This document shows, piece by piece, positions 1 to 64,000 of a stretch of 64,000 bases of DNA. The stretch's first letter is position 1. Each line of letters starts with the position of its first letter. The DNA lies in assembly GCA_040289475.1 (NCBI GenBank), contig PSLF01000001.1, positions 1 to 64,000 on the forward strand. The letters run 5' to 3'. Both the position numbers and the translations under genes were made by a program. The DNA is from Acidimicrobiia bacterium (lineage in GTDB: Bacteria; Actinomycetota; Acidimicrobiia; ATN3; PSLF01). Under the pieces are notes generated by a model that had not been told where the DNA came from, ran no database searches, and was given only the letters and a program-made list of their open reading frames with translations.

Positions 1-124
1 CTGTAGAAAAATTCTCTACAGAAGTCGTGTCACAGCTCGCGACAAGTTAGCTGATTGCTCTCTCGGTAACGCTTTCCGGGCGGGAAATGGGGCTGTCACG
101 ACCTGGGCCTAGCTACGCGCCGCT

Positions 125-2677
125 TTATAACTCGCCTTGGGTCTCGCCGAAGATTTTGCGCGCCGCAAGAAGGGGTCCCGCATGGGCGTTCGAGTTCATC
201 ACCGGATACTGCGACATGGGCGTAGCGGGGAGGTTGAAAGTCTCTCCGGGACGCTCCGCGTAGTGTGCGTTGTACGAGTCGGGTCCGCTCCAAATTCCGT
301 ACCAGATGTTGGGGTAGGAGCGGGCGTGGGAAGCTAGCGTCTGTTTTCTGAGGCACTCAATAGCGAGATCACGGTCGTACCGGGCCAGCCCCCAAGCCAG
401 AAATGCGTTGATCGCCGCCCAGACCCCGCCGTTGCAGTCCCACCCGGCCGGAATGAGACCCAGACGAACCGGGTGAGGACGATCGAGTATTACAGCTCCT
501 ATGGGCGAGGGGTCTATGCAATTAACTTTGATTTCCTCTATGAGGGTTCTGATATTGGCGTCCGAGCCGACCCCGGCTATGAGGCAGAAAGCCTGTACAT
601 CAAGGAAAAGATGGGAATTTCCAAGAGGCTTGTCGTTGCCATCCCACCCTCTCAGATACCACGAGCCAGTCCAAGATCTCTCCATGGCCTCTGACAGCTC
701 TTTAGCGAAGCTCTCCATCTCTGTCGCGAGGGCCGGGTCTCTTTTCCGAAGCAAGTGCGAGGCTCTGGATAGTGCATATGCTGCAAACGCCGTGTTGAGC
801 CCCGACTCCCCCTTTCGGTGGAATGCCTTAGCATTGTCTACCATCATCGAGATTGGGTCGGCCCAATCACCTGAACCAACCCTCAGCATCCCGTGCGGTC
901 CTCGCCCTAGCGTGTTTACGAGCCAGCGATAGGCCAACGCGATGCGCTCAGCGACAGTAGCCTCGGCCCTTTTATGCAGCGGGTAGAAGGGTACAGACAC
1001 ATCGAGGAAGCCCTCGTCCCCTGATCCCTCGACGTACTCGCAAACGGCCCATATCAAAAAAATGGGAAGGTCCGATGGATGGGGGTGCACCACAGCATCG
1101 GAGCACCAACCTCTACCGGCGTGCATGTAAAACATCGATCCCGACGGCGTGGTCATCATCATCATCACCTCGAGCGTTGATTTAGCCAGATCGGGATCCG
1201 CCTCCGAGAGGGCCGCAGCGGCTATTGCGTAGTCACGGGGCGCTCCGTGCGCACCTTGCAAAAATGTGTAAGCAGATCCTTGGGTAACGAAGCGTCTCTT
1301 GAAGTAAGCATCCGCCACTGCTAGCTGACGTAAGTACGAAAGATGCCACAACAGTTCTCGCGCTAGAGGCCTGTCTCGCACGGGTGGAATTCGCTCTGGA
1401 ACACCTGGACGAATGGCGTGGAGACAAGGGGCTATCGCTTGGCTCGGAGCTTGACTTTGAGGCGGCAACAAAGCTTCGTCATCGGTCACCGAGATAGCGA
1501 GGGATAGGGTGTTCTCTTCGTTTGGCTCGAACTGAATCGTTATTTCTGCTTTGGCCCGCTCGGCTGATCCAAATACAGCCCCAGAGGCACCATCGCTAGA
1601 AGGCTTATAACTAGCCACGGTTCCGATAGGTCTGCTATCCGGACAACTCGCCTCCGCGGAAACGCTGTCTCCCTGTGGACCTTGCATTAGCCGGAAAGCG
1701 ATTTTCGGAAATGAGGCGTCGACTGGAGCTGGTTCTTCGGGCCTACCTCCTTCTAGTGCAACCATCACGTCCCTAGGCCTCGCTGGAGGGAGCCTTGTAA
1801 CTAATGGGAGTCTTCGGACCAGTGGGAGACCTCTATACAAGGGGAGTTCGTCACCAAAGGGGAGCCCGAAAGAGTCAGACGACAAAACGACAGCGCTCCT
1901 TCCAACAGGCTGGACTCGGAGGCGATATGCAAAGCGAGAAGCCGAACGAACGACAGAGCCGATTCCCCTTATTACACCGGATACCGCATACGCTACATAC
2001 CTCGACACTATGTGGGAAAAGTTCGCGTCGGCGACCGGAACCGGTCCGCATCCCATCAATGGAATTGGGACTAGGGCTTCAGGAGCCAGGGTCCACTCTT
2101 CCTTGTAAAGGCAGTTCCTCGGAGCGCCTTCTACGATAATTGTCAAAGAGAGGCACCCTTCGGACTCCAGTGTGAGTCGCCTCCTAATTGAGATTGAGAC
2201 CTCTTCACGCAACGGCAAGGACACTTCGGGCTGATAGGGCGCTTTCTGAGACTGCCCGGTCTGTGACTCCAAAACAGGGACTCGATACCGCCACTCGCAA
2301 TATCCACATCCGAAGACCACCCGCTCGGGCTGATCAAGAGGCACTACCCTGGCTCCTATAGAGAGAGTCCTTCTCTGCGAACCGGGCTCTCCTGTGAGCT
2401 TCATGAGAGTGCGAGGAGTGAAATAAAGGGTGATGTCCCCCGATAGATGCGAGGTGGCCACCAAGCTAGCTGCACCAACCAAGTGCCAAAGGCGCCCCAC
2501 TCCCCCCTCGGGTAGCACGAGTGTCGATAGGCCTGCGGGGTTGGCTTCGGTTGAATGACCATCCCCTAGCCCGCTCTCTTCCCACCCTAAACTTCCGATC
2601 ATCGCGGGAACGATCTCAAAGGCGGGAAGCCCCGCGGTATCGGTAACCCACCTTCCAAAAGAGCCGCCATCGCTCAT
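125..2677 (-). CDS. Glycoside hydrolase/phosphorylase-like (alpha/alpha)6 toroid protein
   Basis: An 850-residue protein, probably cytoplasmic: I see no signal peptide or membrane helix. The N-terminal half is rich in beta strands. The C-terminal part (about residues 430-830) is helical and resembles the six-hairpin toroid of glycogen debranching and GH94/GH36-type enzymes. Family-like landmarks are GDWAD at residue 603 followed by a GES at about 623, and a WYGIWSGPDSYN stretch near residue 791. This suggests action on oligo- or polysaccharides, but the substrate cannot be read. It is encoded divergently from the tRNA/rpmG genes. The start is the ATG at 2677; I see no clear ribosome binding site. 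It could equally be an uncharacterised glycosidase or a phosphorylase. Confidence 0.6.
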   Translation of the reverse strand: MSDGGSFGRWVTDTAGLPAFEIVPAMIGSLGWEESGLGDGHSTEANPAGLSTLVLPEGGVGRLWHLVGAASLVATSHLSGDITLYFTPRTLMKLTGEPGSQRRTLSIGARVVPLDQPERVVFGCGYCEWRYRVPVLESQTGQSQKAPYQPEVSLPLREEVSISIRRRLTLESEGCLSLTIIVEGAPRNCLYKEEWTLAPEALVPIPLMGCGPVPVADANFSHIVSRYVAYAVSGVIRGIGSVVRSASRFAYRLRVQPVGRSAVVLSSDSFGLPFGDELPLYRGLPLVRRLPLVTRLPPARPRDVMVALEGGRPEEPAPVDASFPKIAFRLMQGPQGDSVSAEASCPDSRPIGTVASYKPSSDGASGAVFGSAERAKAEITIQFEPNEENTLSLAISVTDDEALLPPQSQAPSQAIAPCLHAIRPGVPERIPPVRDRPLARELLWHLSYLRQLAVADAYFKRRFVTQGSAYTFLQGAHGAPRDYAIAAAALSEADPDLAKSTLEVMMMMTTPSGSMFYMHAGRGWCSDAVVHPHPSDLPIFLIWAVCEYVEGSGDEGFLDVSVPFYPLHKRAEATVAERIALAYRWLVNTLGRGPHGMLRVGSGDWADPISMMVDNAKAFHRKGESGLNTAFAAYALSRASHLLRKRDPALATEMESFAKELSEAMERSWTGSWYLRGWDGNDKPLGNSHLFLDVQAFCLIAGVGSDANIRTLIEEIKVNCIDPSPIGAVILDRPHPVRLGLIPAGWDCNGGVWAAINAFLAWGLARYDRDLAIECLRKQTLASHARSYPNIWYGIWSGPDSYNAHYAERPGETFNLPATPMSQYPVMNSNAHAGPLLAARKIFGETQGEL

Positions 2678-2838
2678 GGTTCGGGGACTTTACTGGCCAT
2701 CAGAAGACATCCAGTCTCCAGCTCGCACGCACCAGAGTAGCGCCACTGTGTTGGTAGAGAAAAACGCGACAATCAAAGCCTTGAAGCACCCTGAATTGGG
2801 AAGGGAGACTTCGCCCCTTTACTTACAATGCATGCGAC

Positions 2839-2911
2839 GCCCCCTTAGCTCAGTCGGCAGAGCGTCTCCATGGTAAGGAGAAGGTCTACGGTTCGAGTCC
2901 GTAAGGGGGCT
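2839..2911 (+). tRNA. tRNA-Thr (GGT anticodon)
   Basis: A full cloverleaf can be folded. The 7-bp acceptor stem pairs 2839-2845 with 2904-2910. The D-arm is GCTC/GAGC, the anticodon stem TCTCC/GGAGA encloses loop ATGGTAA with anticodon GGT, and the T-arm is TACGG-TTCGAGT-CCGTA. No CCA is encoded. A TACAAT hexamer at 2824-2829 is a likely -10 box. Order tRNA-Thr, tRNA-Met, rpmG, hadA-like matches what I recall of mycobacteria. Confidence 0.95.
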
Positions 2912-2935
2912 CGGGCCCCAACTCGGGGCTGGCGC

Positions 2936-3007
2936 GGCGGCGTAGCTCAGAGGTAGAGCAAGCGGCTCATAATCGCTGGGTCGGAGGTTCGAGTCCTCCC
3001 GCCGCTA
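2936..3007 (+). tRNA. tRNA-Met (CAT anticodon), probably elongator
   Basis: The cloverleaf has acceptor GGCGGCG at 2936-2942 pairing with CGCCGCT at 3000-3006 (a G-T wobble at the end), D-arm GCTC/GAGC, anticodon loop CTCATAA (CAT) and T-arm GGAGG-TTCGAGT-CCTCC. The three G-C pairs typical of initiator tRNA are absent from the anticodon stem, so it reads as elongator Met. A CAT tRNA modified to read AUA (Ile2) cannot be excluded from sequence. Confidence 0.9.
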
Positions 3008-3069
3008 CGAGCCGAGCCCGCATCGCCACGAGGAAAGCGTGTATTTGCTAGCGAACAAAAGGGGAAGTT

Positions 3070-3231
3070 ATGGCCGGTGACAAAAGAGTGATAGTCACCC
3101 TGGCGTGTGATCAGTGCAAAAGGCGGAATTACACCACATCAAAAAACCGCCTCAACAACAGAGAACGGCTGGAGCTCAAGAAGTTCTGTCCGTTCTGCCG
3201 CCGTCACACCAGCCACAAAGAAACTCGTTGA
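3070..3231 (+). CDS. rpmG: Ribosomal protein L33
   Basis: A 53-residue protein starting [16 protein letters not shown] and ending RHTSHKETR, which is the complete bL33 family in length and pattern. It is a small component of the large ribosomal subunit. Cysteine pairs CDQC and CPFC show that this is the zinc-binding (C+) version. The ATG at 3070 is preceded by AGGGGAAG, a reasonable ribosome binding site. It lies 62 bases after tRNA-Met and 41 bases before the dehydratase gene. The tRNA-Thr/tRNA-Met/rpmG/hadA order is the one I recall from mycobacteria (rpmG2-hadABC). Confidence 0.95.
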
Positions 3232-3272
3232 GCTAAACCGACGTACACTTTCGTCCTCATTGAGCGAAAGCT

Positions 3273-4229
3273 TTGGAAAACGTATCCGATCCTGCATCAC
3301 TCTCAAAGCCGGACCTATCCAGCGAACAGGTATCGCAAGCGGTGTCCGCAGCGATAGGCGCGCTGCAAGACTCGAGTCCGATACCTGTAAGGATCCTACC
3401 CGAAAAAGCTGGCGAACTCGAAGCTGCAGTACGTTTCTCTCTGCGCATTCTCCCCATCCCTGAAAACGACGAAATGCCAGGAAAGCCAAGTTCGCGCTCA
3501 CGAAGCTGCCTAGGGCGAGCGGAAACATGGCCGGCGGTCGCGGGATTGTGCTCGCTAGTGAGCCTTAGGCCGCTCGGCGTCGCATTGGAACCGCTCGTGA
3601 CCAAAGAGGGGGTAGGGGTCTTACACGCAGAGCAAACCTTCGAGTTACTGCGGATTCCCCGGGACGAAGAGCAGCTTACGGCATCCGCTACGCTTTCGAA
3701 AAGTAGACAAATGCGTGGTTCGTACATTCTCCAAGTCGTCGAACGGCTACAAGACTCGGAAGGAAAGGATGTGACAATCGGCTCAAGTACCCTTTTCGTA
3801 GGCGGGCAGAGGGCGCTCCGCCATGAAAACGGCTCTCGACGCTCCGCTCCTGGAGCTTCTGCTTCTACCGAGAACCGGCGAGTCGTAGCCTCTTCAATTG
3901 GAGTCGCGGGACCGGTCGAATTGGCACGTTATGGGGGTGCGAGTGGAGACTTCAACCCCATTCACTTTGATGCCGAGTATGCCACCAAGGCAGGCTTTGC
4001 ACGTCCTATAGTTCACGGAATGCTCATTTACAACTGGGTGATCTGGACGTGGGCGTCCCTACTAAAGGACCTAGCCCCCTCCTTCAAGACAAAGATAAGA
4101 TTCGTGAATCCGTTGCTAACATCGGAGCCCGCTACTGTCAACATCTACGACGAGTTGTCCTTCGAAGTCTTTAAGGAATCCAGCTCGGAGGCAGAACCAG
4201 TTGCGAAAGGATCTATCCGCACCTATTGA
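3273..4229 (+). CDS. Two-domain MaoC-like (3R)-hydroxyacyl-ACP dehydratase (HadA-HadB-like)
   Basis: A 318-residue protein. The C-terminal hot-dog domain carries the hydratase-2 signature at residues 220-231 (YGGASGDFNPIH), with Asp226 and His231 as the expected catalytic pair five residues apart. The preceding region (about residues 100-180, GVLHAEQTFELLRIP onward) resembles the C-terminal half of a non-catalytic HadA-type hot-dog. HadA and HadB, separate proteins in mycobacteria, would thus be one chain. The expected role is dehydration of 3-hydroxyacyl-ACP in fatty acid elongation. The N-terminal 100 residues are poorly recognisable. The assigned start is TTG at 3273, preceded by GAGCGAAAG, and is uncertain. 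Confidence 0.75.
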   Translation: MENVSDPASLSKPDLSSEQVSQAVSAAIGALQDSSPIPVRILPEKAGELEAAVRFSLRILPIPENDEMPGKPSSRSRSCLGRAETWPAVAGLCSLVSLRPLGVALEPLVTKEGVGVLHAEQTFELLRIPRDEEQLTASATLSKSRQMRGSYILQVVERLQDSEGKDVTIGSSTLFVGGQRALRHENGSRRSAPGASASTENRRVVASSIGVAGPVELARYGGASGDFNPIHFDAEYATKAGFARPIVHGMLIYNWVIWTWASLLKDLAPSFKTKIRFVNPLLTSEPATVNIYDELSFEVFKESSSEAEPVAKGSIRTY

Positions 4230-4408
4230 GATAGGCAGTCCGAGGCAGCCAGGCGCACGCCGGTTGCGAAGATGGTCCTAGCGGAGTAGTTTCGAATCGG
4301 GAACGACCGCCAAGAGCTGGTTGGCTTGTTCTTCCCTGGTAAATGTCGAGACAGGACTAGCAAGCGAAGCAAGCACAGTAACTACTATCGGAGACGGGCA
4401 GTCTTATT

Positions 4409-5011
4409 ATGAGCGAAGAAACGCACCCCAATGGGGCAAGCCGCATCGATCCGGAACTGGTAACCGCAGCCCAGCAGGGGAATAGAGACGCTTTGGAACA
4501 GCTGATAAGGCTGACCCAGAACGATGTCTATACCCTTGCACGGCGGCTAGTGGGAGACCCAGAGGAGGCATTCGACGTTGCTCAGGAGGCATATATAAGA
4601 GCAATTCGCAGCCTCGACAAGTTTCGAGGCGACTCGGCCTTTTCAACTTGGATGTACCGAATCACAGCAAACGTCGCCTTTACCAACAGATCTCGGGCTA
4701 AGCGGAGGCGGGCCGAGTCTCTAGACAGACTCGCATCCGAGAATATGCCTGTGCCAGCTTCCCGAGAGGGTGGCCCGGAGCGGTCTGCCATTACGGCGAT
4801 TGCGTACGAGGAAGTTGTCGAGGCATTGGACAAATTACCGGAGGGCTCTCGCGCGGTGGTGGTTCTAAAAGACGTTTACGGACTGTCTCATGAGGAAATA
4901 GCGGAGTCTTTGGGCATCACCGTGGCAGCGTGCAAAGTACGGCTTTTCCGAGCGAGACAGCGGCTGAAAGAGATGCTCACAGCAAGAGGATCGGCTGCGG
5001 CAGGGGCTTAG
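4409..5011 (+). CDS. ECF-type RNA polymerase sigma factor
   Basis: A 200-residue sigma-70 family protein of the extracytoplasmic-function class. The sigma region 2 domain (about residues 11-90) contains ALEQLIRLTQNDVYTLARR, DPEEAFDVAQEAYIRA and FSTWMYRITANVAF, typical of core binding and -10 recognition. Region 4 (about 130-190) ends in a helix-turn-helix with GLSHEEIAESLGITVAACKVRLFRARQRL. It lacks region 3, as ECF factors do. The gene is followed 141 bases later by a small membrane protein with a zinc-finger anti-sigma motif, so the two probably form a signalling pair. Its target promoters cannot be told from this window. Confidence 0.92.
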   Translation: MSEETHPNGASRIDPELVTAAQQGNRDALEQLIRLTQNDVYTLARRLVGDPEEAFDVAQEAYIRAIRSLDKFRGDSAFSTWMYRITANVAFTNRSRAKRRRAESLDRLASENMPVPASREGGPERSAITAIAYEEVVEALDKLPEGSRAVVVLKDVYGLSHEEIAESLGITVAACKVRLFRARQRLKEMLTARGSAAAGA

Positions 5012-5152
5012 AGTTGCTCTTGCGGCTGGGCCCTAAAACCAAAATGACCGAATGGGAAGCCGTCCTTGAAGGAGTAGATGTTGACGCAGGGACCGAGCGA
5101 GGATCGGGGTAGAATGCTGGAGAAGAAAGAGCGAGGAGCGCTGGGGAAGGAA

Positions 5153-5515
5153 ATGAGCAACGAAACAGCGTGCCTGAGGGCAGCACAGCTGCTTCCAGGC
5201 GTAGTAGACGGCGATATTCCAAAACCGGTTGCTAAGCACTTGCGGAGCTGCATCCGCTGCCAAGCAGAAGCCTCTCGCTACCGCAAGATCGCCCGCGAGC
5301 TGGCGAAACTAAACAGTCAGTTTGCCACACCGCCTATGGATCTTGTAGGTCCGGTGCTGGATGCTTTAGACAACGCCTCCGCCCGTAGGTCCAAGCTCAA
5401 GATTGCTGCCGTCGGCCTCGGCCTCGGCAGCGTCGTGGTGGCTCTGGGAACTGTGGCGGGAATCGCTATAAAGCTTCGGCACCGAGTCGCCCCCGGACTG
5501 GCACCAGCTAGTTAA
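5153..5515 (+). CDS. Probable membrane anti-sigma factor (zinc-finger type)
   Basis: A 120-residue protein from the ATG at 5153, which is preceded by GGGGAAGG; the frame stays open upstream with in-frame ATGs at 5078 and 5114. The N-terminal part holds HLRSCIRC, an H-x3-C-x2-C motif as in zinc-binding anti-sigma domains. Near the C-terminus one transmembrane helix (IAAVGLGLGSVVVALGTVAG) is followed by a short basic tail. With its position behind the ECF sigma gene, this suggests a membrane-bound protein that holds the sigma factor inactive. The outward sensory part is very short, so the signal may be sensed on the cytoplasmic side. Confidence 0.7.
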   Translation: MSNETACLRAAQLLPGVVDGDIPKPVAKHLRSCIRCQAEASRYRKIARELAKLNSQFATPPMDLVGPVLDALDNASARRSKLKIAAVGLGLGSVVVALGTVAGIAIKLRHRVAPGLAPAS

Positions 5516-5619
5516 AAAGCACGCTGCAAAGACCAACTTTTCGTTGGGTTTGTGAGACGAGCAACCCCACGTAGACTCCTCCAAAAGACCTGACGTAGAC
5601 TTACTTTTCCAATACCTGC

Positions 5620-5650
5620 TTGACCCCTACTAGTAGTCATGGTCTAGGCT
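5620..5650 (+). promoter_or_regulatory. Candidate promoter for the SAM riboswitch transcript
   Basis: TTGACC at 5620-5625 is followed after 19 bases by TAGGCT at 5645-5650, about 24 bases before the riboswitch. The spacer is longer than ideal. The same -10 hexamer occurs in the candidate nuo promoter. Confidence 0.4.
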
Positions 5651-5673
5651 TTTTGAAATCCGCGATGAGTGGA

Positions 5674-5794
5674 CGCTCATCAAGAGAGGTGGAGGGACAG
5701 GCCCTGAGAAGCCTCGGCAACCTCCTTCGGGGAAGGTGCCAACTCCTGCCCGGCGGTTTCTATCCAGACTGCAGGAGCCCGGGAGAGATGAGCG
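5674..5794 (+). promoter_or_regulatory. SAM-I (S-box) riboswitch
   Basis: The conserved S-box core is readable. P1 pairs CGCTCATC (5674-5681) with GATGAGCG (5787-5794). Between them are AAGAGAGGTGGAGGGAC, GGCCCTGAGAAGCC, TCGGCAACC, GGTGCCAACTCC and GGGAGAGATGAG, in the family order. SAM-I riboswitches sense S-adenosylmethionine and normally lower expression of methionine or cysteine genes when SAM is plentiful. The switch lies 140 bases upstream of the threonine-synthase-like gene. I see no terminator with a T-run. CTCCG at 5854-5858 can pair with the ribosome binding site CGGAG at 5924-5928, while neighbouring bases (to 5864) can partly pair with the 3' strand of P1. Control at translation initiation is therefore plausible but inferred. 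Confidence 0.92.
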
Positions 5795-5934
5795 GAAGGC
5801 AAGGTAATCTGAGAATTAGTTCCTAGCCTCGTATCCGTCTCTCCTAATCACCCCTCCGCGGCTCTTGGTTTGCGCGCCGGAATCGCCAGTGTCAGTGCAC
5901 GTATTTACGTGTGGAGACGTAATCGGAGCGCTAG

Positions 5935-7167
5935 ATGTCGTACCTGACTGGGCTGAGATGCAAAGAGTGCAACAGCGAGTACCCCGCAGAGGCTTTACAC
6001 GTCTGTGAGTTGTGTTTTGGCCCCCTCGAAGCCGAGTACGACTACGAGAAAATAGCAGCCAATATCTCCAGAGAGGCCATTGAAGCTGGTCCTCACACAC
6101 TTTGGCGTTACGCCGATTTATTGCCAACCTCGGCCTCTGATCGCATCGAGTTAGGTGCAGGTATGACTCCGCTTCGCAAAGCGCCACGCTTGGCTGCCGA
6201 GCTGGGACTTGAAGAACTGTACCTAAAAAATGAGATTCCCAATCCCACTAACTCTTTCAAAGATAGGGTAGTCTCGGTTGCTTTGACGAAAGCCAAAGAG
6301 CTCGGCTTCACAGTGGTAGGTTGCGCCTCAACTGGCAACCTTGCAAATTCTGTGGCAGCTCACGCGGCTGCTTCGGGCATGCGTTCGGTAGTTTTTATTC
6401 CTCATGACTTGGAGGCGGGAAAAATTGTGACCACCGCGGTCTATGGCGGCGTCGTAGTCGCAGTGGAAGGAAACTACGACGACGTCAACCGCTTGTGTGC
6501 AGAGATTGCCGGTAACTACCCCTGGGCGTTCGTGAACGTCAATATCCGCCCGTACTACTCCGAGGGATCAAAGACCATAGCGTTTGAAACAGTCGAGCAG
6601 CTGGGATGGTCTTACCCCGATCATGTCGTCGTGCCGGTGGCGTCGGGATCATTGCTAACTAAGATCAAGAAAGGCTTCGAGGAACTCCACAAGGTAGGAA
6701 TCGTCGAGGAACCACCTTCCGTGCGTGTCTCGGGCGCCCAGGCAGAAGGCTGCTCCCCAGTAGCCACTGCGTTCTTGGAAGACTTGCCTTCAATTAAGCC
6801 GCAAAAGCCCAACACAGTAGCCAAGTCGCTAGCTATTGGGAATCCTGCCGATGGTTACTACGCCCTCGATGCAGTATCTTCGACAGGCGGAAGCTTCGGG
6901 AAGGTTTCCGACGAAGAGATCGTCGAAGCCGTCAAGTTGCTGGCTCGCACCGAAGGAATTTTCACTGAGACTGCGGGGGGGGTGACGGTGGCCTCATTGA
7001 TACAGCTCATCGAGAGAGGAGTGGTACGGCCAGACGAAAAGGTCGTAGCTTACATAACGGGATTAGGCCTCAAAACGTTGGAGGCCTTCGAGCCCGACAA
7101 CAAGCCGAGTATAACGGTCAAGCCAACTCTCGATGACTTCGCTCGAGCCTACGAGTCTCTCGGGTGA
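5935..7167 (+). CDS. thrC: Threonine synthase-like PLP enzyme under SAM riboswitch control
   Basis: A 410-residue fold-type II PLP enzyme. An N-terminal zinc-ribbon-like knuckle has cysteines at 9, 12, 24 and 27. The PLP lysine is Lys109 in NPTNSFKDR, the phosphate-site loop is STGNLANS, and a glycine-rich GSLLTKIKKGF segment follows. By family it converts O-phosphohomoserine to threonine. The long version with a cysteine-rich N-terminus differs from the roughly 350-residue housekeeping ThrC of many actinobacteria. A SAM riboswitch upstream and a CysO-type sulfur carrier downstream are not what threonine synthesis needs; see the finding on a possible homocysteine-forming role. The start ATG 5935 follows CGGAGCGCTAG. 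Confidence 0.85.
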   Translation: MSYLTGLRCKECNSEYPAEALHVCELCFGPLEAEYDYEKIAANISREAIEAGPHTLWRYADLLPTSASDRIELGAGMTPLRKAPRLAAELGLEELYLKNEIPNPTNSFKDRVVSVALTKAKELGFTVVGCASTGNLANSVAAHAAASGMRSVVFIPHDLEAGKIVTTAVYGGVVVAVEGNYDDVNRLCAEIAGNYPWAFVNVNIRPYYSEGSKTIAFETVEQLGWSYPDHVVVPVASGSLLTKIKKGFEELHKVGIVEEPPSVRVSGAQAEGCSPVATAFLEDLPSIKPQKPNTVAKSLAIGNPADGYYALDAVSSTGGSFGKVSDEEIVEAVKLLARTEGIFTETAGGVTVASLIQLIERGVVRPDEKVVAYITGLGLKTLEAFEPDNKPSITVKPTLDDFARAYESLG

Positions 7168-7305
7168 CCGATGAATACAACGGGACGAGTAGCGCCAGCG
7201 GTAACAGAGGATTCGAGAGGCTGGTGCAAGGGCCCGTGGTTTGATTGGCGAACCGCTCGCAGCTTAAAGCAATCGTTTTAGTCCGAGCCATTACAGGAGG
7301 AGCAG

Positions 7306-7581
7306 ATGCCGAAAGTCCGCATCCCAACACCGCTGCGAACCCTCACAGGCGGGGTAGCAGAAGTCGAGGTGCCGGGCACCACCGTAAAGGAAGCTCTCGA
7401 CAACCTAGAGAAGAATCATCCGGGGATGGCGCAGAGAATTTACGACGACTCCGGGGAATTGCGTAGGTTCGTAAACGTCTACGTTGATGACGAAGACATT
7501 CGCTTCGTCGACGGACTTTCCACTTCCCTCCGGGAAGACTCAGTTATCTCTATTGTCCCCGCCGTAGCAGGTGGCGGATGA
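7306..7581 (+). CDS. cysO: CysO/MoaD/ThiS-family sulfur carrier protein
   Basis: A 91-residue ubiquitin-fold protein ending in AVAGGG. These carriers are adenylated at a C-terminal Gly-Gly and receive sulfur as a thiocarboxylate. Similarity to mycobacterial CysO is clear by eye: RIPTPLRTLTGG near the start, RRFVNVYVDDEDIRF in the middle and VISIVPAVAGG at the end. CysO gives sulfur to CysM for cysteine synthesis from O-phosphoserine. Here no cysM or mec gene is adjacent; the neighbour is the ThrC-like enzyme 138 bases upstream, possibly the same transcript. A strong ribosome binding site, AGGAGGAG, precedes the ATG. The third terminal glycine is one more than I recall in CysO. Confidence 0.85.
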   Translation: MPKVRIPTPLRTLTGGVAEVEVPGTTVKEALDNLEKNHPGMAQRIYDDSGELRRFVNVYVDDEDIRFVDGLSTSLREDSVISIVPAVAGGG

Positions 7582-7655
7582 TATCCGCAACTGCACAGCC
7601 GTCGGTAAGCACGCAAGCGCTCCTCCAAAGACCGTTAGACAATTTCCTATAGGGC

Positions 7656-7716
7656 TTGCACTAGCCGGCCAATGTTTGATAGAAGTTTATTAGCACTCTC
7701 AAGGCCTGACTGCTAA
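7656..7716 (+). promoter_or_regulatory. groEL promoter with CIRCE operator
   Basis: TTGCAC at 7656-7661 and GATAGA at 7678-7683 (16-base spacing) form a plausible vegetative promoter. Just downstream, TTAGCACTC (7690-7698), nine bases, then GACTGCTAA (7708-7716) is a CIRCE inverted repeat with one mismatch from consensus in the right arm. CIRCE is the binding site of the heat-shock repressor HrcA. Confidence 0.85.
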
Positions 7717-9384
<1,668 letters not shown>

Positions 9385-9500
9385 TCTAGGCTCCCCGCCG
9401 CAAAGCGCTATAACGCGCTACGACATGGCGTCCTCGTCGCGAATCGGCTGAGGTCGAGTGAACGATAAAGCTCACCTCGGTCGTGAGGTTCGTAGCCATA

Positions 9501-9535
9501 AAGCGCCCTGTCCGGGATGATCGGACAGGGCGCTT
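9501..9535 (+). terminator. Strong hairpin terminator after groEL
   Basis: A perfect 14-bp stem: AAGCGCCCTGTCCG (9501-9514), loop GGATGAT, CGGACAGGGCGCTT (9522-9535). Only a short T-run follows, but the stem is GC-rich and symmetrical, so it could also stop transcription arriving from the other side. The rest of 9385-9696 shows nothing I can name. Confidence 0.85.
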
Positions 9536-9696
9536 TCGCACTACTCGATTGACTCACATCTGCAGCATTTGACAGCGAGTAATAGAATTCCAAGAGAATC
9601 GAAAAAGGGTGCCATCGTAGCGGTAGCTCTGACTCATTGAAGAAATGATTGGCATCGTCGAGATCCTCAAAAATTACTACACAAGAAGGCGCTAGT

Positions 9697-10047
9697 GTGA
9701 CAGGTGCTCTCACCTCGGGACGCGAAGGCGGGTCAGCAGAGCAGACCGAGGACCAAAACATTGATCGAGATAGCAATAGTGGCTCGGAAGCGGGCGAGGG
9801 CGGTGTTTCTAAGCACAATGATTTGGATCGTCCCAAGCTCACTCGAGCCGAGGCTGGCCGATTGGGAGGACTCAAGACTCGAGAGCGCTATGGCTCACAA
9901 CACTACAAGGCCATCGGGCGGCAGGGTGGCGCCAAGGGTGGGGCTGTCACTAAAGAAAAGTACGGATCTGACCACTACAAACGCATAGGTTCGTTAAGAG
10001 GAAAACGTAAGAAATCAAAAACTCAAAGCGAGGGGCTCGAGGAGTAG
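9697..10047 (+). CDS. KGG/YciG-type stress protein
   Basis: A small hydrophilic protein of 116 residues from the GTG at 9697, which follows AAGAAGG; the frame is open to an ATG at 9649 (132 residues) without a good ribosome binding site. The C-terminal half holds two copies of a KGG-like unit: RLGGLKTRERYGSQHYKAIG and KGGAVTKEKYGSDHYKRIG. This matches the small stress-induced family that includes YciG and con-10. The N-terminal half is acidic, Ser/Gly/Asp-rich and probably disordered; the tail is very basic (RGKRKKSKT). The family's biochemical role is not well defined. Starvation or desiccation response is a family-level inference. Confidence 0.75.
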   Translation: MTGALTSGREGGSAEQTEDQNIDRDSNSGSEAGEGGVSKHNDLDRPKLTRAEAGRLGGLKTRERYGSQHYKAIGRQGGAKGGAVTKEKYGSDHYKRIGSLRGKRKKSKTQSEGLEE

Positions 10048-10060
10048 CGTGTCCGGATGC

Positions 10061-10417
10061 CTAAGCTTCTTCGCCGTCCCAGAGGTACACGAGAGCGTTA
10101 GTGCATCGGCTCATCGACACCATATCCATACCTGTACATCGTAAAGATCCAGCAACTGCCGACCCATGCTCCAATGCTTGTGCTATTGCGGACTCCAAAC
10201 GTTCCCAGTCGAATCCTTGGGAGGTGCAGCTCGGGTTCAAGCACTCGATATCTACCCGTCTCGTAGGAGGCCAGTCAATCCGAACCCACTCCGAGTCATA
10301 ATCTTGTTGCGAAACGATCACTTGCCCGCTTACGAAACCTACGGGGCGATCGATGACGTTATCTTCTGCGGAGTAGCCGCTTTCTTCGGAATGACGTTTC
10401 CGCTTGCGTGAATCCAT
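10061..10417 (-). CDS. Hypothetical protein with two Cys pairs
   Basis: A 118-residue protein I do not recognise. It starts with a basic stretch (MDSRKRKRHSEE), then a predicted mixed alpha/beta region. ECLNPSC and LRCTGMDMVSMSRC contain four cysteines that could form a metal or disulfide site. The gene is convergent with the KGG gene, ending 13 bases from it, and lies downstream of the large secreted enzyme on the same strand. An overlapping plus-strand frame exists, but this one is longer and has the more protein-like composition. The start ATG at 10417 has no good ribosome binding site. The 233 bases between it and the large gene hold no feature I could identify. Confidence 0.5.
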   Translation of the reverse strand: MDSRKRKRHSEESGYSAEDNVIDRPVGFVSGQVIVSQQDYDSEWVRIDWPPTRRVDIECLNPSCTSQGFDWERLESAIAQALEHGSAVAGSLRCTGMDMVSMSRCTNALVYLWDGEEA

Positions 10418-10650
10418 GCTTCGACCCAGTATCCCCTGTACCTACACGAGCACAACGCATGCCCGCGCTTCGTTCAGCTAAAAACCACGAATCGATAGCC
10501 CAGTAGGAGAAAACACGGCTGTACATGTCGAGGCAGGAACCACCGCCTCTTGGGGCATCCCCGGCACCGGGCGGACGCGGATCACAACGAGAGGCCACGA
10601 TGCTAGCCGTATGCTTCTTTGGATCTCCCTGACGCACCGGCTCAGTGTCG

Positions 10651-13600
10651 TCAGCCCTGTTTCGCCGCATTAGCGGCATGCATAACAAGGTAACCCAAAT
10701 TGTCCTTCGTGTACATAGCACGTTCCACGACAACGGGCCTTGATGCCGAGACTACGACGGATACGTCTACTTCAGGTACGAGAGCGTTCAAATAGACCGT
10801 GAGTCGAGATCCGGGTCCCACCACAAACGAGTTCGTGCCATATTCACCCGCCTCAGTCCTCAGTGACAGTTGCACCCGAGCTTCAGCGGATCCTGGGTTC
10901 TGAACGAGCACGAACTCATGGAGTCCGTGTGCAGTGCTCCCCTCTGCCAAGAGCCATGAATTCGCAGGCGCGGAGGATCCCTGGGAAGCATGACCGGATC
11001 TAGAGAGTCCGGCGGGCGACCGGTCGGGAGAATAGTACATAGACCTCTCGGCAAGAATCGGTTTGGATGCCCTCACATAGATGGCTGAATCCGATCGTCC
11101 AATGTCCCATCCCATTGAAATCGACTGCCGAGAATGAGGGGGCATGGTAATCCCTGGGCGAACCCGAGGTCCTGCTTGCGTCATGTACACAACGTCCACG
11201 GCAACGGAAGAATCGCTGGGGTTTTGAAGTAGCAACCACGTGTCGAATCCCCAATCAGAACTACCCTCGGCAAAATACCACGTGTGGGAAGGTGCCACCA
11301 GCCCCATAGAGGCGGATCCCCCGGCGGATGCGGGATATGGTCCGCCCCAATACATTGCTCGCTCTGCGACGATCGGGGCACTTGCGCTAATCTCTGTGGC
11401 AAGGTCGGCCGCAGGAAGTACATCGGCTACTCTAATGGTGGCTCTCCGCCCCTGCTCTATATTGAGGGTGCGCTGGGCTGTCCGGCCGTCCTGAGCCACA
11501 AAATTGAGCGTCACCGTCGCGCTAGAGGATGTCGGGTTCTGAAGCAAGACCCACTCGTCGAATCCCCAATTTGTAGAACCTTCGGGTAGATACCACCTCT
11601 TCGAAGGCCTCCTGGTGGCTACCACCGCGTGGCCCTCTCTCCATGCACCATCAGCTCCCCGCCAGTACATAGACCGCTCGACAACAATGTCTTGGTCCGA
11701 GCTTAGATGAGCGGCGACTTCTGCTCGCGGCAAATCGGCCGCCACTACGATCGTACGGCGAGATTTAGGGGGAACAACGAGAGGAGACCTAGAAATTGGT
11801 CCCTCAGGAGTCATGTAGGTAAGTGCAACGTTTGCTGCCACGAGACCAGGGTTATGGATCAGGATATAGGTTTCGAATCCGTAGCCGGTCGCGCCCTCCG
11901 CCAGGTACCAGTCTCTGCCAGGCCTAGCAGAGTTAGTGTCCACTGAAAGGTCTGCGCAGAAGGGCTCCTGGAGAAGATAAGGAGCGGGTCGATTAGGTAT
12001 GACACAAGCAGTTCCCTTTGAATCTGCTACAGCTGCAGTGCCGGAGATACCGTCCCAGACGTAAGAGACGGGCGGCGAAGCCGCGCTCGAATAAAACCAA
12101 TTGCCAGCGTGGCCGGCTGACAAAGAAACCGGCGACGGCAGCCCCGTAACCAAGATCTGAGAGGATTCACCCAAAGAGGGAGCGAAAGTGTCGGGGGTTA
12201 TTTGCAATGAAGATGTCGAGCGAGGACGGGCGAGAACAGTCAGCGACGCGGAGGCGAGGGTCGGTTTTTCGACGTTCAGAGTTGGGGGGTCCGTAGCTTG
12301 CACTACTGCAACTGGAACTGTACCGGTGGTCCAGTCGGCGAGGGTGTACAGGGGCACTCGCGCCCCTGGACGTGCCCAAGGAAGCGCCCCGATGATCCCC
12401 GAGGCTCGGTCCAAGGTAATGCCGGCATAGGACTGCGCGAACGCAAACAAAACTGCCCCTCGGGGGTAGTAACCCAAAACGCCTCGGGCCCTCGACTCAT
12501 AAACAGCCGCGAATCCAGTCTCGGCCGATCCATCGTAGGTGAAAGTCTCCCACCACCCGCCATCACCATTCTGCGACAAGAAGTCCTGATAAGTCAGGTA
12601 CCGAGATAGGTTGGATACGAATCCGTCGGTTGGAGCTGCCCCGAGGGCTAAAGCAGCCATATCACGCAGAGCGCTTTGTGATATCCATCCTGTGGTTTCT
12701 CCTCGCTCCATGTGCAACGACCCATACGGCCCCGTGCTGCGGGAGGCCACAGACCGAGCGTCGTAGAGCATCCTCTCGCGCAGTCCCTCTGAGAGAGGAA
12801 GATCTCCGCCGTACAAGAGGTTGTAGAGGAGCGTCCCAGCAGGATATATAGATCCGAAATTTCTCAAAGAAGCCGAAGCTGCGGACGCATCTAGCGAGAC
12901 GGCGAAGTGATCTCCGCGCCAGGCAGCGTTGTCCAGGGTATGGAGAACTCTGTGTTGTAAAGAGTCCATTCGTTCCCTGAACGACTGATCTGGATCGCCC
13001 ACAGCATAGCTGATCTCCTCAGCTGCACGGGCTGCAGCCGCAGATTTGAGGCCCAAATACACCTGGTTTGACGAGCGGAACAGCGTGAGATTTGCAGCGT
13101 CGATTGTGTTCGTCACGCCTTCTTCGGGCAGCCCGTCGCCGTCGCGATCCGATGCCTCGACAAAGCGCATCAGATCCTTGATCAGTGTCAGCCTCGCTGC
13201 AGCCGATGTAGAGTCCCCAGTGGCTTTCCAGTGGGCGTATTGCAGGAGCGTGTAATTGGTGTTCTCCTCGACAGGCATCGAGATGTACTCCTGCCCCCAC
13301 AGGCGCTGCGCGGAACCGATGTCATGTGGGATCACCTTGCCGGGGAGCGAGCCGCCGGTTGAGGCGTAGAGCGGCCATGTGTCCAGCATCTTGCCCACCA
13401 ACTGTGGCCAGAGAGCCAACAACAAAGCCGAGTCGTTGTAGGACACATCCACCGTCGATTGCAAACGACAACAGGGCCCTGCACCTTCGCCGACCGTAAA
13501 CAGATCTGACGGAAGCATCCCCGACCCAGACGACCTCGACAACCACCATGTGTTCGCTGCATAGGATCGGAATGCCAGGACTAGAAGCCTGTTTAAAGCA

Positions 13601-15348
13601 GCGTCCTCGCTCTGCATGGAAGGCCCTAGGCTGGCCGACTCGCTCCCCGAGATTAGCGAGTCGAAACGGGAAGCCTTGTCGAGCTGTGCCTGCTTCTGGC
13701 TCACTGAGACCTGGACAACTGACGTCAGGTCTGCGAAGTAGTCTTTATATCGGAAAGAGTATCCTGCCTCATCGCCCGAGGGGATTTTCGCGGATACCAC
13801 TTCATCAGACACATGAGACGCAAGCACTGCGGTGGTCTGCCAGCTTGTGCCTGGGGGAAGTATCGAGGGTTTCCACACAATGCCGGTGTGTCCTCTCTCT
13901 GCACGGCGAAACAAGCGCTTACCGGTATTTGCAATTCCTGAGCCCAGCGAAGCTGGAAGCCACTGCGATGAGGCGAAGCCGTCATTACCGGGGATGCCTG
14001 ACACCGCCACCTCGGTCAATGCTGGGCCTACAGAAACCAGGGCATACTCTACTCTTGTCGTTCTAGATCCCCCGAAAAAGCCATACCCCGGGGTGCTCGG
14101 CTCTCCCACGGCCTCCAGAGCAGACCACGACACGCCTACACTCCCGCTCACAGGAGTAATTTCGTACGGAGCACACGAGCCACAGTTCCCGGCGTCTTTT
14201 CGATCGAAAGTGACCGGCACAGCCAAAGTCACTTCAGGAGTCAGTGGTATAGCTGTGGTGTTCGTCAAGGTGAGGTCCAGATATGTGGAAGGAAGTAGGC
14301 TTGTCAGCTCGTCTTGGGGCCAGAACGGGGCTTTGATGTCCAAAGCCACTTCCAGACCGAGAGAGGGATCCTTTCCTAAAAATCTCACGCCCGTTGGGGT
14401 GTCGGTCTGCGTCACGGTGTCGAATAGCGGGTAGCGATCCGTTAGAGGCAACGCACGCTGGATACCGGCCGCTGACACGAGTATCACCAGCTCTCGTAAA
14501 TCCGCGGCGTCTATCCCCAAGGCGGAATACATAAAAGCGAGCCGCTGGGGAGCTGCTACTACGGTGTGGCGTGACCCGAACCTTGAGATCACTGCCTCTC
14601 GCACGTCTAGCTTTGAGAAATCAAGGGGCCTGGTAGGCAGAGAGTTTCCCGAGTAGTGGTGTCTGTAAGCGAGTCTTGACTCGTCCACGGGAATTATCTG
14701 CGTAGCTACGTCGGTGGCACCCTCTGGAGTAATGCGAATGTGGCTCACCGCAGCACTACCCCGAGTCGCAACGAAGTAAAAACGAACTGCTCGGCCACCA
14801 AGGCTAGCGCCCAGAATTGAAAGCTTGGCAACTCTTACGATCCCGTCGAGAGTTCCCGATGCACAAAGGTCCAAATTGAAAAGGGGATAGCCCAAAGGGC
14901 CATCGGGATCCGAGGCAAAATAAACCTTGAACGAACCCGCAGCCGGGCACAGAGAAGCACGCTCTGAAAAGTAGACCTCTATGTTGTAGCGACCGCTAGC
15001 AGACGGCGCCAAATTCCTAACCGAGTATCCGAAGGAAGGCCCCCTTCGGATGCTCGAGTACCGCTCCGGGTTTGGTCCAGGTATAAGCTCCTGTGGCAGT
15101 ACATCGAGCGTGGACCAGCCAGCAAGCTCTATCTCTATAGGACCCGTTGAGCTAGTCTCGGACACAGTTGAGAGACGGTCGAGAGCAATGGTGCCTGCAG
15201 TTCCGCTCGAGTTTTTCTCCGCCGATTTGGCTCGGTTACTCGAACCCTGAAACTGACTCGACGAAAACAACGGAATCGGGAGCGTAGCCACTGCAATTAA
15301 TAGGGCGAGGGCAGCCGTGATAAGCCGCAGTGCGTTTTTGACTCTCAC
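10651..15348 (-). CDS. Large secreted toroid enzyme with four C-terminal DUF5719-type repeats
   Basis: A 1565-residue exported protein. The N-terminus has a signal peptide (basic MRVKNALR, then a hydrophobic ITAALALLIAVATLPIPL core). Residues about 60-560 look like beta-rich carbohydrate-binding or galactose-binding-like modules. Residues about 570-1000 form a helical region with DVSYNDSALLLALWPQL, KVIPHDIG and MPVEENTNYTLLQYAHW, recalling GH116 and DUF4965/glutaminase-A type toroids. Residues 1145-1565 are four tandem repeats. I infer an extracellular glycan- or peptide-processing enzyme anchored or targeted by its repeats; the substrate is unknown. The start ATG 15348 overlaps the upstream gene's stop by four bases, so the two are translationally coupled. 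Confidence 0.7.
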   Translation of the reverse strand: MRVKNALRLITAALALLIAVATLPIPLFSSSQFQGSSNRAKSAEKNSSGTAGTIALDRLSTVSETSSTGPIEIELAGWSTLDVLPQELIPGPNPERYSSIRRGPSFGYSVRNLAPSASGRYNIEVYFSERASLCPAAGSFKVYFASDPDGPLGYPLFNLDLCASGTLDGIVRVAKLSILGASLGGRAVRFYFVATRGSAAVSHIRITPEGATDVATQIIPVDESRLAYRHHYSGNSLPTRPLDFSKLDVREAVISRFGSRHTVVAAPQRLAFMYSALGIDAADLRELVILVSAAGIQRALPLTDRYPLFDTVTQTDTPTGVRFLGKDPSLGLEVALDIKAPFWPQDELTSLLPSTYLDLTLTNTTAIPLTPEVTLAVPVTFDRKDAGNCGSCAPYEITPVSGSVGVSWSALEAVGEPSTPGYGFFGGSRTTRVEYALVSVGPALTEVAVSGIPGNDGFASSQWLPASLGSGIANTGKRLFRRAERGHTGIVWKPSILPPGTSWQTTAVLASHVSDEVVSAKIPSGDEAGYSFRYKDYFADLTSVVQVSVSQKQAQLDKASRFDSLISGSESASLGPSMQSEDAALNRLLVLAFRSYAANTWWLSRSSGSGMLPSDLFTVGEGAGPCCRLQSTVDVSYNDSALLLALWPQLVGKMLDTWPLYASTGGSLPGKVIPHDIGSAQRLWGQEYISMPVEENTNYTLLQYAHWKATGDSTSAAARLTLIKDLMRFVEASDRDGDGLPEEGVTNTIDAANLTLFRSSNQVYLGLKSAAAARAAEEISYAVGDPDQSFRERMDSLQHRVLHTLDNAAWRGDHFAVSLDASAASASLRNFGSIYPAGTLLYNLLYGGDLPLSEGLRERMLYDARSVASRSTGPYGSLHMERGETTGWISQSALRDMAALALGAAPTDGFVSNLSRYLTYQDFLSQNGDGGWWETFTYDGSAETGFAAVYESRARGVLGYYPRGAVLFAFAQSYAGITLDRASGIIGALPWARPGARVPLYTLADWTTGTVPVAVVQATDPPTLNVEKPTLASASLTVLARPRSTSSLQITPDTFAPSLGESSQILVTGLPSPVSLSAGHAGNWFYSSAASPPVSYVWDGISGTAAVADSKGTACVIPNRPAPYLLQEPFCADLSVDTNSARPGRDWYLAEGATGYGFETYILIHNPGLVAANVALTYMTPEGPISRSPLVVPPKSRRTIVVAADLPRAEVAAHLSSDQDIVVERSMYWRGADGAWREGHAVVATRRPSKRWYLPEGSTNWGFDEWVLLQNPTSSSATVTLNFVAQDGRTAQRTLNIEQGRRATIRVADVLPAADLATEISASAPIVAERAMYWGGPYPASAGGSASMGLVAPSHTWYFAEGSSDWGFDTWLLLQNPSDSSVAVDVVYMTQAGPRVRPGITMPPHSRQSISMGWDIGRSDSAIYVRASKPILAERSMYYSPDRSPAGLSRSGHASQGSSAPANSWLLAEGSTAHGLHEFVLVQNPGSAEARVQLSLRTEAGEYGTNSFVVGPGSRLTVYLNALVPEVDVSVVVSASRPVVVERAMYTKDNLGYLVMHAANAAKQG
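10654..11916 (-). repeat. Four tandem DUF5719-like protein repeats (105, 105, 108 and 103 residues)
   Basis: Within the large secreted protein, units begin at residues 1145, 1250, 1355 and 1463. Each opens with W-Y/L-x-x-EG-S/A-x-x-x-G-x-x-x-x-x-L/I-x-x-NP and closes with an I/V-V-x-ER-x-MY motif about 80 residues later. The unit matches the actinobacterial cell-surface repeat known as DUF5719. Divergence between the units indicates an old duplication. Confidence 0.8.
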
Positions 15349-15737
15349 TGCCTGTTCCTACGAGGCGCGTCTAGGACAAAAACAAGTTTTCCTTGGAAAA
15401 CTTGTTTCAGCCAGACCATGCCATCTTTGTCGGCCCACAGACTTCTATCGTTTTGGGACACTACAATCACTCCCGCAGGAGCGAGCTGAACACGCCACGC
15501 TTCCTGCGAGTCTTGCAAGCGGATTCCGCCACCTATATCTCGCTCTCTCGCCGACTGGCGAATCCTTTTCCCGAGAAGGCGACTAAGATCCTCCAAAATG
15601 TCGTCGAAAAACTCGGCCTCCTCGGCGTCTATCTGGTCGTGCCGACCAGCAGCTAGAAGCTGTCGGATCTGGCTCGACGAGTGAGGTGAGATCCGAAAAA
15701 CGTCACCGTCGGGTTTGTAGTAGACAGTTCGCGCCAA
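15345..15737 (-). CDS. Hypothetical protein, coupled to the large secreted enzyme
   Basis: A 130-residue soluble protein I do not recognise. The N-terminal part is helical and acidic (AEEAEFFDDILEDLSRLLG). The C-terminal part is beta-rich (WRVQLAPAGVIVVSQNDRSLWADKDGMVWLKQ). No signal peptide or membrane segment is visible. The start is TTG at 15737, three bases after the stop of the upstream GyrI-like gene, and its own stop overlaps the next start by four bases. Translation of the three genes is therefore probably coupled. Function unknown. Confidence 0.6.
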   Translation of the reverse strand: MARTVYYKPDGDVFRISPHSSSQIRQLLAAGRHDQIDAEEAEFFDDILEDLSRLLGKRIRQSARERDIGGGIRLQDSQEAWRVQLAPAGVIVVSQNDRSLWADKDGMVWLKQVFQGKLVFVLDAPRRNRQ

Positions 15738-15740
15738 TGA

Positions 15741-16226
15741 TCACTTCTTTTTCCCTGTCTTTTTAACCGGAACACACACGTCCACAATCTGCTTATCCGG
15801 ATGACGGACACCTAGGCTATTTCGGTGCAAGGTAAGTATCGGGCCCTCCGCCTGCTCATAACCACTATTTGGAATCCATTCGTCCGTCACTACCCGTATG
15901 GACTCCTCGATCTTGCGAAGATCCCCTTTGTGCCTCAATACAGCATACGTGCCTTCGGGAGTTTCCCCGATCTTGACACCCCGTGCCGTTTCTACTTCGC
16001 CATCCACTGGCCAGGCTGCTTCGTACTTGTATCCCCGATCACCGGGCCTTCCCTGGATTACTCCGATTCCGCCGCCGACAGAAGTCTTTGCCAACGCTCT
16101 TTTGGAGCCCAGCCAAGATATAAGCCTTGTCCAAGCCTCGGCGATACCTTCGGGATTCACGGACTTCGCTCTCACATATGCAACTTTGAAGGAGCCGATC
16201 CGTTCGATCTTTACCCTCGGAGCCAT
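15741..16226 (-). CDS. GyrI-like/AraC effector-binding domain protein
   Basis: A 161-residue stand-alone protein resembling the GyrI-like small-molecule-binding fold. It opens with a strand leading to SFKVAYVRAKSVNPEGIAEAWTRLISWL. The middle has GGGIGVIQGRPGD and YKYEAAWPVDGEVE, and the end has GETPEGTYAVLRHKGDLRKIEESIRVVTDEWIPNSGYEQAEGP. In the family this domain binds hydrophobic ligands or inhibits gyrase; which applies here cannot be told. There is no DNA-binding domain. The ATG at 16226 follows GAAAGGATG. It is probably the first gene of a unit with the two genes downstream. Confidence 0.75.
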   Translation of the reverse strand: MAPRVKIERIGSFKVAYVRAKSVNPEGIAEAWTRLISWLGSKRALAKTSVGGGIGVIQGRPGDRGYKYEAAWPVDGEVETARGVKIGETPEGTYAVLRHKGDLRKIEESIRVVTDEWIPNSGYEQAEGPILTLHRNSLGVRHPDKQIVDVCVPVKKTGKKK

Positions 16227-16290
16227 CCGAGCATCCTTTCATGCTGAGCTGGAGGGCCATGCCACAAATACATCGCCGTAGAAAAATCCG

Positions 16291-16839
16291 TTACTGCCTC
16301 TTCAAGACCATCCTGACGTTTTGAAAGTCGGACCACCTAGCCTCTATTTGGAACCTTTCGGATCGCAGTACGCCGACGATGCTACTGCGCTTGCGCTTTG
16401 GGGACAAGGGGCGCCACAGATGAAGGATAATCATTCCCCCAGGGGCTACAAGCCGGGAAGCTTGTCTCAGTACTATCTCTGCCTCCGGTATTTCTTCGAT
16501 TGAGTAGAAAAAGCAGATCGCATCGAAGCGCGATCGCTCCGAAATTGGCAGTTTTGTGGCATCGCCTACTACCACTCGAGCCGCTGGGACATCTTTGTGC
16601 AAAAGGCGCGCCGCTTCTTCTGAGTACTCGATGGCAACGACGGCTCCGTCGGGTCGAACCGCTTTCTCTAGGGCCTGGGTGTACAGCCCTCGCCCCGCTC
16701 CGAGCTCGAGAACTCGCATACCTCGGCGAACACCTGCCCACCGCACATCTCGCTCGGGAAGGTCGAAACCGAGAACGCGCCGTATGGTTCTGTTACCAAC
16801 AATAAGAGCGGAGAGTCTTCCGGCAGGAGTGAGAGGCAC
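16291..16839 (-). CDS. Class I SAM-dependent methyltransferase
   Basis: A 182-residue protein with the Rossmann-type methyltransferase motifs. Motif I is VLELGAGRGLYTQALE at about residue 44, an acidic ribose-binding residue sits in VVAIEYSEEAARLL, GDATKLPI follows at about residue 93, and a post-motif is RLVAPGGMIILHLWRPL. It belongs to the small UbiE/Methyltransf_11 type; the acceptor molecule is unknown. The start is GTG, overlapping by one base with the TAG stop of the kelch gene (TAGTG), so the two are probably one transcript. Confidence 0.85.
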   Translation of the reverse strand: MPLTPAGRLSALIVGNRTIRRVLGFDLPERDVRWAGVRRGMRVLELGAGRGLYTQALEKAVRPDGAVVAIEYSEEAARLLHKDVPAARVVVGDATKLPISERSRFDAICFFYSIEEIPEAEIVLRQASRLVAPGGMIILHLWRPLSPKRKRSSIVGVLRSERFQIEARWSDFQNVRMVLKRQ

Positions 16840-17906
16840 TATCCGTTTCCTAGCGGCATTTCATTCACAGTAAATGACTCAAGTGCTGCGGTTTCAGCCA
16901 GGCCCGGTTTATCGCCCCCTGCAATCGTGTAGAAATTTTTCTCTGTGCCGGCTGCTCCTATCCCGTGACGGGCGACGTTCATTGGCGGGAGGCTCATCCA
17001 TCTCCCAGCGCTTTCGTCGAAGCACTCCGCATCCGGATATGTTCGAGTCTCGTCCTCCCCCCCAGCGACACATGCAAACCGTCCGCCAACACCCGCACCA
17101 GCTACTCCTCCCCTCGGAGTGGGCTTAGGCGGTAAAGACTCCCACGAGTCTTCATCCGGATCGTACCTCTCTGCAGCCGCGGTTATAGGATGCCTTCCCC
17201 CTATGGCATATAAAAAGCTTGAGGTCGCGGCAACAGCGAGATGCTCCCTGGGTGTCGGCATATCCCTAAGGCGCCGCCAGCTGTTGCCATCAAAGACGTA
17301 CAGTCTCGAAGACGTTTTGCCAGAGACGTCTACTCCGCCAACAAAGTAAATCTTGCCATCGAGTGCTGCTGCTCCCCCAGCCCCAAGGGGTTCCGGAAGC
17401 GGAGCAGCGAGGCGCCATCTACCAGATTCCACATTGAAGGCGAACACTTTAGAGTCGGCAGTGAAAGCCATATCAGAGAACCCTCCGACCACGTAGACGG
17501 TTTTATCCAAAGCCGCTACCGCCGCATGATGTCGAGGTTCGGGAAGGTCTGGGAGGCGTCGCCAGGTAGAAGATGAAATGTCGAAGACCTCGAAGGTCGA
17601 CAAAACTCGACCGCCACCACCTGCTTTTGCGATCCCACCCGCCACATAGATCGATCCGTCGAGAAACACGGCGCCCACTTCGGTTCTGGCAGTTGGCGCA
17701 TCGGGCAGTCGCAGCCATTCCGCTGGTGTTGCTCCGTAGGCTCCGCCTTGCCCAGTAAATGTGCCGTCGCCACGTTGCCCACTTGGAGATCTGTCAAATG
17801 TCCCACAGGCCGCGAGCAAAAAAGCTACAGAAAAGACGAGGTAGCAGATTTTGGCGTTGCCTGCGATCGAGCCTTGCCATGGTTTTCTTGCGCCAAATGC
17901 AGCCAT
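16839..17906 (-). CDS. Kelch-repeat lipoprotein
   Basis: A 355-residue protein from the ATG at 17906, which follows CAGGAAT; the frame is open to 17960. A lipoprotein signal (hydrophobic CYLVFSVAFLLAAC, lipobox LLAAC) implies export and lipid anchoring. After a short linker there are about six kelch repeats, recognisable from units such as DGSIYVAGG, DKTVYVVGGFS, DGKIYFVGG and SSFLYAIGG, each followed by a Trp and PLP-type turn. They should fold into one beta-propeller, a binding platform for protein or sugar. The partner is unknown. It overlaps the methyltransferase gene by one base. Confidence 0.85.
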   Translation of the reverse strand: MAAFGARKPWQGSIAGNAKICYLVFSVAFLLAACGTFDRSPSGQRGDGTFTGQGGAYGATPAEWLRLPDAPTARTEVGAVFLDGSIYVAGGIAKAGGGGRVLSTFEVFDISSSTWRRLPDLPEPRHHAAVAALDKTVYVVGGFSDMAFTADSKVFAFNVESGRWRLAAPLPEPLGAGGAAALDGKIYFVGGVDVSGKTSSRLYVFDGNSWRRLRDMPTPREHLAVAATSSFLYAIGGRHPITAAAERYDPDEDSWESLPPKPTPRGGVAGAGVGGRFACVAGGEDETRTYPDAECFDESAGRWMSLPPMNVARHGIGAAGTEKNFYTIAGGDKPGLAETAALESFTVNEMPLGNG

Positions 17907-18009
17907 TGAGATTCCTGACGGGGCATACACAACTTGCCGCGACACCTCACAATTGATCAAAGCTCTTTCCTCCGAACCCCTTCAGTTAGGATTCCCTGTT
18001 TTCTCGCCC

Positions 18010-19044
18010 CTACAAATCCAGTGTTTCTCTGGACCCGCTTTCCACTTCTGGGTTTCGAGCAACCGTAGAATGAATGCTAACTTCTAAATCCTTCAAGTTA
18101 TCCTCTCCCTCTACTCGATCCTCTTCACCGTCAACAGCTCCAGATGAAAGGACATCTACGAGGTGCTGGGTCTTTTCCGAAAAAGCAACGAGCGATGCTC
18201 CGAGCAATGCGAGCATAATCCCGGAAATCCGCAATGTTCCTAAGATGACACCGGGCGCTAGTTTCTCACCGAACACTGCTACCCCCGACAAGAGTGGCAA
18301 CATGTCTGCACTCAGGCCCATAACGCCCCCTACGATAAGGGCGCGGCCATGTTCAAAGCCGACTTGTAAGAAGTAAGTCCCCAAAATACCGAAGAACAAC
18401 AGGCCCGCTGCTATCGACCATGTATGGGGCTGCGCCAGTAACGAGATGGACATCCGGTGGGGCCCATGGGCTATCTCGATGCCTATGGCTTTTGTCAACA
18501 CTTCCGCTCCGGTGAATGCCACGCCCGAGGCCAATCCCAACACTACTTCTGACCGCTCCGCGAGGCGCATTCCGACTAAAAACAAAGCGATACTCACCAC
18601 TGCCGAGGAAAGGAGAACGGTTTCGAGCCGTCCCCAGGCAATCTTGTCGAAAGCAACCATGTCCACGTCTGGCCTAGCTGTCGCCACGACCATCGAAGCG
18701 CCCGCCACAGCCATGATCACGCCAGTCCACTCGAGGCGGGAAAACCGCTCTTTGGCCACTAGCACTGAAAAAACCGCCAAAGTAGATAGGCCAGCCGTAT
18801 AAACAGGCTGAAGCAGAGCAAAGGGAGCGATGGAGAAGGCAACTAGCTCGCTCGCGTAACCGCATATCGTAATCGACGTTCCGGCCAGCCACCTCTTGGA
18901 GGTTAGATATCCCTTTATCCAATTGAAGCTCAGCCGCCTGAGTCCCTTCTGCTCTCTAGCGCCCTGCTTTTGCAGGACAAGTCCGAAATTGAAGAGGACA
19001 GAGGAGACCGCAGCGAGCACCACCCCTAGCGTCAACAAGAACAT
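18010..19044 (-). CDS. DMT-superfamily (EamA/NIPA-like) membrane transporter
   Basis: A 344-residue integral membrane protein with nine to ten hydrophobic helices between residues 1 and 285 and a hydrophilic, acidic C-terminal tail of about 60 residues. The duplicated arrangement and the segments FALLQPVYTAGLSTLAVFSVLVAKERFSRLEWTG (first half) and VMGLSADMLPLLSGVAVFGEKLAPG (second half) are typical of EamA-type drug/metabolite carriers and NIPA-like magnesium transporters. The substrate cannot be inferred. The ATG at 19044 is preceded by a weak ribosome binding site. It is separated by 103 bases from the kelch gene and may be transcribed on its own. Confidence 0.75.
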   Translation of the reverse strand: MFLLTLGVVLAAVSSVLFNFGLVLQKQGAREQKGLRRLSFNWIKGYLTSKRWLAGTSITICGYASELVAFSIAPFALLQPVYTAGLSTLAVFSVLVAKERFSRLEWTGVIMAVAGASMVVATARPDVDMVAFDKIAWGRLETVLLSSAVVSIALFLVGMRLAERSEVVLGLASGVAFTGAEVLTKAIGIEIAHGPHRMSISLLAQPHTWSIAAGLLFFGILGTYFLQVGFEHGRALIVGGVMGLSADMLPLLSGVAVFGEKLAPGVILGTLRISGIMLALLGASLVAFSEKTQHLVDVLSSGAVDGEEDRVEGEDNLKDLEVSIHSTVARNPEVESGSRETLDL

Positions 19045-19544
19045 GCAACCTATTATGATCTGCTGCTCACGAAAACCGCCTCCTCGGCTTGTGCCAACCT
19101 TCGTGGTTTATCTACTACAAAGACGCGCAAGGCAAGGCGGGAAGCAGCAAGCGAAAAGTTATCAATGCCTCGCCATACCCAACTCGCCATGCATAAAAAG
19201 AAAGGCTCCGTCCGCCCGGACTACTGTGTCGGGAAAGCGAGACGAAACTAGTAACTAGCTGACTAACTGGCCTAGCCCCGAGAACGAACTATGTGAATTT
19301 CAACACGCGTCGATACCTCGCTCGGATTGGGTCAGAGCCACAGCGAAATCGGCTTGGAGGAAAACGGGTTTCGACAAAATCGCCTTGGACGTTGTCATTC
19401 TTGAACAAATAAAAGCTTGTCTGGGTGTACGCTAGCGTCGAGCTTTCTGCGCCACCGAGTTCGAAGCAGCGACCGCGTCTGGTCCTCACAAAACCACAGG
19501 CCGCGTTGGAACGGTAATGCAATACGGAGGGTATCAAGCAAAAC
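19045..19544. other. 500-base intergenic region between divergent genes
   Basis: This holds the upstream regions of the DMT transporter (minus) and the zinc-ribbon protein (plus). I found no convincing gene on either strand. The short CTAGTAACTAGCTGACTAAC stretch at 19249-19268 repeats CTA(G)/ACTA words and could be an operator, but I cannot name it. CGGAGGG about 15 bases before 19545 may be the ribosome binding site of the next gene. Confidence 0.4.
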
Positions 19545-20771
19545 ATGGAGTGTCCTCGCTGCGGGTTCGAACAGCATATCGGCGCAACGTTTTGTCCCAA
19601 CTGTGGGTGGCTGTTGGTCGGTGGCGAGAATCCCGACGATTTCTGGAGGATCGACAACCCTGCGATAAGCACTCTTAGAAAGACCGCAAAGAAACGGCGG
19701 CGGAAGGGAAAGGAACCCCTGGCCGACAAGCCAGTAATCGAGACCGCTGGGCAAGATCGCCAAAACGCGGCATCCGAACAAATTTCCAGCCCCCTAGCAG
19801 AGCAGAGACCAGCCAAACCCGAGAAAATAGACAAAAGCACGAGCCCCCTTGAAGGGAACGAAGGGAACGGCTCATTGCATTCGGAGTACGCCGGAGAATC
19901 GCCAGAGCCAGCAAGTAGCGACCTTCCCTCCGACCGCAGCCTCGAACAGACAACTTTCCCTCGAACCACCCCTCAGGCGGCGGCCGTCCCCCGGCATGAA
20001 GGATTCGTCATCAAGCCGCCTCGCGAGGTGGGCGTGCCTCAAATTCTCGTGCCCGCTGTGCTTTTTACGGTGGGAATCCTGCTAGGTGCTGCGCTCATGT
20101 ACATCTTGACCCCCCCGCAGCGGTACATAGTTTTGGATCCCCTGCCTTCACCGTCGGACCAACCTCAGCCAAGGCCCATTGGGGGTATCGCGGCCATCCC
20201 CGTCCCTAGAACTTCTCCGGGTCCACTGCCGATCGCCGGGCCGGACCTCTCGGCACAAAACGACCTTCGAAACGCTTTGATTGCCGAAAAGCAGCATTAC
20301 GCCAGGGCCGGACATTACACCGCGGAGCTCGAGGTGCTGCAAAAAGAAGCTCCTAATGTCGTGTGGGAGCCGGGAGTTACCCCTTCCCGACCCGGCGTGG
20401 TGTCCGTTATGGTGTGCGGCGGACCCGACCCTGCCTCGCCCCTACTCCTGCAGGCTCAAGGCCCAACCGGACGATACTACGGAATTTACGACGTGCCATC
20501 TGGTCCGGCAGCAGCGGTTTATTACGGAATGTCTCAGCAAGCCCTTAACTGTCCAAATGCTTCTCCACCTCAGGCCCCATGGATGGCATCGCTCGCGGGA
20601 TGGGGTGTCCAGCAACCCAGGGTTCAAGAAGAAATTCCCCGACCCAGAGCGCCCGAGCCCTCTCCCCCCTCAGACGAGGAAATTTTGGGAGGCAGTCCTC
20701 GCACTTCCACGCCTATGCCCGGCCCGACCAGTCCAACCACCTACCCTACTCCTCCCCTCGTTGTTGGTTAG
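19545..20771 (+). CDS. Zinc-ribbon, single-pass membrane protein with pilin-like C-terminal domain
   Basis: A 408-residue protein in three parts. Residues 3-22 are a zinc ribbon (CPRCG and CPNCG). A long hydrophilic, basic then acidic linker follows to about 165. One membrane helix lies near residues 168-190 (ILVPAVLFTVGILLGAALMYIL). The outside part contains DLRNALIAEKQHYARAGHYTAELEVLQKEAPNVVW and GRYYGIYDVPSGPAAAVYYG, the pattern of the C-terminal domain of actinobacterial type IV pilin-like proteins. Its last 50 residues are Pro/Ser-rich. There is no prepilin peptidase site before the helix, so it is not a normal pilin. I infer a membrane sensor or surface protein. Confidence 0.6.
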   Translation: MECPRCGFEQHIGATFCPNCGWLLVGGENPDDFWRIDNPAISTLRKTAKKRRRKGKEPLADKPVIETAGQDRQNAASEQISSPLAEQRPAKPEKIDKSTSPLEGNEGNGSLHSEYAGESPEPASSDLPSDRSLEQTTFPRTTPQAAAVPRHEGFVIKPPREVGVPQILVPAVLFTVGILLGAALMYILTPPQRYIVLDPLPSPSDQPQPRPIGGIAAIPVPRTSPGPLPIAGPDLSAQNDLRNALIAEKQHYARAGHYTAELEVLQKEAPNVVWEPGVTPSRPGVVSVMVCGGPDPASPLLLQAQGPTGRYYGIYDVPSGPAAAVYYGMSQQALNCPNASPPQAPWMASLAGWGVQQPRVQEEIPRPRAPEPSPPSDEEILGGSPRTSTPMPGPTSPTTYPTPPLVVG

Positions 20772-20835
20772 AACATGCCAGTTTATTGCAGCGCCGCTTA
20801 GGCTTGGACATACAGCTACCATCGCCCGAGTCGAG

Positions 20836-21000
20836 GTGCGGCTTGCTTGCGGATCCGGTATACCGAAAGAAGGCGCTAATATCGACGAGCGCCTAGCGTG
20901 GGCGAGAGCAGCGTTCGACTCCCCCCTAATGGAAAGCCAATTCAGCGCTGCCAAAAAGATGAATATCGTGGCGAAGGGTGAAGAGCATTGGCAGCTGTAG
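20836..21000 (+). CDS. Possible small protein (weak)
   Basis: A 54-residue frame from GTG 20836, containing NIDERLAWARAAFDSPLMES and ending EEHWQL. It fills most of the 216-base gap between the zinc-ribbon gene and the receiver-like gene and overlaps the latter's TTG start by 13 bases. The composition is protein-like but short, I recognise no family, and there is no good ribosome binding site. Confidence 0.2.
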   Translation: MRLACGSGIPKEGANIDERLAWARAAFDSPLMESQFSAAKKMNIVAKGEEHWQL

Positions 21001-21395
21001 TCGGGCTTGTAAAGGATCTTCTCGACCGGTCGCGCATACAGGGAATGGCGAGGGCTGTAGGCTCGAGGGTCGACTTCGTATCCAGCATCGAAGAGCTAGA
21101 GCGCGCGGATATATCAGAGGTAACGGCGGTGTTCGTGGACCTCACTGACAAAGATCTACATGGTGTGCGAGCGCCCGATGTTGTTGCCAGAATCTCTCAG
21201 GGTAAACGCCCTAAAATAATCGGATTTATAGCCCACCACGATAAGGACGGTATCTCTAAAGCCGAGGAGGCGGGTTTTGACGAAGTCCTCACAAGGGCAG
21301 CATTTTTCAGACGGCTATCAGTATTACTAGCCGAAGCCCGCGAACGCTTTTCCGGTCAGTCGCACAGGGGAGGCGCTTGCCCAAAAGACGAGTAG
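20988..21395 (+). CDS. Receiver-like (pseudo-response-regulator) domain protein
   Basis: A 135-residue single-domain protein with a CheY-like alternating pattern: strand VVGLVKDLLDRSRIQGMARAVG, strand VTAVFVDLTDKD (Asp at the phosphorylation-site position), strand PKIIGFIAHHDKDGISKAEEAGFDEVLTRAAFFRRL. The N-terminal acidic pair and the Thr/Ser and Lys of a true receiver are not obvious, so it may be an unphosphorylated pseudo-receiver. The start is TTG at 20988 following GAAGGGTGAAG. It ends 63 bases before fabI and is probably cotranscribed with it, but its function there is unknown. Confidence 0.55.
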   Translation: MAAVVGLVKDLLDRSRIQGMARAVGSRVDFVSSIEELERADISEVTAVFVDLTDKDLHGVRAPDVVARISQGKRPKIIGFIAHHDKDGISKAEEAGFDEVLTRAAFFRRLSVLLAEARERFSGQSHRGGACPKDE

Positions 21396-21458
21396 ACCCG
21401 AGAGGGGAAACCGACACTTGAGATCCCTTTGAGGGTAAGGGACGAGAAAGGAAAACGG

Positions 21459-22244
21459 GTGTTGCTGAAAGGTAAAACTCTGCTTATCACCGGAGTACTG
21501 ACCGACGACTCCATTGCATTTCACGTGGCCAAGGCTGCCATATCTCACGGCGCAAACGTCTATCTCACCAGTTTCGGAAGGGCGAGGTCGCTAACAGAAA
21601 GGTCCGCCAAGCGGCTACCTTTAGAAAACCCACCCGAAGTGTTCGAGCTTGATGCATCCGACGAAGAACATCCTGCACGTATCGCAAAGACGCTCTCTGA
21701 ACGAGGGAAAAGGCTCGACGGAGTGTTGCACGCCATCGGCTTTGCACCTCAGTCTTGTCTCGGAGGGGGATTCCTGACTGCGCCCTGGGAAGACGTTTCT
21801 GTAGCCCTACAGGTGAGCGCCTACTCTTTAGCATCGATCTCCAGAGGTCTGAAACCAGTACTCGATCCGGGATCGAGCATAGTCGCCCTAGACTTCGATG
21901 CATCCGTAGCATGGCCAATTTATGACTGGATGGGTGTAGCCAAGGCTGCTCTTGAGTCGACTGCGCGCTACTTAGCTCGCGACCTCGGGCCGCAGGGGAT
22001 CCGTGTCAACCTCATCTCGGCGGGCCCTCTCAGGACAATGGCAGCCAAAGGCATCCCCGGCTTCGATCGCTTCGGTCACCTCTGGGAAAGACAAGCACCC
22101 CTTGGATGGAACGAGAAGGATCCCTCGCCAGTCGCCGACGCGTGCGTCTTTCTCTTCTCGGATCTGTCGCGAGGCATTACGGGAGAGATCGTGCACGTCG
22201 ACGGGGGCTTCCATGCCCTAGGTGCCCCAATCGAAGGAATCTAG
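21459..22244 (+). CDS. fabI: Enoyl-[acyl-carrier-protein] reductase (FabI/InhA-like)
   Basis: A 261-residue short-chain dehydrogenase-type enzyme of the InhA/FabI group, which reduces trans-2-enoyl-ACP with NADH in fatty acid elongation. Signatures are the N-terminal LLKGKTLLITGVLTDDSIAFHVAKAA (nucleotide-binding start), ELDASDEEH, VLHAIGFAPQ and the active-site YDWMGVAKAALES, where Tyr and Lys stand at the InhA catalytic positions. SAGPLRTMAAKGI and HVDGGFHALG follow. I chose GTG at 21459, with AAAGGA seven bases upstream, because it fits the family start; the frame is open to TTG 21429. A terminator follows. With the hadAB-like gene it makes a second fatty acid elongation step in the window. 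Confidence 0.93.
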   Translation: MLLKGKTLLITGVLTDDSIAFHVAKAAISHGANVYLTSFGRARSLTERSAKRLPLENPPEVFELDASDEEHPARIAKTLSERGKRLDGVLHAIGFAPQSCLGGGFLTAPWEDVSVALQVSAYSLASISRGLKPVLDPGSSIVALDFDASVAWPIYDWMGVAKAALESTARYLARDLGPQGIRVNLISAGPLRTMAAKGIPGFDRFGHLWERQAPLGWNEKDPSPVADACVFLFSDLSRGITGEIVHVDGGFHALGAPIEGI

Positions 22245-22289
22245 ACGGCATTCTTTAGCAGCGCGACACAGCCCCACCTAGTCTGGGGA

Positions 22290-22312
22290 CGGCAGGAGTG
22301 CCGATTATTTTT
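22290..22312 (+). terminator. Terminator after fabI
   Basis: CGGCA (22290-22294), loop GGAG, TGCCG (22299-22303) followed by ATTATTTTT. A second small hairpin, CCCCA/TGGGG, lies just upstream at 22272-22288. Confidence 0.65.
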
Positions 22313-22335
22313 ACAGCGCTGTATTTGTCCGGTAA

Positions 22336-22539
22336 CTATTCAATTACCCGCACGTTGCGGGCTTCTTCGCCCTTGCGGCCCGGGCCGATCTCGAACTCCA
22401 CTCTCTGTCCTTCCTTGAGGGTGCGATAGCCCTCTCCCTGGATGTTCGAGTAGTGAACGAAGACGTCGTTTCCATCTTCGCGTGTTATGAATCCGAAGCC
22501 CTTCTCGGTGTTGAAGAACTTCACGGTACCTTCGGGCAT
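22336..22539 (-). CDS. csp: Cold-shock protein (CspA family)
   Basis: A 67-residue single cold-shock domain. The RNA-binding motifs RNP1 (KGFGFI at residues 13-18) and RNP2 (VFVHY at 26-30) are intact, and the protein starts [10 protein letters not shown] as usual. It binds single-stranded RNA or DNA and loosens RNA structure in the cytoplasm. TAGGAGAT lies about nine bases before the ATG at 22539. The 5' leader on the minus strand (22540 to about 22660) is long enough for a thermosensitive structure, as known for csp genes, but I could not identify one. Confidence 0.95.
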
Positions 22540-22801
22540 TCTTTGCTATCTCCTATCGGTCCGGGCGGGCCCCCTTGGCCTCACCAGTCCTTGAGATCGT
22601 ACATCCTAAGAAGCTCTGAGCAACAATTGATACTTTTCGGGGTGGGCAACGAGGCACCTGCTTAGGTGGGGTAGTCGGTCACGGATTCCCTTCCCCGCTG
22701 CTTTTTAGCTGTGATCCGGGCCTCTGACCCATAAACGACTCTCCTAGCAAATTGATGCAATAACGGCGAGGATACGAACACCGCAAGGGGGAGGTGTGAC
22801 C

Positions 22802-22839
22802 GAAACAAACCGTTTGCCTTTCAGAAACACCCCAGAAAC
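22802..22839 (+). promoter_or_regulatory. Putative GlnR operator upstream of amt
   Basis: GAAAC occurs at 22802-22806, 22824-22828 and 22835-22839. The last two are six bases apart, and the first is exactly two 11-base turns from the second, with TTTGC at 22813-22817 in the vacant position. Half-sites five bases long with six-base spacers are the arrangement of actinobacterial GlnR boxes (gTnAC-n6-GaAAC). The site lies 121 bases before the amt start. The rest of 22540-22960 shows only the csp leader and no other gene. Confidence 0.6.
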
Positions 22840-22960
22840 ATCGGCGGCTTAGCTTTTGAGCGGGCTCTGTGCCGAACCGAGCAGAGTGCTCGAGAAGCAA
22901 AGCGAGAAATGCTCGGACATCACAAGGTGTCGAACGAGGCCCACAAAGCAGGGAGGAGAA

Positions 22961-24226
22961 ATGCCCGCAGAATCGATAGCGATTTCAGCCGCAGACACCG
23001 GTTTCATGCTTCTATGTGCGGCTTTCGTGTTGTTCATGACGCCAGGGCTTGCCTTCTTTTACGGAGGAATGGTCCGCCAAAAAAACGTTTTTGGGATCCT
23101 CATGCAAAACTTCTTCACCATTACGATCGTGACGTTTACTTGGGTACTCATCGGCTTTTCCATAGCATTTGGGCCGGGAGGTAACGCTGCCCTAGGAAAG
23201 CTCACTTATTACCTCAAAAGGGGTGTGGGCCAGGCAATAAGTCAACCGTGGGCGGACATGTGGGGAGATAGCGTTCCTAGAATCCCCGAACTCGCGTACC
23301 TTGCCTATCAGTTGATGTTCGCCATTATCACCCCGGCCCTCATGACCGGAGCATTTGCGGAGCGCCTGAAATTCAAGGCTTTCGTTCTCATCATTGAATT
23401 GTGGTCGATATTCGTGTACGCACCCATCGCCCATTGGGTGTGGTCGCCGGAAGGGTGGCTGTTCAAGGCGGGAGCTCTTGACTTTGCGGGCGGAACCGTT
23501 GTCCACATAAACGCAGGAATTGGCGCCCTAGTGATAGCTCTCATGTTGGGGAGGAGAGTCGGATGGCCGAACTCACCCGACCTAAGACCGCATAGCCTTC
23601 CCCTTACCCTGCTCGGAACATGGATCTTGTGGTTCGGCTGGTTCGGCTTCAACGCTGGGTCCGCCATGGCTGCATCTGGATTGGCCGCTCAGGCATTTGT
23701 CAATACCCAGATAGGCGCTGCCATGGGAGCTCTTGGATGGGTAGCGGCCGAGTGGATAAAAGACAAACACCCGACGACCTTGGGCGCAGCATCTGGGGCA
23801 GTGGCGGGCCTTGTCGCCATTACTCCCGCTGCGGGATTTGTCAACGAAGCAGGTTCTATAGTCGTCGGAGTAGTGGCTGGCATAGTCTGCTACCTGGCCG
23901 TGAGCGTCAAGTTTAAGCTTGGCTATGACGACTCGCTTGACGTCGTCGCCGTTCATATGGTGGGCGGTATAGTAGGCGCCCTCCTGACGGGGGTTTTGGC
24001 GCTTGATTATATAAACCCGCTAGGTAGAGGAGTCGTTCAAGGCAACATCAAGCAGCTCGGCATACAGGCCCTGGGAGTGTGAGCCACCCTCCTTTACAGC
24101 GGCGTCGTAACGGCGATCATAGCGACCGTCGTCAAGGCACTGGTGGGCCTCCGAGTAGACGAAGAGGCAGAAACCACTGGACTCGACTTAGCCGAGCACA
24201 AGGAGCAAGCGTACGTCATGCAATAG
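22961..24226 (+). pseudogene. amt: Ammonium transporter gene with an in-frame TGA stop
   Basis: From the ATG at 22961 (GGGAGGAG just upstream) 373 residues of a normal Amt protein can be read: LFMTPGLAFFYGGMVRQKN, FVYAPIAHWVWSPEGW, DFAGGTVVHINAGIGALV, GWFGFNAGSA and VVAVHMVGGIVGALL, with the two pore histidines in HINAG and VHMVG. TGA at 24080-24082 then stops the frame. Reading on without a shift gives 47 more Amt-like residues (the last helix ATLLYSGVVTAIIATVVKAL, then LRVDEEAE and LDLAEHKEQAY) to TAG at 24226. The truncated product would lack the last helix and the cytoplasmic tail that contacts PII proteins. Recent inactivation, readthrough or a sequencing error are possible; see findings. 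Confidence 0.88.
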
Positions 24227-24607
<381 letters not shown>

Positions 24608-24611
24608 CAAT

Positions 24612-27512
24612 TTGCCCGGTCGACACAGCCGCGCCCAGCGAGCCCATGACGCAGGGCGCAAAATTCAAAAACTTCGGATCGAGCTTGCAGAGGAGCACTT
24701 TGCCCGGATCTCGGCAGCATTAGCCGATTCGTATATCGAAACGGACACCGCGGTGGGAACTGCCCTCGAGACGAGCGACGGCGTCGACCTTTCGGGATTG
24801 GCACTGTGCCGCAAGCTTTCAGATGCGACCGACACCTGCATTGAGGAAATCTTTGCTGCGGCTGTAGGAATCGACCCATCCACTGGACCTAGCGACCCTT
24901 CGAGCTCCCAAGAGACGAGTCACTCTCCCGAACGAGAAATTTCCCGTCAGATCGAGCGTTTCAGGACCGCGGCCAAAGGTTCCGCAACTCTCGTTGCTCT
25001 AGTAGCTACAGGAGGATACGGTCGAAAAGAGGTCTGCCCTTACTCCGATATCGACCTGACCATTTGTTATCTCCCTGGAGTCAAGGGAATCAAGGAAATT
25101 TCGGCGGCAATCCTCTATCCGTTATGGGACTCGGGGCTAAAAGTGGGCCACTCGGTTGTTACCCCGAAAGAGGCAGTGGCAATTGCATCCTCGGAGCTCG
25201 ACACAACCGTAAGCCACCTAGATTCTCGTCACATCATTGGTGCACCATCGCTATTCCAGGAACTTTCCGAGCGAATCGAATCTTTGGTCGCTAAGCGCCG
25301 AAAGAGAATCCTTCAGGACATCCTTGAAAAGCGAAAGAGGCGGATTAACGCTCTTCCCGTCTTCGACGGTCTCCGCTGGGGGGCAGGGTATCTGGGAGCG
25401 GACCTAAAACTCGGTTCGGGAGGCCTGAGAGACCTCTGCAGTATAGAGTGGGTCGCTAAATGCCTCGGCCTCGACCTTACCGAAGTCCTATCACCAGAAG
25501 ATCAAAAGATTCTGCTCCGCGCCAAGAGCGATCTCTTGCTTCTTAGATCCGCCCTTCACCTCTGCTACCGGCGCTCCCAGGATGTCCTGGATACATCTGC
25601 AGTAACCCGGCTGCAAGCTCGCTTCGGAGAGGTACTTGCAAAGTGCATAACTCAAAGGGCGCTCCGAGCCGCTGTTGCCACCGAAGTTTTGGTCGAGAGA
25701 AACCTGTGCCTTTTAGTAAACGATGCTAAGGCTCAAGCACGGCGGTTGTCGCCAACGATGATGTTGCCTCAGGTACTCAAAGCCAGCGCAGTATCTAATG
25801 CGAGGGTACCAGACGAAGCCTCGGGTCAGACGGCCAAACGACAGCCGACAAACGCGGATGACGCCCGAAGCCAATTACTCAGGGTTCTACAAGCTCCATT
25901 GGACGAAATACTCGAAAAAGGCCGGTTCCTCCAGGCTTACGGAATTATGCAGAAAGCCATCCCGCACTGGAAAAACATCGAAGGATTGTATCAGAGCGAT
26001 CAATACCACACCTTCACGGTCGGCGTGCACTCTTGGGCCACCCTTTCCCGCCTCCTATACGCATTCCAGAAGGCAGTCCTCGATACACCCGGAATCTGGC
26101 CCTCGATGCTTGTTGAACACCTTACCGAGCTAGCAGAGAGCGCAGATAGCGAACGAGCGCTTACCCTCAGACTTGCATGCCTGCTTCATGACATCGGAAA
26201 AGGCCTAACTGCACGAGCCTTCCGTTCAAACTCGAACTCGACGTCAGAGCATTCTTCTCACGCTAAGATCGGTTCCCACATCGCACATCAGGTAGCTATA
26301 GAGCTGGGATACAGCGACGATTCGGCAAAGCGCTGTGCCCATTTAGTCCTTCACCACCTGGTGTTGGCCGAAGCCGCCTTAAAAAGAGACTTTCAGGACC
26401 CCGCTACAGTCGAAGCAGTCCACAACGCTTTGGAAAATCCGTCACTTCTCGACGACCTATACCTACTCACCTTGGCCGATGCCTCAGCTACCGGTCCTCA
26501 GGTGTGGAACTCCTGGCGTAGGTCTTTGGTGACTCAGCTTTACATGGCGTGTCGCGCCAGACCATCCGTAGATGCGATGGGTAGGCACGCTCTCGCCAGT
26601 GCCGATCGCGACCAGATCATCGCTGAATTCGAAAACGCTTTGAGGCGGGCAGGCGTTGGGGAGTCCGTTGCCCGACACTTGTCCAAAGCATCTCCCTTAA
26701 GCCTGACGGCGTCCATAGCGTCAAGGATGCCAACCTTGGAGCTCACGGCTGCTGCTCTCGCTCGACACCTCCGAGAAGGCGGAGCGCCGGCAGTAGAAGC
26801 GCGGGACATCGGAGACAGCTACTACGAGCTTGTGGTCGTAGCTCAAGACACCCCCGGGTTGTTCGCGAAAATCGCTGGCTGTACTGCGCTCAGTAGTATG
26901 TCCGTAGTGTCTGCTCAAGCGCACTCACTAGAAACACAGCCTCGGATCGCGGTCGACTTGTTCTTTGTTCACACTCTCTCCGGCAAACTGTCCTCTGAAG
27001 AAGGACTATCGGAACTACAGAACCAGATCAGATCGGTGATCGCGGGCAAAATCGCTCTCTCCTACCGGCTCGGCCTCAAGACCACTGAGTGGCGGCAGCA
27101 ATTGGATGCGCAGGCTCGCAGAGCTGGTAGTTTCAAGGTCATGCAAGAAACGACCAAAGAACGCAAAGTCGTTTACAAGCTCGACTCGGACAAGACTGCG
27201 CATGAAGCTGCCGAGCTATCTGCCTTACGCAGCCCTCATAGCGAACCGCTCATCCACATCGACAATGCAAGCTCGAAAAATCGTACGATAATCGAGGTCC
27301 AGTCTCAGAACAGGCCGCGGCTCTTATACGACATAGCGAGGACCTTGGCGGAGTTGGGCCTTGACATTCGTGCAGCCAAGATTGCGACGTTGGCCGAGAC
27401 AGCCGCAGATGTCTTCTACGTCGTCGACTCGTCGGGGTCGAAGGTTGAAGACCCCGAGCACATTCGGGAGGTACGGAATGCACTTACTCACGCTCTTTCT
27501 TCGGGACTGTGA
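24612..27512 (+). CDS. glnD: [Protein-PII] uridylyltransferase/uridylyl-removing enzyme
   Basis: A protein of about 966 residues with the full GlnD architecture: a nucleotidyltransferase domain (GGYGRKEVCPYSDIDLTI), a helical linker, an HD phosphohydrolase domain (ACLLHDIGKG, then HAKIGSHIAHQVA and LVLHHL) and two C-terminal ACT domains (VVAQDTPGLFAKIAG; VQSQNRPRLLYDIARTLAELGLDIRAAKI). It senses glutamine and modifies or de-modifies PII. The start is uncertain. The frame is open from 24504, inside glnB; TTG at 24612 lies four bases after the glnB stop and would be translationally coupled. No damage is visible, although its substrate gene glnB is interrupted. It overlaps the MFS gene tail-to-tail by 25 bases. 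Confidence 0.92.
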   Translation: MPGRHSRAQRAHDAGRKIQKLRIELAEEHFARISAALADSYIETDTAVGTALETSDGVDLSGLALCRKLSDATDTCIEEIFAAAVGIDPSTGPSDPSSSQETSHSPEREISRQIERFRTAAKGSATLVALVATGGYGRKEVCPYSDIDLTICYLPGVKGIKEISAAILYPLWDSGLKVGHSVVTPKEAVAIASSELDTTVSHLDSRHIIGAPSLFQELSERIESLVAKRRKRILQDILEKRKRRINALPVFDGLRWGAGYLGADLKLGSGGLRDLCSIEWVAKCLGLDLTEVLSPEDQKILLRAKSDLLLLRSALHLCYRRSQDVLDTSAVTRLQARFGEVLAKCITQRALRAAVATEVLVERNLCLLVNDAKAQARRLSPTMMLPQVLKASAVSNARVPDEASGQTAKRQPTNADDARSQLLRVLQAPLDEILEKGRFLQAYGIMQKAIPHWKNIEGLYQSDQYHTFTVGVHSWATLSRLLYAFQKAVLDTPGIWPSMLVEHLTELAESADSERALTLRLACLLHDIGKGLTARAFRSNSNSTSEHSSHAKIGSHIAHQVAIELGYSDDSAKRCAHLVLHHLVLAEAALKRDFQDPATVEAVHNALENPSLLDDLYLLTLADASATGPQVWNSWRRSLVTQLYMACRARPSVDAMGRHALASADRDQIIAEFENALRRAGVGESVARHLSKASPLSLTASIASRMPTLELTAAALARHLREGGAPAVEARDIGDSYYELVVVAQDTPGLFAKIAGCTALSSMSVVSAQAHSLETQPRIAVDLFFVHTLSGKLSSEEGLSELQNQIRSVIAGKIALSYRLGLKTTEWRQQLDAQARRAGSFKVMQETTKERKVVYKLDSDKTAHEAAELSALRSPHSEPLIHIDNASSKNRTIIEVQSQNRPRLLYDIARTLAELGLDIRAAKIATLAETAADVFYVVDSSGSKVEDPEHIREVRNALTHALSSGL

Positions 27513-28903
27513 CCACTGTGGTCCGGAGCTGCAGGGCCGAATCCTCTAATACCCGCCTGAAGGGACGTTCGCATCGAAGACCTCAATTTTGAGATGTCTG
27601 GACGCCTGTAACGCTGGGGCAAGTCTAAGAAGAGCAGGCAAACAAGAGCAGCAGGACATCCGAAAATCAAGGGAAGCCACACCAGTCTCCAGTTCCCAGT
27701 GACCTGTATACCAATGCTCACGCCATAGGACACTGCAATCGACCCAATCGTGGTAATGGCCGTCCACAAGCCCGCTATCTCGGCTAAGACTTCACGAGGA
27801 AACAGAACGAGCAAAAGAGTTCCTAGCGACACTGCAATAGCCACGCCAATTAGAGCTGCCACAACTCCGTATGCTGTGATAGTGACAATGTCCGACGCGT
27901 TGTACGCTTTTATAGCAAGAAAGGTTGCAATGGCGAGGCAGCCCACACCTACGACTTTCCTGTCAAGGCGGGCAGCGACAATTCCGACGAGGGGAACAAG
28001 GGGAAGAGCTACGAGGGAACCGTAAATGCCAGCCGCCGCTACAGTTCTAGCTCCCACTCCCAAGACCTTACCAGCGTACAACACGTAGAGCGGTGCTACC
28101 GGAGACGCGGCAGTACTAATGATTCCTACAGCCACTAGCAAAACGAGAAGGTTCCGGTGGCTCGCAACGTAGTGCAACCGTTCCTGGATGGTCATTCCTG
28201 AAGCTCGTGCAGCCGCAATCTCTTGCTCTACCCGGGGTTCCTTGACCCTAAGCAAAACGTAGATTCCCCCAATGAGAGCGACTACTCCAGCAAAAACGAA
28301 AGCTGTCGAGTGACTCCGCTCCCAAGTCCTGTTGATCACTACCTGTATGAAGAGGTTGGGCAGGAGCCCCGCTATTGCTAGAGACACTTCCATTCCAGCC
28401 CAAATGCTCTGCCCGAACAAATCTGGCGTCGCCGAAAAGCGGGGGATACGATACGAAGTCCAACCCACCGAGGCAATTGCCACTATAAGTACCATCGGCC
28501 AATATGAACGCGGACCCACGCCTAAAAGAACCGAAGCGACTCCGATAACGATAAGCCCGGCCGCCATAAATGGCTTTCTGCGCCCACCTAGACGGGCGGA
28601 CCGGTCCGAGAGACGCCCAATGAGCGGCGCGACAAGCGGGCTCAGCCAACGATGGGCTGTAGCAGCAAAAGTAATTGCGAAAACCGTCGATGAAACCGGC
28701 TCGAAGACAGCACCCAGGTATCCCGATCGTAGGGTTAGAAACCCTGCAGCAGCGGCTTCACTAATCACTATTGCCCAGTAGTTTTGGCGCACTTCGTGAC
28801 GGTGCAAACCTCTAACTACATGAGACTCTCCCGGAATTGGCTCTACTTCTGGCGAGGTCGGATCTGGCAAAACGGGATCTGGAGTCGACCCTTCCGAAGC
28901 CAT
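27488..28903 (-). CDS. Major facilitator superfamily transporter (sugar-type)
   Basis: A 471-residue protein with about twelve membrane helices. The loop after helix 2 reads GRLSDRSARLGGRRKPFM, close to the G-x3-D-R-x-G-R-R motif and to the pattern of glycoside/sucrose MFS carriers. A hydrophilic N-terminal tail (about 45 residues) precedes helix 1. The ATG at 28903 overlaps the nuoN stop in ATGA, so it is probably translated from the end of the nuo transcript; the frame is open further upstream, but that part is the nuoN gene in another frame. The substrate is unknown. A respiratory role is not implied by position alone. Confidence 0.82.
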   Translation of the reverse strand: MASEGSTPDPVLPDPTSPEVEPIPGESHVVRGLHRHEVRQNYWAIVISEAAAAGFLTLRSGYLGAVFEPVSSTVFAITFAATAHRWLSPLVAPLIGRLSDRSARLGGRRKPFMAAGLIVIGVASVLLGVGPRSYWPMVLIVAIASVGWTSYRIPRFSATPDLFGQSIWAGMEVSLAIAGLLPNLFIQVVINRTWERSHSTAFVFAGVVALIGGIYVLLRVKEPRVEQEIAAARASGMTIQERLHYVASHRNLLVLLVAVGIISTAASPVAPLYVLYAGKVLGVGARTVAAAGIYGSLVALPLVPLVGIVAARLDRKVVGVGCLAIATFLAIKAYNASDIVTITAYGVVAALIGVAIAVSLGTLLLVLFPREVLAEIAGLWTAITTIGSIAVSYGVSIGIQVTGNWRLVWLPLIFGCPAALVCLLFLDLPQRYRRPDISKLRSSMRTSLQAGIRGFGPAAPDHSGHSPEERA

Positions 28904-30426
28904 CAACCGCCGCCTATTAGTCGGGCTGCTTCCGCGAAGCCGAGAGCTGGTTGGGGGAAGACACCCAGTATCAAAGTCACTGCAACTGTCGCAAAGATGG
29001 CAGCCGACAAAGCTCCAGGAGCAATGGCATCGAGGTGCACCGCTGGCAACGCAGTGTCGACAACGTTGGCACTCTTCTCCTCTGGCTGATACAAAACTAT
29101 GACGAGACGGATGTAGAAGAAGGCAGCCACGACCGAGGCTGTCGCGCCGGCCAAAGCGAACCACACAAGGCCCGCCTGTACTGCCGCCCGAAACAAGTAG
29201 AGCTTAGCTATAAAACCTGCTGTCGGAGGAATTCCGGCGAGGCCCAATAGTAAAATGGTTAATCCCACACCCAAAAGTGGGCGCTTTCTTCCCATCCCCC
29301 TGAAATCCACCAAATCTCCGGCGTCGGTTCTCTCCCTCTGGAAGATGGCGACGATCGCAAAAGCACCAAAGATCATTGCCGCATAGGTAACGATGTAGAA
29401 CAGGGTTGCTTGGGCGCCTCCCTCAACCGGCGAGGCGACTCCCAAAAAGAGGTAACCCGCGTGAACGATCGAAGAGTACCCGAGCATGCGTTTGACGTTT
29501 TGCTGACCTATCGCAGCTGCCGCCCCGACAATCATCGTCACGACCCCCACGCCCACCACGAGTGGGAGCCACAAATCCCTGCTGGGAACCAGCGCTGCGA
29601 ATATCCGCATCGCAGCTCCAAACCCCGCTGCCTTGGCACCGGCCGCTAGGAAGCCCGAGGTATAAGATGGCGCCCCTTGATATACATCTGGCACCCACAT
29701 GTGGAAAGGAACCGCTCCGACCTTGAAGGCAAGACCGGATAAAAGCAGTGCTGTACCAGCAAGCAGTAGCCAGGAAAAAGATCCTCTGGAAGACACAGAG
29801 GAAATCACACCGAGGTTCAAAGAACCCGTGCCGCCGTAGGCGAGTGCAATTCCGTACAACAAAAAAGCCGAAGCAAAGGAACCGAGCAGGAAGTATTTGA
29901 GGGCTGCTTCTTGGGGCGCAGGACTGTCTCTCAAAAACCCGGCGAGAACATAAAAACTGATAGAAAACAGTTCTAGAGCGAGAAAAACAACGATGAGGTC
30001 CACGGCGGAGACCATCGCCATCATCCCTGCGCAAGCTAGTAGTACGAGTGCCCCGAACTCTTCACGAACGCGTCCGTCCCTCGACAATCCGCTGTAGCCC
30101 ATAGCGATCGCGAGGACAGCCATGGCAGCAAAGACCAGCTTGAAGCTGGCTGAATAGGCGTCGTTTGCTATGAGACTACCCGCCGTCAGGCTAGGACCTT
30201 GGCTTCGAACCCGGACAAGGTCTGCTAGCGCCAACCCCAACGCGACAAGGCTTGCGGAGTACGAGAGAACGAGAGACACTACCTTGCGCGCACGCATCTC
30301 GACCGAGCGCACCATAATGGCCCTAGCGATGAGCAGAAGGCACGCTCCTGACGCGAGCGCGATCTCGGGACCGAGCGCAAAAAAGTCAACGATGGGTAGG
30401 GCGATCTTTGTGCTCGCCGTACTCAT
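28903..30426 (-). CDS. nuoN: NADH-quinone oxidoreductase subunit N
   Basis: A 507-residue membrane subunit of complex I, one of three antiporter-like proton-pumping subunits. About fourteen helices are visible, with the broken-helix segment LLSGLAFKVGAVPFHMWVPDVYQGAP and the lysine-bearing GQQNVKRMLGYSSIVHAGYLF typical of the family. It starts at 30426 overlapping the nuoM stop by four bases and ends overlapping the MFS gene. It is the last nuo gene in the operon. Confidence 0.96.
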   Translation of the reverse strand: MSTASTKIALPIVDFFALGPEIALASGACLLLIARAIMVRSVEMRARKVVSLVLSYSASLVALGLALADLVRVRSQGPSLTAGSLIANDAYSASFKLVFAAMAVLAIAMGYSGLSRDGRVREEFGALVLLACAGMMAMVSAVDLIVVFLALELFSISFYVLAGFLRDSPAPQEAALKYFLLGSFASAFLLYGIALAYGGTGSLNLGVISSVSSRGSFSWLLLAGTALLLSGLAFKVGAVPFHMWVPDVYQGAPSYTSGFLAAGAKAAGFGAAMRIFAALVPSRDLWLPLVVGVGVVTMIVGAAAAIGQQNVKRMLGYSSIVHAGYLFLGVASPVEGGAQATLFYIVTYAAMIFGAFAIVAIFQRERTDAGDLVDFRGMGRKRPLLGVGLTILLLGLAGIPPTAGFIAKLYLFRAAVQAGLVWFALAGATASVVAAFFYIRLVIVLYQPEEKSANVVDTALPAVHLDAIAPGALSAAIFATVAVTLILGVFPQPALGFAEAARLIGGG

Positions 30427-32114
30427 CGGCCAGACTCCTGCGAGGCTAAGGATCCAAGCGAATGAGAGATTTCGACGGGCCCGTTGCTAGCGGCGGGTGT
30501 TCCCCTCGAATTATCTAACTCGTCAGAATCGCCCGAGGCATCATCGATCGCACCTTTGGAGCCGTCAGACGCAGTCTGGGCGACGACAAGGTCGGGGCGG
30601 TCGATTCCAGCTTCTGAAGCGAAATTTCTTACTACTTTATCAAGGGATGGCTCGGAGCGCTCGATCAACGGCTCGGGATGCAGTCCTACCAGGAGCATGA
30701 GAGCGACCAGGGGGACCAGCGCCACCACTTCTCGACCCCGTATGTCGTATGCTTCCGAACCGACTCTCGGACCGCGCACTCCTGTGAAAGCCCGCTGAAA
30801 TGCCCAGAGCAGGTACACGGCGCTCAATATCACGCCCAAACCAGCGATTGCAGCGATTACCGGGTTACGCAGGAAGCTACCCGCAAGAACCAGAAACTCG
30901 CCCACGAAACCACCCAATCCAGGAAGTCCTATAGATGCGAGAGCTGTCAGTAAGAAGATGCCCCCATAAACTGGCATCACCGACCAGATCCCCCCCATCT
31001 CCTCGATCCTGCGGGTATGCAGCCTGTCGTAGACCATGCCTACAAGCAGGAAGAGTGCTCCTGTGGATACCCCGTGATTGAACATCTGCAAAAGGCCACC
31101 TTGAGCGCCCTGGGAAGTAACAACGAAAATACCCACTATTGCAAAGCCCAAATGTGAGACCGACGAGTATGCAATGAGGCGCTTGAGGTCTTTTTGCACT
31201 GCCGAGACTAGGGCTCCGTAAACAATCCCCACCAAACCTAGCACCAAGAGGAGTGGTAGCAGCGCCTCGGCACCCTGGGGAAACAGCGGGAGAGAGAACC
31301 GCAGAAATCCGTATACCCCTAGTTTTAGTAAGACGCCCGCCAGAATGACCGATCCAGCGGTAGGCGCTTCCGTGTGAGCGTCGGGTAGCCAGGTATGCAG
31401 CGGAAACACCGGAACCTTGACCGCGAATCCGGCTCCAAATGCGGCAAAAAGAGCAACCTGGGTGGCTTTTGAAAATTGACCTCCATCGAGCAGCCGCAGA
31501 TCAAAAGTGAACGTCCCGGACAGATGCGAGTGTGCGACGGCTAGATACACGATCCCAACGAACAAAAAGGCCGAACCGAGCATCGTGTACAAGAAAAACT
31601 TGATAGCCGCATACTGCCTCCGATCGGATCCCCACCCCGCGATGAGGAAGTACATCGGCACGAGGACGGCCTCCCAAAACACGAAGAACAAAAGAAGATC
31701 GAGGGCGAGAAACGCCCCTAAAATCGCCGACTCGAGAACGAGCAGCAAGGATAAGTAGGGCCGTTCTCCCTCTTTTATGGAAGGGGAGTCCAACGTGGCC
31801 AGGACAGAGACCGGAAATAGCACAACAGTAAGCCCTACCATTAGCAGGCTGATTCCGTCGATTCCGAGGATGTACCGGGACGAAATCGTCGGAGCCCAGG
31901 GGTAGTCCTCCACAAACTGAAATTCAGCTGTGCCCTTGGCGAAGCCAGCTGCCACAGCGATGAATGCAATCAGCGAAACCGCCATCGCCACCCCGGCGAT
32001 GCCGCGCCTAACCAATTTGGAGTTGCCCGGGAGCACAGCTATCAATACCGCTCCGAGAGCGGGAGTCCACACGAGTATCGACAGCAAAGGAAGCTCGCCG
32101 AAACGCACCGTCAC
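30423..32114 (-). CDS. nuoM: NADH-quinone oxidoreductase subunit M
   Basis: A 563-residue antiporter-like proton-pumping subunit of complex I. FVFWEAVLVPMYFLIAGWG carries the conserved glutamate of helix 5. FAVKVPVFPLHTWLPDAHTEAPTAGSVILA is the discontinuous helix, and QKDLKRLIAYSSVSHLGFAI the second half. A hydrophilic tail of about 70 Ser/Asp-rich residues after the last helix is longer than in typical NuoM. It overlaps nuoL and nuoN by four bases at each end. Confidence 0.96.
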   Translation of the reverse strand: MTVRFGELPLLSILVWTPALGAVLIAVLPGNSKLVRRGIAGVAMAVSLIAFIAVAAGFAKGTAEFQFVEDYPWAPTISSRYILGIDGISLLMVGLTVVLFPVSVLATLDSPSIKEGERPYLSLLLVLESAILGAFLALDLLLFFVFWEAVLVPMYFLIAGWGSDRRQYAAIKFFLYTMLGSAFLFVGIVYLAVAHSHLSGTFTFDLRLLDGGQFSKATQVALFAAFGAGFAVKVPVFPLHTWLPDAHTEAPTAGSVILAGVLLKLGVYGFLRFSLPLFPQGAEALLPLLLVLGLVGIVYGALVSAVQKDLKRLIAYSSVSHLGFAIVGIFVVTSQGAQGGLLQMFNHGVSTGALFLLVGMVYDRLHTRRIEEMGGIWSVMPVYGGIFLLTALASIGLPGLGGFVGEFLVLAGSFLRNPVIAAIAGLGVILSAVYLLWAFQRAFTGVRGPRVGSEAYDIRGREVVALVPLVALMLLVGLHPEPLIERSEPSLDKVVRNFASEAGIDRPDLVVAQTASDGSKGAIDDASGDSDELDNSRGTPAASNGPVEISHSLGSLASQESGR

Positions 32115-34045
32115 GACCCCATCGCTACGATTCTGGCAACTGCTGCTCCTGTCAACAACAGCAGCACTCCTGCGGCGATTGCCAGAGCGTAGCGCCTGGC
32201 GTAGCCAGTCTGAACCTTTTTCAACGCCCGTCCAGCACCGGTGAATAGGGCGCCGACTCCATCAACGATCCCGTCGATTAGGTTTCGATCAACTGTGGTT
32301 GCCAAAAACGAAGCGGCTTTGGATCCAAAAGTAACGAAGATCGCCTCGTACAACCGGTCCAACATCCATCCACTAGCAAAGAACCGGTAAGCTGCATTTC
32401 CAAACGGAAGGGACGCCAGCAGTTCCCCACGTTCCTCGGCAGTGCGGCTGAGCCACAAGCGTCCCCCCGCCCAAATCGCCGACACTGCCAAGACCAAAGC
32501 GGCGAACCCCACAGCGAGCTCTCGTGCTCCGAATGCCTCGGGATGGATGCCAACAGAGGGCTCTAAGAAGTGAGACAGAAGAGGCGCTATCCTCGGGATC
32601 CCCGACACTCCAGCAATAGCCGATCCACTCGCTAGGACAACGAGCGGAACCGTCATAACCGGAGGAGACTCATGTGGGTGAATTTCAGCCTCGGAGTAGC
32701 CGGGCGAACCATAGAAGGTCCGCATAAAAGCCCTAGACATGTACAACGCTGTAAGAAAGCTGGAGGCAGAAAGAACGACCCATAAGGCCTGGCCCTTGGT
32801 GCCAGATCCAAAAACTGCCGTAAGGATGGCGTCCTTCGAGAAAAAGCCAGCCAGTGGGGGTATCCCCGATATCGCCAGAAAACCCACCAAAAAAGTGGCA
32901 GAGGTAATAGGCATATGGCGCCTCAAACCTCCGAATCGGCGGATGTCCGTCTCGCCATTTGTAGCGTGCATAACCGATCCAGCACCCAAAAACAAGAGAG
33001 CCTTGAAGAATGCGTGAGTGACTAAATGGAAAATGCCAGCGGCGAGAGCACCAACTCCTACAGCAGCGAACATCAACCCGAGCTGACTCACCGTGGAATA
33101 CGCCAAAATCTTTTTTAGATCTGTCTGAGCGAGTGCGGCTGTTGCTGCTACAAAAGCAGTGAGCGTTCCAATACCGGCTACAGTCCAGGAGGCGGTTGGC
33201 GAGATAGCGAATACAGGCCCTAGCCTCGCCACCAAAAACACACCCGCCGTCACCATAGTCGCAGCATGAATCAGGGCAGAAACTGGAGTAGGACCCTCCA
33301 TGGCATCAGGTAGCCACACCAGAAGCGGGAACTGAGCTGACTTGCCGGTCGCCCCTGCGAAAAGCAAGAGGCACGCAACAGTTGCTGTACTTCCAGAAAG
33401 CACCAGCGGCGCTTTAGCTATCAGCCCCGATCCCGCTTCGCTAGCAATCCTCACAGTTCCGGTGTGGCGAAACAAGAGAAGCGCCCCGAGAATAAAACCA
33501 AGGTCTCCCACTCGATTGGCGACGAATGCCTTCTTGCCAGCAGCTGCTGCTTTCGAACGCTCGAACCAGAACGAGATCAACAGATACGAACACAGGCCGA
33601 CGCCTTCCCAACCCAGGAACATCAAAACGAGATTGTTTGCCAAGACCAGAACAGCCATAGATGCCACGAACAGATTCATGTAAGCGAAGAAGCGGCCAAA
33701 GCGCGCATCCCCCTTCATGTATCCGATCGAGTACAGGTGAATGAGCGCCCCGACTCCGGTTATTACGAGAACCATGGTTATTGACAATGGATCGACAAGA
33801 AGCTCGAAGGGGGCTTCCAGAGAACCTGAGGCTATCCATGAGGCCAACTCGAATATGAATAGTCTTCGATGAGCCTCCAGAGAAAGAAGGTTCCAGAAGA
33901 GATATGCCGCCCCCGCGAAGGATGCCGTCACGGATAGGGTTCCCAACACCCCGCACACACGCTCGCCCAGCCGCTTTCCGAAGAGCAATAACACCGCAGC
34001 CGAAACAGCAGGCACGAGCGGAATCGAAAACGCCGCTACTTTCAT
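32111..34045 (-). CDS. nuoL: NADH-quinone oxidoreductase subunit L
   Basis: A 644-residue largest antiporter-like subunit of complex I. Recognisable parts are FLGWEGVGLCSYLLISFWFERSKAAAAGKKAFVANRVGD, SAQFPLLVWLPDAMEGPTPVSALIHAATMVTAGVFLVAR and QTDLKKILAYSTVSQLGLM. The C-terminus carries the long lateral helix and an extra membrane helix (residues about 540-640). The start ATG 34045 lies 19 bases after nuoK, and its stop overlaps the nuoM start in ATGA. Confidence 0.97.
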   Translation of the reverse strand: MKVAAFSIPLVPAVSAAVLLLFGKRLGERVCGVLGTLSVTASFAGAAYLFWNLLSLEAHRRLFIFELASWIASGSLEAPFELLVDPLSITMVLVITGVGALIHLYSIGYMKGDARFGRFFAYMNLFVASMAVLVLANNLVLMFLGWEGVGLCSYLLISFWFERSKAAAAGKKAFVANRVGDLGFILGALLLFRHTGTVRIASEAGSGLIAKAPLVLSGSTATVACLLLFAGATGKSAQFPLLVWLPDAMEGPTPVSALIHAATMVTAGVFLVARLGPVFAISPTASWTVAGIGTLTAFVAATAALAQTDLKKILAYSTVSQLGLMFAAVGVGALAAGIFHLVTHAFFKALLFLGAGSVMHATNGETDIRRFGGLRRHMPITSATFLVGFLAISGIPPLAGFFSKDAILTAVFGSGTKGQALWVVLSASSFLTALYMSRAFMRTFYGSPGYSEAEIHPHESPPVMTVPLVVLASGSAIAGVSGIPRIAPLLSHFLEPSVGIHPEAFGARELAVGFAALVLAVSAIWAGGRLWLSRTAEERGELLASLPFGNAAYRFFASGWMLDRLYEAIFVTFGSKAASFLATTVDRNLIDGIVDGVGALFTGAGRALKKVQTGYARRYALAIAAGVLLLLTGAAVARIVAMGS

Positions 34046-34064
34046 TGACTTCCAGCCCTACCCG

Positions 34065-34370
34065 TTAGCCATTGAGGGCAGCCAATTCGTCAGCGCTCGC
34101 CGACTCCCTACGTCGATAGATCGCGACAATGATGGCGAGCCCTACAACGACTTCCACGGCTGCCGCAACCATCACGAAAAAGACAACTACTTGCCCAGCG
34201 ACGTCTCCAAATGTGCGAGCAAAAGCCACGAATGCCACGTTGGCCGCGTTAAGCATTAGCTCTATACACATGAACATGACCAGGACAGAGCGCCTGAGCA
34301 TGAAGCCGGCTACCCCTGTGATAAACATCGTCGCCGAGATCGTGAGGTAAGAGGAGGCTCCCGCTCTCAC
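34065..34370 (-). CDS. nuoK: NADH-quinone oxidoreductase subunit K
   Basis: A 101-residue, three-helix membrane subunit of complex I. The conserved glutamates of helices 2 and 3 are in [18 protein letters not shown] and [20 protein letters not shown], part of the central proton path. The start is GTG at 34370, overlapping the nuoJ stop by four bases. Confidence 0.96.
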
Positions 34371-34885
34371 TTTGGGATAGCCTCCCTCTTCGCCAGTACT
34401 ATGGCTGCTATCGCAGCACCCAATAGCAAAACCGATGTCAATTCAAACGGATAGAGGTACTCGCCGAACAAAACTTCGGCTATTTGGCCCACGTTATCCT
34501 TTGCTACAAGATGCCTCAAAGCTCCAAAGTACACAGGGTTCCCGCCGGCTAAGAGAACCAGGGCTATCAGCGTCGCCCCCAGCGGAACTGCCACCGCCAG
34601 CGCGCCAAATCTTTGGGCTCGCAAAGTTTCTTTTAGTTGCTCCCTACGGTCGACGCCCAGAAGCATAATCACGAATAAAAACAACACGACAACGGCACCG
34701 GCGTAAACAATTAGCTGTACCGCAGCCAGAAACTCAGCTCCTTGAGCTAAAAACAGCACGGCCACACCCAACATCGATGCAGCCAGCCACAGAGCAGAGT
34801 ACACCGGGTTCTTTGACGTCACGACCCCAAAGGCGGCGACAATACAGAGGGCTCCCGCCACAGCGACCGTCACTGTCTCAGCCAT
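34367..34885 (-). CDS. nuoJ: NADH-quinone oxidoreductase subunit J
   Basis: A 172-residue membrane subunit of complex I with five helices. The helix 3 region [24 protein letters not shown] contains the conserved Tyr and pi-bulge glycine involved in coupling. It overlaps nuoI by eight bases and nuoK by four. Confidence 0.95.
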
Positions 34886-35507
34886 TTTCTGAATCGATTC
34901 CTAGATCCGACTTCTCCCGCCGCTGGCCACGCTCTGCAGGTCGCAGGCCAAAGAGCTTTTCCTCGGACCACATCGGAATCCCTTCAAAATCAGCGTTACC
35001 AGCGGGACTGGTCGCCCTCATCCAGCCGCCCGTTTCAGTGAGCGCCTGGATAGCCCACTCAGGCTCCACACCCTCCTTGAGGCGAGGCATGCCGTCCTCT
35101 CCCACCAACAGATCCTCTTTGGTGTAGATCGCATCCTTGCGGTCATAAATCTTGAACTCAAACAAATTCGACATCGTGATGGCCTCAGTAGGGCAGGCCT
35201 CAACGCACAGTCCGCAAAAAATACAACGGAGCATGTTGATTTCGTAGACATAGCCGTACCGCTCACCCGGCGAGATCGGCGCATCTGGCGGGTTTTCCGC
35301 CCCTCGCACATATATACAACGCGCAGGACACACCCCCGCACATAACTCGCATCCGATGCACTTCTCCATTCCATCCGGATAACGGTTGAGAACGTGCCGG
35401 CCGTGGAAACGCTGCGGGCGAACACGCTGCTCCTCGGGGTACTGTGTCGTGACCGGCCTTCTGAAAAGGTGCCGTAAGGTTACTTTCAATCCCGAGAACT
35501 TGCCCAT
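34878..35507 (-). CDS. nuoI: NADH-quinone oxidoreductase subunit I
   Basis: A 209-residue peripheral-arm subunit with two [4Fe-4S] sites (clusters N6a and N6b): [12 protein letters not shown] at about residue 50 and [12 protein letters not shown] at about 94. They pass electrons to cluster N2 in NuoB. The N-terminal amphipathic helix lies on the membrane. About 100 residues follow the second motif, longer than in many NuoI. It lies 94 bases after nuoH and overlaps nuoJ. Confidence 0.97.
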
Positions 35508-35601
35508 CTTCTTGCTACCAGTCTCGCTCTTTGTGGCTAATCCTTCTCTTCAACACTCGATCCCTTTCGTGTACTCGCACCCTCCTGGCCGCCTTCTCTA
35601 T

Positions 35602-36648
35602 CTATCTCATAGACGAGAGGTACGCCTGCACCCCTGCCGATCCCAACAGCCACAAAAGGGCCACAGGAATGAGCACTTTCCAGCCGAATCGCATCAGCTG
35701 GTCATAACGGAATCGAGGAAGCGTCGCTCTTATCCAGATAAAAACAAATATCAGAACTCCGAGTTTGACGAAGAACCACACCATAGGCCAAAGCCACGGC
35801 AAAACCTGAAGCCGCGGCCCGTTCCACCCTCCCAAAAACACCGTGACAGCTATCGCCGACACAGCGACCATCCCGGCGTACTCCGAGAGCATAAGCATGG
35901 CGAAGCGGATCCCGGAGTACTCGGTGTTGAAGCCGCCAACCAACTCCGACTCCGCCTCTACTAAGTCAAAGGGGGCCCTGTTAGTCTCGGCCACCGCACA
36001 AGCCATGAACACTAAAAAGGGCACGATATGGGGGAACACCATCCACTTGGGGACGAACCCAAACCACGTCCCCGCCTGTTGAAGCACGATGGCTCTGGTC
36101 GACAAAGAACCTGCCATGATCACTGGCGGGATCAAGGCTAACGCCATGCCAGTTTCGTAACTGATCATCTGTGCCGATGCGCGAACCCCTCCTAAGAGCG
36201 GATACTTAGATCCCGACGACCAACCCGCAAGGGTGACCCCGTACACAGCCATCGACGACATGGCCAAAAACACGAGGAGTCCTACACTCACATCTACACC
36301 CTGTAAGTACACCTTCCTTCCGGCAATTTCGATAGCGTCACCGATGGGAACTAACATCAGCGTGATGAAAGGCGGGGCAAGCGTGAGTAGGGGAGCCATC
36401 ACGTAGAGAGCTCGTTTGGCCTCGATAGGCGTTACTTGCTCCTTGAAGAAAAGCTTGATGCCATCGGCTAGCGTCTGAAGAAGCCCCTTGGGGCCAGCAC
36501 GGTTAGGTCCAATCCTCACTTGCATAAAAGCCACTAGCTTGCGCTCTGCATAGATGAGAAACAAGATGGATAGCAGCGTGGCACCAAAGATCACGATGAC
36601 TTTAGCGATTCCAGTGATAATCCAGAGGAGATCTACAGGTCCTTCCAC
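35602..36648 (-). CDS. nuoH: NADH-quinone oxidoreductase subunit H
   Basis: A 348-residue membrane subunit that lines the quinone chamber of complex I, with eight helices. MQVRIGPNRAGPKGLLQTLADGIKLFFKE and ETNRAPFDLVEAESELVGGFNTEYSG are the conserved quinone-site loops, and RATLPRFRYDQLMRFGWKVLIP ends the protein. The start is GTG at 36648. Gaps of 86 bases to nuoG and 94 to nuoI are the widest in the distal part of the operon. Confidence 0.97.
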   Translation of the reverse strand: MEGPVDLLWIITGIAKVIVIFGATLLSILFLIYAERKLVAFMQVRIGPNRAGPKGLLQTLADGIKLFFKEQVTPIEAKRALYVMAPLLTLAPPFITLMLVPIGDAIEIAGRKVYLQGVDVSVGLLVFLAMSSMAVYGVTLAGWSSGSKYPLLGGVRASAQMISYETGMALALIPPVIMAGSLSTRAIVLQQAGTWFGFVPKWMVFPHIVPFLVFMACAVAETNRAPFDLVEAESELVGGFNTEYSGIRFAMLMLSEYAGMVAVSAIAVTVFLGGWNGPRLQVLPWLWPMVWFFVKLGVLIFVFIWIRATLPRFRYDQLMRFGWKVLIPVALLWLLGSAGVQAYLSSMR

Positions 36649-36734
36649 GGCTCGTGTTCAGACTCCTCGCTCTAAGGTCGTTGGGTGCATATGCCTTTTT
36701 ATCCCTATCTCTCCGCGATCAAAAGTTTCATCAA

Positions 36735-39350
36735 TCATCCTTGAGCGTCGGATCTTGGTTTAACTGTCTCTACGCGTACCTCCGTCACGCGCTGTGCACA
36801 CTCGATCAACGTCGAGATCTGAGAGCGGGCGACGCTGCTATCGCCTACGGTCACGGATGACTCGGGCAAATCTTGGTTGAAGGTAACTCCAACGGATCCT
36901 TCGCTGAGCGACACATCCCTCCGAGCCGGCAAAACGCAAGTCACGTCTCCGTTTGTCAAGCGCAGCAAGTCGCCGTCAGTGATGCCCAGCTTGTCCATGT
37001 CTCTCGGAGCTAGGCGCACCGCTGGCGAATCCCCCAGGCTCGACAAGTGCTCGCAGGCGTTGTTTACAACACCGTTTCCATAAAGCTGCCTAGTAGCGAC
37101 GAGCCTGAATGCGTATTGAACAGGAGCCGGCGGCGGAGTCACTTCTGACTCAATTTTGTAGGGTTCGAAGCGGTGGCTGAGAAGCACTCCATCGCCAGTG
37201 GTCGACGCCAAAGCGAGGCTTCCGAGTGACACTTCACCCTCGACCCCTGCGCACCTGGCTAGCTCCTCGAAGAGCTCCCTTGTGCCCTCCGGAAAAGTAC
37301 AGTCTCCAAACCGCTCAGCGAGTTCTTGGGCCACGTACCACTCGGGTCGGGACAACCTGTAGTGGCGAACTTTTTGGTTGTTCCAGAAAATGCGACCTTC
37401 TAAATTCATAAACGAGCCAGAGTGCTCGCCGTGAGCTGCGGCGGGAAGCACAACATCAGCAGCCTGTGCTGATGGAGATAAAAGAGCATCAATTGACAGA
37501 ACGAACTCAACGCCATCAAGGGCCTTGCGGGCCAACCGCTGATCCGGAAAGTCACCTAGTGGATCAGCCCCCAAAAGAATAAGGGCTTTGATCTCGCCAG
37601 TGGCCGCGCCTTGAAGAATGCCTACTGCGTCAGCCCCCTGTTCGAAGGAAGGCGTGTGTCCCCACATGCTCTCGCATCGAGCCCGCGCCTCCGAGTCTCC
37701 TACAGATCGCGCTCCAGGTAGCATCGTAGGGCTCAGCCCTGACCAATAAGCACCCAAGATGTTGCCGCGATGCTCGACCGGTAGCACCTTTGCTGAAGTA
37801 ACTTTGGCCAGCGCCACAGCGGCCGCCTCCAAACCCCCCGCTTGGGCGGCCAAGTTATCTCTTCCCACCACGATAACCGGCTTTCCAGGCCGCTTTTGGT
37901 ACTCCAACGTCTCTATGGCCTGGTCCAGAGAGGACTTGTCCACCTCTTCTAATGGAAGACGCTGTGCTGCTCCGATAGCTCGCGCAAGAACCCAGAGCGC
38001 ATATGCGACCTCTCCTTCCCTGGTCCTAATGACTGTGTGGGCATAAGGCGTCAGAGAGGTGTCGCGCCCCGAAACTTCAATCACGGGAACACCGTAAGTT
38101 ACAGCGGCTTGTCGCACCCTGAGGTAGAGCACAGGAAGTTCTTCTTTTAGATCAGGCGCGGCCAGCACGACGCATGATGCCGAGTCTAGATCCGAAATGG
38201 AAGCCCTCTCGCCTGCGCCAGATGAACACAAAAATGCCGAATCGAGTCCGTCCCCCATCTGGGCATCGACATTGGGAGTTCCGATCACGCCTCGCGCTAG
38301 GCGTGCAAAAGCGTAAGCACTTTCGTTGGTACTCTTTGCTCCGCCGACCACAGCGACGCTGCGAGGACCCCACTTTTCGACAATTGCTTCGAGTCGTTCA
38401 GCACAAAGATCTAAAGCCTCCGACCACGATGTCTCTTTCCTCCGGTCACCTACCCGCAACAGCGGAGCGGCGACACGATTATTTGAGTTCGCGTACTCGA
38501 ACGAGAAGCGCCCCTTGTCACACAGCCACCCCTGGTTGACCGGATCGGAGTCGATTCCTAAAAACCTCACTAGCTTTCCACTGGATGACTGCATCGATAT
38601 GCGACAGCCGACAGAACACTGGATACAGCTCGAGTCAGTCTGTTCCAAATCCCACGGCCTAGCTGCAAAGCGATAAGGGACAGCGGTGAGCGCCCCGACA
38701 GGGCAAATCTCCACAGTGTTGCCGGAGAAATAAGAGGAAAAGGGTTCGTCAGGGAACGTCAGTACCTGCGTACCGTTCCCGCGGCCAACGAAGCTAATTA
38801 AAGGATCCCCAGCGATCTCTTCTGCAAAACGAGTGCACCGGGCGCACAAAATGCAGCGCTCTCGGTCGAGAAGCACCAGAGGAGAAATAGGGATTGGCTT
38901 TTCGAAATGACGCTTTTCTTCGACGTAGCGAGACTCCCCAGGCCCGAAAGCCATAGTTTGGTCTTGGAGAGGACACTCGCCCCCTTTGTCACATACCGGA
39001 CAGTCAAGCGGGTGGTTGATTAGAAGGAATTCAAGTACACACTGCTGAGCTTGGGATACGGTCTGGGTCGCGGTATGAACGACCATCCCGTCGGTAACTT
39101 TGGTAGTGCAAGCTGGGGGTAATCCTCGGATCCCTTCGACTTCTACCAAGCACAACCGGCACATGGCGACGGGTTTCATCCGTGGATGCCAGCAGAAGTG
39201 CGGAATATAGACTCCGTTGTCTATAGCAGCTCTAATCAAGAGCTGCCCTTCCTCTGCCTCAATATCACGTCCATCGATGGTGATGGTTATGATCTTCGGC
39301 CCAACCTTTAGCTCCGTGTTGTTTTGAGTAGAGCTGTGGGAATCGCTCAT
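36735..39350 (-). CDS. nuoG: NADH-quinone oxidoreductase subunit G
   Basis: An 871-residue large iron-sulfur subunit of complex I. The N-terminal part carries a [2Fe-2S] ferredoxin domain (CWHPRMKPVAMCRLCLVEVEG), the His/Cys-ligated N5 region (INHPLDCPVCDKGGECPLQDQ) and CILCARCTRF for N4. It also has the extra N7 cluster motif C-x2-C-x3-C-x27-C, from CIQCSVGC to WLCDKGRF, spaced exactly. The rest is the molybdopterin-oxidoreductase-like fold without evidence of a working cofactor. It overlaps nuoF in ATGA. Having the N7 site groups it with Escherichia- and Thermus-type NuoG. Confidence 0.96.
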   Translation of the reverse strand: MSDSHSSTQNNTELKVGPKIITITIDGRDIEAEEGQLLIRAAIDNGVYIPHFCWHPRMKPVAMCRLCLVEVEGIRGLPPACTTKVTDGMVVHTATQTVSQAQQCVLEFLLINHPLDCPVCDKGGECPLQDQTMAFGPGESRYVEEKRHFEKPIPISPLVLLDRERCILCARCTRFAEEIAGDPLISFVGRGNGTQVLTFPDEPFSSYFSGNTVEICPVGALTAVPYRFAARPWDLEQTDSSCIQCSVGCRISMQSSSGKLVRFLGIDSDPVNQGWLCDKGRFSFEYANSNNRVAAPLLRVGDRRKETSWSEALDLCAERLEAIVEKWGPRSVAVVGGAKSTNESAYAFARLARGVIGTPNVDAQMGDGLDSAFLCSSGAGERASISDLDSASCVVLAAPDLKEELPVLYLRVRQAAVTYGVPVIEVSGRDTSLTPYAHTVIRTREGEVAYALWVLARAIGAAQRLPLEEVDKSSLDQAIETLEYQKRPGKPVIVVGRDNLAAQAGGLEAAAVALAKVTSAKVLPVEHRGNILGAYWSGLSPTMLPGARSVGDSEARARCESMWGHTPSFEQGADAVGILQGAATGEIKALILLGADPLGDFPDQRLARKALDGVEFVLSIDALLSPSAQAADVVLPAAAHGEHSGSFMNLEGRIFWNNQKVRHYRLSRPEWYVAQELAERFGDCTFPEGTRELFEELARCAGVEGEVSLGSLALASTTGDGVLLSHRFEPYKIESEVTPPPAPVQYAFRLVATRQLYGNGVVNNACEHLSSLGDSPAVRLAPRDMDKLGITDGDLLRLTNGDVTCVLPARRDVSLSEGSVGVTFNQDLPESSVTVGDSSVARSQISTLIECAQRVTEVRVETVKPRSDAQG

Positions 39351-40747
39351 GCCGAGATAGCCTCACGTCGGGTAGCTACCTTGGGGCAAGCGCCGAACTC
39401 TATGTGCTTTTCGAACTCTTCTCTAAAAAGCCTCAGAGCCGAATTGACGGGGACTACTCCCGACGGACCCAGCAAACAGATCGTCGTATAAACTGCGAAC
39501 TCGGCCGGACCACTGGGAGGGGGAGACTTGATAGAAGGCGAGATACCCGCGCCTATCTCCAGGAGCAGATCCAGATCTTCGGGACGTCCGCCACCCGCCT
39601 CAATACGCTTCAGAACGTTATACATCCACGTGCATCCCTCTCTGCAAGGAGTGCACTGGCCGCAAGACTCGTGAGCAAAAAAGCGCACGAGGCGCGCAGC
39701 GGCCTTTACTGCGCATGTGGTTTCATCCATCACAACGACCGCTCCAGATCCCAACATGGAGCCTTCGGCCATAACAACGTCCATGTCTAGCGGTACGTCT
39801 AGCTTGTCAGGGCCGAACCACGGTGCAGAGGCTCCGCCTGGAATGAAACACTTGAGCTCATTGCCAGCTCGAATTCCCATTCCCTGGCCGTAAATGAGGT
39901 CCCTAAAAGAAGTTCCGAGCTCAACCTCGTAGTTCCCAGGTTTGTTGACGTGACCCGAAAGACAAAAGATCCTGGTGCCCTTCGACTTCTCGGTTCCAAA
40001 GGCTGCGTATTTTTCAGGACCCTCCAAGACGATGTAGGGAATGTTGGAAAGCGTCTCGACATTATTGACAACTGTAGGCTTTCGATAAAGCCCCTCAACT
40101 GCCGGAAAAGGAGGTCGAAGACGAGGCTCTCCTCGGCGACCTTCCAGACTAGACAGCAGGGCAGTTTCTTCTCCGCAAATGTACGATCCGCCGCCCCTGT
40201 GAACCACCACCTCTAGACTGAAGTCGGTTCCCAGAATCTTCTCGCCTATGTACCCCGCTTCTCTAGCTTCCTGTAAGGCTCTCTCTAATAGAAACGCCCC
40301 AAGGCGCATCTCCCCTCTTATGTAAATAGCGGCCCAGTGGACATCCAAGGCGTAGCACGCAATCGCCATGCCTTCTATTAGCTGGTGAGGGTCTTTTTCG
40401 ATGAGCTCTCTGTCCTTGAAGGTGCCGGGCTCTCCCTCGTCCGCATTAACCACCAAGTATCTGGGCCTGACGTCATGCGGGAGAAAAGACCACTTTGTTC
40501 CTGTGGGAAATCCGGCTCCTCCCCGACCTCTGAGCCCGCTTTGTTTGACCGCTTCTACGATGTCTTCTGGCGACATCTCCCTTAAGGCCTTCTTTAGGGC
40601 TGCGTATCCCCCCAGCTCCTCGTAGCGCTTTAGCTTGTAAGCCTCCGGATCGTGGATGCGCCTGTGGACCAACTTCTCGGGCAATGCCAAATCCTCCGCT
40701 TTCCCTTGTCGATCGCTATCCACCCGAGCTTCGACGGGCTGAGTCAA
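39347..40747 (-). CDS. nuoF: NADH-quinone oxidoreductase subunit F (NADH/FMN-binding)
   Basis: A 466-residue subunit where NADH is oxidised by FMN. GLRGRGGAGFPTGTKWSF binds NADH, YLVVNADEGEPGTFKDRELI and YIRGE lie at the FMN site, and ESCGQCTPCREGC with a later Cys in TICLLG binds cluster N3. The assigned start is TTG at 40747, which overlaps nuoE by 32 bases. No good ribosome binding site is seen there, and GTG 24 bases downstream is an alternative. Confidence 0.96.
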   Translation of the reverse strand: MTQPVEARVDSDRQGKAEDLALPEKLVHRRIHDPEAYKLKRYEELGGYAALKKALREMSPEDIVEAVKQSGLRGRGGAGFPTGTKWSFLPHDVRPRYLVVNADEGEPGTFKDRELIEKDPHQLIEGMAIACYALDVHWAAIYIRGEMRLGAFLLERALQEAREAGYIGEKILGTDFSLEVVVHRGGGSYICGEETALLSSLEGRRGEPRLRPPFPAVEGLYRKPTVVNNVETLSNIPYIVLEGPEKYAAFGTEKSKGTRIFCLSGHVNKPGNYEVELGTSFRDLIYGQGMGIRAGNELKCFIPGGASAPWFGPDKLDVPLDMDVVMAEGSMLGSGAVVVMDETTCAVKAAARLVRFFAHESCGQCTPCREGCTWMYNVLKRIEAGGGRPEDLDLLLEIGAGISPSIKSPPPSGPAEFAVYTTICLLGPSGVVPVNSALRLFREEFEKHIEFGACPKVATRREAISA

Positions 40748-41255
40748 AGTCGGAAGGGAGGCCTAATCCGCCTGCCGGCCTCGTCCCTCGCCTCAGCGCT
40801 TGCGCCATCTCCGCTGCTTGTTTCACCGAGACGTTTTCGAAGTACTCGTAATTGACTTGAACGCAAGGAGCACCGCCGCAAGCAGCCAAACACTCTGCCT
40901 CCTCCAACCAGATTTTCCCGTCGGCAGAAAGCCCGTCTGCACTCGTTCCGAGCTCCTTTTCGAAAACCGCAAGAATATCTTCGGCTCCGCACAGCAGGCA
41001 TGAAATGTTCGTGCACACAGACACGATGTGATCGCCTACCGGGCGAAGCTTGAACATCGTGTAAAAGGAGGCTGTGCCCAACACCTCCGCAGGCGTGATC
41101 CCAACAAGCTCGGCAATTTGACGCATCGAGTCGGGCCGCACCCACCCGTCTTGTTCTTGGGCAAGGTGCAGCAGCGGAAGTAGGGCCGATCGCTTTTGGG
41201 GGTACCGAGCGACAATCGCCTCGGCACGTTTTAGGTTTTCGTAGCTGAGCGCCAT
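40716..41255 (-). CDS. nuoE: NADH-quinone oxidoreductase subunit E
   Basis: A 179-residue thioredoxin-fold subunit of complex I with the [2Fe-2S] cluster N1a. Ligands are in VSVCTNISC (C-x4-C) and ECLAACGGAPC (C-x3-C). The N-terminal helical part (QKRSALLPLLHLAQEQDGWV) is typical. The ATG at 41255 is 21 bases after nuoD. Confidence 0.96.
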   Translation of the reverse strand: MALSYENLKRAEAIVARYPQKRSALLPLLHLAQEQDGWVRPDSMRQIAELVGITPAEVLGTASFYTMFKLRPVGDHIVSVCTNISCLLCGAEDILAVFEKELGTSADGLSADGKIWLEEAECLAACGGAPCVQVNYEYFENVSVKQAAEMAQALRRGTRPAGGLGLPSDFDSARRSSGG

Positions 41256-41276
41256 AATGTCTCGATATGGTCTGAT

Positions 41277-42650
41277 TCAGCGATCCACATCGCCCATGAC
41301 CGGATCGGTCGAGGCGATTACAGCGACGGCGTCCGCGATAAGGCCACCCTCCATCATTGCTGAGAGACCTTGCAGGTTAGCAAAAGACGGTGCTCTCACA
41401 TGAAGTCGGTAGGGTCGGGGGCCTCCATCTGAGATTATGTAGTGCCCTAACTCTCCTCTGGGGGACTCGACTGCTGCATATGCTTGCCCGGGCGGAACTT
41501 TGTAACCCTCGGTAAAGATCTTGAAGTGGTGTATCAAGGCCTCCATGGACTCATCGATTCGACCTCTGGGGGGAGGGGTGACTTTTTTGTCCTGTGTTCT
41601 GTAGTCACCATCGGGCATTGACTCCAGCACCTGGCGGACAATTCTGACGCTCTGGCGCATCTCTTCGATGCGCACCTTGTACCGATCGAAAACATCTCCC
41701 GAACTCCCAGTGACGACGTCGAAGTCGTAGTTTTCATATCCGCTGTAGGGCATCTCCTTCCTCAGATCCCATGCAAGACCAGTGGCCCTCAAGTTGGGAC
41801 CTGTAACTCCCAGGGCTAAGCACTCCTGTGTGGTTATGACGCCAATTCCAACCGTGCGTTCGCGCCAGATCGGGTTGTCGGTAAGCAGCTCCTCGTATTC
41901 GTCAATCTTTGGGGGAATGTAATCGCACAGAGAAACCACGTCATCCTCCCAGCCATCCGGTAGGTCTGCAGCGACACCACCCGGACGTATGTAATCGTGA
42001 TTCATCCGCAATCCCGTCACCTTCTCAAAGAACCTGAGAAGCACCTCTCGTTCCCGGAAGCCATAGAGCATCATCGAGATGGCTCCGATGTCCATTCCCT
42101 GAGTCGCTACCGCTACGAGATGAGAAGAAATCCGATTGAGCTCACACATCATCACCCGGATGGCTTGAGCGCGAGGCGGAACCTCGATGCCCAACAACTT
42201 CTCGACTGCCAGCGAGAAGGCAAGCTCGTTGAAAAAGGGGGCCAAGTAATCCATTCGAGTAACGTTGGTCGCACCCTGGACGTAGGTAAGCATCTCGCCA
42301 GTGCGCTCCATGCCGGTGTGCAAATAGCCTATGATTGGCTTGACTCTGAGGACTACCTCCCCGTCCAGCTCCAACATCAGCCTCAGAACTCCGTGCGTCG
42401 AGGGGTGCTGGGGACCCATGTTTATGACAACGGTTTCCTCGTCTTCGTGGATCTCGGCCCAGGGCTCTGTCGTAACGACGGCCCGTTTGACGCCAGCTGC
42501 TCGTCCTTCTTCGTAGGCCAGTTCACCCTCCGGAGTTTCACCCCGGAGCTTCATCTCCTGTGCGCCTGCGTCGGTGCGGGCGGCTAGATCTAGCTCTTCC
42601 GGACTCGTCTGTTTTGTCTTGCTAGAACTGTCCGAGCCCACGTCGGTCAC
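41277..42650 (-). CDS. nuoD: NADH-quinone oxidoreductase subunit D
   Basis: A 457-residue 49-kDa-type subunit forming the quinone site. [63 protein letters not shown] and the C-terminal [11 protein letters not shown] are diagnostic; the His and Tyr of the quinone site (PSTHG, TYVQG region) are present. The first 65 residues are an extra hydrophilic, charged extension. The start is GTG at 42650 after GAAGAAGAGA, 29 bases inside the end of nuoC. Confidence 0.97.
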
Positions 42651-43275
42651 TCTCTTCTTCAGGTTGCATCCCGCTCTCTACTGGCTCAGTGCGGAGACGG
42701 AATTGGGTGGGTAAACCAGGTCGTGGCGACTCCTTGAACTGCACGGAAATCGAGCCTGCGGGATAGTCCTTGCGCAGGGGATGTCCCTCCCAATCATCGG
42801 GCATCAGAATACGGCACAAATCTGGATGTCCATCGAAGCGGATCCCGAACATGTCAAAGGCCTCGCGCTCGTACCAGTCAGCGCCGGGCCAAACGTCGGT
42901 GACTGATCGACACACTGGTTCGGCACCAACAAGGGGAATTCGCACCCTCAGCCGCTGCTTTTGAGAGATAGAAAGAACGTGGGCTACAACTTCGAACCGA
43001 ACGGCACTACCTATGGATACCGCGCCCTCCGGGTACTCGAGGTAATCAACCCCGCACAAATCGACAAGCATCTCGAATCCCTCTTCTTTCAGCCGCCGAG
43101 CAAGGTGGGGCCAGCCCAGAGCGTCGACGACGACTACTGGTAGGTCCTCGGTACCTACAAACCGCGCCCCGGGGACCTCAGAGACTGCGCGGGCGATGCT
43201 ATCCTCCCCACGCGTTACCGTATCGTCGCGAATCCTAGTTGGCTTGTCGCTACCAGTGTTCAACTGTTCTCCCAT
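42622..43275 (-). CDS. nuoC: NADH-quinone oxidoreductase subunit C
   Basis: A 217-residue 30-kDa-type subunit that joins NuoD in the connecting arm. Signatures are [77 protein letters not shown] chose the ATG at 43275; a TTG two codons upstream is also possible. A C-terminal tail of about 30 charged residues overlaps the nuoD start. A 104-base gap precedes it after nuoB. Confidence 0.96.
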
Positions 43276-43385
43276 TCGCAAGTCTTATGTTGGCACGAGC
43301 CTTCCGCCCCAGCGCACTTTCGCCTCAAGGGCAAGTCGTATCGAGCTCTAACTCGAGCACCGCTTTTATAACCCAGAGAAGGTTC

Positions 43386-43868
43386 TCACGCTGTAGACCG
43401 CTTGAGGAGCGGCTGCGAGCGGATCTTCTCGTGAAGAGCGATGATTCCTGCTATGAGAGTCTCCGGGCCAGGAGGGCACCCCGGAACATATACGTCTACT
43501 GGAACAACTTGGTCTACGCCTTGGAGCAGGGCATAGTTGTTGAACATCCCGCCCGTCGAGGCGCAAGCACCCATGGAAATCACCCACTTGGGTTCTGGCA
43601 TCTGGTCGTAAATCTGGCGCAGGACTGGGGCCATCTTCTGACTGACTCTCCCGGCGACGATCATCAAATCGGCCTGCCTGGGGCTGGCCCTGAAGACTTC
43701 CATCCCGAACCTGCTCAAATCGTAATGAGCGGCGCCAGTTGCCATCATCTCTATGGCGCAGCAAGCGAGACCAAACGTGGCAGGAAACACCGAGCTCTTT
43801 CTGGCCCACGCAACCAGCTTCTCCAGCTGGGTAGTGAGGATGTTGGCGGATATGCTCTCTAGACCCAC
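43386..43868 (-). CDS. nuoB: NADH-quinone oxidoreductase subunit B
   Basis: A 160-residue subunit holding cluster N2, the last iron-sulfur centre before quinone. The tandem cysteines in [11 protein letters not shown] and the further ligands in [10 protein letters not shown] and [10 protein letters not shown] are present. The start is GTG at 43868. It lies 125 bases after nuoA, a larger gap than expected within an operon but with no sign of a terminator. Confidence 0.97.
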
Positions 43869-43993
43869 CGTCTCTACGCTCCCATTTACTCCTCAGTCTC
43901 TTCGGTTATGTGTTTTCCTTACTGATCCTGGCCACGCAGTTCGTTTATCAAGTACCGCTCGTTTTTCTCGCCGCACTCTTTTGCGCCAATGTC

Positions 43994-44449
43994 TCACGCC
44001 GCTCGAGTCTCCATTCGCTCGGCAGACGAGTCATCGGGGCGAGCGACGCTGTCTCGCTCGCCTGGCCCGGAACCGCCTCGCTCGATGATCCTCTTGGCGC
44101 CCCAGTCGAACACACCTTCCCGCCAGAGGTATCCAAAGGCCACGAGGAGAAGTGCCACGAAGGCGAGCATTTCTCCGAATCCGAACAGACCGAGGTCGTG
44201 CAATCTCACTGCCCAGGGATACATGAAAACTATCTCGATGTCGAATAGCAGAAACATCATCGCTACGAGATAAAACTGCACAGGAAACCTCTCGGGTGGA
44301 TCGTGCTCTGGGACTATCCCACACTCGTAAGGAGCGAGCTTTGCCCGCGTCGGTCTATGAGGGGCCAGAAGCCGTGACGCCAAGAGGGATACAGAGCCAA
44401 AGAGTCCCACGAGCACCAACATGATCAAGAGAAGAAAATAGTCAGACAT
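43994..44449 (-). CDS. nuoA: NADH-quinone oxidoreductase subunit A
   Basis: A 151-residue three-helix membrane subunit of complex I and first gene of the operon. The conserved loop PYECGIVPEHDPPERFPVQFYLVAMMFLLFDIEIVFMYPWAV is intact, including the Cys used in active/deactive studies. It extends about 30 residues past the last helix. The ATG at 44449 is preceded by a candidate promoter about 60 bases upstream. Confidence 0.96.
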   Translation of the reverse strand: MSDYFLLLIMLVLVGLFGSVSLLASRLLAPHRPTRAKLAPYECGIVPEHDPPERFPVQFYLVAMMFLLFDIEIVFMYPWAVRLHDLGLFGFGEMLAFVALLLVAFGYLWREGVFDWGAKRIIERGGSGPGERDSVARPDDSSAERMETRAA

Positions 44450-44508
44450 TTGCCATCTACCACCAAGTACCTGGACCGAGTTGAACGCCGTAGGAGAACC
44501 TTATATCC

Positions 44509-44538
44509 AGCCTATGAACGCCGGACCACTTGGTGCAA
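44509..44538 (-). promoter_or_regulatory. Candidate nuo operon promoter
   Basis: On the minus strand TTGCAC (44538-44533) is followed after 18 bases by TAGGCT (44514-44509), about 60 bases before the nuoA ATG. The same -10 hexamer is seen before the SAM riboswitch. The remaining gap to 44705 has no gene I can support. Confidence 0.45.
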
Positions 44539-44705
44539 ACCGCCTCCGTGAGCGGTCCTAGTCTGCCAAAGAGTTGGGTGGCAGCCGCGGATCGATAGTC
44601 CCTTAAAAGACTGTCCCAGAGAAGCCGCAAGAAGTACTTGCCTGCTGGAGCTAGCTCGAAGATACCGATACCTGGCCTGCCTATAGCGTATAGCGGGCTT
44701 CGCTG

Positions 44706-45761
44706 CTAAGAGGCGAATCGGTCGTGGACAAAGCGGCCAAAAGCCTCCCCTGTGGGACGCAAGGATCCATCGAGATTCACCAATCCTCGCGCCCGAGGCC
44801 CATCCAAACCAAACCACACTGCTATCGGAAGCTCCAGTTCAACGATTTTCGCTAGCACCTGGGTAGTCTGGTTTGGATCGTCATTTAGCTGACCCACTTC
44901 GTTAGTAATAACCGGCTTTCCTGTCTCGGATCTCAGATACTCGACCGCCTCTTCCAAAGCCTGAGTATCTGCTACGTACCAATGGAAATTGATGAAGTCC
45001 GCATTAGACAATCGATAAGCCTCCAAGAGCGCCTTTCCCTTGCGAATCTGTTGTTGGGCTCGTTCCGATCCCAGCTGTCTTCGTAGGTCTTGTTCGATGC
45101 CTCTAGAGGCAAAATCCTCGGCCCGAGCCACCTCCCCTTTTTGCAGATAATTGTCGTAAACCAAGAGCGCGACGAGTGTGCTTACCAGCCCGCCGTTGGT
45201 ACAGGACACTCCCTTTTTGTGAGAGATCTCGCAGGCCGCCTCAAGCTGTGCTGCGTACTGATCGGGCGTCCCAGCGTAAAACGTCGCAGAGCTCTCTTCG
45301 TTTTCCACCACCAGTAGCGCAGGAGAATAAGCATCAATAATCTCGGCTACCACCCGCTTGTACTTTTCCAAATCTGACGGGGGCCTCGTAGATTCTCGGC
45401 CCGAATTACGTACCGTCAAAACGAGCTTGGCCCCCGCTGCCAAAGCTGCATCGCACTCCGGGCATCGGCCATCCCATTGTTCGACAAACGCTGCCGCTGG
45501 ACGTACAAAAACAACTCCAAGCTCTCGAAGCACTTCGCTTGCACGAGAAGACAACAAAACTCGGGAAGGAAGCATCACGCCAAAGGGATTGGTCGAACCC
45601 CCAGGCGCTGTAGGTGTCAAAGCCTCGGCGCCCCTAGGGCCACCGCCACGCTCGGCTCGTGGTGGATGTGAGCTAAGCCTCCCTGGGAGCGCGCAAGAGG
45701 CGCCCAGCAACAGGGCGAGGGCAGATAAGGAAGAGATGACTCGAAAACCCCGACCTCCCAA
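44706..45761 (-). CDS. Probable exported glycoside-hydrolase-like (TIM-barrel) lipoprotein
   Basis: About 351 residues from a TTG at 45761; the frame stays open to 46016, but the extra part overlaps the upstream gene. A signal-like start (RVISSLSALALLLGASC) suggests export and possible lipid attachment. The body reads as a beta/alpha barrel. ALLVVENEESS could supply the acid/base glutamate, ADFINFHWYV follows, and PVITNEVGQLNDD the nucleophile glutamate, as in clan GH-A. IAVWFGLDGPRARGLVNLDGSLRPTGEAF resembles the end of such barrels. The family number and substrate are unknown. Its place between nuoA and the reductase gene gives no hint of function. Confidence 0.55.
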   Translation of the reverse strand: MGGRGFRVISSLSALALLLGASCALPGRLSSHPPRAERGGGPRGAEALTPTAPGGSTNPFGVMLPSRVLLSSRASEVLRELGVVFVRPAAAFVEQWDGRCPECDAALAAGAKLVLTVRNSGRESTRPPSDLEKYKRVVAEIIDAYSPALLVVENEESSATFYAGTPDQYAAQLEAACEISHKKGVSCTNGGLVSTLVALLVYDNYLQKGEVARAEDFASRGIEQDLRRQLGSERAQQQIRKGKALLEAYRLSNADFINFHWYVADTQALEEAVEYLRSETGKPVITNEVGQLNDDPNQTTQVLAKIVELELPIAVWFGLDGPRARGLVNLDGSLRPTGEAFGRFVHDRFAS

Positions 45762-45901
45762 GCGCCATGACCCTGGAGAATTCGTCCGAGTTCCAGAATC
45801 TCTAGCAGCCACAGGAATCGTCGAAGGGGTTCGAAGGGAATGCGACGCGGGACAGACTCCGAGTGCTTCCTCCCCAGCTTTTCCAGAGTAGTACTCCTCT
45901 C

Positions 45902-47161
45902 TCAGGCAGCTACGGAGGGATACGCCTTTATGACCTTTTCGATCGTGTAGTAAAGGCGGGAGACCGCCCCTCGATCCAGTGGATTTCCCAAGTGTCCCGC
46001 CACTACCAAAAACCACGACATTATTCCCTTAGATCGCATCCCCACTTTTCCGAAGAGATCCAGTAACTTGGGCTTCCCTATCAGATAAGCGAAGAGTTGT
46101 GCAGCTTTATAGTAGGGACCGTAAAAATTCTGCAAAGTCCGGGCATACTCCGTCTGACACAAAGCCTTACCTCTTCGCTTCGAGTCGATGATCATCTCCG
46201 AAGCTATCTCTGCCATCTCTAGGGCATATCCGATTCCCTCACCGGTAAATGCATTAATCCCCGCAGCCGCATCCCCTATTGCTAGCCAATTAGCTCCGGC
46301 CTTTGGATCAATAGCTAGTCCCATTGGCAGCTTTCCGCCTTTCGGCTTTGATATTGCATCTTCGGGTAGGACTCCCCAATCCGGACCGATCGCCTCCACA
46401 AAAGTGTCTTGTAATCGCGCTGTGTTTACCTCCTTCCAGCCTTTATAAGAAGTCAGTAATCCCACCCCCACGTTGATCGAGCCATCCCCGAGAGGGAAAA
46501 TCCACCCATAAGCAGGAAGGCGTTCGCCCCGGTGCGACAGGTCGAGCCGGGCCTCTATCCACGGATCGCGGTCTTTGGGGCTTTGGTAGTAGCCTCTCAT
46601 CGCGATCCCCATTGGATAGGCACGATCCCGCACCGCTCCCAAAGCCCTCCCTATGCGGGACAGTGATCCATCGGCGACTACCAAAAACTCTGCCTCAATC
46701 GTTCTTTGCATCAAGGACTTTTTGTCCAACACGTGGACCCCTCTCAAAACCCCGTTTACAACCAACGGGCGTGTCGCTTCGTGTCCATCTAGCACCGCGG
46801 CACCACACTCTTTCGCGAACTGCGCGATATCCGAGTCGAGCATGCTTCGAGGGGATGTGAGTCCGAAACTCGGGTATACCGGGTGATCTGGCCAAGGAAG
46901 CTCTAGACGCTGACCGTATCCGATGGCCCTTAGTCCGATGACTTTGTGGTAAGACGAAAAGCGGTGCGAAAGGCCTAAGTCGTCGAGGGCTTTCACGGCT
47001 CGGGGAGTTATGCCATCCCCGCACACCTTCTCTCGGGGATACTCAAACTTCTCGAGAAGTACCGTGTCCAATCCTGCGTATGCAAGGCGCGCCGCAGTCG
47101 CTGCGCCGCCGGGACCACCCCCGACGACTACAACATCGGCAGTGTCCGGTACGAGAGACAC
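45902..47161 (-). CDS. Geranylgeranyl reductase family FAD enzyme (MenJ-like)
   Basis: A 419-residue flavoprotein. The N-terminal Rossmann motif is VVVVGGGPGGAATAARLAYAGLDTVLLEK, followed by VCGDGITPRAV (the family PxxKxCGxG-like motif) and later WLAIGDAAAGINAFTGEGIGYALEMAEIASEMI, the second FAD signature. The family saturates isoprenoid chains of menaquinone, chlorophyll or archaeal lipids. In mycobacteria MenJ reduces one double bond of menaquinone. Position between the nuo operon and the cytochrome genes fits a menaquinone-modifying role; that is inference. The start is GTG at 47161, 17 bases after the cytochrome c gene. Confidence 0.85.
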   Translation of the reverse strand: MSLVPDTADVVVVGGGPGGAATAARLAYAGLDTVLLEKFEYPREKVCGDGITPRAVKALDDLGLSHRFSSYHKVIGLRAIGYGQRLELPWPDHPVYPSFGLTSPRSMLDSDIAQFAKECGAAVLDGHEATRPLVVNGVLRGVHVLDKKSLMQRTIEAEFLVVADGSLSRIGRALGAVRDRAYPMGIAMRGYYQSPKDRDPWIEARLDLSHRGERLPAYGWIFPLGDGSINVGVGLLTSYKGWKEVNTARLQDTFVEAIGPDWGVLPEDAISKPKGGKLPMGLAIDPKAGANWLAIGDAAAGINAFTGEGIGYALEMAEIASEMIIDSKRRGKALCQTEYARTLQNFYGPYYKAAQLFAYLIGKPKLLDLFGKVGMRSKGIMSWFLVVAGHLGNPLDRGAVSRLYYTIEKVIKAYPSVAA

Positions 47162-47178
47162 CCGGCTCTCTCACTCCC

Positions 47179-48069
47179 TTAGGAGCTACTAGCAGCGGCA
47201 GCGGCTTCGCCGGCCAGAGACCTCTCGAATTGAACAACTGCCTGGATCTCGTCGGGTGAAAGGGTGTTACCAAAGGCAGGCATGACTCCCCTAGGAGGCC
47301 TGGCATTGGCTCCCCATCCCTGCGGAAAGGCTTGATTTCCTTTGGTGACAAACTCGATCTGAGCCGCAGCGGTTGGAAAATCCTCCAACAGAGTCGTGCC
47401 GTTGTTTTTGTTGAGCGGCCTACCGACTCCGCCTTCACCGTTTGGTCCATGACACGCCGCGCAGCGCTGGGCAAAAATCTGGGCGCCGTCGGGGCCTTGC
47501 TTCTTCGTACCCCCCGCGCCAGGCGAAGGAAGTGGCTTTCCATCACATGTCTGAAGCTGGCCATTGCCTCCCACTTTGAGAGTGCCAGCCTGTCCACACT
47601 GTACGCCGTGGGAAAACTGGGTCAGGTACAGGATCGAGACAATGGGTATTATGACGAACGCTAGCACAAGCCAGCCTGGAGCTCTAGAGGACGCAACCTC
47701 TTTTATCCCCGCCGCACTCTCCACCAACTCTTCGGGCGAGTATCCACCTGCAGCGGCTAAATCCGCGCTGGGAAACGGACTCCCAGCCTCGTCCACCTGC
47801 CCGCTAACAGCGACGCCAGGCTCCGGCTTTGGCGCAGCCTGCAGAGCTGTTTCCAAAGTAGTAGCAGGTGACGCAGCAGAAGGCTCGGGGGCAGGAGCTT
47901 CTGCCGAATCAGGCCGCGCCTCTGCCGCGGCTGGCGGCTCGGAGGAAGCTGCCTCTTGAGCCTCGGGCGACTCTTCTTCTACTGGCTCGACAGACTCGCC
48001 CTTTGCAGCCTTGGCTCTCGCCATAGCCTCTCGAGATCTCTTTAAGAGGTGTTCAGGAATTTCTACCAT
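47179..48069 (-). CDS. Membrane-anchored monoheme cytochrome c with conserved N-terminal tag
   Basis: A 296-residue protein. Residues 1-130 are hydrophilic, Ala/Pro/Glu-rich and should stay in the cytoplasm. One membrane helix lies at 132-152 (GWLVLAFVIIPIVSILYLTQF). The outside part is a cytochrome c domain with CAACH at 203-207 and likely axial Met263 in GVMPAFGN. Two further cysteines (QCGQAG, QTCDG) just after the helix may form a disulfide. It should carry electrons between the bc complex and the caa3 oxidase. Its first 25 residues are almost identical to those of the cytochrome b C-terminal subunit at 61841, a striking feature discussed in the findings. Confidence 0.88.
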   Translation of the reverse strand: MVEIPEHLLKRSREAMARAKAAKGESVEPVEEESPEAQEAASSEPPAAAEARPDSAEAPAPEPSAASPATTLETALQAAPKPEPGVAVSGQVDEAGSPFPSADLAAAGGYSPEELVESAAGIKEVASSRAPGWLVLAFVIIPIVSILYLTQFSHGVQCGQAGTLKVGGNGQLQTCDGKPLPSPGAGGTKKQGPDGAQIFAQRCAACHGPNGEGGVGRPLNKNNGTTLLEDFPTAAAQIEFVTKGNQAFPQGWGANARPPRGVMPAFGNTLSPDEIQAVVQFERSLAGEAAAAASSS

Positions 48070-48129
48070 CGCCCTATTTCTCTATTGGTCTTGTTCGTTA
48101 CCCGGTTTTCTCACTTGCTTGCCCATCTG

Positions 48130-48675
48130 CTACTTAAGCGACTGAAGATAAGCGACGAGATCTGCCATTTCCTCGTCGCTCAAGTGAGCAAAAGATGGCA
48201 TCGTAGACCAGGGTCTGTCTTTGCGAGGATTACGCAAGTAATCAGCTAAGTCGTTGCGATTCTTAGCAATTTCCCTAACTCCAACTTGAGATAGGTCAGG
48301 ACCAATGCGCTGGTATCCCAAAGCTACAGGGTCGTCGTAGGCATAATCGCCCGCCGTAGACGCAGGACCTAGGTAGGCGTCCGTCAGTATGGGGCGTACT
48401 TGTTGGGTGTGACAGGAGTAGCATCCTTGGGATATGTAGATCTTGCGGCCTCTATTTTCAGGCGTACCTGCGATCGCAGCAGACTTTCTCTGCTCGGCAA
48501 CTGAAGAAGGTGTTTTATAAGAAGGGTCGGAGGAAGGACCCGCGACCGCAAGAGCCCATCCGAGTCCAATCACCAAAAGTGCCCCTATTACGATTGGGAC
48601 AATGTTCTCGTAGCGAGTCCTACTGCCAGTCCCCGAAAGTTGACTTTCTTCTTCTCGATTGCCCAAATCTTCCAT
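48130..48675 (-). CDS. FixO/CcoO-like membrane-anchored monoheme cytochrome c
   Basis: A 181-residue protein with a short charged N-terminus, one helix at about 26-46 (VPIVIGALLVIGLGWALAVAG) and one heme c domain. GRKIYISQGCYSCHTQQVRP (CYSCH at 85-89), STAGDYAYDDPVALGYQRIGPDL and a late TMP (Met159) match the soluble domain of the cbb3 oxidase subunit CcoO/FixO closely. No catalytic cbb3 subunit is present; the neighbours are caa3 genes. It probably acts as an electron carrier or accessory subunit of the oxidase. It lies 60 bases upstream of the other anchored cytochrome c. Confidence 0.87.
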   Translation of the reverse strand: MEDLGNREEESQLSGTGSRTRYENIVPIVIGALLVIGLGWALAVAGPSSDPSYKTPSSVAEQRKSAAIAGTPENRGRKIYISQGCYSCHTQQVRPILTDAYLGPASTAGDYAYDDPVALGYQRIGPDLSQVGVREIAKNRNDLADYLRNPRKDRPWSTMPSFAHLSDEEMADLVAYLQSLK

Positions 48676-48971
48676 CTGTCAGTATCTCTTTATGAATGTT
48701 CGCACGAACTTTCTCTACCGATGTCTTCTTCCCCAAGGTAGCCTTTTTTCCCTAAGTATCCTTTTCCTAGCTAGCTCCCTTCGTTCGAGGCTTTCTCATC
48801 TAATGGGCAACGTGCCTTGTCGACGCTCTCACCCGCAGTCTGGTGCCGTATTCCGCGGCACTAGACCACAATCTAGAACCAAGTGCGGTAAAAGCTGCCG
48901 AACGGCCCCAAGCAAAAACTCCTCAGAACGGACCGCACCTACAGTACGAAAACCAAAATGTGAAATTCCAA
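48676..48971. other. Intergenic region between ctaG and the FixO-like gene
   Basis: Both flanking genes are on the minus strand. A 6-bp hairpin, GTGCCG (48843-48848) with CGGCAC (48856-48861), is the only structure seen; without a T-run it is at best a weak terminator. The AT-rich stretch near 48700-48770 may carry the promoter of the downstream cytochromes. No gene. Confidence 0.4.
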
Positions 48972-49883
48972 TCATGGATGCCCCGACACAACCAGAGCAT
49001 CCGTATCATCCCTGGCCTCAGTCGGGGATGGGCCGGGGTGCGGCTCCCAGCGCGGATTCGTCCCTCCCCCTCCGCCGCCCCTAAAGCGAGAGGGTATGCC
49101 AGCTTCCTGTCCCTCAACTGCGTACCATCTGAAAAAGATCACAGCAAGATAGGTCCATATTACGAGTCCTCCTATCACTTTCATTACAAAGCCTGCCATC
49201 TGCTGATCCGACAAGACACTCACTCCATACAGCCTGGGCGCCTCACCATAAAAAGGAACTATGACGCCTTGCGCGAACGTAAAAAACGACGCCGGAACGG
49301 TTGGCAAAATCGATTGAACGAAGAGATAAAGCATTTGAGCCGGAGGCGATATACGCCGTATGCGAGGAGTAGGACTATAGACAGGAAGCCACATTATAAA
49401 AGCGCCTGCAATAATTAACAAATGCATGGACTGGTGAAACAAATTAGATCTACTCATGAGGTCAACCAGTAGTGGCCAGTGAGAGAGGGCTACGACCGAG
49501 TTGTAAGCGAGAGTCGCAGCGACAGGACGAGCAATCTTTCTTAACGCTTTCAGTACAGGGGTCGGTAATGCGCGCTCAATCAACCATGCGGGGGTACCCC
49601 ATAACATAAATGGTGGTACCACGAGCATTAGCAAAATGTGTTGCACCATATGAGCGGAGTAGAGGTAACCGTCCGATATGTCATGGAGTGGCCACGTAGT
49701 TGCAAGGAACGCGACCCCCACTCCGCTCAAAAACAAAACCTTCTGACTTATCGTGGCTTTCAGCCTCGATATGCTTCCGAAGTAAGCAAGGCTAAAAAAG
49801 TAAAGAAGGCATATAAGGACCCAAAAAAGAATGGTCTCTAAGTGAAGATGAAAGGGCGGCAGGCCAACACTGGGTTGCTCCAC
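48972..49883 (-). CDS. ctaG: Cytochrome c oxidase assembly protein, CtaG (caa3) family
   Basis: A 303-residue membrane protein with about seven helices. The family pattern is clear: TWPLHDISDGYLYSAHMVQHILLMLVVPPFMLWGTPAWL, SHWPLLVDLMSRSNLFHQSMHLLIIAGAFIMWLPVYSP and a late QQMAGFVMKVIGGLVIWTYLAVIFFRWY. The histidines in DIS-x-YLYSAHMVQH and LFHQSMH probably bind copper for delivery to the oxidase. A Gly/Pro-rich tail of 45 residues follows the last helix. The start is GTG at 49883, 13 bases after ctaF. Confidence 0.9.
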   Translation of the reverse strand: MEQPSVGLPPFHLHLETILFWVLICLLYFFSLAYFGSISRLKATISQKVLFLSGVGVAFLATTWPLHDISDGYLYSAHMVQHILLMLVVPPFMLWGTPAWLIERALPTPVLKALRKIARPVAATLAYNSVVALSHWPLLVDLMSRSNLFHQSMHLLIIAGAFIMWLPVYSPTPRIRRISPPAQMLYLFVQSILPTVPASFFTFAQGVIVPFYGEAPRLYGVSVLSDQQMAGFVMKVIGGLVIWTYLAVIFFRWYAVEGQEAGIPSRFRGGGGGGTNPRWEPHPGPSPTEARDDTDALVVSGHP

Positions 49884-49896
49884 CGCGAAAACCTCC

Positions 49897-50250
49897 TCAC
49901 GCTTTTATAGTACCGAACATAGCTAAAACAGCTGCGTATATCGCAATAGCCGTGACTATTCCGACCAAGAAGAGGCGTCTGAATATAGGACTGTCAAATC
50001 GCAAGTGCATGTAAAAACCTGCTACCAGAGCAAATTTTGCCGCGCTTAGCGCTAAAAGAATGGGAACAATAACCTGTCTTACTCCTTCAAAATAAAACAC
50101 CCACACCTCAAGCAGTGTAACGACGCCCAGCACTACTGCAACTAAAACGTAAATGCCGGGCCCAGGATGTGACCGCTCCCTGGAGTGACGATGGGACTCT
50201 GCTACCACAGCAGAACCCGCACCCCCAGACTGAGTTCCCAACTGCGCCAT
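49897..50250 (-). CDS. ctaF: Cytochrome c oxidase subunit IV
   Basis: A 117-residue small oxidase subunit with three helices: IYVLVAVVLGVVTLLEVWVFYF, VIVPILLALSAAKFALVAGFYMHLRFD and LFLVGIVTAIAIYAAVLAMF. The middle helix with KFALVAGFYMHLR is diagnostic of the prokaryotic COX4/caa3 subunit IV family. The first 30 residues are hydrophilic and His/Arg-rich. It is 14 bases after ctaE and belongs to the oxidase operon. Confidence 0.88.
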   Translation of the reverse strand: MAQLGTQSGGAGSAVVAESHRHSRERSHPGPGIYVLVAVVLGVVTLLEVWVFYFEGVRQVIVPILLALSAAKFALVAGFYMHLRFDSPIFRRLFLVGIVTAIAIYAAVLAMFGTIKA

Positions 50251-50264
50251 CTATAAATGCTCCC

Positions 50265-50897
50265 TCAAGGAATCAAGTAAACGACCGTAAAAATCACTAT
50301 CCACACTACATCGACAAAATGCCAGTACAAACCCACCAATTCTACTGTTTCTGCATGCTCGCTATTCAGCCGTCCCAGCAATGATGCGCCGAAAAGAGTC
50401 AAAAGCATTATGATACCCACGGTGACGTGAACACCATGGAAACCTGTCAGAACATAGAAGCTCGTCCCAAAGAGATTCGTGGAAAGCTTCAGCCCCTCGT
50501 GAACGAAGGTAGTGAACTCGTAAACCTGCCCGGAAATAAAGGTCATTCCCAAGGCAGCTGTGGTTAGCAGCCATATGCGCGTCTGACGTTGATCTCCTCG
50601 CTGAATTGCGGATAGTGCTAGTACCATTGTTAGTGAGGATGCTAGAAGAACAAACGACGAAACCGAAGTGTAGGGAATGTCATAAATCTCGTGCGGCTTT
50701 GGCCCTGTAATGCTTCGGCCCTTGTATAAAAGATACGTGGATATGAGCGCACCGAAAAGCAAGCATTCGGAACCTAAAAAAGCCCACATGGCGAGCTTTT
50801 TATTTGAAAGACCCGTATAGGTCGCTTCTTCGACAGGATGAAGCGCTTCTATTTCTTCGTCAATGTGAGTTTGAAGAGTTGCTGTGTCTTCTGTCAT
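50265..50897 (-). CDS. ctaE: Cytochrome c oxidase subunit III
   Basis: A 210-residue five-helix oxidase subunit. AMWAFLGSECLLFGALISTYLLY, GQVYEFTTFVHEGL and TGFHGVHVTVGIIMLL carry the conserved Glu and His residues of subunit III, which supports proton uptake and stability. The ATG at 50897 fits best with GGAG nine bases upstream; a TTG two codons earlier is possible. It sits six bases after ctaD. Confidence 0.95.
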   Translation of the reverse strand: MTEDTATLQTHIDEEIEALHPVEEATYTGLSNKKLAMWAFLGSECLLFGALISTYLLYKGRSITGPKPHEIYDIPYTSVSSFVLLASSLTMVLALSAIQRGDQRQTRIWLLTTAALGMTFISGQVYEFTTFVHEGLKLSTNLFGTSFYVLTGFHGVHVTVGIIMLLTLFGASLLGRLNSEHAETVELVGLYWHFVDVVWIVIFTVVYLIP

Positions 50898-50903
50898 ATC
50901 CAA

Positions 50904-52802
50904 TCACTCCGCAACAGGCTCTAACGCCCAGCCATAAAGACCTGTCACTGAAACCAATCCGCCGAATATTGCCAGTGGAATCCAATAGAGCAAACCGAAT
51001 GCAATCAGTGGTAAACCTAGCGCTGCGACAAGTGGAAAGTAAGAAGGCGACGGCATATGAATGTGCAAGTCCTGTGAGTGTCCGTGCTGGTCATCCTTTT
51101 CTGAAACCTCGAGGTTGTTTTCACCATCGTCTGCTCCCTGTACCACCCGTACCGCGCTCTCGTCTTCAGTGACAGCATACTTCTTATAGAAAAAGTCGTC
51201 TCTTGACTCGATCACAGGAATCTCTGCGAAGTTGTACTCCGGTGGCGGCGACGGAATCGTCCACTCGATTGTCCTGCCATCCCACGGATCCGAGCCAGCT
51301 TTCACCCCGCGTTTAGCCGAGTAAAGCACGTTCACTATAAAGACAAATATTGACGAAGCTATTACAAATGCTCCGACTGTCGAAACTATGTTCCATAAAT
51401 TCCAACCCATTTCTGGAGAGTATGTATAGATTCTCCGAGGCATACCTTGCAGCCCCAAAAAGTGCATAGGAAAGAAAGTTAGGTTGAACCCAATAAACTG
51501 AAGCCAAAAGTGAAGCTTACCAACCCGCTCGTTTAGTAGCCGTCCCGTAACCTTCGGCATCCAGTAATAAATCCCAGAAAATATACCAAACAGTGCTCCG
51601 CCGAAAAGAACATAGTGGAAGTGGGCAACAACATAGTAGGTGTCAGTTTGCTGAAGATCTGCTGCTGAAAGGGAGTGTGTGACCCCACTCAAGCCACCGA
51701 TTACAAACATTGCTATAAAGCCCAACGCAAACAACATTGCAGTTGTCAAACGTAGTCTTCCGCCCCATATAGTTCCGAGCCAGTTAAAGATTTTCACACC
51801 AGTTGGAACCGCAATAAGCATGGTGGAAAGCGAAAAAGCAGTCACTGCTACTGGACCCAGTCCTACGGCGAACATGTGGTGTACCCACACCCCCCAGCCG
51901 ATAAATCCGATCGCGATGCCAGAAAATATGACAAACGGATATCCAAACAGCGGCTTCTTTGAGAAAGTAGGAAGGACCTCAGACACGATTCCCATGGCCG
52001 GTAGCACCAAGATATACACTTCTGGATGACCGAACAGCCAGAAAAGGTGCTGCCAGAGCACCGGATCTCCTCCAGCTGCGACATTGAAGAAGTTTGCGCC
52101 GTACATGCGGTCAAACATCAACATAAACAAGGCCACCGCGATAACTGGCATAGCGAACAATGTCAGAAAGGCAACCACCAGCGTCATCCAAACGAATGCG
52201 GGCATCCGCATCAGAGTCATGCCAGGCGCTCGCAAGTTGATAATGGTGACTATGAAATTGACCGCGGACGCTATCGAGGCAATACCGAGGATTTGAATGC
52301 CCAGTACCCAAAAATCTATTCCATGGCCTGGCGAATAGTGGCTGGTGAGATTTGCGTATCCGAACCAACCGCCATCTGGAGCCCCACCGAAGAAGAACGA
52401 GGCGTTGAGAAACAGTCCTCCCAACAAAAACACCCAATAGCTAAATGCATTTAGTCTTGGAAACGCAACATCTCTTGCGCCAATCATCAAAGGAACGAGG
52501 TAATTAAAGAACGCGGAGGAAAGTGGCATCACAACAAGAAAAACCATAGTGGTACCGTGCATGGTGAAAAGGCGATTGTATGTTTCCGCGCTTACAACGC
52601 TAGCTTCGGGATGCGCCAGCTGAAGACGGATGATCAGAGCCTCAATCCCGCCGACGATGAAGAATAAAATCGCGGTTGCTCCATAGAGTATCCCTATCCT
52701 TTTGTGGTCGACAGTGGTCAGCCAGCCAACCAACCCTTCTTTCGTTCGAGGCCTTGAAAATATGCCGGCTGTTCTAGTTCTAGGTAATGTCGCTACAGCC
52801 AT
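50904..52802 (-). CDS. ctaD: Cytochrome c oxidase subunit I (aa3-type)
   Basis: A 632-residue catalytic subunit of the heme-copper oxidase. MHGTTMVFLVVMPL has the low-spin heme ligand. HPEVYILVLPAMG carries CuB His and the cross-linked Tyr of A-family oxidases, WGVWVHHMFAVG the CuB His pair, and YYVVAHFHYVLFGG the heme a and a3 ligands. About twelve helices are followed by a hydrophilic region and two additional helices at the C-terminus (SYFPLVAALGLPLIAFGLLYWIPLAIFGGLVSVTGLYGW), as in caa3-type subunit I with a fused subunit III-like end. It lies 107 bases after ctaC. Confidence 0.97.
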   Translation of the reverse strand: MAVATLPRTRTAGIFSRPRTKEGLVGWLTTVDHKRIGILYGATAILFFIVGGIEALIIRLQLAHPEASVVSAETYNRLFTMHGTTMVFLVVMPLSSAFFNYLVPLMIGARDVAFPRLNAFSYWVFLLGGLFLNASFFFGGAPDGGWFGYANLTSHYSPGHGIDFWVLGIQILGIASIASAVNFIVTIINLRAPGMTLMRMPAFVWMTLVVAFLTLFAMPVIAVALFMLMFDRMYGANFFNVAAGGDPVLWQHLFWLFGHPEVYILVLPAMGIVSEVLPTFSKKPLFGYPFVIFSGIAIGFIGWGVWVHHMFAVGLGPVAVTAFSLSTMLIAVPTGVKIFNWLGTIWGGRLRLTTAMLFALGFIAMFVIGGLSGVTHSLSAADLQQTDTYYVVAHFHYVLFGGALFGIFSGIYYWMPKVTGRLLNERVGKLHFWLQFIGFNLTFFPMHFLGLQGMPRRIYTYSPEMGWNLWNIVSTVGAFVIASSIFVFIVNVLYSAKRGVKAGSDPWDGRTIEWTIPSPPPEYNFAEIPVIESRDDFFYKKYAVTEDESAVRVVQGADDGENNLEVSEKDDQHGHSQDLHIHMPSPSYFPLVAALGLPLIAFGLLYWIPLAIFGGLVSVTGLYGWALEPVAE

Positions 52803-52909
52803 ATCGTTACCTCGCTACAATCTCAAGCTCTCCCGGTCGAGGAGTAAACCGAAACGAGTGTGTCGTTTGGGCTGGAACCCGACCGGCTCGCCGACAGACA
52901 GCACACTCC

Positions 52910-53998
52910 TCACTCCAGGCTTCGCAGATATGCCACTAAGCTTTCAATCTCAGCCTGCGACAATCCTAGTTTAGGCATCTTTGCACCCGGCTTGACTCCA
53001 GGGGGATTGTGCAGCCAAGCAGATAGGTTCTCGTCGTTGACTTCGAACAGCGAGCCCGCGAATGTCGAGCGGCTTGCAAAGTGGGTCAGATCGGGTCCCA
53101 CCCGACCTTGAGCATTTGTTCCTGCAATCGTGTGGCAGCCTATGCACGCGCCGGTCTCGAAAATTCTCTTTCCGTCTGCTGCCTTGGTTCCCTCAGGCGG
53201 AATCCGGGCGGGCTGTTTCTGCCTCTCTACCCATTCCCGGAAATCGGGCTCGTTCTGAACAACGGCTCTAAGACGCATGTTTGCATGTGACATGCCGCAG
53301 AACTCGGCGCATTGTCCGTAGAGAGGTTCGCTTTCTGGCTGGTCTGCCTTTATTACAATTGTGCGCTCCTGCCCAGGGAACACGTCTTGCTTTCCTGCTA
53401 ACTTCGGAATCCAAAAGCTGTGCACGACATCGACAGAGGTCAGCGTCAATTTCACTTCCCGGCCTGCTGGAATGTGGATTTCATTGGCAGTCCTAATTCC
53501 TTCCTTCACATACTCGTACTCCCACCACCACTGGTGGGCAATCACTTTGACGTCTAGGAAATCAGCTTCACGGGGAGGGCTATGTTGTTTCCAAATCAGG
53601 CGCACATTAGGAACAGCAACAACAATCAGGATCAGAAAAGGAATAATCGTCCAAACAATCTCCAAACGGGTGTGCCCATGAATTTGCTTCGGAGCCGTAC
53701 CTTCGGTCCGGGGATCTCCCTTGTCTCGAAAGCGAAACACCGCCACCAAAAGTATCGTTTGAACCACAATAAAGATGATTCCGGCTACGACAAGCACCGG
53801 AACCATAAGATTTACGATGTCTCTTGCGCCTTCGCCGGATGGCTGCATCCAGTTCTGTGGCATTCGCTCAGCGCAAGAAGTCAATCCAAGCGCCAGACCT
53901 GCCACCGACCAGAGCGGCAGCCATTTTGTTGCTTGAAGACAAGGTCTTTGGGAAATGTAGCCGCGTCTTGTAATTTTTTTCTTGCTCCCTACCATCAT
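52910..53998 (-). CDS. ctaC: Cytochrome c oxidase subunit II with fused cytochrome c (caa3)
   Basis: A 362-residue protein from the ATG at 53998; a GTG at 54034 would add 12 residues. The N-terminal signal ends in LGLTSC, a probable lipobox. Two helices follow. The CuA domain has HQWWWEYEY, VHSFWIPKL and QCAEFCGMSHANM (Cys230, Cys234, His238, Met241). The C-terminal cytochrome c domain has CIGCH at 285-289 and likely Met341. A CuA-plus-heme-c subunit II defines a caa3 oxidase, which takes electrons from cytochrome c or directly from the bc complex. It is the first cta gene of this operon part. Confidence 0.96.
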   Translation of the reverse strand: MMVGSKKKITRRGYISQRPCLQATKWLPLWSVAGLALGLTSCAERMPQNWMQPSGEGARDIVNLMVPVLVVAGIIFIVVQTILLVAVFRFRDKGDPRTEGTAPKQIHGHTRLEIVWTIIPFLILIVVAVPNVRLIWKQHSPPREADFLDVKVIAHQWWWEYEYVKEGIRTANEIHIPAGREVKLTLTSVDVVHSFWIPKLAGKQDVFPGQERTIVIKADQPESEPLYGQCAEFCGMSHANMRLRAVVQNEPDFREWVERQKQPARIPPEGTKAADGKRIFETGACIGCHTIAGTNAQGRVGPDLTHFASRSTFAGSLFEVNDENLSAWLHNPPGVKPGAKMPKLGLSQAEIESLVAYLRSLE

Positions 53999-54088
53999 CG
54001 CCACATCGCAAAAACTATCAGAAACATCCGACACATCGCCTCACACGCGCATCGGCTTGCTAGCCGAATAAATAGATTCAATTTCACC

Positions 54089-56218
54089 TCATGCGACTCG
54101 GAAAATCCCTTTCATCGTGGGATGGACATCGCAGAAAAAGTAATAGGTACCCTGTTCGGATGGCGCGACGAAACTATATGTGATGGAGCCCTGACCTTGT
54201 AACGACCCCTGAAACACCGGATTCTTCATTTGTTCATCTCTGTAGACTGAAAAATTGTGTTCGAGTGGATCTTTGTTTTCGAATGCCAAAGACACTGCAG
54301 CCCCAGCGGGTACCTCAAGCGATGACTTATCGAAAGCAATGTTCTGGGCGGTCAAAGAGACAGTCACTGATGTCCCCGCAGCTGTTTCGCCAGAAGCCAC
54401 TTCTTCAGCTGCCTTTAGCCTCCACTGGGCGAAGGCTCCTCCTCCTACAACTGCAAGCACTCCAACTATAAGAACTCCTGCTGCCACACCCGAACTGAGG
54501 CGCCGCCCAGCCGCTAGAAGCGAGGCGACACCGAGGACCACACCGGCCATAGCCAGCGCCACAGCCGTCGCGTGTGCTTTGGATCCATACCGTTGGACAG
54601 CTAGGAGAATCCGAGAAGCGGAATATACGACCACAACTACCGTGGCTGCCGAAGCCAGCGGAAGCATGACAGGCTCCACTAATCGCCGGCGGGCTTCTTC
54701 GGGCACTACCTCCGCTTGCGGGCGAACACTGGCAGCCTCCTCGGGAAGACTGACCGTCTCGACAAATCCAGGCTCTCCTCCGATGAGAGTCTTAATGCCG
54801 TTAGAGAGTGCTGAAACCGCAGACACTGCCATCGCTGCCCACCCAAGGGTTGCCATACCCGCGAACCACCTCTGGGGGCCAGCTATCGTCTCCCACGCCT
54901 TCCCCGAGGAAACCGGAAAAGCCTGTGCCGCACCCGAATTGGCCAGGAATCCCTGCACAGCACCGCCAACGATCTCGGCGATCGCTACCGTGAGGAGGCC
55001 CGCCACAAAAAGTCCGAGCTGCCAGTCGATCACCCGAGGATATCCCCAAAGGCGACCGGTAATTCTAGGCAATGCAAAGTATGCACATCCGAACAGCCAC
55101 GACCCGACTACACCGAAAAGCAAAACCCTTTCTATTCCGTACCCGGCGCCTGTCAGTCCAGTGATTTGGTTTACCGAGCGCAGGACTGAAATCGGAAGCA
55201 AAACGGTGTACAGCAATAGCAATACAACTCCAGTGGTCATCCAGCGAACAACGGGGGACGTTGCCACTTGAGGCCACGTTCCTTTGAGACTCTTGGTAAC
55301 GTTCGCGACCGTTGCGAGAAGGGGAACGGTAGCCGAGATAGCAAAAGCAATGGAAACACTTTGGTAGGCTCCAGAAGCGGGGGAGAAAACAAGACGAGCG
55401 CCGCCAGCAAGCCCCCAGAAGATTGCAAATCCCCACAACGAGAGCTGGGCAAGCCTGCGCGAGTATAGAGGGCACCCCGTCTCTTTCGGGAGCACATAGT
55501 AGGCAACACCCGTCCCCACAACAAAGAGCCAAAGCCCTAGTACGTACTGAGCAACAAAGGCTCCTTGGATCGCCTGACCAATACCCGCATAGATAGGAAG
55601 CGACCCAAGAGTGAGAGCAGCGGGGAGCCACATTAGAGCCGCCACAAAGTACCACAGAGAAGGGTAGAGCCGCTGCTCCACGCGGGTAAGAATCGACAAC
55701 ATCACGCTCACCAGGACCACGAGACTAGAGGCGGCCATCGCCAAATGCAACGGAGCCGGATACTCGAGAAGCCACAAGGGTCTTCCAAATCCCGCAGCAA
55801 CTGTCAGTGCTCCGACTCCAACCAGCCCTGCCCAGGCAAGAGCGTTGAGAGCGAGTATTTCCCCAAAGCGTAGCGGGGTTCCTGTAAGACGCGGGACTAT
55901 GTACAGAATGGCCCCGAAAGCCGCAGATGATAACCATCCGTAAACGGCGATGTTCCAAGCGACAGGAAGGAGGTTGCCGTGGGGAGCTAACTTTGCATTA
56001 GCTTCGGCTAGGCTAACAACTCCGGGAGACATCACTGAAGCAGCCCACACGAACCCCGCGAGGCATGCACCGAGAAAAAACACTCCCGACACAACGAAGT
56101 ACAGACGGGATGCGAGGTCTCCCTTTGAGCTTTCCAGCTGAGCGGAGCTCCTCGACCGTTCGTCAGTTCTCACGGGTGTGGCTTCAGTTGCAGTCTCTTG
56201 TGTGAGAGTCGCTGTCAC
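54089..56218 (-). CDS. CcoN-like membrane protein lacking metal-ligand histidines, fused to a cupredoxin
   Basis: A 709-residue protein. Residues about 35-600 have 12-14 membrane helices with the spacing of heme-copper oxidase subunit I of the cbb3/NOR group: AFGAILYIVPRLTG, AYYVLPKETGCPLYSRRLAQLSLWGFAIFW, SVNQITGLTGAG, CAYFALPRITGRLWGYPRVIDWQL. The helices should contain six metal-ligand histidines, but only His80 and His158 and one near 550 occur in the whole membrane part, none at a ligand position. Residues 617-709 are a cupredoxin with His654, Cys696, His699 and Met702 (HNFSVY, FFCDVHPTMKG), a type 1 copper site. It cannot reduce oxygen in the usual way. Electron transfer or oxidase assembly is inferred from context. 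The start is GTG. Confidence 0.8.
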   Translation of the reverse strand: MTATLTQETATEATPVRTDERSRSSAQLESSKGDLASRLYFVVSGVFFLGACLAGFVWAASVMSPGVVSLAEANAKLAPHGNLLPVAWNIAVYGWLSSAAFGAILYIVPRLTGTPLRFGEILALNALAWAGLVGVGALTVAAGFGRPLWLLEYPAPLHLAMAASSLVVLVSVMLSILTRVEQRLYPSLWYFVAALMWLPAALTLGSLPIYAGIGQAIQGAFVAQYVLGLWLFVVGTGVAYYVLPKETGCPLYSRRLAQLSLWGFAIFWGLAGGARLVFSPASGAYQSVSIAFAISATVPLLATVANVTKSLKGTWPQVATSPVVRWMTTGVVLLLLYTVLLPISVLRSVNQITGLTGAGYGIERVLLFGVVGSWLFGCAYFALPRITGRLWGYPRVIDWQLGLFVAGLLTVAIAEIVGGAVQGFLANSGAAQAFPVSSGKAWETIAGPQRWFAGMATLGWAAMAVSAVSALSNGIKTLIGGEPGFVETVSLPEEAASVRPQAEVVPEEARRRLVEPVMLPLASAATVVVVVYSASRILLAVQRYGSKAHATAVALAMAGVVLGVASLLAAGRRLSSGVAAGVLIVGVLAVVGGGAFAQWRLKAAEEVASGETAAGTSVTVSLTAQNIAFDKSSLEVPAGAAVSLAFENKDPLEHNFSVYRDEQMKNPVFQGSLQGQGSITYSFVAPSEQGTYYFFCDVHPTMKGIFRVA

Positions 56219-56351
56219 GTGATTCCTTCGAGCGATCTACGTCTATTCGACGTCTATTCGATGTCTACGACTACTGGCGGATATTTTGGGCTTCTTGACG
56301 AGGAAACGTCAAAGCTGCCCATTGAGTCCTCGTACAGCACCAGGGATCGAC

Positions 56352-57419
56352 TCACACTCCCGCATAAGAGTGAAGGCCGGCTATCCATAAATTAACAGCG
56401 AATGTGTTGAAGATGATCGCGGCGCCCCCCACGATCGCTAACACCGCTGCGCCCTGTCCTCTCCAACCCCGTGTAGCTCGTGCATGAAGATAGGTCGCAA
56501 ATATCATCCACACGATAAATGACCAAACCTCTTTTGGATCCCAACCCCAGTAGCGCCCCCATGCTTGCTCGCCCCAGATCGCTCCTGCAATAACTCCGAG
56601 AGTCCAGATTGGAAACGCCACCATTACGAGTCGATATGCGAGCTGATCCAGCTTGCTAGAAGAAGGAAGGCGCGCCACGATTCCAGTCGCCCTGGACTCT
56701 CCCGTGCTCAAGGGAGCAACACGCCCTGCGGCAGTGGCTGTCATCGCGCCAGGGCCTTCGCGTCGTACAGAGCTCCCGCCGGTCTCCGCCAGGACTTCTT
56801 CCAACTCGCCTCGGCCCAATCTCGCCTCCCTGATCTTTTCGGAGTCTAAAACATGCTCTGGGATTTCATGGTCGATCATCAGTGGCTCTGTTTGATGTAG
56901 GCCATGCTTGTTCTCCCAGCCGAGACGGATTAGATACAGCACAGAAACGACCGATGCCAAAAGGAGAATGCCCGCCCCACTCATGACCAAGAAAACGTGG
57001 AAGAGAAGCCAGTTGGAGCGAAGTGCGGGTTGGAGTGGTCCAGGTTCTGCGTAGAGAACCCATCCCACGCCCATCCATACTGCTACGCCCGATAAAACAA
57101 ATCCCCCTATATAAGCGGCCTCGAATCTCTTGGCCACTGCTAGATAAGCAGCTACCATCACGAACGAAGAAGCCATCGAAAACTCGTACATGTTTCCCCA
57201 TGGCGGCCGGCCAGCGGCCATTGCTCTAGTAGCCAAGGCAGCTAGATGGGACGTGGCGCCGATGCTGGTCACGACAAGAGCGACCGATCTCAGCAGCTTC
57301 GAGTTCCAAGCAAGGCTTGCAAAATGAACCCCGACAGCTAGTAGGTACAAAGAGACGGCGACAACGAATGCAGTGTTAGATAGGGAGCTGAATGTCGCTT
57401 TTGGACCGCTGAGTATCAT
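56352..57419 (-). CDS. ccsA: System II cytochrome c biogenesis protein CcsA/ResC
   Basis: A 355-residue membrane protein with eight helices. The heme-handling WWD-type motif is WGRYWGWDPKEVWSFIVWMIFATYLHARATRGW. Histidines in VGVHFASLAW, SHLAALATR, LFHVFLVMSG and the late IAGLHSY are candidate heme ligands. With ResB it moves heme across the membrane and attaches it to CxxCH motifs. The loop at residues 183-240 is unusually long. It contains an EIPEH sequence at 185-189 that recalls the N-terminal tag of the two cytochrome subunits. It follows resB by 111 bases. Confidence 0.93.
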   Translation of the reverse strand: MILSGPKATFSSLSNTAFVVAVSLYLLAVGVHFASLAWNSKLLRSVALVVTSIGATSHLAALATRAMAAGRPPWGNMYEFSMASSFVMVAAYLAVAKRFEAAYIGGFVLSGVAVWMGVGWVLYAEPGPLQPALRSNWLLFHVFLVMSGAGILLLASVVSVLYLIRLGWENKHGLHQTEPLMIDHEIPEHVLDSEKIREARLGRGELEEVLAETGGSSVRREGPGAMTATAAGRVAPLSTGESRATGIVARLPSSSKLDQLAYRLVMVAFPIWTLGVIAGAIWGEQAWGRYWGWDPKEVWSFIVWMIFATYLHARATRGWRGQGAAVLAIVGGAAIIFNTFAVNLWIAGLHSYAGV

Positions 57420-57530
57420 CCTAATTCCGCTCCTACTAGCAAACCATCATCGCTTTCCACACCCGCGCGGTGCCGACTCTTAAAACGGTGTCAATCCAAT
57501 AGCCTACCCCGACCGAACGAGATCTCTTCG

Positions 57531-59318
57531 CTAGCTAATGCAACAACGCTTTCCGCTTCCTGAAACAGCATCAGAGATTGCATTTACAACAGCGTCAAAC
57601 TCGGCCTCGAATAACTCTCTTCGCTGAAAGGCCTTTCCCCGAATCTCCACTGAGGCGCCTGATCGCTCACTATCTACAGGTTCTGAAGAGGTACTTGAGG
57701 GCCTGCGGGGGCTAACCTCTACCCAAATTCTTCTGCGCCACGAGTAGAGTGCAGGAAACAACGATATAAACACTGCGGCGCCGGCAACCGCAGCAACCGA
57801 GGCCCCCCAAGTGTCCGAGCGCACCTGGAAGACCGAGTATCGGCGGAGCGACAACAGCTGCAGCCGCAAACCTCCGCTAAGCTCGACAGAGTCGCCGATT
57901 TTGTCATTGGAGTGTCCTGGAAAAGTGGCAAAGGTTTGGTCGACCTCACTCAGTAGGCGCTTGTCGAGCCTGTAGACATTCTGAGGTCTGTCGAGACCTA
58001 AATCACCCCGGTACTCCGTGACAAGAACTAGGGGCCGGTTGGCCTCGTCTCCCACAGTGATGATGTCCAAGGCACCGCGCTGCGATGCTTCCGGGGCATC
58101 CGGATTCGTAGCTCTGTAAGGCACGAGCCTAAAGTCCGGAAAAAGACGCAACTCTATGCCGGCCTGCCCCCCCGACGCAGATGGAAGCTTAATTGCGCCC
58201 ACGACGCCTGTCGGAGGGCTTGGCCCCGAACTCCTGTCCTCCGCAAAAAAGAGAACTGGCCCTTCAAACAGAACCTTGTCGCCCTCGGTAACCTTTGCGT
58301 CCGCAGCCCAGCCGTACGACGCCTGATAAATCTTTACGCCGCCATAGTTCAGTGGCTTGTTCACCCGGATATAGTCCTGGCGCTTTATCCCCGATCGCTC
58401 GTCTTCCAGGGTCACAGTCGAGGTGAAGTTTTCGGGGCTTCCGTCGGGCCGATAGCGAACATCGAAATCTTCCAGAGTCAAATAAAAGTTGCGATGCGGA
58501 TTGACCAAGGATGCGAAGCGCCCTTGCGAGTAGTCATCGAAGGTCACCTGTCCCCCCTCGTACCACCTGTGTCCCTCCACGATAGCTACATATCCTTCGA
58601 ACTTGGTCGCCACTGTTAAAGCTCCAGCCAAAAACACGCCGAAGAGAGCCCAATGGAAGGCTAGGCTTCCGGCCTCTCGCCACCATCCCTTCTCGGCGAT
58701 CAATTGGAAGCGCCCGTTTTGAGGAGATACCCTCCAGCGCGCTCTAGAAAGCGCTGACCGCACTAGCGACAGCGCCTCCTCTGGATTCCTCGCGGTTTCG
58801 ATCCGCCTCGAAAAGCTCAGGCTCGGGATTGAGCCTTCAGATGGGGGTTGTTTCAACGACCGGTGATAGTCGACCAGGGCGCGCGTGCGCGGCAGTAGAC
58901 ACAAAAACAACACGAAGAGCAGCATTCCGACAAGAAAAAGGAACCACCAAGACGTAAAAACCTCGAACAGCATGAGCCGGTCGAAGACCGTTCCCCAGAA
59001 GGGATGGTCCGCTACGAATTTCGACACCCTCGAGGCAGAGTTGTTCTTTTGCGGAACCAGGCTACCAACCACCGATGCGGCTGCTACCGCGAGCAGTAGC
59101 CAGATTGCGGTTCTCATCGACCGAAGCCGAGCCCATCCCGTGTAGCGGTGCAGAGCTCTGGGCGGCTCTGGGGGCACTGTCGAAAAATCCTGCATACCGC
59201 TCCCCTCGAGACGCTTTTCCGTCCGAGTTGCGGTGCGGACCTCAACTACGCGTGAAATCCCGAGCTGGTTGAGTTTTTCGTTTCCGTTTACGTCGGTCAC
59301 GAAATCAGAAGTTGTCAT
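57531..59318 (-). CDS. resB: System II cytochrome c biogenesis protein ResB/Ccs1
   Basis: A 595-residue membrane protein. The N-terminal part has helices AIWLLLAVAAASVVGSLVPQ (family SVVGSLVPQ motif) and WWFLFLVGMLLFVLFLCLLPRTR, a third at AGSLAFHWALFGVFLAGALTV (conserved His), then a large outside domain with GYVAIVEGHRWYEGGQ and KPLNYGGVKIYQASYGW, and a last helix WGASVAAVAGAAVFISLFPAL. It forms the heme-attachment complex with CcsA. The start overlaps the stop of the ResA-like gene by four bases, supporting ATG 59318; an internal ATG at 59195 would also fit. The cytoplasmic C-terminal tail is Ser/Arg-rich. Confidence 0.92.
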   Translation of the reverse strand: MTTSDFVTDVNGNEKLNQLGISRVVEVRTATRTEKRLEGSGMQDFSTVPPEPPRALHRYTGWARLRSMRTAIWLLLAVAAASVVGSLVPQKNNSASRVSKFVADHPFWGTVFDRLMLFEVFTSWWFLFLVGMLLFVLFLCLLPRTRALVDYHRSLKQPPSEGSIPSLSFSRRIETARNPEEALSLVRSALSRARWRVSPQNGRFQLIAEKGWWREAGSLAFHWALFGVFLAGALTVATKFEGYVAIVEGHRWYEGGQVTFDDYSQGRFASLVNPHRNFYLTLEDFDVRYRPDGSPENFTSTVTLEDERSGIKRQDYIRVNKPLNYGGVKIYQASYGWAADAKVTEGDKVLFEGPVLFFAEDRSSGPSPPTGVVGAIKLPSASGGQAGIELRLFPDFRLVPYRATNPDAPEASQRGALDIITVGDEANRPLVLVTEYRGDLGLDRPQNVYRLDKRLLSEVDQTFATFPGHSNDKIGDSVELSGGLRLQLLSLRRYSVFQVRSDTWGASVAAVAGAAVFISLFPALYSWRRRIWVEVSPRRPSSTSSEPVDSERSGASVEIRGKAFQRRELFEAEFDAVVNAISDAVSGSGKRCCIS

Positions 59319-59938
59319 GCCATACCTAGCATGCAGTCGAGGTCTTGACGGGTGAGTACCCCCACAAACCTTCCTACGAGCTGTCCATCCGGGGCCACTA
59401 CAAAAGTTGCAGGAGGACTAGTAACGCCCCACGCGGCGGCTATCGTGGCTTCCTTGTCATATATATGGGGATAAGAAAGGTTGAACTCCTTGACGAACGC
59501 AAGTGCTTGAGCTCGCTCATCCCGTATGTCTATGCCGAGAAAGCTCACGGTGGCCGAAAGTTCACCCCAAGCTTTCGATAGGGTCCTAGATTCTTCGCGA
59601 CAAGGAGCACACCACGATCCCCAAAAGTTCACTACGACTGCCCGGCCCCTCATGCTATCCACGTCCACCCTGACCTGAGATGACAGGTCCTCTCCCACAG
59701 CAGCTGGGGCTCTCTTCTGCTCGAGAAATACGCGGCCTTCGCATGCAGTGGCTGTGCGGGCAGTGCACGAGGCAGCCACGAGCAGCACAACTCCATACCT
59801 CGCAAACCACGACGCTGTGGTTTTCCAATAGCTACGAAACACAGCTTTTGCGACCGAGTTCGAATGCTTTGCGGTCCCCAAGCCCGGCGTACCGCTAGAC
59901 CCTGTACAGATGAACGGAATCGATGAAAAACGTGGCAT
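59315..59938 (-). CDS. resA: ResA/TlpA-like thiol-disulfide oxidoreductase
   Basis: A 207-residue exported thioredoxin-fold protein. Active site WCAPC (Cys110, Cys113) sits in VVVNFWGSWCAPCREESRTL; the cis-Pro loop is GVTSPPATFVV. A hydrophobic stretch ending in LLVAASC (Cys58) is a probable lipoprotein signal. Since that is far from residue 1, the GTG at 59842 may be the real start instead of ATG 59938. In System II such a protein keeps apocytochrome CxxCH cysteines reduced for heme attachment. The four-base overlap with resB and the ccsA gene beyond support this role. Confidence 0.85.
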   Translation of the reverse strand: MPRFSSIPFICTGSSGTPGLGTAKHSNSVAKAVFRSYWKTTASWFARYGVVLLVAASCTARTATACEGRVFLEQKRAPAAVGEDLSSQVRVDVDSMRGRAVVVNFWGSWCAPCREESRTLSKAWGELSATVSFLGIDIRDERAQALAFVKEFNLSYPHIYDKEATIAAAWGVTSPPATFVVAPDGQLVGRFVGVLTRQDLDCMLGMA

Positions 59939-60232
59939 CTCCGGAAAAGCTCGGCGGGTCGCGCAATTATTCGGTCGCTATCATCGGCCGCTTATACCCA
60001 GTCGTGACCCCTTGCTGTCGCGAGATCCCATGACTTAATGTTCAGCGGCTTTGAAAACAGCGTTGCAGAAGAGTCTACAATGTGAGCAGTTTCACAAGCC
60101 AAGAGGCCAGGGGCAGCTTTGCCCCGTTCCCTCAAAGCAGCCCTGTCCCAGAGAAACTAGGGAATTCGTCGCAGTGGAAAGGCGGCGCTGGGAAGCGGGT
60201 ACCATGCCCGAATTCGGAATCGAGGAGCGCAA
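59939..60232. other. Divergent intergenic region between resA-like and bc-complex genes
   Basis: It should hold promoters for both directions: the cytochrome maturation genes (minus) and the bc operon (plus). I could not single out convincing -35/-10 pairs. Frames across it are out of phase with, or overlap, the 60233 gene and look like shadows. Confidence 0.4.
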
Positions 60233-60562
60233 GTGGTGGGCAGTGCAGATAAAAGTTGGTCATTCGCAATTCTGTCAGCATGGGTCGCTTTTGCAGTCTT
60301 GGTTCTCGCTTTCGGCGTGATACCGAGCGAGTTCATTGGGTGGTTTAACAAGCGGTGGAATGACCCGAACCTCCAGAGGTTTATTCGCGATCCGATCGTT
60401 GTGGGATATCACATTGTGGTTTTTGGGGCAATGATCGTGGGAGCTGTGAAATACCAGGAGTGGCGGGAACGTAAAGTAAAAGAAGAACCGGGAGCAAAAG
60501 AGCCGGAACGCAAGGGGCCGCGATCGTGGTTTGGACGACCGCTAGCGAGATCCAGAGGATAA
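60233..60562 (+). CDS. Small membrane protein of the bc operon
   Basis: A 109-residue protein with two likely helices (FAILSAWVAFAVLVLAFGVIP and VVGYHIVVFGAMIVGAVKY) joined by a loop FIGWFNKRWNDPNLQRFIRDP, and a basic C-terminal tail of about 35 residues. I do not recognise a family. The start is GTG at 60233 with GAGGAG five bases upstream. The next gene starts 13 bases after its stop, so it is almost certainly cotranscribed with the bc-complex genes and may be a small subunit of the complex. Confidence 0.65.
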   Translation: MVGSADKSWSFAILSAWVAFAVLVLAFGVIPSEFIGWFNKRWNDPNLQRFIRDPIVVGYHIVVFGAMIVGAVKYQEWRERKVKEEPGAKEPERKGPRSWFGRPLARSRG

Positions 60563-60575
60563 GGACCGGAGTGAA

Positions 60576-60983
60576 ATGCCGCAGAATGTGATCACGGGGT
60601 TGCCTGACCACTTCGGCGATTACAAGCTGAAGCTGGTCGAGCCCGACGAGGTCCAAAAGGCTGTCAGGCCCAAGCAATTTCTTCACATTGACCAAGAAGA
60701 GTGCATTTTGTGCGAGGGATGCGTCGATATCTGCCCGTGGCGCTGTATCCACATGTTGAGTACCTCTACAATCGAAGAGGCCGAGGGGGTCGAGAAACCC
60801 GGCGAGGATCCGGACGATCACGTTGTTTTTGTCGTGGACGAGGACGAGTGCACCAGATGCGCCCTTTGCGTTGACCGCTGTCCTACCGGCGTGATTATCT
60901 TGGGCAAGCTAGGGCCGGAGGCAAGAGGGGACTCGCACGAGCGAACACAAAGGCACGGATACGCCTACGGAGTTCGCTTCTAA
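60576..60983 (+). CDS. Two-cluster [4Fe-4S] ferredoxin in the bc operon
   Basis: A 135-residue protein with two classical [4Fe-4S] motifs: CILCEGCVDICP at about residue 44 and CTRCALCVDRCP at about 93. They are separated by an acidic insert of about 35 residues (IEEAEGVEKPGEDPDDH), longer than in simple bacterial ferredoxins. There is no signal or membrane segment, so it should be cytoplasmic. Linked to a bc complex it could bring electrons to or from the quinone side of cytochrome b. The ATG at 60576 is preceded by GGACCGGAG. Confidence 0.85.
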   Translation: MPQNVITGLPDHFGDYKLKLVEPDEVQKAVRPKQFLHIDQEECILCEGCVDICPWRCIHMLSTSTIEEAEGVEKPGEDPDDHVVFVVDEDECTRCALCVDRCPTGVIILGKLGPEARGDSHERTQRHGYAYGVRF

Positions 60984-61024
60984 ATTTTCTCGTTACTATC
61001 GCTCACATAGCAGGAGGTACGAGC

Positions 61025-61813
61025 TTGGCAGGGCCCAACGGAAACGGCGGCGCCGCAGGAAAGCTAAAGGAGACGGTCACCACGCTCGTAGAGCGTGTCC
61101 AGGGAAGTCAAGTCTGGACCTCTATCTTTAGGCCCGGCTCTATCTTTGCCAAGGGTTACTCGGATACGCCGAGAAACCGCTCTTACGTGATAATGAACTC
61201 TCTCGTATACCATCTGCACCCCGTCAAGGTGAAGCGTCACGGAGTGAAGGTGTCTTACACTCTGTGTCTGGGTGGGCTGTCTTTCTTTCTTTTTATCGTT
61301 CTGACCGTGACCGGAATTTTCTTGATGTTTGTCTATCGGCCTACAGAAGCAAATGCGTACCCCGACATGCAAGCGATGATGACCTCTGTAGCATTCGGGA
61401 CGCTGGTTCGCAATATGCACCGGTGGGGAGCACACCTCATGGTATTGAGCGTTTTCTTACACATGGCTAGGGTGTTCTACCATGGAGCCTACAAGCCTCC
61501 ACGCGAGTTCAACTGGGTTGTAGGCGTCAACCTCTTAGTCCTCACCTTACTTTTGTCGTTCACTGGTTACTTACTGCCCTGGGATCAGCTGAGCTTATGG
61601 GCCGTGACCGTGGGGACCAACATGATGGGTTATACGCCAGTTTTTGGACGCGAAGTACGGTTTGTACTATTGGGATCTACAGAAGTGTCTGCAAACACAC
61701 TTCTGCGCTGGTACGTGTTGCACGTGATCATGTTTCCGTTTGTGACCGCCATTTTTATGGGCATCCACTTCTGGCGAGTACGAAAGGATGGAGGAATCTC
61801 GGGACCCCTTTGA
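61025..61813 (+). CDS. qcrB: Cytochrome b, N-terminal (cytochrome b6-like) subunit
   Basis: A 262-residue four-helix cytochrome b that binds both b hemes. RNMHRWGAHLMVLSVFLHMARVFYHGAYKPPREFNW supplies the first His pair, 14 apart. VLHVIMFPFVTAIFMGIHFWRVRKDGGISGPL supplies the second. FTGYLLPWDQLSLWAVTVGTNM is the Qo-side cd region. The sequence ends just as chloroplast b6 does (GISGPL), so cytochrome b is split. The start is TTG at 61025, following CAGGAGGTACGAG. The first 45 residues are a hydrophilic extension. It oxidises menaquinol with the Rieske protein encoded downstream. Confidence 0.95.
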   Translation: MAGPNGNGGAAGKLKETVTTLVERVQGSQVWTSIFRPGSIFAKGYSDTPRNRSYVIMNSLVYHLHPVKVKRHGVKVSYTLCLGGLSFFLFIVLTVTGIFLMFVYRPTEANAYPDMQAMMTSVAFGTLVRNMHRWGAHLMVLSVFLHMARVFYHGAYKPPREFNWVVGVNLLVLTLLLSFTGYLLPWDQLSLWAVTVGTNMMGYTPVFGREVRFVLLGSTEVSANTLLRWYVLHVIMFPFVTAIFMGIHFWRVRKDGGISGPL

Positions 61814-61840
61814 TGATGGCTGATCCCGGAGACGAAACCG

Positions 61841-62662
61841 ATGGTCGAAATTCCAGAGCATCTACTACAGCGCTCTAGGGAGGCGATGGCTAGGGCCAAG
61901 GCCAAAAAGGGTGAGGCCCAACCAGAATCTGGCCCGGAGCCGGCAGAGGCTAAAGCTGAAGCCACACCGCCCCAGCACTCGGAGGACGAGGCGGGTACGG
62001 TAGCTACACCCCAGAAACCTGCGACAGAGGCGGCTCCTGCTCCGGCTCCTGCTCCTGCTCCGGCTGCGGCTCCTGCTCCTGCTCCTGCTGCTACTGCCAC
62101 AGCCGTAGCTACCCGCCCTACTCCCTCAAAGCCTAAAACTGCGTCAGAGGCGAAGCCGCCGCAGAAGACACATACTCACCGGCTGCTAACCGTAGTCAAG
62201 TCAGGGTCCATCCAGCAGACGAAACCGGAAGCCGTCGACAAAGTAAACGTGTGGCCACACCTCCTTGCGATCGAGTTTTTAGCAGCGTTAGCGTGTCTCG
62301 TATTTCTCGTGGTATTCAGCATCTTTGTAAATGCCCCGCTCTTGGCGGAGGCCAATTACAACCTAACGCCCAACCCCTCAAAGGCCCCGTGGTACTTCCT
62401 GGGCTTGCAGGAGCTGCTCGCATACTTCGACCCGATGGTTGCTGGGGTCACAATTCCGGGAATGGGCATTTTTTGGCTGATGGTCACACCATACATAGAC
62501 AAGAATCCCAGTACCGACCCCAACCACCGGAAATTCGCGATAGCGCTATTCACGTATTTCCTAATGTTCTGGGCCGTCCTCGTGATCATCGGTTGCTTCT
62601 TTAGAGGTCCCGGGTACAACTTTGTCTTCCCCTGGACACAAGGACTGTTCTTCGAGCTATGA
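61841..62662 (+). CDS. Cytochrome b, C-terminal (subunit IV-like) with N-terminal tag
   Basis: A 273-residue protein. Residues 1-120 are hydrophilic, with an Ala/Pro dipeptide-rich run near 66-85. The rest has three helices and the subunit IV pattern: ANYNLTPNPSKAPWYFLGLQELLAYFDPMVAG (PWYF stands at the PEWY quinol-site position), then TPYIDKNPSTDPNHRKFA and two C-terminal helices. It completes cytochrome b. Its N-terminus, MVEIPEHLL then RSREAMARAKA, is nearly the same as that of the cytochrome c at 47179-48069. The ATG lies 27 bases after the b6-like gene, and the stop overlaps the Rieske start in ATGA. Confidence 0.92.
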   Translation: MVEIPEHLLQRSREAMARAKAKKGEAQPESGPEPAEAKAEATPPQHSEDEAGTVATPQKPATEAAPAPAPAPAPAAAPAPAPAATATAVATRPTPSKPKTASEAKPPQKTHTHRLLTVVKSGSIQQTKPEAVDKVNVWPHLLAIEFLAALACLVFLVVFSIFVNAPLLAEANYNLTPNPSKAPWYFLGLQELLAYFDPMVAGVTIPGMGIFWLMVTPYIDKNPSTDPNHRKFAIALFTYFLMFWAVLVIIGCFFRGPGYNFVFPWTQGLFFEL

Positions 62663-63642
62663 CACCCCAACAAGTTCTCGTCATCGCTATACCCGTGATA
62701 GGGGCAGTATTCGTTCTTTTCGTAGTGCTCGTTGCTACTTCCCGACGACGCCGCGCGGATGAACGAGGGAGTGAAGATCTCACCGAGCGCTTTGCTGCCG
62801 CGCTTGATGCGGTACCCGGAGGATTTGTCGAGGAAGAGGATGCGGCGTCTCGCACATCTGTTCCCTCCTCAAGCTCGGAGACGCCACCAGGTCAGGGGCC
62901 AAAAGAAAAAGTGACACCAATGGCAACTGCTCTCCTGACAGAAGCACCTTCCCCTCCGCTTCAATTCGGAGAGAAGCCTTCTGGGGACGGACACAAGTCG
63001 ACCGAAGTCGAAATCGTCGAGCCGAAGATCAAGCTAAGACCCATTCAGCCAGCTGCTGACGAAGAAGTCGAGGGCATGACGAGGCGGCAGGTACTCAACC
63101 GAGGTATTCTGCTAACCCTGGGTGCATCGCTCACATCGTTCGGTGGGGCAGTCATAGCCTTCTTGTGGCCCCGGCTATCCGGCGGCTTTGGATCCGTGAT
63201 CGCTGCCGGCAACATGGACGAGATAAAAAGCACTATCAAGGCAAACCGGGAGCCCTTTTACAGTGCAGCCGGCCGCTTCTACCTGATGACGTATGAGACG
63301 AATCTTGACGACGCCACCGGAGAAAGTATCTATCCCAAAGCCTTTACTGATTACAAACAGGCTGGACTGATCGCCATGTACCAGAAGTGCCCGCACTTGG
63401 GGTGTAAGGTTCCGTGGTGTAAGTCGTCTCAGTGGTTCGAGTGTCCTTGCCATGGATCGAAGTACAACGCAGCAGGCGAGTGGCAAGGTGGGCCTGCTCC
63501 GAGAGGAATGTGGCACTTCCCTATAAAGGTTCAGGGCGGAACGGTAATGGTTGACACAGGCAAGCAGATCACCGGCGCCCCAAAGGGTACCAACACGCCG
63601 GTCGATCCGTTGCCCAAGGGTCCTCACTGTGTCGGGATCTAG
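62659..63642 (+). CDS. qcrA: Rieske iron-sulfur protein of the bc complex
   Basis: A 327-residue protein. It begins with an additional helix (VLVIAIPVIGAVFVLFVVLVATS), a hydrophilic stretch to about 130, then MTRRQVLNRGILLTLGASLTSFGGAVIAFLWP, a twin-arginine-like anchor. The Rieske domain has CPHLGC and CPCHGS: Cys244, His246, Cys262 and His265 bind the [2Fe-2S] cluster, and Cys249/Cys264 form the disulfide. QKCPHLGCKVPWC and MWHFPI are typical of menaquinol complexes. It passes electrons from menaquinol to cytochrome c. ATG 62659 overlaps the previous stop by four bases. Confidence 0.96.
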   Translation: MTPQQVLVIAIPVIGAVFVLFVVLVATSRRRRADERGSEDLTERFAAALDAVPGGFVEEEDAASRTSVPSSSSETPPGQGPKEKVTPMATALLTEAPSPPLQFGEKPSGDGHKSTEVEIVEPKIKLRPIQPAADEEVEGMTRRQVLNRGILLTLGASLTSFGGAVIAFLWPRLSGGFGSVIAAGNMDEIKSTIKANREPFYSAAGRFYLMTYETNLDDATGESIYPKAFTDYKQAGLIAMYQKCPHLGCKVPWCKSSQWFECPCHGSKYNAAGEWQGGPAPRGMWHFPIKVQGGTVMVDTGKQITGAPKGTNTPVDPLPKGPHCVGI

Positions 63643-63657
63643 AAAGGTCTGCATCTG

Positions 63658-64000
63658 GTGAGTTCTCCGCTACTCCTGATCGTCGCAGGCGCGCTGATAC
63701 TGGCCGCAGCCATTCTGTTCTTCTTCTACACGGGCACGGAACCAGCGCGGCCTAAAAAAGAGATTCCGGCGAACAAGAAGCCTTACTACGACGACGAGAC
63801 CCTTGAAGGCCCGGTCCTCAACAAAGTCCTCGGATGGTCTCTTGTATGCGCTTTTGTCATAGCCATGGCCCTACCCCTCTATTGGGTCACCGAGCCGCAG
63901 AGACAAGTGAGCTTTGCAAAGCGATACAACAAACAATCGATCGAGAGAGGTGCTGCATACTTCTCGGATCCGAAAGTAAATCCGCAAGGATATGGGTGCG
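63658..64000 (+). CDS. Cytochrome c subunit of the bc complex (partial at window end)
   Basis: The first 114 codons from GTG 63658, 15 bases after the Rieske stop. The visible part has two membrane helices (LLLIVAGALILAAAILFFFYTG and VLGWSLVCAFVIAMALPLYWV) joined by a charged loop, then SFAKRYNKQSIERGAAYFSDPKVNPQGYGC at the window edge. RGAAYF followed by G-x-x-C is the usual run-up to a CxxCH heme site, so this is very likely the cytochrome c of the complex. The heme motif itself lies beyond base 64000. Confidence 0.75.
   Translation, partial: MSSPLLLIVAGALILAAAILFFFYTGTEPARPKKEIPANKKPYYDDETLEGPVLNKVLGWSLVCAFVIAMALPLYWVTEPQRQVSFAKRYNKQSIERGAAYFSDPKVNPQGYGC

Follow-up and report, generated by a model that had tools for sequence, protein, structure and literature searches.

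The window analysed here, a 64,000-nucleotide stretch of Acidimicrobiia DNA, carries at 54089..56218 on the minus strand a genuine open reading frame with a GTG start, whose 709-residue product combines a CcoN-like domain with a cupredoxin domain, the two being separated by three transmembrane helices. The gene lies between ResB/ResC and an intact caa3 set, as the original prediction had described, and its surroundings comprise the following features (basis of assignment in brackets):

47179..48069 (-): CcoP-like mono-heme cytochrome c with the shared N-terminal motif (domain models, motif)
47989..48063 (-): N-terminal motif VEIPEHLLKRSREAMARAKAAKGE on the CcoP-like cytochrome
48130..48675 (-): CcoO/FixO-like mono-heme cytochrome c, the usual (fusion) partner of heme-less CcoN (PF02433, E 7e-24)
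48972..49883 (-): CtaG, caa3 assembly (domain model)
49897..50250 (-): CoxD, subunit IV (domain model)
50265..50903 (-): CoxC (domain model)
50904..52802 (-): CoxA, aa3 subunit I (TIGR02891 above cut-off)
52910..54034 (-): CoxB with C-terminal cytochrome c, caa3 subunit II (domain models)
54089..56218 (-): heme-less CcoN / three-helix / cupredoxin fusion protein, 709 aa (open reading frame, domain models, predicted structure)
54092..54385 (-): type 1 copper (cupredoxin) domain, residues ~612-709, ligands H654, C696, H699 and M702 (models, fold)
54404..54706 (-): three-transmembrane region, residues ~505-605 (homologous to the transmembrane part of a separate three-helix cupredoxin of aa3 operons)
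54749..56131 (-): CcoN-like domain, residues ~30-490, 12 predicted transmembrane helices, heme/CuB ligands and cross-link Tyr absent (ligand columns, AlphaFold model)
56352..57419 (-): ResC/CcsA, cytochrome c maturation (sequence; same order in G001)
57531..59318 (-): ResB, cytochrome c maturation (sequence; neighbourhood)
59315..59938 (-): TlpA/ResA-like thioredoxin-fold protein (sequence; neighbourhood)
60576..60983 (+): two-cluster ferredoxin-like subunit of the divergent bc operon (sequence; conserved divergent neighbour)
61025..61813 (+): cytochrome b N-terminal subunit (conserved divergent neighbour)
61841..62662 (+): cytochrome b C-terminal subunit of the bc complex (relatives match PF00032; neighbourhood)
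61847..61909 (+): the same N-terminal motif on this subunit
62659..63642 (+): Rieske protein (neighbourhood, relatives)
~63658-64623 (G000:C1, past the window end): diheme cytochrome c, after the Rieske gene

By sequence and predicted fold, residues ~36-480 of the fusion protein are CcoN, subunit I of cbb3 oxidases. PF00115 matched with an E value of 2.3e-27 (the COX1/CcoN models cover residues ~38-431), TIGR00780 ccoN with 1.9e-26, its 93 bits falling short of the equivalog cut-off of 583 bits, and the CcoN of PDB entry 9g6b with 2e-12. The best structural match of the AlphaFold model was cbb3 CcoN (3mk7; target-normalised TM-score 0.88), ahead of NorB (target TM-score 0.82-0.84) and of aa3/ba3 subunits; the alignment behind this model contained true CcoN rows, so that the homology is carried independently by the sequence evidence. 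Superposition and profile matches bear out the CcoN/NOR-type helix order first read from the letters of the DNA, with CcoN the closer of the two, and the protein has the homology and the 12-helix fold of a C-family heme-copper oxidase subunit I. Together with CoxA it accounts for all heme-copper-type subunit I genes of the window genome.

The metal ligands of this fold are missing. At the six positions that are histidine in CcoN-type proteins with all ligands, the window protein has A, Q, A, R, I and R: A replaces the low-spin heme histidine and Q a CuB histidine (AQYVLG), A and R replace the HH pair of CuB (GGAR), and I and R the HxH of hemes b3 and b (YGIERV). The cross-link tyrosine of the C family is W, and residues 36-480 hold just two histidines, 80 and 158. 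The C-family ligands of the low-spin heme (two), heme b3 (one) and CuB (three) are all absent. The replacement of the six histidines, as originally claimed, is thereby confirmed at the ligand columns, and the tyrosine is lost as well. These columns were read in a subset of the family matches, two of which (L180 and L186) were left out because the added rows aligned badly; the six histidines and the tyrosine were missing from every heme-less member with readable columns, the ligands being absent from 21 of the 21 members first extracted (one truncated ahead of the first column), and all seven residues, the six histidines and the tyrosine, were kept in 14 of 14 CcoN comparators. In the heme-less family His made up at most 42% of any column, Met at most 35% and Cys at most 10%; CcoN, by comparison, has seven columns that are 100% His.

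Relatives within the Acidimicrobiia were found with P0001; a four-row alignment used as query for a scan of genome contigs matched mostly ligand-bearing CcoN. The family model matched 157 of the 395 Acidimicrobiia genomes searched (E <= 1e-8), the other 238 giving no match, and ten matches lay elsewhere in the phylum, five of them ligand-less and five ligand-bearing; heme-less CcoN occurs in Acidimicrobiia and in other actinobacterial classes, in soil and marine bacteria. A branch with 100/100 support split heme-less from ligand-bearing CcoN, and in a CoxA-rooted tree the heme-less proteins formed a clade (99/100), in which the window protein sits on a long branch. Across six pairs from one small-genome family dN/dS was 0.06-0.13, values that are rough because some pairs have high dS; the reading frames are intact across many genomes and kept even in 1-Mb genomes, and heme-less CcoN is under purifying selection. 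One small genome (G016) has the heme-less CcoN/bc locus in two copies (L158 and L078). As judged from its sequences, the clade descends from CcoN and no longer binds heme or CuB, and with that binding lost it is predicted to be unable to reduce oxygen. To our knowledge, bound metals are the defining feature of the known heme-copper superfamily. No published description of a heme-less CcoN was found in the open-access PMC papers searched; the single CuB-ligand change of Nitrospina (PMC3578206) is a separate case from full ligand loss.

A bc operon was divergent from heme-less CcoN in all 32 loci with usable upstream sequence. Ligand-bearing CcoN was checked at three loci in the same phylum, one of which had 3.5 kb upstream only, and no bc genes were found on that side. 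Between gene centres, the distance from heme-less CcoN to the bc genes was mostly 1-3 kb; it is 5.6 kb in the window and reaches ~8.7 kb in other classes. CcoO, the partner expected in a cbb3 complex, was present, separate or fused, in 33 of 36 heme-less loci, the exceptions being L076, which lacks it though the sequence is present, and L082 and L185, which are close to contig ends. Usually the gene is followed by, or fused to, this CcoO-type cytochrome c, accompanied by a CcoP-like one; the order in G001, the nearest relative and the sole one of the same order in the comparison, is TlpA-ResB-ResC-[hlCcoN~CcoO]-CcoP-GGR-NuoA. The window has five caa3 genes, CoxB-A-C-D-CtaG, separating heme-less CcoN from CcoO, and it is the only genome among the family loci read in which caa3 genes are close to heme-less CcoN. 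CcoS (FixS) was near two of three ligand-bearing CcoN genes; nothing above cut-off was found in nine heme-less genomes, one of which (G007) gave a sub-threshold match. A geranylgeranyl-reductase-like flavoprotein (45902-47161), which perhaps acts on menaquinone, recurs near the module in many relatives, and a lipoprotein-like reading frame (44706-46016) overlaps the end of its gene. In a survey of acid-mine metagenome-assembled genomes, several actinobacterial ones were credited with both caa3 and cbb3 oxidases (PMC8357290).

The C-terminal half has a different affinity. Because the full-length AlphaFold model was poor past residue ~490, the cupredoxin was folded alone from a single sequence, giving a model of moderate confidence (pLDDT 66) with auracyanin as its best structural match. 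Cupredoxin_1 matched residues 612-706 above the Pfam cut-off (E 7e-9), and all four ligands listed above are in place; the complete type 1 copper domain announced by the original prediction stands, with a predicted cupredoxin fold and a His-Cys-His-Met set that point to a type 1 copper protein. Residues ~505-709 aligned over 192 columns with a three-helix cupredoxin (hhalign probability 98, E 1.7e-13) whose gene immediately follows CtaG in nine aa3 loci. These loci belong to class-mates in which heme-less CcoN was not matched, and on this alignment the window protein is a fusion linking a heme-less CcoN module with the three-helix cupredoxin module of aa3 operons. Since the cupredoxin part taken alone most resembles domains in L173 and the cupredoxins that are fused to CoxB, the C-terminal half may be composite. 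While ligand loss proved to be family-wide, the fused cupredoxin was seen in the window protein only among the members read, one order-level relative being compared. CoxB-cupredoxin fusions are present in relatives, G001 among them, and in two genomes of another class (G400 and G428; compare L173 and L174) a protein encoded downstream of CcoO, roughly where CcoP would stand, contains cupredoxin domains. Such fusions and replacements suggest, short of proof, that domains with blue copper and with heme c can stand in for each other along a single electron path. At L133, L129 and L132, the C-terminus of CoxB (aa3 subunit II) is a cupredoxin in place of the cytochrome c.

An N-terminal motif of ~32 residues (P-x2-L-x2-RS-x2-A-x-A...G...VL), often repeated, is common to the cytochrome b subunit and to the CcoO-like and CcoP-like proteins (loci include L066, L070, L078 and L150-L154), and also occurs on a membrane protein, A6, adjoining aa3 genes in five genomes. 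The motif region had no Pfam match over cut-off in the motif proteins scanned; the motif may be a docking element. A6 was considered as a relative of the window C-terminus and showed no clear relation, its transmembrane part matching the three-helix cupredoxin family weakly. The motif was also seen near the C-terminus of a 2-oxoacid:ferredoxin oxidoreductase-like subunit, so identified by sequence (L155 ~3334-3420, G056), and in a short reading frame at L156.

Taken together, the fold, the family-wide ligand loss, the single clade, the purifying selection, the linkage to bc and CcoO genes and the homology to the aa3-operon cupredoxin lead us to consider it reasonably probable that heme-less CcoN has no catalytic role and is the scaffold of an electron relay that is linked to bc and leads towards the aa3 oxidase. 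The membrane bundle would have survived to hold its old partners, the CcoO- and CcoP-type c-heme domains, and in the window genome would also carry the fused type 1 copper domain; these domains would lie on the outer membrane face beside the cytochrome bc complex. Electrons would pass from Rieske/diheme cytochrome c to the CcoO and CcoP hemes and/or the cupredoxin, and on to CuA or the cytochrome c of an aa3/caa3 oxidase. Here we infer the relay role itself, that the protein physically assembles with the oxidase and the bc complex, which way the electrons flow, and the copper loading. A scaffold presenting a cupredoxin as electron carrier had been proposed from the sequence, and the family data favour that part of the proposal; the suggested tie to caa3 fares less well, the conserved partners being the bc operon and the CcoO/CcoP-type cytochromes c. 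The strongest point against a relay is that the bc operon already encodes a diheme cytochrome c, which may make a further relay superfluous or leave it only a branch to serve; in known actinobacterial supercomplexes a diheme cytochrome c suffices for transfer to the oxidase (PMC8361435). The CcoO-less locus L076, the single sighting of the cupredoxin fusion and the share of the class with no match to heme-less CcoN also count against it.

Alternatively, the protein could be an assembly factor, a membrane chaperone for cytochrome c or copper insertion whose cupredoxin delivers copper to the CuA site of caa3. Its place in the window between cytochrome c maturation genes and caa3 invites this reading, and ResB/ResC are also near heme-less CcoN in G001 and G418; we nevertheless think it unlikely, as neither ResB/ResC nor caa3 was found nearby in most family loci, the other members read are without a fused cupredoxin, the partners seen throughout are instead the bc operon and proteins with heme c, and a four-ligand type 1 copper site is typical of electron carriers. 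A little less likely again is a quinone-binding or proton/ion-conducting subunit of the bc complex, in which the CcoN fold was kept for a new cofactor-free function and the c-hemes are secondary: the constant proximity to bc genes and the retained fold agree with it, but the membrane part showed no polar pocket that is conserved, and most of its best-conserved columns are Gly, Pro and Trp.

Two further readings were rejected. A catalytic oxidase in which other residues bind heme or CuB might be argued from the small-genome family f7, which keeps a histidine near the first CuB position (STHIYVG) that another gap placement could bring into the CuB column; with no His, Met or Cys column conserved in the family and CcoS not found above cut-off, it is highly improbable. 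Next to no weight is left for a decaying pseudogene, for which the lost ligands and the long branch of the window protein might speak, since it is contradicted by the selection and conservation data (intact reading frames in many genomes, the low dN/dS and retention in 1-Mb genomes).

Extending the scaffold and relay reading to the phylum, we tentatively propose, as a possibility with somewhat less than even chances, that in Actinomycetota a cofactor-free cbb3 descendant has evolved into an obligate module, both structural and electron-relaying, that joins the bc complex to aa3 oxidase; c-heme and blue-copper domains would be interchangeable on it, and its partners would share an N-terminal motif for docking. 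If true, the relay module would be a further way to link complexes III and IV.

The module can be compared with several known systems. With the CcoN of cbb3 (C-family) oxidases (3mk7, 8smr) it shares the fold, the helix order, homology over ~400 residues and CcoO (and CcoP-like) partners, whereas it lacks the six metal ligands, the cross-link tyrosine and a CcoS match above cut-off, its gene adjoins bc genes, and the window protein is fused to three transmembrane helices and a cupredoxin. The closest solved fold to that cupredoxin is auracyanin (6kol, 2aan), which differs from the window domain in that the latter is fused to a 12-helix scaffold and a three-helix segment. The actinobacterial bcc-aa3 supercomplex with diheme QcrC (6hwh, 6adq; PMC8361435) likewise combines an aa3 oxidase with a bc complex that has a diheme cytochrome c, but no oxidase-derived scaffold or CcoO/CcoP relay is described there. 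Finally, the CIII-cbb3 supercomplex of R. capsulatus with membrane-anchored cytochrome cy (6xkw) also sets a bc complex beside a CcoN/CcoO/CcoP module; its CcoN is catalytic, whereas heme-less CcoN would just pass electrons onward.
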